The notes under the pieces: generated by a model
The model's input: the letters and a program-made list of their open reading frames with translations, nothing else
What the model was told of the DNA's origin: nothing
Databases searched by the model: none
IMG/VR virus record: IMGVR_UViG_3300010367_000143
Coordinates: 1-22,594 of that record
DNA length: 22,594 nucleotides
Strand: one strand, 5' to 3'
Source of the DNA: a virus
In this document: positions 1 to 22,594 of the stretch, in pieces
Layout: every line of letters starts with the position of its first letter
Numbering within the stretch: the stretch's first letter is position 1
Position numbers and translations under genes: made by a program

Positions 1-2
1 GC

Positions 3-212
3 GGCTGCGCTGTAGCCGTCCCCACCGCCCTCGCCGTCGCCGCACTCGCCTTCAAGAGCTTCATGAAAAGCGCCAAGGAAGTAGTCGCCGCCGCACCGCC
101 CCAGATCAACCAGTACTACAGCGGCCACGTCGACCAGCGCACCACCCAGCTCCACAGCAGCACCCGCGGCGTCATCGCGGTCACCAAGAACACCCCCGAA
201 CTCCCCCGCTAA
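3..212 (+). CDS. C-terminal fragment of a membrane-anchored small protein (5' end outside window)
   Basis: An open frame enters from the left edge and stops at TAA 210-212; about 69 residues are visible. The first 15 or so residues (around AVPTALAVAALAF) look like the end of a transmembrane segment. They are followed by a short Lys/Ala stretch and a polar tail containing QINQYYSG and ending NTPELPR. Codons are strongly C-ending, as in the next gene. Small proteins of this build (membrane helix plus short cytoplasmic tail) are common beside transfer and spread genes in Streptomyces integrative elements and plasmids, but I cannot name the family. The start lies outside the window, so length and function stay open. 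Confidence 0.6.
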   Translation, partial: GCAVAVPTALAVAALAFKSFMKSAKEVVAAAPPQINQYYSGHVDQRTTQLHSSTRGVIAVTKNTPELPR

Positions 213-360
213 CCACCTGGGCCAACGGCGGCACCCCACCCTGGACATGACCCCCACACGGGGAAGGGGAAGCCACCTCAGACAAACAGCCGGATCTACG
301 GCAGCATCAGACCCACAGCCCGGGAACAAGGCAGTCCCCCCGCCCCAACACCCAGGCCCA

Positions 361-403
361 CGGCCCCACCACCCGACTTCCCCCGTCCGGGCAGGTGGGG
401 CCG
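361..403 (+). terminator. GC-rich hairpin upstream of the 433 gene (possible terminator or attenuator)
   Basis: CGGCCCCACC (361-370) is perfectly complementary to GGTGGGGCCG (394-403), and the loop contains a further CCCG/CGGG pairing (372-375 with 388-391). It lies in the 220-bp gap between the stop at 212 and the start at 433, just ahead of the ribosome binding site at about 418-423. There is no T-tract, which is common for Streptomyces terminators. It could end the upstream transcript or modulate entry into the next gene. I see nothing else convincing in 213-432. Confidence 0.4.
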
Positions 404-432
404 ACCCCTTCCCCCAGGAGGAACCCCCGCCC

Positions 433-1008
433 ATGAGCAGCACCTACCGCATCCTCTGCCTCTCCCACGACCCAGCCCTCGTCCTCGAAACCCCCGACTG
501 GAACCGCCCCACCCCAGCAGAGGAAGCCATCCGCGCAGGCATCACCGGACACGAACACTGCGACCTCATGATCGGCCGCTACAGCTACCCCCTCGTCGAA
601 CTCGGCTGCCCACGCTCCGCCGACCGCCCCGACAGCCTCCGCCCCAACGTGCTCCACTGCTACCACGGCAGCACCACCTGGACCACCAAGGAGTGGCTCC
701 TCCTCCTCACCGCCGCCCACCAATCCCCAGACCCGGCAATGCGGGACGCCATCAAAGCCGGAAGCCACCACTGCCTGCCATGGGAACGCCTACGACGCCT
801 CCGCGACGAACTCGGCATCACCCTCACCCCACCAGCCGACCCAGCCCAACTCACCAACCACGAACCCTGCTCCTGCGGACAAACCACACCCCTGATCACC
901 GCCGACAAGGCCGGACTCCACTGGCACGAAGCACCCCGGCAGCCGGGGACCGGTCCGGTCCAAGTTCGCGCGCGTGAGGTGCGCGGAGAGGGTGCAGATC
1001 ATGCCTGA
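433..1008 (+). CDS. Conserved actinomycete hypothetical protein, 191 aa
   Basis: I do not know the function. ATG 433 is chosen because AGGAGG lies about 10 bases upstream; the frame stays open further upstream, but that stretch is low-complexity Pro/His and has no binding site. The N-terminus begins MSSTYRILCLSHDPAL. The protein has scattered His and Cys, including HEPCSCGQ near residues 138-145, which could bind metal with nearby His residues, and an LLLL segment near residue 85. It reads like a soluble small protein typical of Streptomyces mobile-element cargo. The last 20 or so residues (after HWHEAPR) switch to a different codon style and run into the start of the next gene (ATG 1001, overlap 8 bp). 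The natural C-terminus may therefore have been replaced. Confidence 0.75.
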   Translation: MSSTYRILCLSHDPALVLETPDWNRPTPAEEAIRAGITGHEHCDLMIGRYSYPLVELGCPRSADRPDSLRPNVLHCYHGSTTWTTKEWLLLLTAAHQSPDPAMRDAIKAGSHHCLPWERLRRLRDELGITLTPPADPAQLTNHEPCSCGQTTPLITADKAGLHWHEAPRQPGTGPVQVRAREVRGEGADHA

Positions 1009-1577
1009 CCTGTACGGATGGACCGTGGAGCGGATTAAGGCGACTGAGCGGTCCGTGCGTGACCAGCAGAGCACCTTCTGGCGGATCTATCTGGGAGCGG
1101 ACAGCGCTGCTGAGGTTCTCTTCCGTCGGTGCGCAGCGGACCGGAAGCTCCTCGCCGTGCACAAGCCGCGCGGCGTCGACTGGAGCCCCGAAGGCCGTGA
1201 GTGGGGCGGGGACCCGTGGGTGTGCGAAGGCTGTGGCCAGGCGGGCATCTGCCAGGACTGTTACCGAGCATGCCAACGACTGCCCCGTCCTCCTGGCCGT
1301 CGCGGAAGGCTACGGGCTCACCGAGGAGATCCTCGCGGGCCTGGACCGGCCGGCGTGGGAGCCGAAGCCTTCCGGGCCGTCCGTGCTGGGGGAAGCCGCG
1401 GCGAAGGCGTGGGAGACGGCGCTGCGCGCAGCGCTTCGAGCCTCCACCGTTTCCCAGAGTGCCTTCGTGCTCAGCGATGAGGTAGAGCCGAGCCCGAAGG
1501 AGAAGGCGCTGCGGATCCTGGGGCCCGAACTGCGCACGATCCCGCTGTATCGGCCGCCCGAGGACCCCGCCCCGTAA
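1001..1577 (+). pseudogene. DUF6221-like Cys-containing gene broken by a frameshift near 1257
   Basis: ATG 1001 follows GGAGAGGG at good distance and overlaps the previous stop. The first frame encodes a helical N-terminus, FRRCAADRKLLAVHKP, then WVCEGCGQAGICQD up to about 1258. That frame then becomes Arg/Pro-rich nonsense. In the frame beginning 1257, TVTEHANDCPVLLAVAEGYG follows directly and runs to TAA at 1575-1577. Small actinophage/Streptomyces proteins of DUF6221 type have the order RRCAADR, H-P, C-x2-C-G, NDCP-L, LAEGYG, so both halves belong to one ancestral gene. A single missing base (or two extra) near 1256-1260 explains the break. No slippery heptamer is evident. The C-terminus after the AEGYG motif is longer than I expect. 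A sequencing error would also explain it. Confidence 0.7.
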
Positions 1578-1629
1578 GTTACCGGCTGGTTCGGGTGCGA
1601 CCTGCGGAAATGTGAACCCCACGCCCCGC

Positions 1630-1830
1630 TCAGTCCATGAACGAACCGTCCCGGCGCACCTGATGCCGCGACAACACGTGCTTGCACTGCGGGCAATGCC
1701 GGATCATCCCCCGCTTCACGAACAAGCTGATCCCGCACGTCATCAAATGCCCGAACCCCGCCGCCAGACTCTGGCCGGCCCGGCTCAGCCCCGGCATCGT
1801 GCACGTACGACAGTCACGGCAACCAGCCAT
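1630..1830 (-). CDS. 66-aa zinc-ribbon-like small protein
   Basis: ATG at 1828-1830 is preceded on this strand by GAGGGGG with about 5 bases of spacing. The 66-residue product starts MAGCRDCRTCT and ends HQVRRDGSFMD. It has two Cys pairs: C-x2-C-x2-C at residues 4-10 and C-x2-C at 46-49 (HCPQCKH). A moderately hydrophobic middle (GHLMTCGISLFVKRGM) lies between them. This matches a widespread short family of Streptomyces proteins whose C-terminal part reads HCPxCxH...RADGSF. I know no established function. It is transcribed away from the 50-aa gene at 1965 and convergent with the broken gene ending 1577. Confidence 0.8.
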   Translation of the reverse strand: MAGCRDCRTCTMPGLSRAGQSLAAGFGHLMTCGISLFVKRGMIRHCPQCKHVLSRHQVRRDGSFMD

Positions 1831-1964
1831 TACATCCCCCTCGAGATCAAGAGCCACAGAGTACGCACGAGCTGCCTGGCCGTCACCGGCCCGTACAGGC
1901 CCGGGACTTGATCGGAACAGTCTCGTTGCAGATGGGCACACTGGGGGAGAGGGGAGGTGATCCC
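1831..1964. promoter_or_regulatory. Divergent intergenic region between the 66-aa and 50-aa genes
   Basis: Both flanking genes start outward from this 134-bp gap, so it should hold two promoters. On the minus strand GTGACG and TACTCT are separated by about 17 bases upstream of the 66-aa gene, a weak match to the actinomycete -35/-10 pattern. An imperfect palindrome GGCC-C-GTAC-A-GGCC sits at 1888-1901 and could be an operator. None of these is strong; the placement is the main argument. Confidence 0.35.
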
Positions 1965-2117
1965 ATGCCCGGCAGGCAACGCCGCTTCGCGTCGAGGGCC
2001 CAGTGGAGGGCCATGTTCGCGCAGAGGAAGCCGTTCGCCAGAAGGTGGGCGCATCGAAACCAGCGAAGCGCCCCGTACCGGTCGCTACCGCGTCGTAAGG
2101 GCGTCCGACGCCGCTGA
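1965..2117 (+). CDS. 50-aa Arg-rich basic protein
   Basis: ATG 1965 follows an exceptionally strong binding site: GGAGGTGATCC at 1953-1963 is complementary to the 16S rRNA 3' end over 11 bases, with the GGAGG core 7 bases from the start. The product begins MPGRQRRFASRAQWRAMFAQ, ends RRKGVRRR, and is very basic. Small proteins with the FASRAQWR...RRWAH pattern recur in Streptomyces elements and actinophages. Their role is not established; nucleic-acid binding is an inference from charge only. The last 33 bp overlap the convergent 76-aa gene on the other strand. The frame also opens at ATG 1908, but the binding site supports 1965. Confidence 0.75.
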   Translation: MPGRQRRFASRAQWRAMFAQRKPFARRWAHRNQRSAPYRSLPRRKGVRRR

Positions 2118-2315
2118 ACCGCGCGAGCCCCCGCCCACCCAACTCTCCCCGTCCTCGTCCCAGCGCAGCCGGTCACTCGGATCCCCGTACTCGGGATCGC
2201 TCTCCTGGCAGACCTCGCAGAGGGCGCTGTGCTGCTCCTCCGGATCGTGCCCGGGCGGCAGGTCGCAAAAGGACCTCCCGTGCGTGTGCCGCAGCGTGGC
2301 CCCGCAGACGCTCAC
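2085..2315 (-). CDS. 76-aa Cys/His small protein, last gene of the packaging operon
   Basis: GTG at 2313-2315 overlaps the stop of the 67-aa gene in a GTGA arrangement, indicating translational coupling and fixing the start. The product starts MSVCGATLRHTH and contains CDLPPGHD near residues 18-25, an His near 30, then CEVC at about 34-37. The Cys and His spacing suggests one small zinc site, a layout common in Streptomyces proteins that carry a C-x-LPxGH...H motif. The acidic, Gly/Ser-rich tail looks disordered. Function unknown. Its 3' end overlaps the convergent 50-aa gene. Confidence 0.7.
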   Translation of the reverse strand: MSVCGATLRHTHGRSFCDLPPGHDPEEQHSALCEVCQESDPEYGDPSDRLRWDEDGESWVGGGSRGSAASDALTTR

Positions 2316-2515
2316 GCCTCGTCCCACCACTCCAGGCCCGGGACGAGCCGGATCCCGTCGAACTCCTCGGCAGGCTTGAAGAACCCGCAGCCCGGAACCT
2401 CGCACTTCCAGCCCAGCCGCCTCGGATCCTTCACCAGCAGATGCTGATGCCGCTCCGCCCACTCGCCGAGCAGCGGGCCGAACGCGTACACCATGCTGTC
2501 CAGGCTGTGGTTCAC
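2312..2515 (-). CDS. 67-aa small protein with CEVPGC motif
   Basis: GTG at 2513-2515 overlaps the portal stop codon as GTGA, so it is probably coupled to portal translation. The 67-residue product begins MNHSLDSMVYAFGPLLGEW and ends PGLEWWDEA. A C-x4-C pair sits in KCEVPGCGFFKPAEEFDG, near residues 38-43. I see no second Cys pair, so a complete zinc ribbon is not supported unless it dimerises. No known function. Its position directly behind the portal suggests a phage-head or packaging accessory role, but that is inference. Confidence 0.7.
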   Translation of the reverse strand: MNHSLDSMVYAFGPLLGEWAERHQHLLVKDPRRLGWKCEVPGCGFFKPAEEFDGIRLVPGLEWWDEA

Positions 2516-4224
2516 GCCGCCTTCGCCTGCCCCTGATTATCGTCGGCCTGGTCGCCGGGCTCCTGCCCGTCCCCAGCATCCTCCAGGGCGCCGTCCCCGC
2601 CGTCCGCTGCCGGATCGTTCTGCGGGTCCTGCCCGCCACCGGTGTTGAACGGGTCGCCGGCCGGGATCGGATTCGCCACCTGCTTGTCGTCCCGGATCCG
2701 GGCGACCTCCTTCAGGACCTCTTCCTCATCCCACTCCGGCCGCAGCGTCTTCACCTTCATATAGGTGGAGATCGCGCCCGCCGTCTCCAGGAACGACAGC
2801 GTCCGCCCGACGGCCTCCGGGTCCGGCTGTACGGCCTGCGGCCACGTCGCGGTCAGCTCCGCCGCCGGGTCCACGCCCTTCGCCCTGCAGTGCACGACGT
2901 CCACCATCATCGTCGCCGTCACCAGATCCAGCAGCGCCGGCCGCTGATACAGGATCTTCGTCCCCCGGGTCGTCAGGGACTCTTCCTTACGCGCCACGAC
3001 CTCCGTCGCCGTCGCCGCCACGGTGCCCTCGTCCCCAAACGACTGCGCCGAATACCCGGCAGACGACAGGATCTGCTTCCGCAGCGCGTTGCACGTCCGC
3101 TCATGCTCATCCACGCGGATCGCGAACTGGTTCATGGCCAGCGCGGCCGCGCCCGATCCGTCGTCCAGCATGTTCAGCTGCACGAAGACTTCACGGTCCA
3201 GGTCGAACATGCCACCCGTGCCCGGCCCGTCGGTCTCCAGCATCGACTGCGGCAGCATGATCCGCGCCTTACCCAACCGCAGATCCCGCATCCAACTCGT
3301 CCAGGCCTCGTCGAGCGCCCCCAGCAGCGGCTCAATCCCCGCGAAGTCGGAGCGCCCGAACGGGACCGCCTCCGGGATGTGCCCCCACCCACGGTTGGGG
3401 CGGATGTTCGGCAGGTAGGCGACCAGCAGCCGGTCAACCTGTGTATCCACCATCCCCTTGTCGTTCACCCGGCCGGCCAGCCCCTCCGTCTCCGGATGGT
3501 CCGCCAACGCCATCGACATACCCAGGACGTCCGCATCGCCCTTGTACAGCCCGTACTCGATCGACCCGGGCTCATGCCGCTCCAGCAGCCGCCACACCTC
3601 CGACCCTCCGGTCGGAGAGTCCAGTTGCCGCCACACGGTCGCCGCCGCGAGGATCCCCCACTTCCACTCCGGGATCACCGCGTCCGGGCCGAGGATGTCC
3701 CACCACGGCCGCGGCCGCAGGCTGACATCCCACACCACCCGCACGTACACCCCCGACAGGGCGGACGCCTGCTCCGTGCCCTCCCGCATCGTCGCGTGCC
3801 CGCGGTCGTCCAGGTACCGCTTGATCTGCTCCGTCGTCGACTTCGCCAGCCCCGCATCCGTAGTGGAGTCGGAGTCGACGGTGACCGTGGGAATGTCCGT
3901 CCACAGCAGGTTCGCCGACAGCTCCGCCACGTCCGCGGCGATCGGCACGTGCAGCTTCGCCTGCGGCTGACCCGGCGTCACCGGCTCCCCCCAGAACATC
4001 CGCGCCAACCCGCCGACGATGCCGCCCCGGTACTGGCTGGGCTTGTTCAGGTCGAAGAACTCCCGCGCCCGCGGATTGGCCGCGTACGAGCCCGGCCCGC
4101 CGTACACCTGCGCCAGATGCGCGGTGTCCCCGCCGTACCAGGCCCGCCACACGTCCATGTCGGCGAACGGCTCAGCGAACTGGATCGGGGGCCAGGGGGT
4201 CTTCCCGGACGTCGGCAGCGGCAT
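2512..4224 (-). CDS. Phage portal protein (SPP1 gp6-like), 570 aa
   Basis: The portal forms the dodecameric ring at one capsid vertex through which DNA is packed and ejected. ATG 4222-4224 is chosen because AAGGAG lies about 7 bases upstream; an upstream in-frame start would overlap the large terminase end. The N-terminus contains MDVWRAWYGGD and RGGIVGGLARMFWGEP, followed by LHVPIAADVAELSANLLW and a central region with PEWKWGILAAATVW. The latter part carries helical SAGYSAQSFGDEG and ATEVVARKEESLTTRGTK. This arrangement is typical of actinophage portals, and the length is normal. The C-terminus, from about residue 515, is Asp/Gly/Gln-rich and probably disordered. It follows the large terminase by 25 bp on the same strand and is coupled to the 67-aa gene downstream. 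Confidence 0.95.
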   Translation of the reverse strand: MPLPTSGKTPWPPIQFAEPFADMDVWRAWYGGDTAHLAQVYGGPGSYAANPRAREFFDLNKPSQYRGGIVGGLARMFWGEPVTPGQPQAKLHVPIAADVAELSANLLWTDIPTVTVDSDSTTDAGLAKSTTEQIKRYLDDRGHATMREGTEQASALSGVYVRVVWDVSLRPRPWWDILGPDAVIPEWKWGILAAATVWRQLDSPTGGSEVWRLLERHEPGSIEYGLYKGDADVLGMSMALADHPETEGLAGRVNDKGMVDTQVDRLLVAYLPNIRPNRGWGHIPEAVPFGRSDFAGIEPLLGALDEAWTSWMRDLRLGKARIMLPQSMLETDGPGTGGMFDLDREVFVQLNMLDDGSGAAALAMNQFAIRVDEHERTCNALRKQILSSAGYSAQSFGDEGTVAATATEVVARKEESLTTRGTKILYQRPALLDLVTATMMVDVVHCRAKGVDPAAELTATWPQAVQPDPEAVGRTLSFLETAGAISTYMKVKTLRPEWDEEEVLKEVARIRDDKQVANPIPAGDPFNTGGGQDPQNDPAADGGDGALEDAGDGQEPGDQADDNQGQAKAA

Positions 4225-4249
4225 GACAGTCTCCTTCGAGGGGGTTGGG

Positions 4250-5509
4250 TTAGGCGGCGAGGGCGAGATGCCGCTGCCACAAAGCACGAGTGGTGAAGAT
4301 CCCGTAGCGGAGCGCGTCCACCCCGTGGTCGGCCACCTTCAACGGCTGCTCGACACCGCGCAGGGCAGCCTGGTCATCCCAGCTGTAGCCGCCGATCTCC
4401 TGGATCAGCGCTTCACAGGAGGCGTGGACGAGGAGCTTGTTCGAGGCGAGGACGCTCGAGACGGTGCGGATCCCGTCCATCACGTCGTTCTTCGCCGGCG
4501 TCGGGGTGAGCTTGTCCCGCTTCAACTGGGCCGTGAACGAGGCGGCGGAGGGGTCGACGGTGATGAACTGCGGGCGTACCGCGCCGATGTCGGGAACGTC
4601 GTTGAGCCAGCCCCGCAGGCGTTCGGAGTACTCCGTGTCGGTGAGCTGCTTGCGGGTTTGCCGCGCCTCGTACCGCCACTCCGCCGCCGCGTACAGGCGC
4701 CGGTCCCGGCCCAAGCCGAGCAGCACGGCATGGAACGGGTTGCTCGTGCCGTAGTCGACACCGAGCGAGATCCACCGGTGGATGCCCTCACGCGGCAGCG
4801 CGGTGACGATGTGCCGCTCCCGGTCCCACGAGTCGTAGATCGCGCCCTCCGCCGCCACCCACTCGCCCAAAATGAACCGGCGGAAGAACAGCCCTTCGTG
4901 GGAGGCCTTCATGTCGGCGACGTACTCGGGGTCCAGGAACGGGTTGTCGTCGATGGTGAAGCTGAACCGCGCGACCGGCTTCCGGCCTGCCTGGGACAGC
5001 CAGTCCCGCATGAACCAGTGCGCAGGGTTGTCGGGGTTGGTCGTGCAGTACAGCTGAGCGCCCCGCACACTCATACGGCCATAGAGCTGCTCGAAGAAGA
5101 CCTGAGGAACGAGCGTCACCTCGTCGACGTACGCTCCGCACACCGTCATACCGCGGATCTTCGGTTCGCTTTTGGCGTCGTTCGCGCCGATCACATGCAC
5201 CGTGCGGCCCAGGATCACCGCGGTCGGAGCGCCCGGCGTGTAGTGCACGTGCCGGGCGATCTCCCCGAACAGGGCCACGTCCTGCATCGGCAGGAACAGG
5301 TTGCGGTGGATCGTCTGCGCCGTCTTCCCGACCATCACCAGCTCGCCCGTGGTCGGCGCACCCGCAATGAAGATCAGCCACTTCAGCAGAGAAGCGATCG
5401 TCTTACCCGACCGGATCGCGCCCTCCCAGCAGCAGATCTTCGCCGTCGACTCCGCGACAGACCGGATCTGCTTCCGGGACAGAGGCATCGACTCCAGCGT
5501 CGTCGTCAC
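4250..5509 (-). CDS. terL: Large terminase subunit (ATPase/nuclease), 419 aa
   Basis: This is the motor that translocates phage DNA into the procapsid through the portal and cuts it. Walker A is GAIRSGKT (residues 30-37), Walker B is AYVDE (126-130), and the coupling segment is TTNP (156-159). The C-terminal RNase H-like nuclease has Asp in GVDYG (252), VDPSA (319) and DHGVDALRY (394, 398). All expected catalytic elements are present and the length is usual. The start used here is GTG 5507-5509, four bases after the upstream stop. ATG 5486-5488 (MPLSRKQ) has a GGAG about 5 bases ahead and is a good alternative that removes seven residues. Confidence 0.96.
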   Translation of the reverse strand: MTTTLESMPLSRKQIRSVAESTAKICCWEGAIRSGKTIASLLKWLIFIAGAPTTGELVMVGKTAQTIHRNLFLPMQDVALFGEIARHVHYTPGAPTAVILGRTVHVIGANDAKSEPKIRGMTVCGAYVDEVTLVPQVFFEQLYGRMSVRGAQLYCTTNPDNPAHWFMRDWLSQAGRKPVARFSFTIDDNPFLDPEYVADMKASHEGLFFRRFILGEWVAAEGAIYDSWDRERHIVTALPREGIHRWISLGVDYGTSNPFHAVLLGLGRDRRLYAAAEWRYEARQTRKQLTDTEYSERLRGWLNDVPDIGAVRPQFITVDPSAASFTAQLKRDKLTPTPAKNDVMDGIRTVSSVLASNKLLVHASCEALIQEIGGYSWDDQAALRGVEQPLKVADHGVDALRYGIFTTRALWQRHLALAA

Positions 5510-5513
5510 CGGG

Positions 5514-6056
5514 CTACGACCCGCCGTCCAGGCCCTGCTCGGCGTCGGCAGCCTGCTGCTCGTCCTCCTGGCGCGTGTACGCCACCAGCGCCTCGCCCAG
5601 CGACCCCAGCATCGACTTCGCCGAGTCCAGGTTCGACGACTCCTCCGCCGGCACCAGCTTCAGCGACCGGTCGATCGCCATGCCCGCGGTACCCATGAGG
5701 GCGCGCTTCTCCGCTGGCGGCGCCTCGTCGAAGGTGTGGTCGTTGTACTCGTTCTGGGCGCCCCCGAAGCTGTAGACCGTGGTCGGCTCCCACATCTGTG
5801 CGCGCAGCTTCTCCGCGTCGCCCAGGAGGTCTTCGGCGAGCAGGGAGCGCCGCTCCGCCAGGTCCGCCAGGCGGGCCTCGGTCGCGGCCTGGATCTTCGA
5901 CCGGTCGAAGGTGAGGCCCAGGTGCTCGGCGGTGCGGGACACCATGACCGGGGGGACGCCCATCTCGCGGGCGATCCGGTTGCGGCCGTAGTTCTGTGCG
6001 TGCAAGTCCCGGAGTTCGTCGAAGCGGTCCGGGTCGATGGTTCCTCCGGGCATCAT
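5514..6056 (-). CDS. Small-terminase-like helix-turn-helix protein, 180 aa
   Basis: A small terminase recognises the packaging site and loads the large subunit. ATG 6054-6056 overlaps the preceding stop as ATGA and has GAAGGA upstream. Residues 20-48 or so (LHAQNYGRNRIAREMGVPPV and the following helix) read as a helix-turn-helix. Next come a long charged helical segment (about 55-85), then WEPTTVYSFGGAQNEYNDH and MGTAGMAIDRSLKL. These features match actinophage proteins that sit directly before the large terminase. Assignment rests on the HTH and position; no catalytic residues exist to check. The stop lies four bases before the terL start, so the two are probably co-translated. Confidence 0.75.
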   Translation of the reverse strand: MMPGGTIDPDRFDELRDLHAQNYGRNRIAREMGVPPVMVSRTAEHLGLTFDRSKIQAATEARLADLAERRSLLAEDLLGDAEKLRAQMWEPTTVYSFGGAQNEYNDHTFDEAPPAEKRALMGTAGMAIDRSLKLVPAEESSNLDSAKSMLGSLGEALVAYTRQEDEQQAADAEQGLDGGS

Positions 6057-6964
6057 GCGGTCCTTCGGGCTTGGGCGGGGACAGAGGCGCGGTGGGCGGC
6101 GCGGGCGCGCTGCTGCAGCAGGACGGGCAGCGGTGTGCCGGTGGTGTTGGTGGTCCAGCGGGGATGCCACGGGATCACGACGCACCTACAGTGCGGATGC
6201 CTGGGAGGCCCGGGGATTGCGGTGAGGAAGACGGTCCGCTCGGGGGCCAGAGAGAGTCCGCCGGGGAAGCGGCCGCCGATCCGGATGGAGCGGCCCGCGT
6301 ACGCGGCGCAGGCGGGGCAGGCGCCCGGTTCGGCCACCCACAGCATCCGCACCCCCGGCCCGAGGTAGCGGGCCACGACCAGGGCGGCGTTCGCGGCCGC
6401 GGAGGTGATGGCGACAGCCACGCCGGCGGTGATGCGGGTGACCGCGCGCCGCGCCCTGGAGAACACGGACTTCACGCCGGACAGCCCATACGCCGTCAAC
6501 GCCGCCGTGGTGAGCAGGGCCAGGGCGTGGGAGTGCTCCTCCTGCACCGCCGCCGGAATCCCCCCGGCGGCACGGTCCGCGGCCACCCCGGTCTCGGGCG
6601 GGATGTCGGGTGGGGGAACACCGCGCAGGATTGCGGTGATCCTGGAGGCATGTTGGATGCCGAGTGCTGCAGCGCTGTAGGCGGCGCGCTGTGCCTCCGC
6701 CATGGCGTACGCGCCCTGGCCGTGGAAGGCGCCGGCGAGGGCTTTGCGGATGTGCTCGATGAGCGCCGCCAACTCCGCCCGGGCGGGGATGTGCTGGCTG
6801 GTTGTGGTGGCGAGGAGCCAGCGGTTGGTGGCGTCCGCCTGCGCGTCGGCGAGGGCCTGGGCGAGGGGGCGGGCTGCGGTGGCGGCGTGGCGGTGCTCGA
6901 GGGCCCTGAGTTGGGCGGGCTGGCGCTGCGCCAGGTCGGCGATGTTCTTGGTGGACTCGACCAC
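6053..6964 (-). CDS. MuF-like minor head protein, about 303 aa
   Basis: MuF-like proteins are minor capsid components, often attached to the portal and carried into the head. The C-terminal half shows the typical pattern: WVAEPGACPACAAYAGR (CPAC at about 216-219), a following glycine loop, then PPRHPHCRC (about 256-261). The N-terminal half is helical and Ala-rich. Starts are ambiguous. GTG 6962-6964 has GAGGGG just upstream but close; TTG 6977-6979 extends it by five residues. It is the first gene of the minus-strand block and its stop overlaps the small-terminase start (ATGA). Lying before the terminase rather than after the portal is unusual for this family. Confidence 0.82.
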   Translation of the reverse strand: MVESTKNIADLAQRQPAQLRALEHRHAATAARPLAQALADAQADATNRWLLATTTSQHIPARAELAALIEHIRKALAGAFHGQGAYAMAEAQRAAYSAAALGIQHASRITAILRGVPPPDIPPETGVAADRAAGGIPAAVQEEHSHALALLTTAALTAYGLSGVKSVFSRARRAVTRITAGVAVAITSAAANAALVVARYLGPGVRMLWVAEPGACPACAAYAGRSIRIGGRFPGGLSLAPERTVFLTAIPGPPRHPHCRCVVIPWHPRWTTNTTGTPLPVLLQQRARAAHRASVPAQARRTA

Positions 6965-7118
6965 ACCAACCCCTCGCAATCCTTCGACCCTAAGGCTGTA
7001 TTGCTTTCTAGCCTTTGATTGTGCAGCATAGACCCAGGGTTTGGGTTAGCATCCATGCCAGACGTGGGCGGCCAAGGTGCCGCGATCAACCACGTCCAGG
7101 CAGCCCAAGGAGGCTCTG
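6965..7118. promoter_or_regulatory. Divergent promoter region between packaging block and head/tail operon
   Basis: The leftward packaging genes and the rightward structural genes both begin here, so the 154-bp gap must supply transcription in both directions or be read through. It has a pocket near 6990-7052 that is clearly AT-richer than its surroundings. Rightward, TTGATT (7015-7020) and TAGCAT (7047-7052) are visible, but their spacing does not fit a standard promoter. Leftward, CTGCAC followed after about 17 bases by CAATAC is a weak candidate. A short inverted repeat ACCCA/TGGGT occurs near 7032-7046. Placement and composition carry the call, not motif quality. Confidence 0.45.
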
Positions 7119-7925
7119 ATGTCGACCCCCGCCCAGCCCGGAACGCCCACGACGGACCCCGGTAACCAGCCGGCCACCCCGCCCGCGCCCCAGGCACCCG
7201 CACCGACTCCGCCAGAGCCGGCCGCACCCGCAGCCCCCGCAACTCCCGCCGAACCGGCCCCGGCCACCGAGCCGCCCGCCGAACCCAAGGCCAAGGCGCC
7301 CAAGTTCGAAGGTGACTTCGACCCCAAGCGGTTCGAAAAGCTCGTCGAGAACCTCCGCGGCGACGTCGAAGCCGAGAAGCAGAAACGCATCGACGCAGAG
7401 AAGACGTTCGAGCAGAGGGCCGCAGAGCAGCAGGCCGACCTCCTCAAGAAGGTCGCCGCCGCATTCGGACTCGACACCGGCGAGGAGAAGCCGCCCACCC
7501 CCGAAGAGCTCACCACCAAGCTGAGCGAAGAGCAGGCCCGGACCAAGGAGTTCGAGGACCGCGCCCGCCAGACCCAGGTAGAGCTCGCCGTCTACAAGTC
7601 GGCAGGGGCACACGGCGGCGACCCGGACGCCCTCCTGGACTCCCGGGGCTTCGCCCAGGCCATCGCCAAGCTCGACCCGTCAGCTCCTGAATTCGCTGCC
7701 AGCGTGGAGCAGGCGGTCAAGCAGGCGGTGGAGGCGAACCCGAAGCTCGCCGTGAAAACGGCAGAGCCGGCCAAGCCCGCTGTCCCCGCGGGCGGTGCGC
7801 CCATGAGCGGGGCCCCGGGTCAGAAGCGGCAGCTGGGTGCGGAGGACGTCAAGCGGATGACCCCCGAACAGATCACCAAGGCCGTAGAAGAGGGACGACT
7901 GACGTCGTACTTGGGCGGCCGGTAG
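7119..7925 (+). CDS. Scaffolding-protein-like head assembly protein, 268 aa
   Basis: Scaffolding proteins guide coat assembly into a procapsid and then leave it. ATG 7119 has AAGGAGG about 6 bases upstream. Residues 1-60 are Pro/Ala/Thr-rich and disordered. A long charged coiled-coil region follows (about 65-165, with FDPKRFEKLVENLRGDVEAE and LSEEQARTKEFEDRARQ). A Pro/Gly linker comes next, and the C-terminal helix MTPEQITKAVEEGRLTSYLG. That C-terminal pattern directly before the coat gene is typical of actinophage scaffolds. No protease motif is visible. It is the first gene of the rightward operon and is separated from the coat gene by 16 bp. Confidence 0.85.
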   Translation: MSTPAQPGTPTTDPGNQPATPPAPQAPAPTPPEPAAPAAPATPAEPAPATEPPAEPKAKAPKFEGDFDPKRFEKLVENLRGDVEAEKQKRIDAEKTFEQRAAEQQADLLKKVAAAFGLDTGEEKPPTPEELTTKLSEEQARTKEFEDRARQTQVELAVYKSAGAHGGDPDALLDSRGFAQAIAKLDPSAPEFAASVEQAVKQAVEANPKLAVKTAEPAKPAVPAGGAPMSGAPGQKRQLGAEDVKRMTPEQITKAVEEGRLTSYLGGR

Positions 7926-7941
7926 GCATTAGGAGCCTCCG

Positions 7942-8802
7942 TTGTCGATCAACAACTTCAAGCCGGAGATCTGGTCTGCCCAGGTTCTGACGGCCCTTCG
8001 CAGCAGCCTCGTCTACGCCCAGCCGCAGCTCGTCAACCGCAACTACGAGGGCGAGATCTCCAGTCGCGGCCAGTCGGTCCACATCACCACCATCGGCGAC
8101 CCGACGATCTTCGACTACGACGCGGGCGACACCATCAACTACGAGGATGTCGAGACCGCGGGCACCGACCTGGTCATCGACCAGGGCAAGGCGTTCGCTT
8201 TCAAGTTGGACGACGTCGACAAGGCGCAGGCCCTGCTGAACCCGATGGCGCAGATGGCGACCAACGCCGCCTACGGGCTGCGTGACAAGGCCGACGCGTA
8301 CGTCGCCTCCCTGTACACCGGGGTGGCTGCCGCGAACACGGTCGGCTCCACCGGCGCCCCGATCGACACGTACACCACGCCGACCGACGCCTACAGCAAG
8401 GTCCTCGTCCCCCTGCGGACCAAGCTGAACCGGGCCAACGTCCCCATGGAAGGCCGCTACGTCGTAGCGAGCCCCGAGTTCATCGGCTCCATGCTCAACG
8501 ACGACCGCTTCATCCGCGCCGACGCGAGCGCCACCACCGAGGGCCTGCGCAACGGCTTCGTCGGCCGCGCCGCGGGCTTCGACATCCTCGAGTCGAACAA
8601 CACCCCCAACCCCAGCGGGGACACGCAGGTCATCCAGGCCGGCTACCCCGGGGCGATCACGTACGCGGAGCAGATCATCGAGACCGAGGCGCTGCGCCTG
8701 CAGAACACCATCGCCGACGCCATCCGCGGCCTCCACGTCTACGGCGCCAAGCTGCTGCGCCCCACCGGGATCGCCGTCGCGTTCGTCAACCCGGCCGCCT
8801 AG
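7942..8802 (+). CDS. Major capsid protein (P22 coat-like, HK97 fold), 286 aa
   Basis: This is the shell-forming protein of the head. It starts at TTG 7942 with AGGAG about 6 bases upstream. The N-terminus SINNFKPEIWSAQVLTALRS is followed by YEGEISSRGQSVHITTIGDP and KAFAFKLDDVDKAQA. The pattern GRYVVASPEFIGSML then precedes VGRAAGFDILESNN, and the protein closes with LLRPTGIAVAFVNPAA. This order matches actinophage coats related to the P22 gene 5 family. The length is on the short side but normal for this group, with no sign of a protease-removed delta domain. That fits the separate scaffold gene upstream. Confidence 0.95.
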   Translation: MSINNFKPEIWSAQVLTALRSSLVYAQPQLVNRNYEGEISSRGQSVHITTIGDPTIFDYDAGDTINYEDVETAGTDLVIDQGKAFAFKLDDVDKAQALLNPMAQMATNAAYGLRDKADAYVASLYTGVAAANTVGSTGAPIDTYTTPTDAYSKVLVPLRTKLNRANVPMEGRYVVASPEFIGSMLNDDRFIRADASATTEGLRNGFVGRAAGFDILESNNTPNPSGDTQVIQAGYPGAITYAEQIIETEALRLQNTIADAIRGLHVYGAKLLRPTGIAVAFVNPAA

Positions 8803-8854
8803 CCCTCCCAGGGCACCGACACCTCTCGTGCGCTGATCCCCTAGGAGGCCTCTC

Positions 8855-9232
8855 ATGGCGCGCACCGCCGTCACCTACACCGCTCTCACCCCCAACGGCC
8901 ACACGTCCGACGTCGCGGGCACCACCATCGACGCGACCCTGGTCACCAACGGCGTCATCATCAACGACGTCGACCCCGAGCGGACCGTGCTCCGCGTCGC
9001 GAACACCGCGACCGGCGCGAAGAACGTCATCGTCCGCACCGGATCCGGCAGCCAGTCGTGGATGGCCGGCCAGGGCGACCTCACCGTCGCCGTGGGCGCG
9101 AACACCGGCAAGGAGTTCGTCGGCCCCTTCACCTCCGCCCGCTTCCAGCAGCGGGGCACGAAGCTGTACGTCGACTTCGAGTCCGGCTTCCTGGGCACCA
9201 TCACGGTCTTCAAGCTCCCCAAGGCGTACTGA
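8855..9232 (+). CDS. Probable head decoration / capsid accessory protein, 125 aa
   Basis: ATG 8855 follows AGGAGG at about 6 bases. The product is Thr/Val/Gly-rich and predicted largely beta: it starts MARTAVTYTALTPNGH, has NTATGAKNVIVRTGSG and VAVGANTGKEFVGPFTS, and ends GTITVFKLPKAY. Beta-rich proteins of this size immediately after the coat gene commonly stabilise or decorate the capsid. That is the basis of the call; the sequence itself does not prove it. The gap of 52 bp from the coat gene holds only the binding site. Confidence 0.6.
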   Translation: MARTAVTYTALTPNGHTSDVAGTTIDATLVTNGVIINDVDPERTVLRVANTATGAKNVIVRTGSGSQSWMAGQGDLTVAVGANTGKEFVGPFTSARFQQRGTKLYVDFESGFLGTITVFKLPKAY

Positions 9233-9234
9233 CC

Positions 9235-9828
9235 ATGGCGGCGCGCGAATACGAAGGAACGGGTGGGCTGCGGCTCACCCTTGAGGACCCGCTGTCCCCC
9301 GAGATGGCCAAGCAGGTCGCCGCCGGGCACCTGCACCCCGTCGACGGCAAGCCCACCGAGGTGGAGGCCGGCGACAAGTCGCTGGTCGTCGTGCACGGCT
9401 CCGAAGCCGACACCGTCAACCGGGTCGGCGACCACCGCCGCGCACCCGGGGAGCGGCCGGGTGAGGGCGCCCTGCCGGGCGAGTGGGCCACCTACGCGGT
9501 CGCCCTGGGTCTGAACGCGGGCCAGGCCTGCACCCTGACGCTCACTCAGCTGCAGGAGTGGGTGGACGCGCACGAGTCGGCGCTCGGCGAAGCCGTCGAT
9601 GCCCCCGTGCCGAACACCGACCCCGAGACGCCGGTGGAGCCACTCCCGGACCGGCCTGCCAAGTCCGCGCCGGTCGCCGACTGGCGTGCCTACGCGATCG
9701 CCCTCGGCATGGACCCGGACCAGGCCAAGGACGCCACCAAGACGGAGTGCCAGGACTACGCCCAGGTCGTCGAGGACGCCCGCGACACCGCGCAGCCCAG
9801 CGAGGACGAGACCGGGGGCCAGGAGTAG
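9235..9828 (+). CDS. 197-aa protein with a duplicated W-x2-YA-x-ALG motif
   Basis: ATG 9235 lies two bases after the previous stop and probably depends on coupled translation. Residues 1-60 resemble a small accessory domain also seen alone in actinophage head modules. Two similar segments of about 30 residues follow: GEWATYAVALGLNAGQACT (from 82) and ADWRAYAIALGMDPDQAKD (from 148). They are separated by an acidic, Pro-rich linker (about 112-147). Each repeat looks like a helix-loop-helix of SAP/HeH type, but I cannot confirm that. A role at the head surface or head-tail junction is inferred from position only. Confidence 0.8.
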   Translation: MAAREYEGTGGLRLTLEDPLSPEMAKQVAAGHLHPVDGKPTEVEAGDKSLVVVHGSEADTVNRVGDHRRAPGERPGEGALPGEWATYAVALGLNAGQACTLTLTQLQEWVDAHESALGEAVDAPVPNTDPETPVEPLPDRPAKSAPVADWRAYAIALGMDPDQAKDATKTECQDYAQVVEDARDTAQPSEDETGGQE

Positions 9829-9830
9829 CC

Positions 9831-10211
9831 ATGGCGCACGCGACGATCAGCGACCTCGAGGCGTGGCTCGCCCCCGAGCCCGCCCCGGCGAACGCGTGGC
9901 GGCTCCTCGAGCAGGCCTCCGACGCGATCGACGGCGCGCTGACCGGCGCCATGTACAGCCCCGAAGACCCCGAAGTCCAGGCCGTACTCGTCAAGGCGTG
10001 TGTGCGGCAGGTCCAGTTCATGATGGACCGCGACGATGAGACGGGCGCCAACTCCGACGTGCAGTCCATGACGGTCGGGCAGCGCTCCATCACCCGCCGC
10101 GCCCCCAACACCAGCAGCAGCGGCGGGCCCGGGGTGCCGGTGGGCGGGCAGGCCGCCCTCGTTCTGCGTAACGCCGGGCTGCTGACCATGTGGCCGCTGG
10201 TGACCGGCTGA
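9831..10211 (+). CDS. Head-tail connector (adaptor) protein, 126 aa
   Basis: ATG 9831 has AGGAG about 6 bases upstream. The helical N-terminus (ISDLEAWLAPEPAPANAWRL, LLEQASDAIDGALTGAMYSP) and VLVKACVRQVQFMMDRD fit the HK97 gp6 / SPP1 gp15 type adaptors that bind below the portal. The Ser/Gly-rich stretch near residues 92-105 is probably a flexible loop. Position right after the head genes and before the stopper fits this. Its TGA shares one base with the next ATG (10211). Confidence 0.8.
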   Translation: MAHATISDLEAWLAPEPAPANAWRLLEQASDAIDGALTGAMYSPEDPEVQAVLVKACVRQVQFMMDRDDETGANSDVQSMTVGQRSITRRAPNTSSSGGPGVPVGGQAALVLRNAGLLTMWPLVTG

Positions 10212-10552
10212 TGCCCGGGCCCATCGGACGCCAGTCCGTCACCGTGCTGGACGCCCCCCTCATGGGCGGCGACTACAACACGCAGGTCCGCGACTGGGAC
10301 CACCCGGCGCGGACGGTCGTGTCCGGCTGCACGATCGACTACACCACCGCCTCCCGTACCCGGCAGGCGGGCGATCAGACCACCACCCGCGCCCAACTGT
10401 TCATGCCCCCACGGGCGATGACGGTCGTGAGTGGGATGCGGGTGGCGTGGGACGGCCGCACCTGGGACGTCGACGGCGTACCCGCCACCCCGGAAGGCGC
10501 GGGCCCGCTGTCCGGTCAGGTCGTCTCCCTGCTGGAGGTGAAGGGCGCATGA
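10211..10552 (+). CDS. Head closure (stopper)-like protein, 113 aa
   Basis: ATG 10211 overlaps the preceding stop by one base. The product is beta-rich: RQSVTVLDAPLMGGDYNTQV, then ARTVVSGCTIDYTT, and MRVAWDGRTWDVDGVPATPE with a closing VVSLLEVKGA. Small beta-barrel proteins with a VTVLRAP-like start and a W-x-G-x-x-W-x-V-D-G segment in this slot are usually head closure proteins that plug the head after packaging. Exact family not verifiable here. It overlaps the next gene by ATGA. Confidence 0.7.
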   Translation: MPGPIGRQSVTVLDAPLMGGDYNTQVRDWDHPARTVVSGCTIDYTTASRTRQAGDQTTTRAQLFMPPRAMTVVSGMRVAWDGRTWDVDGVPATPEGAGPLSGQVVSLLEVKGA

Positions 10553-10884
10553 GCAGCGAAGTCACCGTCACGGTGGAGCTGGACGAGGACGCCATCCACA
10601 ACCTTCCGCTCTCCCGCGAAGTGCAGGACGACCTCGAGCAGCGTATGGACCGCGTCGTCGAGGTCGCTCAGGCGATCGCTCCCGTCGACACCGGCCGCTA
10701 CAAGGCGTCCATCCACCGCTTGCCCGAGCCGGGCCCGGACGGCGAAGTCTCCGTCGAGGCGAACGTGCCGTACGCGATCTACGTGGAGCACGGCACCCGG
10801 CAGACCGACCGCAACGGGCGGTCCATCCACCCGCCCCGCTACACCCTTTCGACCGCTCTCGACGCTGCTGCGGGAGACCACTGA
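10549..10884 (+). CDS. Tail completion / HK97 gp10-like protein, 111 aa
   Basis: ATG 10549 overlaps the previous stop as ATGA. The motif APVDTGRYKASI (about residues 44-55) and PYAIYVEHGTRQTDRNGRSI (about 74-93), followed by HPPRYTLSTAL, is the signature of the HK97 gp10 family. Members sit at the head-tail junction and help join tails to filled heads. The length is usual and no element is missing. Confidence 0.88.
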   Translation: MSSEVTVTVELDEDAIHNLPLSREVQDDLEQRMDRVVEVAQAIAPVDTGRYKASIHRLPEPGPDGEVSVEANVPYAIYVEHGTRQTDRNGRSIHPPRYTLSTALDAAAGDH

Positions 10885-10899
10885 TGAAGGAGTACCGCC

Positions 10900-11148
10900 A
10901 TGGCTGACCCCGCAGACCTGGTCACGCTGAAACTGATCTTCTGGCACAAGGGCAAGAAGCCCGGCGACACCGTCCAGGTCCGCCGGGACGAAGTCCGCTC
11001 CTGGTACGGGTTCGCCGAACTCGTCGACGACGTCGAACCGGCGAAGGCCGACGAGAGCGCGGACACCGGCGCGCAGAAGACCCCCGACAAGGCCGACGAC
11101 ACCAGCACGCCCGCGAAGGCCCCGGCCAAGACGAGCACGGCCAAGTAG
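10900..11148 (+). CDS. 82-aa small protein in the head-tail joining cluster
   Basis: ATG 10900 has AAGGAG seven bases upstream. The first 45 residues contain LVTLKLIFWHKGKKPGD and VRSWYGFAELVDD, which look like a small folded domain. The rest is Lys/Ala/Asp/Thr-rich and probably disordered. Short proteins with a KPGD-type motif recur at this place in actinophage operons, but I know no assigned role. Lying between the gp10-like protein and the tail terminator suggests a junction function; this is inference. Confidence 0.75.
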   Translation: MADPADLVTLKLIFWHKGKKPGDTVQVRRDEVRSWYGFAELVDDVEPAKADESADTGAQKTPDKADDTSTPAKAPAKTSTAK

Positions 11149-11154
11149 CCCGCG

Positions 11155-11595
11155 ATGGTGACGCCGGTTCTCCCCGACAGCAAGCAGATCGCCATCGATC
11201 TGCTGCAGAGCGCGCTCGGCAGTGCCGCGCGCGTCGTCGGCGAGCTCCCGGACCCCGCCGGCTTCGACGCCGAACTTCCCCTGGTGCGCCTCCTGCGCAT
11301 CGGCGGCACCGCCGGGCTACGCGGCTGGGCCGACCCCTCGGCAATCGACCGGCCGCGCTTCTCCGTCGACTGCTACGCGACCGCCAAGCCCGCTCTCGGC
11401 GCCGCGATGCGCCTCGCTATCCGGGTGCGCGGGGAGTGGGAATTGCTGCCCGGCCAGGGCACCGCCGACGGGATCATCACCGCCACGTCCGAGGAGACCG
11501 GACCACAGGACCGGCCCGAAGAACCCAACACCGGGGTTCGCCGGGTCGGCATGACCCTGGGGATGAGCGTTCGCCCACCCCGAGCAACCGCATAG
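11155..11595 (+). CDS. Tail terminator-like protein, 146 aa
   Basis: Tail terminators cap the growing tail tube and contact the head connector. ATG 11155 is six bases after the previous stop and has no clear binding site; GTG 11158 is equally possible, and re-initiation is likely. The fold pattern is alpha plus beta: KQIAIDLLQSALGSAARVVG, LPLVRLLRIGG, DRPRFSVDCYAT, then a helix and GVRRVGMTLGMSVRP. This fits the slot and build of minor tail/terminator proteins that precede the major tail protein. Confidence 0.72.
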   Translation: MVTPVLPDSKQIAIDLLQSALGSAARVVGELPDPAGFDAELPLVRLLRIGGTAGLRGWADPSAIDRPRFSVDCYATAKPALGAAMRLAIRVRGEWELLPGQGTADGIITATSEETGPQDRPEEPNTGVRRVGMTLGMSVRPPRATA

Positions 11596-11605
11596 GAGGC
11601 CCGTC

Positions 11606-12193
11606 GTGGGCAACGCAGACAACATCAAGATCGGCGTCAAGGGCCGCGCCTACGTCGCCGACGTCGGCACGACCTTCCCCACCAGCCCCTTCGTCACCTG
11701 GGGCACCGGCTGGGCCGACCTGGGCTACATGCACCCCGACGGCCTCGAGGAAGCCCTCGGCGAGGACCGCACCGAGATCAACGCCTGGGGCGAGGAAGCC
11801 CCGGTGAAGACCCGCGTCAAGTCCCGCGACGGCTCCTTCAAGATGAACTTCCTGGAGACGACAGCGGAGATGCTGTCCCTCTACTACGCCGTCCTCATCG
11901 CCGACATGACCTCCGTGCCGGCCGTCGTCGGCCCGCCAGCGACCGCCCAGTACCTGTCCTTCGGCACCGGGCAGGCCTCCCCGGGCATCGAGAAGGCCCT
12001 CGGTATCGACATCATCGAGGGCGACGAGATCGAACGCATCATGATCGCCCGCGTCGACGTCAGTGACCGGGGCAACCGCAAGCGCTCCGCCGACGACGCC
12101 TCCGGCTACGAGCTCACCTTCAAGCCGCTCGCCGCACCCTCCGGCGGCCAGGCAGTACAGCGCTTCATCACCAACATCGCCCTCCCGGCGTAA
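11606..12193 (+). CDS. Major tail (tube) protein, 195 aa
   Basis: This is the subunit of the tail tube. GTG 11606 has AGGAGG about 6 bases upstream. The sequence begins MGNADNIKIGVKGRAYVAD, contains WADLGYMHPDGLEEALGEDR and KSRDGSFKMNFLETTAEML, and continues with beta-rich segments to FITNIALPA. This pattern (an N-terminal G-x-AYVA, a DG-x-x-E helix and a long beta sandwich) is typical of actinophage major tail proteins. It is followed by a strong hairpin, which agrees with its need for high expression compared with the chaperones. Confidence 0.9.
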   Translation: MGNADNIKIGVKGRAYVADVGTTFPTSPFVTWGTGWADLGYMHPDGLEEALGEDRTEINAWGEEAPVKTRVKSRDGSFKMNFLETTAEMLSLYYAVLIADMTSVPAVVGPPATAQYLSFGTGQASPGIEKALGIDIIEGDEIERIMIARVDVSDRGNRKRSADDASGYELTFKPLAAPSGGQAVQRFITNIALPA

Positions 12194-12203
12194 CCCCCCG
12201 AAC

Positions 12204-12257
12204 TGGTGGTCCGCCGCGCTCACATCCCTGGGCGGGGGCGGCGCCGGCGGACCACCA
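12204..12257 (+). terminator. 13-bp perfect inverted repeat after the major tail gene
   Basis: TGGTGGTCCGCCG (12204-12216) is exactly complementary to CGGCGGACCACCA (12245-12257), with a 28-base loop. It starts ten bases after the stop at 12193 and lies in a 119-bp non-coding gap, the longest in the rightward operon. A C/A-rich stretch follows rather than a T-run. It is probably a partial terminator that lowers transcription of the chaperone and tape measure genes, or an mRNA-stabilising 3' structure for the abundant tail transcript. Nothing else stands out in 12258-12312. Confidence 0.65.
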
Positions 12258-12312
12258 CCCCACCCCACAAGCTCCCCGCCCTGAGCCCCTGCCCTAGAAG
12301 AGAGAACCCGCC

Positions 12313-12726
12313 GTGTCCAAGCCCAACCGCAAGGTCGTCCGCCTCCAGCAGATGCGCGCCCAGCGCCAGGCCGCCGCGAAGGTCCAGTTCGTCGACATCG
12401 TCTTCAACAACGAACAAGGCCTCGAGGAGACCTGCACCTTCCCCGTCCAGGACGACTGGCCGCTGGAAGTCATCGAGGAAGTCGAGGAGAAGGGCGGCAA
12501 CGCCAACCTCAACGTCCTGCGCGAACTCGCCACCCCCAAGGAGGCGTTCGACCGGCTGGTGAAGGTCGCCAAGCTCACCGTCGGCGAACTCAAGGACCTC
12601 ATCAGCGAGATGGACGGCGAGGCGGGCACCAGCCAGGGGGAAGGCTCTGGCTCCTCGCCCTCCTCCGAGAGCACGCCGGAGCCGTCCGAGCCGACCTCCA
12701 GCGCTACTACCCCGGCCGCCGCCTAG
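12313..12726 (+). CDS. Tail assembly chaperone, short form (lambda gpG-like), 137 aa
   Basis: This is the upstream member of the two-frame chaperone pair that coats the tape measure during tail assembly. GTG 12313 has only a weak AGAAGAGAG site upstream. Residues 1-105 are folded and contain VQFVDIVFNNEQG, FPVQDDWPLEVIEEVEEKGG and KVAKLTVGELKDLISEMDGE. After about residue 106 the frame becomes Ser/Pro/Glu/Thr low complexity and stops at TAG 12724-12726. The downstream reading frame is meaningful from the same place, which marks the switch point. The length is normal for the G-like product. Confidence 0.88.
   Translation: MSKPNRKVVRLQQMRAQRQAAAKVQFVDIVFNNEQGLEETCTFPVQDDWPLEVIEEVEEKGGNANLNVLRELATPKEAFDRLVKVAKLTVGELKDLISEMDGEAGTSQGEGSGSSPSSESTPEPSEPTSSATTPAAA
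12636..12642 (+). other. Candidate -1 programmed frameshift site (GGGGGAA)
   Basis: In the chaperone frame this reads G GGG GAA. Slipping back one base keeps GGG on GGG in the P site. The new frame then reads GRLWLLALLREH, followed by AVRADLQRYYPGRRLEEFW, and enters the 12741 reading frame without a stop. An aDLqryY segment is a hallmark of the T part of actinophage chaperone fusions. The A-site codon change (GAA to GGA) is not ideal, so the exact slip point could differ by a few codons; the need for a -1 shift is clear from the frames. Confidence 0.65.
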
Positions 12727-12740
12727 AGGAGTTCTGGGCC

Positions 12741-13169
12741 ATGTCCTGGGGTGAAGGAACCATGAACTGGGCCGAGCTCCGCGACCTGGTCACCAACCTG
12801 CCCGAGGACTCCGCCACGAAGGCCGCCTACGCAGGCGACAGGGACGGCCACCGGTGGAAGCAGGACACCTACCTGCAAGCCACCACGGTCAATCTGCTGC
12901 AGCTCATCGCGGCCACCCTGTGGAAGGCCCACCTCAAGGGCGATCCGCCGGAGATGACACCGGTCCAGCCGCCCAAGCTCGCCGCGGACGAGGAACGCGA
13001 CCAGCTCGCCGAAGCACGCACGGCCCGCAACCGGGCGCTGCTGGACAGCCTGCGCCCGCAGCAGGACCCGGCCGTCACCGCGGCGAAACAGGCAGAGACC
13101 GAGCAGTGGCTGGCCAGGATCCGCGAACTGGAAGCAGCCAAAGCCGCACAGCCGCAACCGCAGTCGTAG
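12741..13169 (+). CDS. Tail assembly chaperone, downstream (T) part, made mainly by -1 frameshift from 12313
   Basis: The frame is open well upstream of ATG 12741 and its upstream coding sense (W-x-x-ALLREH...DLQRYY) joins the gene at 12313 through a -1 shift. The fusion would span 12313-13169, about 285 residues. From ATG 12741 alone it is 142 aa. Residues after this ATG include MNWAELRDLVTNLPEDSATK and LQATTVNLLQLIAATLWKAH, which are typical of the fusion part. The C-terminus is charged and helical, ending AAQPQPQS. AGAGGAG about 9 bases before the ATG allows independent initiation as well, but I regard the fusion as the main product. Confidence 0.82.
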   Translation: MSWGEGTMNWAELRDLVTNLPEDSATKAAYAGDRDGHRWKQDTYLQATTVNLLQLIAATLWKAHLKGDPPEMTPVQPPKLAADEERDQLAEARTARNRALLDSLRPQQDPAVTAAKQAETEQWLARIRELEAAKAAQPQPQS

Positions 13170-13187
13170 AAGAGAGGGGAGGGCAGC

Positions 13188-16100
13188 ATGGCCGAAGCCA
13201 CCGTCGTCGGCTCCACCCGGGTCAGTCTGATCCCGGACATGAGCCAGTTCGGCGACCGGCTCCGTATCGAGCTGCCCTCCGCAATCCGCGAACCCGCAAA
13301 AATCGCAGGCGACCTTGCCGGCGCCACGATCCGCACGGCGATCACCAAGCATCTGGCCGCGCCCATCGCGGTGAAAGTCAAAGCGTCCCTGGACGACAAG
13401 GCCGCCACCCTGGCCTTGAAGAACCTGACCAAGCAGCGCACCGTCACGGTCATCGCGCAGGTCGACGACAAGACGGCTATCGCCTCGTTGCGAAACCTCA
13501 CCCGGGACCGCACCGTCAAGGTGATCGCGGAGCTGGACGACAAGGCCGCCACAACGGGCCTGCTCACCCTGACCAGGGATCGCACGGTCAAAGTCCTTGC
13601 GGAGCTGGACGACAAGGCCGCCACCGCCGCCCTGAACAGGCTGACCAGGGACCGCACAGTCAAAATCAAGGTGGAGATCGACGACGGCTCCGCCAAGACC
13701 CAGCTGGGTGTGCTGTCCGGGAGACAGACCGTCGAGGTCGTCCCGAAAATCCAGCAGGCCGCCTACAACACCGCGAAGAGGCAGCTGGACCGGCTCACCG
13801 CCGACCGCACCGTCAACATCCGCGCCTCCGTCGACACCCGCGTTGCCGCCGCCGAGATCCGTAACCTGATCCAGCGCCGCCAGGTCCGTATCGGCGTCGA
13901 CGTCGACACCCGGGTTGCTGCCGACAGCCTCGCCAACCTCACCCGGCGCCGGCAGATGACCGTCCAGGCCCGCGCGGACACGGCCGCCGCCGACACGGCC
14001 CTGCGGCTCCTCACCCGCGATCGCACCGTCGACGTCCGGGTCCGCTCCACCGGCCTGGCCGCCCTCACCACCGGCCTCAGCAGTCTCGGCGGAGGCGGAG
14101 GCGGCGGAGGCGGCCTCGGGATCCTCTCCAGCCGCATGGTGGCCCTGGCCGGCGCCGCACTCTCCGCGCTCCCCTCCATCGCCTCCCTGGCCTCAGCGCT
14201 CGCCCAGGTGGGTCCCCTGGCCGCGACCGCCGCGCCCGCGGTCGCCGCGCTCGGCGGCGCGTTCGCCGCGTTCAAGGTCGGCACCATGGGCGTCGGGGAC
14301 GCCATCAAGGCCGCCTTCACCCCGGTCGCCTCGGAGGCTTCGAAGGCGGCCACGGCCACCCGGCAGGTGGAAACCGCGCAGCGCTCCCTCACCCGCGCCC
14401 AGCAGTCCCTCAAGGACGCCCAGGTCCAGGCCGCCGACCGGGTCAAGCAGGCCAACCAGCAAGTCGCCACGGCCGAACGCGACCTCACCGCCGCGCAACG
14501 CGATGCACGGCTGGCCCAGCAGGACCTCAACGCGGCACGCCACCAGGCCGTCCGTGACCTGCAGGACATGAACAACCAGCTCAAGGACTCCCGCCTCGAC
14601 GAGGAAGGCGCCACCCTCGCCGTCCAGCAGGCCGAGGAAGACCTCGCCCGCACCCGCTCGGATCCCACCGCCACCCAGTTGCAGATCCAGCAGGCCGAAC
14701 TCGCCAAGGAGCGGGCGGTGCAGTCCCTGGACGAGCAGCGCCTGGCCACCAATCGGCTCGAGAAGGACACCGCGGCCGCGAACAAGGCCGGCGTCGAGGG
14801 CAGCAAGACGGTCCTGCAGGCCAAGCAGCAGGTGTCCAACGCCGATCAGCAGGTCGCCGACCGGCAGCGCTCCCTCGTCCAGGCGCAGGCCGATGTGGTC
14901 AAGGCGCAGGTGGAAGGACAGCGGCAGATCGCCGACGCCCAGCAGGCTGTCGCTGATGCCGCCCGCAGTGTCGCCGACGCCCAGCAGAAGGCCGCCACGC
15001 AGGCCTCCGCACTGGATACGGCCTTGTCGAAGCTGTCGCCGAACGCGCGCGCGTTCGTCGGCCAGCTGCAGGCGATGGCCCCGGCGTGGCGGGACATGAA
15101 GCTCGACGTGCAGGACCGCCTGTTCTCCGGTGTCGCCACCCGCCTCGGCACGGTGGGCGCCCAGGTCCTGCCGACCGTGCGCCGCGGCCTGATCGGCGCC
15201 GCCGGCGAACTCAACACCATGGGCAAGAACGCGCTCACCGCCGTATCGAACCTGCAGAAGACGGGGCAGCTCAAGCAGATCTTCGACGGCGTGCAGCAGT
15301 CCCTGGGCAACGTGTCCCGCATCCCCGGCCAGATGGTCACCGGGTTCGCCCAGCTCAGCATCGCCGCGCAGCCCGCATTCGACCGCATCACCACGGGCGC
15401 CGCAAGCATCGTCGACAAGGTGATGGGCAAGCTCTCGGCCAGCCTGAAGGACGGCAGCCTAACCGACGCCATCAACACCGCCCTTGACGTCGCCGTCCAG
15501 TTCGGGAAGGTCCTGGGGGACATCGGCGGCATCCTCGCCGGGGTCTTCAAGGCGGCGTCGGCGGCGGGCGGGGACTTCTTCGGGACGATCGGCGCCGCCC
15601 TCGCGGAGATCCGCCGCATCATCGAACTCCCCGAAGTGCAGGCCGCCCTCACCCAGATCTTCAAAGCGCTCAACGCGATCGCGCAGCTGTTCGCCGGAAC
15701 GCTGGGCGCGGTCATCCAGGCGGTACTGCCGCTGCTCGCCGCGCTCGCCCCCGTCGTCCAGGAACTCGCCGAGAAGTTCGGGCCCGTCCTCGCTCAACTC
15801 GCCGGCGCGCTCGGCAAAGCCCTCATGCCGGTTATCGACGCGCTGCTGCCTGTCCTCCTCAACGTCGGGGACATCCTGGTCGGTCTGGTCACCGCCCTGA
15901 TGCCGCTCCTGCAACCGCTCGGGGACCTGATCGGGGCGATCGTCACCGCCCTCGCACCCGTGATCTCAGCCCTCGGGGTACAGCTGGTGCCGGTCATCGC
16001 CGCACTGGCGCAGGGCCTGACGCCGGTGATCGGATCCCTGGTCCCGGCCGTGCAGACGCTGGGCCAGTTCATCGGCCAACTCGCGCCGCTGTTCCCGCAG

Positions 16101-19100
16101 ATCCTGCTGGCGTTGATGCCGCTGCTGCCGCCCCTGGCCCAGCTGACGGTGTCCCTGCTGAATCTGGCGTTGCAGGTCATCACCCCGCTGATGCCGCTGA
16201 TCGTGATGCTGGCGGGCCTGCTCACGACTTCCCTCGCGACCGCGATCGGCACCCTGGTTCCGATCATCGCCACCGTCATCGGCTGGATCAAGGGGTTCGT
16301 CGACGCGGTCACCGCGGCCGTGAAGTGGATCGTCGACAAGTTCAAAGCCCTGTTCGACATCCTCCTCGGGCATTCGATCATCCCGGACATTGTGCTCGGC
16401 GCGATCTCCTGGTTCTCCCGCCTGTGGAAGCGGCTCGGCGAGATCGTCGGCGCCCTCAAGGACGGCATCGTCAAACGGTTCAGCCAGGTGAAGGACGGCG
16501 CGGGCAAGATCTGGAGTGGCTTGTGGGATCACGTCACCTCGGTGGCCTCCGACACCTGGAAGAGTCTGCGGCGCGGCTGGGACACCTTCGCGGACTCCCT
16601 GACCGGCTCCTTTAAGACCGTCGTCAAGGGCCTCGGGAAAATCTGGGGCGGCCTCTCCGACTATGTGAAAGCCCCCATCAAGTTCTGGATCGACACCGTC
16701 TACAACAAGGGCGTCACCAAAGTCTGGAACGCCACCGCAGGCAAGATCCCGGGCATTCCGGACCTGAAGCCCATCGGCCTGCCCAAGGGTTTTGCCCGCG
16801 GCGGCATCAACACCGGTAGGGCCCGGGGCGGGGTCCTGCCCGGCTGGTCGACCTGGCGCGACGGCGACGACCAGCTGGTGCCGATGCGGCGCGGCGAGGG
16901 CGTCTACGTCTCCGAGGTGATGGCCGACCCCTATGAGCGCCAGCGCCTGTACGCGCTGAACGCGGCCGCGATGCGCGGCCAGCACCCGTCCACCGCGCGC
17001 GCTCAGATGGGCTTCGCCGGCGGCGGCATCTTCGGCGACATCGGCTCCGCCATCGGCAGCGCCGGATCGTCCATTGCCAGCGGGGTGGGCGGCGTCCTGA
17101 AGAAGGGCACCGACGCCGTCCGCGGCACCCTCGGCGACCTGGCCGCCAAGGCGTTCAAGCCCATCAAGAAGGGCATCACCGGCGCCCTGGGCTCCAACGT
17201 GAACACCTACCCGGGGATGATCGGCGCCGCACCGCTGTACATCATCGACAAGGCGATCGACTACATCCGCGGCAAGGACATCCCCGACGCGTCCGGCCAG
17301 TGGATCAAACCGGTCAACGTGCCCTACGGCACCCGGTTCGGCGTCAAGGGCTCCATGTGGAGCAGCGGCCGTCACACCGGTCTGGACTTTCCCGCCCCCG
17401 TCGGGCGGAAAGTCGTCGCCGTCGACGGCGGCACCGTCAAGTCCGCCACCAACGGCGGCCCCTACGGCAAGCACGTCATGGTCAACCACGGCGGGGGTCT
17501 GCAGTCCCTGTACGCGCACATGTCGGCGATCGCCGCGAAGGCCGGCGACGGCATCCAGCAGGGCGGCCGGATCGGCAGCGTGGGCGCGACCGGCAACGTC
17601 ACCGGTCCGCACCTGCACCTTGAGGCCCGCGTCAACAACAAGGCCGTCGACCCCATGCCCTACCTCACCGGTAGTGGCACGGGAGACGGCGGCTCCGGTG
17701 TGCAGCGCTGGAAGGGCGTCGTCACCCAGGCATTGGGGCAGGTCCACCAGTCTCTCGGCCTGGTCAACACCACGCTCAGGCGGATGAACCAGGAGTCCGG
17801 CGGCAACCCCAAGGCGGTCAACCGCACCGACTCCAACTGGAAGGCCGGCCACCCCTCCGTGGGGCTGATGCAGGTCATCGAGGGGACGTTCAAGGCGTAC
17901 GCCGGGAAGTACAAGAACACCGGGCCGAAGATGTACGGGGTCTCCATCGACCCGATGGCGAACATCTACGCCTCGATGCGGTACGCCCTGGCCAACTACG
18001 GCTCCCTCGCCGCGGCCTACAACCGGCCCGGCGGGTACGCCCGCGGCGGTGTCCTCGGCGGCGGCACCCGTATCGGGCGCGGCCTGCCCCGCGGCTACGC
18101 CACCGGCGGCGTCATCAAGGTCGGCGGCAAACGCATCGACACCGGCCCTCTTGCCGCATCCGTCGGCGCCGACTTCCTCAAGCAGCTCACCGGCACCGCC
18201 GCGCAGATCGATGCCGCGATGTCGAAGGTGGCCACCGCCGTCAAGAACGCCTTCAAGGGCGTCAAGACGACCCTCGACGACCGACTGCTGGCCAGCATCA
18301 AGAAGTCCAACGCCCACCTGGACCTGCTCGCGAAGCAGCGCGATGCGATCGCTGCGAAGATCTCGCAGGCGAACACGCTGGCCGCGGACTCCACCACCCA
18401 GGCCAGCCAGTTCGCGGCCCTCACCAGCCTCCCCAACGGCGGGAACACCTTCGATGCGGGCGGCATCCTGTCCGGCCTGAACGTGCGCCTGGGGCAGATC
18501 AAAGCGTTCGGCGCGAACCTGCAGATCCTCGCTAAGCGGGGCCTGTCCAAGGTGCTGCTGCAGCAGATCATCGCCGCGGGCCCGGACGGCGGCGCCTCCT
18601 ACGCGCAGGCGCTGGTGGACGCCACACCGCAGCAGATGAAGGACATCAACGCCACCCAGGCGGCCATCACGACGGCGTCCACCGCGTACGGCAAGGACGC
18701 AGCGGACGCCATGTACGACGCCGGTTCCCAGTCCGGGAAGGGCTACCTGGCCGGCCTGAAGGCGCAGGAGACCGCGATCGACAAGGCCATGAGCGACTTG
18801 GCGAAGAAGATCCAGGCCGCGATCAAAAAAGCGTTGAAGATCAAGTCTCCGTCGCGGGTGTTCGCTCAACTCGGTGCGTTCACCGTGCAGGGCTTCACCC
18901 AGGGCGTCCGCGAGGCCACCCCCGAAGCCGCGCTGGCGACCGCCCGGATGGCCGCGGTGGTGCGCGCCTCCGCCGCCGCGACCGCGGCCCGCATCGAAAA
19001 CACCAGCACCTCCGCCACCTACGGCGACCGCGTCCTCAACTACAGCGCGACGGTGCGGGAACAGGCATCGCGCGCCTCCATCCTGGCCGCCCTCGCTCTC

Positions 19101-19139
19101 GAGGACTCGCTGCACCGGCCCGTCGTCGTGGGAGGCTGA
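13188..19139 (+). CDS. Tape measure protein with M23 peptidase and lytic transglycosylase domains, 1983 aa
   Basis: This protein sets tail length and passes into the cell envelope at infection. ATG 13188 has GGGGAGGG upstream. Parts in order: residues 69-287 hold nine units of about 24 residues; 301-309 is a nine-Gly run; 384-607 is a long coiled coil; 830-1036 is strongly hydrophobic, helical and Pro/Leu-rich. A Gly motif region with FARGG and VLPGWSTWRDGDDQLVPMRR lies near 1203-1240. An M23 peptidase domain has HTGLD (H1396, D1400) and HLHLE (H1475, H1477). A transglycosylase domain has E1536 in NQESGGNP, then GLMQV, ending at AAYNRPGGY. The C-terminal 350 residues are helical. All expected metal and catalytic residues are visible. 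By the usual rule of about 1.5 angstrom per residue, the tail would be long, roughly 250-300 nm. Confidence 0.97.
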   Translation: MAEATVVGSTRVSLIPDMSQFGDRLRIELPSAIREPAKIAGDLAGATIRTAITKHLAAPIAVKVKASLDDKAATLALKNLTKQRTVTVIAQVDDKTAIASLRNLTRDRTVKVIAELDDKAATTGLLTLTRDRTVKVLAELDDKAATAALNRLTRDRTVKIKVEIDDGSAKTQLGVLSGRQTVEVVPKIQQAAYNTAKRQLDRLTADRTVNIRASVDTRVAAAEIRNLIQRRQVRIGVDVDTRVAADSLANLTRRRQMTVQARADTAAADTALRLLTRDRTVDVRVRSTGLAALTTGLSSLGGGGGGGGGLGILSSRMVALAGAALSALPSIASLASALAQVGPLAATAAPAVAALGGAFAAFKVGTMGVGDAIKAAFTPVASEASKAATATRQVETAQRSLTRAQQSLKDAQVQAADRVKQANQQVATAERDLTAAQRDARLAQQDLNAARHQAVRDLQDMNNQLKDSRLDEEGATLAVQQAEEDLARTRSDPTATQLQIQQAELAKERAVQSLDEQRLATNRLEKDTAAANKAGVEGSKTVLQAKQQVSNADQQVADRQRSLVQAQADVVKAQVEGQRQIADAQQAVADAARSVADAQQKAATQASALDTALSKLSPNARAFVGQLQAMAPAWRDMKLDVQDRLFSGVATRLGTVGAQVLPTVRRGLIGAAGELNTMGKNALTAVSNLQKTGQLKQIFDGVQQSLGNVSRIPGQMVTGFAQLSIAAQPAFDRITTGAASIVDKVMGKLSASLKDGSLTDAINTALDVAVQFGKVLGDIGGILAGVFKAASAAGGDFFGTIGAALAEIRRIIELPEVQAALTQIFKALNAIAQLFAGTLGAVIQAVLPLLAALAPVVQELAEKFGPVLAQLAGALGKALMPVIDALLPVLLNVGDILVGLVTALMPLLQPLGDLIGAIVTALAPVISALGVQLVPVIAALAQGLTPVIGSLVPAVQTLGQFIGQLAPLFPQILLALMPLLPPLAQLTVSLLNLALQVITPLMPLIVMLAGLLTTSLATAIGTLVPIIATVIGWIKGFVDAVTAAVKWIVDKFKALFDILLGHSIIPDIVLGAISWFSRLWKRLGEIVGALKDGIVKRFSQVKDGAGKIWSGLWDHVTSVASDTWKSLRRGWDTFADSLTGSFKTVVKGLGKIWGGLSDYVKAPIKFWIDTVYNKGVTKVWNATAGKIPGIPDLKPIGLPKGFARGGINTGRARGGVLPGWSTWRDGDDQLVPMRRGEGVYVSEVMADPYERQRLYALNAAAMRGQHPSTARAQMGFAGGGIFGDIGSAIGSAGSSIASGVGGVLKKGTDAVRGTLGDLAAKAFKPIKKGITGALGSNVNTYPGMIGAAPLYIIDKAIDYIRGKDIPDASGQWIKPVNVPYGTRFGVKGSMWSSGRHTGLDFPAPVGRKVVAVDGGTVKSATNGGPYGKHVMVNHGGGLQSLYAHMSAIAAKAGDGIQQGGRIGSVGATGNVTGPHLHLEARVNNKAVDPMPYLTGSGTGDGGSGVQRWKGVVTQALGQVHQSLGLVNTTLRRMNQESGGNPKAVNRTDSNWKAGHPSVGLMQVIEGTFKAYAGKYKNTGPKMYGVSIDPMANIYASMRYALANYGSLAAAYNRPGGYARGGVLGGGTRIGRGLPRGYATGGVIKVGGKRIDTGPLAASVGADFLKQLTGTAAQIDAAMSKVATAVKNAFKGVKTTLDDRLLASIKKSNAHLDLLAKQRDAIAAKISQANTLAADSTTQASQFAALTSLPNGGNTFDAGGILSGLNVRLGQIKAFGANLQILAKRGLSKVLLQQIIAAGPDGGASYAQALVDATPQQMKDINATQAAITTASTAYGKDAADAMYDAGSQSGKGYLAGLKAQETAIDKAMSDLAKKIQAAIKKALKIKSPSRVFAQLGAFTVQGFTQGVREATPEAALATARMAAVVRASAAATAARIENTSTSATYGDRVLNYSATVREQASRASILAALALEDSLHRPVVVGG
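13392..14048 (+). repeat. Nine tandem 24-residue (72-nt) units in the tape measure N-terminus
   Basis: Units start with DD or DT and end in a beta-like stretch, for example DDKAATTGLLTLTRDRTVKV. Eight are 24 residues and the sixth is 27. Units 2-4 are close at the DNA level as well: the 26-base block from 13527 recurs at 13599, exactly 72 bases later. Later units (DTRVAAAE..., DTRVAADS..., DTAAADTA...) are more diverged, pointing to recent duplication of the middle units on an older array. Confidence 0.9.
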
Positions 19140-19141
19140 CC

Positions 19142-20077
19142 GTGCCCATCCTCGTCCCCGCAGCCGTCCCCCCGCCGCCGGTCGTTGTGCCGTGGCCCAC
19201 CCGCGCCAACGAGATGCCGCAGGTGTGGTTCACCGACCCCGCCGGGCTGACGACGAAGTTCAACGACTGGTCCAACGGCTGGGTCCTGCAGCCCGGCGCC
19301 AAGGGCCTGGACATGCCCGGCTACGACTTCACCCAGGACCAGAGCCCCGGCATCGACGGCTACGCCATCCGCCAAGTCCGCGCCCAGGGCAAGGAGATCG
19401 CCCTGCCGATCGCGTTCTGGGCGGACGACTCCCGCACCGCCTACCTCGCCCGCCGCCGGGCCCTGATCCGCTCCCTGAACCCCAAGCGGGGCGAGGGCAC
19501 CCTGACCGTCACCCAGTCCGACGGGGCCGCCCGCACCATCGGCGCCCGCTACAGCGCCGGCCTCGAGGGCGATGAGTCCCTGGACGCCGCCGGGCGCACC
19601 TGGTGCATGGGCGTCCTCACCTTCGCCTGCCCGTCCCCGTTCTGGCTCGGCCCCGAGGTCACCACCGAGTGGCGGGCCGCCGTCGCCGGCAGCTTCTTCC
19701 CCGTCCTGCCGCTGGCCGTGGGCAACAGCCAGGTCCTGGGGTCGGTGACGGTCGACAACGACGGCGACGACGACGCCTTCCCCGTCTGGACCATCACCGG
19801 CCCGGCGACCGCGGTCAGCCTCACCAACGTCACCACCGGCGACGTCCTCGTCCTCGCCCACACCATCACCGTCGGCGACACGATCGTCATCGACACCCGG
19901 GAACGCCAGCAGACCGCCCTGTTGAACGGGGCCACAAACCTGTGGGGCGGCCTCTCCGACGACTCCACCATGTGGGCGCTCGAGCCAGGCCTGAACGATC
20001 TGACCCTCACCGTCACCGGATCCACCAGCAACACCCGCGTCCGCATGACCTACCAGCCCCGCTACCTGGCCGCCTGA
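19142..20077 (+). CDS. Distal tail protein (Dit / Sipho_tail-like), 311 aa
   Basis: Dit forms the hub between tail tube and tip. GTG 19142 lies two bases after the tape measure stop, with GGGAGG upstream. The N-terminal domain contains VWFTDPAGLTTKFND, GLDMPGYDFTQDQSPGIDGY, then IALPIAFWADD and YLARRRALIRSLNPKRGEGT, typical of the actinophage Dit N-terminal ring domain. The second half is beta-rich (TWCMGVLTFACPSPFWLG, then a galectin-like sandwich with DNDGDDDAFPVWTITGPA). Length and position are as expected. It is followed after 16 bp by the gp37-like gene. Confidence 0.9.
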   Translation: MPILVPAAVPPPPVVVPWPTRANEMPQVWFTDPAGLTTKFNDWSNGWVLQPGAKGLDMPGYDFTQDQSPGIDGYAIRQVRAQGKEIALPIAFWADDSRTAYLARRRALIRSLNPKRGEGTLTVTQSDGAARTIGARYSAGLEGDESLDAAGRTWCMGVLTFACPSPFWLGPEVTTEWRAAVAGSFFPVLPLAVGNSQVLGSVTVDNDGDDDAFPVWTITGPATAVSLTNVTTGDVLVLAHTITVGDTIVIDTRERQQTALLNGATNLWGGLSDDSTMWALEPGLNDLTLTVTGSTSNTRVRMTYQPRYLAA

Positions 20078-20093
20078 GAGGAGGCACACCCCT

Positions 20094-21266
20094 ATGGACG
20101 ACAGCGCACTGCGCGTGTACGTACGCGACACCAGTCTGCAACGGCTCGGGCAGATCGCCGAGTACACGCAGCTGACCGTGATCCCCCGCTTCAACGCGGT
20201 CGGCGCCTACACCCTCGAGGTGTCCGCCGACTCCGACAAAGCCCCCCTGCTGGTGGAGGGCAACGGGCTGATCATCCGCACCGCCTCCGGCGACACCATC
20301 ATGTCCGGGCCGATCCGCACCGTCGACTGGTCCCGCTCCGCCTCCGACGGCGGCTCCGGGAAACTCACCGTCGGCGGCGTCGACGACACCGCCCTGCTCG
20401 CCCAGTACACGTGCTGGCCCAGCCCCGCCGCCGTCATCGGCTCACAGACCGCGTCCGTGTACAAGCTGACCGCGGTCGCTGCGGAGAGCGGCATGCGTAC
20501 CCTCGTCAACGTCAACGCCGGCCCGGGCGCGCTGGCCTCCCGCAAGAACCCCCTCCTCACCCTGTCCGCGGACGGCGGCCGGGGCGGCACCATCACCCGG
20601 CAGGTCAACCAGTTCGACAACCTCCTGAACGTCCTCGCCGACATCGCCAACACCGCCGGCCTCGGCTTCAAGGTGGTGCAGATCGGGGCCAGTCTCCAGT
20701 TCCAGATCTACCAGCCGGCCGTGCAGAGCGCGGCCAGGTTCGCGTTCGCGCTGGGCAACCTCACCGACGCCTCCTACTCCACCACCCCGCCGACATGCAC
20801 GCGGGCCATCGTCGTGGCGGGCGGCGGCACCTCTCCGCGGGTGTGCAAAACCTACGACCGCACCGACCCGCTGTTCCCCGGTCTGGTCATCGAGCAGTTC
20901 GTCGACCAGACCGGCGTGGACACCGCCAGCGTCGACCTGGTGGCGCAGATGGACCAGGCCGGCGCCGAAGCCCTCACCAACGGCGCCGGACAGGGCAGCC
21001 TGTCCATCTCCCCGATCGACATCCCACAGCTGCGCTACGGCCGCGACTACAGCGTCGGCGACACCGTCGCCGCGGACGTGCGCGGCGACTGGTACACGGA
21101 CGTCGTCCGCGAGGTCACCCTCACCTCCACCGCGCAGGACGCCACCACCGTCAAAGCCACCCTCGGCGGCGACTCCACCGGTACCTCCACCGTCGCCCGG
21201 ATCTACGCCTACATCGCCCAGGTCAAGAAGGACGTCGGGCGCCTGAAAACACGAAAGGCGGCCTGA
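20094..21266 (+). CDS. Tail-tip protein, Siphovirus ReqiPepy6 gp37-like, 390 aa
   Basis: ATG 20094 has AGGAGG about 9 bases upstream. The sequence begins ALRVYVRDTSLQRLGQIAEY, with TQLTVIPRFNAVGAYTLEV after it. Next come SGPIRTVDWSRSASDGGSG, a KLTVGGVDDTALLAQ segment, KNPLLTLSADGGRGGTI, and QLRYGRDYSVGDTVAADVRG near the C-terminus. This order is that of the ReqiPepy6 gp37-like family, which takes the place of the tail-associated baseplate hub (Tal-like) in Gram-positive siphophages. No lytic domain is present in it, in keeping with the enzymes being in the tape measure. The stop is one base before the next ATG (21268). Confidence 0.9.
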   Translation: MDDSALRVYVRDTSLQRLGQIAEYTQLTVIPRFNAVGAYTLEVSADSDKAPLLVEGNGLIIRTASGDTIMSGPIRTVDWSRSASDGGSGKLTVGGVDDTALLAQYTCWPSPAAVIGSQTASVYKLTAVAAESGMRTLVNVNAGPGALASRKNPLLTLSADGGRGGTITRQVNQFDNLLNVLADIANTAGLGFKVVQIGASLQFQIYQPAVQSAARFAFALGNLTDASYSTTPPTCTRAIVVAGGGTSPRVCKTYDRTDPLFPGLVIEQFVDQTGVDTASVDLVAQMDQAGAEALTNGAGQGSLSISPIDIPQLRYGRDYSVGDTVAADVRGDWYTDVVREVTLTSTAQDATTVKATLGGDSTGTSTVARIYAYIAQVKKDVGRLKTRKAA

Positions 21267-21267
21267 C

Positions 21268-22293
21268 ATGGCTGAATTCTCCGCGCCGTTCGACGGCTCG
21301 CCCATCGCAACGGAACTCCAGTGGTCCCGCCAGGCCCGCCGGTGGGGATTGGACGGCGTCCACGCCAACGACCCCGCCTCCACCGCCCTGAAGGTCGCAG
21401 GGTCGGGCACCACCACCGTCTCTGTCCAACCCGGGATGGCCTTCGTCAACGGCTTCTACTACCACCTCGACGCGGTCAAGAGCCTGTCCGTGCCCGCCAA
21501 CGCGGGCGGCACGGCCCGCGTCGACCTCGTGGTGCTGCGCGCCGACCAGGCCGCCAACACGGTCACCGCCGTCTACAAGACGGGCGGCACCACAGCACCG
21601 CCGCTCACCCAGGCCGAAGACGGGGTGTGGGAGATCCCCCTCGCCCAGTGCACGGTCGCAGCCGCTTCCACCACCGTCACCGCGGCGAACGTCGCCGACC
21701 GCCGCTACCTCACTGGCCGCGGTGTCCTGCCGTCCATCGCGGGGGCACGCCCGCCCGCGCTGAAAAACCAGCTGATGGTCGAAGACGGCAAGCTGTACAT
21801 CGGCGACGGCGCCACCTGGAAGTGGCTCGCCACGCAGGGAGTTGAGGAGTCCACCTACACGCCCGTGTGGACGGCCGGGACCTCCACCTTGTCCAGCACC
21901 ATCGGCTGGGGCTCGGGCAGCATCAACATCGGCCACTACCAGGCCGTCGGGGGGCGCGCCGAACTCACCATCCATCTGGCGCCCACCGGTAACCCGCCGG
22001 GCTACGACGACCCGATCGCCGTGTCCCTGCCCCCGGGACTGCCCGCCACGCTCCTGCACCGCTCCCTGTTCAAGTGGGCCTACACCAGCGGCAACGGAGA
22101 GGGCTCCGCGGTCGGCATCGGCATGATCTTCCCGACGGAGAACCAGTCGCGCATCAGTCGGCTGCGGTTCCCCACGGCGGACGGCAACAGCATCAGCTCC
22201 ACCGTCAACAGCCTGAACCTGCTCACCAACCAGCCTTTCAACATCCGCTCGGGCGACGTCTTGACCGTCGACGGCTCCTACTGGCTCGCCTGA
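21268..22293 (+). CDS. Minor tail protein / receptor-binding candidate, 341 aa
   Basis: ATG 21268 directly follows the gp37-like gene, with GAAAGGCGG as a modest binding site. Residues 1-160 are the conserved anchoring part: FDGSPIATELQWSRQARRWG, GMAFVNGFYYHLD, and a beta region with RVDLVVLRADQAANTV, ending in VADRRYL. A short linker carries LMVEDGKLYIGDGATWKWLA. From about 195 a separate beta-rich head begins (STYTPVWTAGTSTLSSTIGW) and runs to the end. Two-part proteins like this in Streptomyces phages attach to the tail tip with the first part and probably bind the host surface with the second; receptor binding is inferred. Confidence 0.82.
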   Translation: MAEFSAPFDGSPIATELQWSRQARRWGLDGVHANDPASTALKVAGSGTTTVSVQPGMAFVNGFYYHLDAVKSLSVPANAGGTARVDLVVLRADQAANTVTAVYKTGGTTAPPLTQAEDGVWEIPLAQCTVAAASTTVTAANVADRRYLTGRGVLPSIAGARPPALKNQLMVEDGKLYIGDGATWKWLATQGVEESTYTPVWTAGTSTLSSTIGWGSGSINIGHYQAVGGRAELTIHLAPTGNPPGYDDPIAVSLPPGLPATLLHRSLFKWAYTSGNGEGSAVGIGMIFPTENQSRISRLRFPTADGNSISSTVNSLNLLTNQPFNIRSGDVLTVDGSYWLA

Positions 22294-22312
22294 GCCGAGA
22301 AAGAAGGCACGA

Positions 22313-22594
22313 ATGAGTCGTCACATTTTCGGCGGCAGCCCGGCCGACTACGCCATGGAGAAGGTCGGCAACCAGCTCCTGCTGCGACCCGCCGCCGTAG
22401 GCACCGTCTGGAACGCCCTGACCGACGGCACCCAGCTCACCGACCTCACCAACCTCACCGGCGGCCCCATCACCACCGTCACCGCCGACAGCGACGGCGC
22501 CGTCGCCTTCTTCGGCCCCGACGGCGTCACCAGCCTGTACGTGGACTTCGGGTACGGGCGCCGCTACGCAATGTCCGCGATCGACACCGGCGCC
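22313..22594 (+). CDS. N-terminal part of a tail fibre / minor tail protein (3' end outside window)
   Basis: ATG 22313 follows GAAGG at usable distance. The 94 visible residues start MSRHIFGGSPADYAMEKVGN and continue LLLRPAAVGTVWNALTDGTQ, then LTNLTGGPITTVTADSDG and GVTSLYVDFGYGRRYAM. This is the attachment domain found at the start of many Streptomyces phage tail fibre and pectate-lyase-like tail proteins. The enzymatic or binding part would follow beyond the window edge. No stop codon is present to the end. Confidence 0.8.
   Translation, partial: MSRHIFGGSPADYAMEKVGNQLLLRPAAVGTVWNALTDGTQLTDLTNLTGGPITTVTADSDGAVAFFGPDGVTSLYVDFGYGRRYAMSAIDTGA

Follow-up and report, generated by a model that had tools for sequence, protein, structure and literature searches.

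An inverted packaging block headed by a MuF-type gene in a lineage of Streptomyces phages and phage-plasmids

Few features of tailed phages are as conserved as the order of their head genes. The virus fragment analysed here, referred to as the window, comprises 22,594 bases (positions 1–22,594 of IMG/VR virus record IMGVR_UViG_3300010367_000143) and carries its packaging genes on the strand opposite to its scaffold and coat genes. This raises the questions of whether the layout is peculiar to one genome, how it arose, and whether packaging and assembly are controlled together or apart. An earlier note on this DNA had described the small terminase, large terminase (TerL) and portal genes as a block inverted relative to the head/tail operon, with a MuF gene placed first. 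All gene positions and strands given there were reproduced, with the packaging genes on the minus strand and scaffold and coat on the plus strand (Table 1), and the gene calls bear out the inverted block with MuF at its head.

Table 1. Features of the window discussed in the text.
Feature	Position	Strand	Evidence and remarks
Small Cys/His-containing ORF (CysB)	2085..2315	-	From the translation; GTGA overlap with CysA
Small accessory ORF with two Cys (CysA)	2312..2515	-	GTGA overlap with portal
Portal	2512..4224	-	phrog_533, E 2.6e-101
TerL, PBSX type	4250..5509	-	Pfam Terminase_6N, E 7e-15; phrog_2
HTH small-terminase-like protein	5514..6056	-	phrog_5536; ATGA overlap with MuF
MuF-domain minor head protein, 303 aa	6053..6964	-	Opens the packaging operon
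Divergent intergenic region, candidate control region	6965..7118		Lies between the start codons of MuF and scaffold
Dyad, candidate operator	6987..7020		Left arm 6987–6996, 14-nt spacer, right arm 7011–7020
GGGTTAGCATC, -10-like TARCAT box for the rightward operon	7043..7053	+	Conserved; fixed offset from the right arm
Scaffold-like protein	7119..7925	+	Opens the head/tail operon; phrog_15186 (function unknown)
Major capsid protein (coat), P22 gp5-like family	7942..8802	+	phrog_267, E 1.6e-73; Phage_capsid_4
Connector and tail genes	8855..22293	+	Tail tube 11606–12193; tape measure 13188–19139

The leftward genes are tightly coupled, as expected of the settled operon that the earlier note had seen in them: the ATGA overlap and both GTGA overlaps are present, and the small-terminase-like (TerS-like) gene and TerL are separated by 4 nt. 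The window TerL matches that of Streptomyces phage Piccadilly at 52.6%, and the scaffold-like gene matches a scaffold-annotated gene of phage Vondra at 42%. The HTH assignment of the TerS-like protein is backed by a match to 2lvs (E 2.4e-5) and by an AlphaFold2 model (pLDDT 88) with a predicted HTH and long helices. A fold search against the PDB gave no significant match for this protein, with the TerS of G20C at E 0.49. The label "small terminase" is thus a putative one, based on the place of the gene and on its homologue in collinear phages, an HTH gene upstream of TerL. The two small Cys genes are not core to the clade: CysA, which has no Pfam match, has homologues in some clade members only, and plasmid NZ_CP107973 has no small Cys genes after its portal. 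A role for them as an Ogr-like activator was considered and dropped, as they are not conserved across the clade. In the rightward operon, the tape measure (1983 aa) contains a Peptidase_M23 domain at residues 1395–1489 and an SLT transglycosylase domain at residues 1533–1607. An Rfam scan of the window gave no match.

TerL, coat and MuF served to collect relatives among viral contigs and genomes, and the gene order of these relatives was read with the window proteins and profile models. At coat identities of about 68% or more, all loci are divergent wherever both sides lie on the contig; all loci with a coat identity below 60% and a detectable TerL are collinear. Among loci with both markers, 52 are inverted and 17 collinear, with some contigs counted more than once. 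Across these loci the layout is invariant inside the clade and absent outside it. In a TerL tree of the quick type, with long outgroup branches, the inverted members form one side of one branch (SH-aLRT 95), which corresponds to one change. The outgroups are all collinear, with the order TerS-TerL-portal-minor capsid-scaffold-coat, and we infer that this order is ancestral. Outside the collected loci, 50,697 phage records held no close isolated member of the lineage, no coat with more than 45% identity to the window coat, and no match to the window MuF at E 1e-5. A close MuF was found in 3 of 393 sampled genomes of the genus Streptomyces, one of which is the genome that the query locus came from. 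No relevant report of the inverted layout was found in the literature on actinophages.

The chance that the layout is an artefact of assembly, or a local inversion that happened recently in a single genome, is negligible, and nothing was found in favour of either. The diagnostic motif was found at the junction in 36 or more distinct sequences, never twice per locus, and the layout recurs in complete plasmids from different projects. Coat and terminase lie on opposite strands in four complete circular Streptomyces plasmids of 88–93 kb, and the full inverted order was found in the three circular plasmids that were read gene by gene. An assembly inversion at the junction is excluded by the number of independent assemblies that show it, among them several complete plasmids. 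The earlier note had allowed that many relatives with this exact layout would make it a lineage trait; such relatives exist, and the layout is consequently read as a lineage trait. The data are consistent with a stable, widespread trait of a Streptomyces/Kitasatospora phage and phage-plasmid lineage that has a single origin.

Within the inverted clade two types of TerL occur, as seen when loci L103 (26541–27791), L046, L055, L058, L076 and L077 are set against the window (4250–5509). The two types have about 60% and 83–93% identity to the window TerL, while the coat stays at 80–96%; TerL has thus apparently been exchanged by recombination. In the Streptomyces europaeiscabiei plasmid (L103), the TerS-like gene and TerL are separated by a gene for an HNH endonuclease (25861–26547).

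The carriers of the module are of more than one kind. NZ_CP107973 and NZ_CP046906, which are close relatives, are complete circular replicons with partition genes and the virion module. Complete plasmids carrying the module resemble the phage-plasmid pZL12 (phage ZL12, NC_013420) in their transfer ATPase (77.5%), GntR regulator (85%), lysin (71%) and type III polyketide synthase (63%). The Streptomyces plasmids pSLE1 and pZL12 have been described (PMC4487206). In contrast, the virion module of pZL12 is unrelated and collinear, with a phrog_38 TerL and an RNase E-like small gene, and pZL12 gave no match to any structural gene of the window. Many clade members are without ParA, which, set against the plasmids with a pZL12 backbone, indicates the diversity of carriers. 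The transfer-ATPase and GntR markers are mostly absent or weak across the virus records, so not all clade members have that backbone. The inverted module is also present in two chromosome-sized contigs (G102:C1 near 5.70 Mb and G597:C1 near 3.03 Mb), and the lineage therefore has integrated as well as plasmid forms. The polyketide synthase on the phage-plasmid NZ_CP046906.1 (PhlD; locus L115, 20765–21835) is the one with 63% identity to that of pZL12; type III polyketide synthases are reported only for plasmid-borne prophages (PMC10023795).

How MuF came to stand first in the packaging operon depends on what kind of gene it is. The window protein matches PF04233 below the Pfam cut-off, and 24 of 29 homologues match this family. 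A search of BFVD with its AlphaFold2 model (mean pLDDT 89) gave matches to viral minor-capsid/MuF models with a probability of 1.00, while a fold search against the PDB gave no significant match. A CxxC and an HxxCRC motif are invariant. In the outgroups, the place between portal and scaffold is taken by Phage_min_cap2 (PF06152) in all seven cases, a family absent from those matched by the MuF members of the window clade (n=29). The Phage_min_cap2 HMM likewise had no match in the two complete plasmids examined in full. Relatives of the window MuF, several of them near full length, occur in phages with the families phrog_38, phrog_104 and phrog_10, whose terminase, portal and coat are different, and there they occupy the usual place after the portal. 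Compared with these relatives, the MuF proteins of the inverted clade form one side of one branch (SH-aLRT 99) in a tree of the same quick type.

The earlier note had called for an inversion plus a relocation of MuF, which is not borne out. The order -portal, -TerL, -TerS, -MuF, +scaffold can be reached from the standard order by two local reversals, of the block and then of MuF in place, so a relocation is not forced even if no replacement took place. Relocation of an ancestral MuF is moreover unneeded, as the outgroup gene at that place belongs to the Phage_min_cap2 family. The protein comparisons point to replacement, in which another phage lineage probably supplied a MuF-type gene in place of the old minor-capsid gene. 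This is likelier than relocation, given the different Pfam family, the occurrence of the nearest outside MuF relatives in phages whose terminase and coat are unrelated, and the absence of Phage_min_cap2 from the two plasmids. The apparent swap could alternatively reflect extreme divergence of the old gene. It is unlikely that MuF is simply the ancestral minor-capsid gene, which would have been relocated or turned round where it stood and have since diverged. Its scaffold neighbour is the same as in the outgroups, the two local reversals would suffice for it, and the window and outgroup genes have a MuF domain in common, which alone aligns in a profile comparison (probability 71). Against this, BLAST detects no similarity between the window MuF and the outgroup minor-capsid genes, the Pfam families differ (PF04233-like versus PF06152), and the MuF relatives are located in unrelated virion modules.

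Streptomyces siphophages of the SV1/Vondra type, Jace, ObLaDi and Hiyaa have TerS-like, TerL, portal and scaffold genes homologous to those of the window, and some also a homologous coat. Unlike the window, all of them are collinear and have Phage_min_cap2 at the place of MuF. Actinobacterial prophages with a phrog_38 TerL (L160, L165, L171 and others) share the MuF family with the window at about 31–42% identity, but have the standard collinear order and a different terminase, portal and coat.

The junction between the two operons is itself conserved. Thirty distinct MuF-scaffold gaps of 148–162 bp, start codons included, can be aligned, and an ungapped 67-nt core is common to 28 of them. Its pattern is ATTCAAAGG-(spacer with CTTGC)-GCCTTTGATTGTGCAGCAT-...-GGGTTARCATC. 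The arms of the dyad are complementary at 5–10 of 10 positions in these junctions; the window, with 7 of 10, has one of the weaker left arms. The TARCAT box keeps an identical offset from the right arm in all 28 junctions, and its distance to both start codons varies. Identity to the window is 0.85–1.00 for the right 20-mer and 0.69–0.85 for the 67-nt core, compared with 0.42–0.70 at fourfold-degenerate sites of MuF. Such sites in the scaffold gene are 0.58–0.86 identical, so that, measured against the scaffold gene, conservation is far higher in the right part of the core only. No second copy of the motif above background was found in the complete plasmids, pZL12 or the collinear outgroups. 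A scan of the junction with the sigma70 consensus gave no promoter. The deepest inverted members, L060 and L061, keep the layout and do not have the dyad; their MuF-scaffold gaps have another conserved junction in common, TGTACAAGTAGTGTGGCG ... TATATGATCC. The layout is thus older than the 67-nt core, or the core was lost in these two.

A comparable divergent plan is found in phage P2 (Peduovirus, NC_001895), a myovirus of Escherichia coli. In its late operons P-Q and O-N-M-L, TerL and portal are read leftward and scaffold and coat rightward, as in the window. The divergent gap of P2 measures about 170 bp. Its two start sites are 111 bp apart, and a single activator site is annotated between them for both promoters. 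The TerS of P2 (M) belongs to the head operon, whereas the TerS-like gene of the window belongs to the packaging operon, and the leftward operon of P2 is without a MuF gene, whereas that of the window is headed by one. The phages are unrelated, and the likeness looks convergent.

From this comparison and from the conservation of the junction, joint control of both operons is proposed. The 154-bp gap would act as one bidirectional late control region, on which a single regulator, probably bound to the CAAAGGC-N14-GCCTTTG dyad and its GTGCAGCAT extension, would activate both operons together. Such shared switching would resemble that of P2, where one activator site serves both operons. An inversion need not uncouple packaging from assembly if one bidirectional region controls both. 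The separate transcriptional control suggested by the earlier note, with two independent promoters and packaging timed apart from assembly, is unlikely. It would suit operons on opposite strands and the rightward -10-like box, for which no obvious partner is seen on the leftward side at the mirrored distance. Both promoters would, however, have to fit into 154 bp around one rigid conserved dyad core, and P2 has one activator site for both operons; a strongly conserved single-copy element fits a shared region of that kind.

Conservation alone does not tell a promoter from a packaging site. The main rival to shared control is that the junction is chiefly a cos or pac site bound by the HTH TerS-like protein, not a promoter region, in which case the virion chromosome would start or end between MuF and scaffold. 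A single-copy, highly conserved dyad would suit such a site, and the records of the collinear phages Vondra and Hiyaa begin at the HTH/TerS gene. This too is improbable: a fixed TARCAT box by a divergent gene pair, at variable distances from the start codons, looks regulatory, and the dyad is not kept in L060 and L061. Contig ends near the junction, examined as a check for cos, do not cluster at one position. Less probable again is a dual role, in which the 67-nt core would serve at once as shared late operator and TerS-like recognition site; a single element at the junction of the rearrangement would then set both the start of packaging and late transcription. Shared control is favoured over these alternatives because the rigid, single-copy conserved core combines a dyad with fixed TARCAT spacing and has a precedent in P2. 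Taken jointly, a single-origin inversion, replacement of MuF and shared bidirectional late control are considered moderately probable.

The inverted packaging block is thus maintained throughout a Streptomyces lineage, in which the MuF gene seems to have been swapped as well. The divergent plan for packaging and head genes is already known from P2, and we read the Streptomyces lineage as a new variant of it. If shared control holds, the lineage would be an independent case of the P2-style solution, in which two operons are kept in step by one bidirectional control region. The 67-nt element offers a handle for seeking the late regulator of this family of Streptomyces prophages and phage-plasmids.
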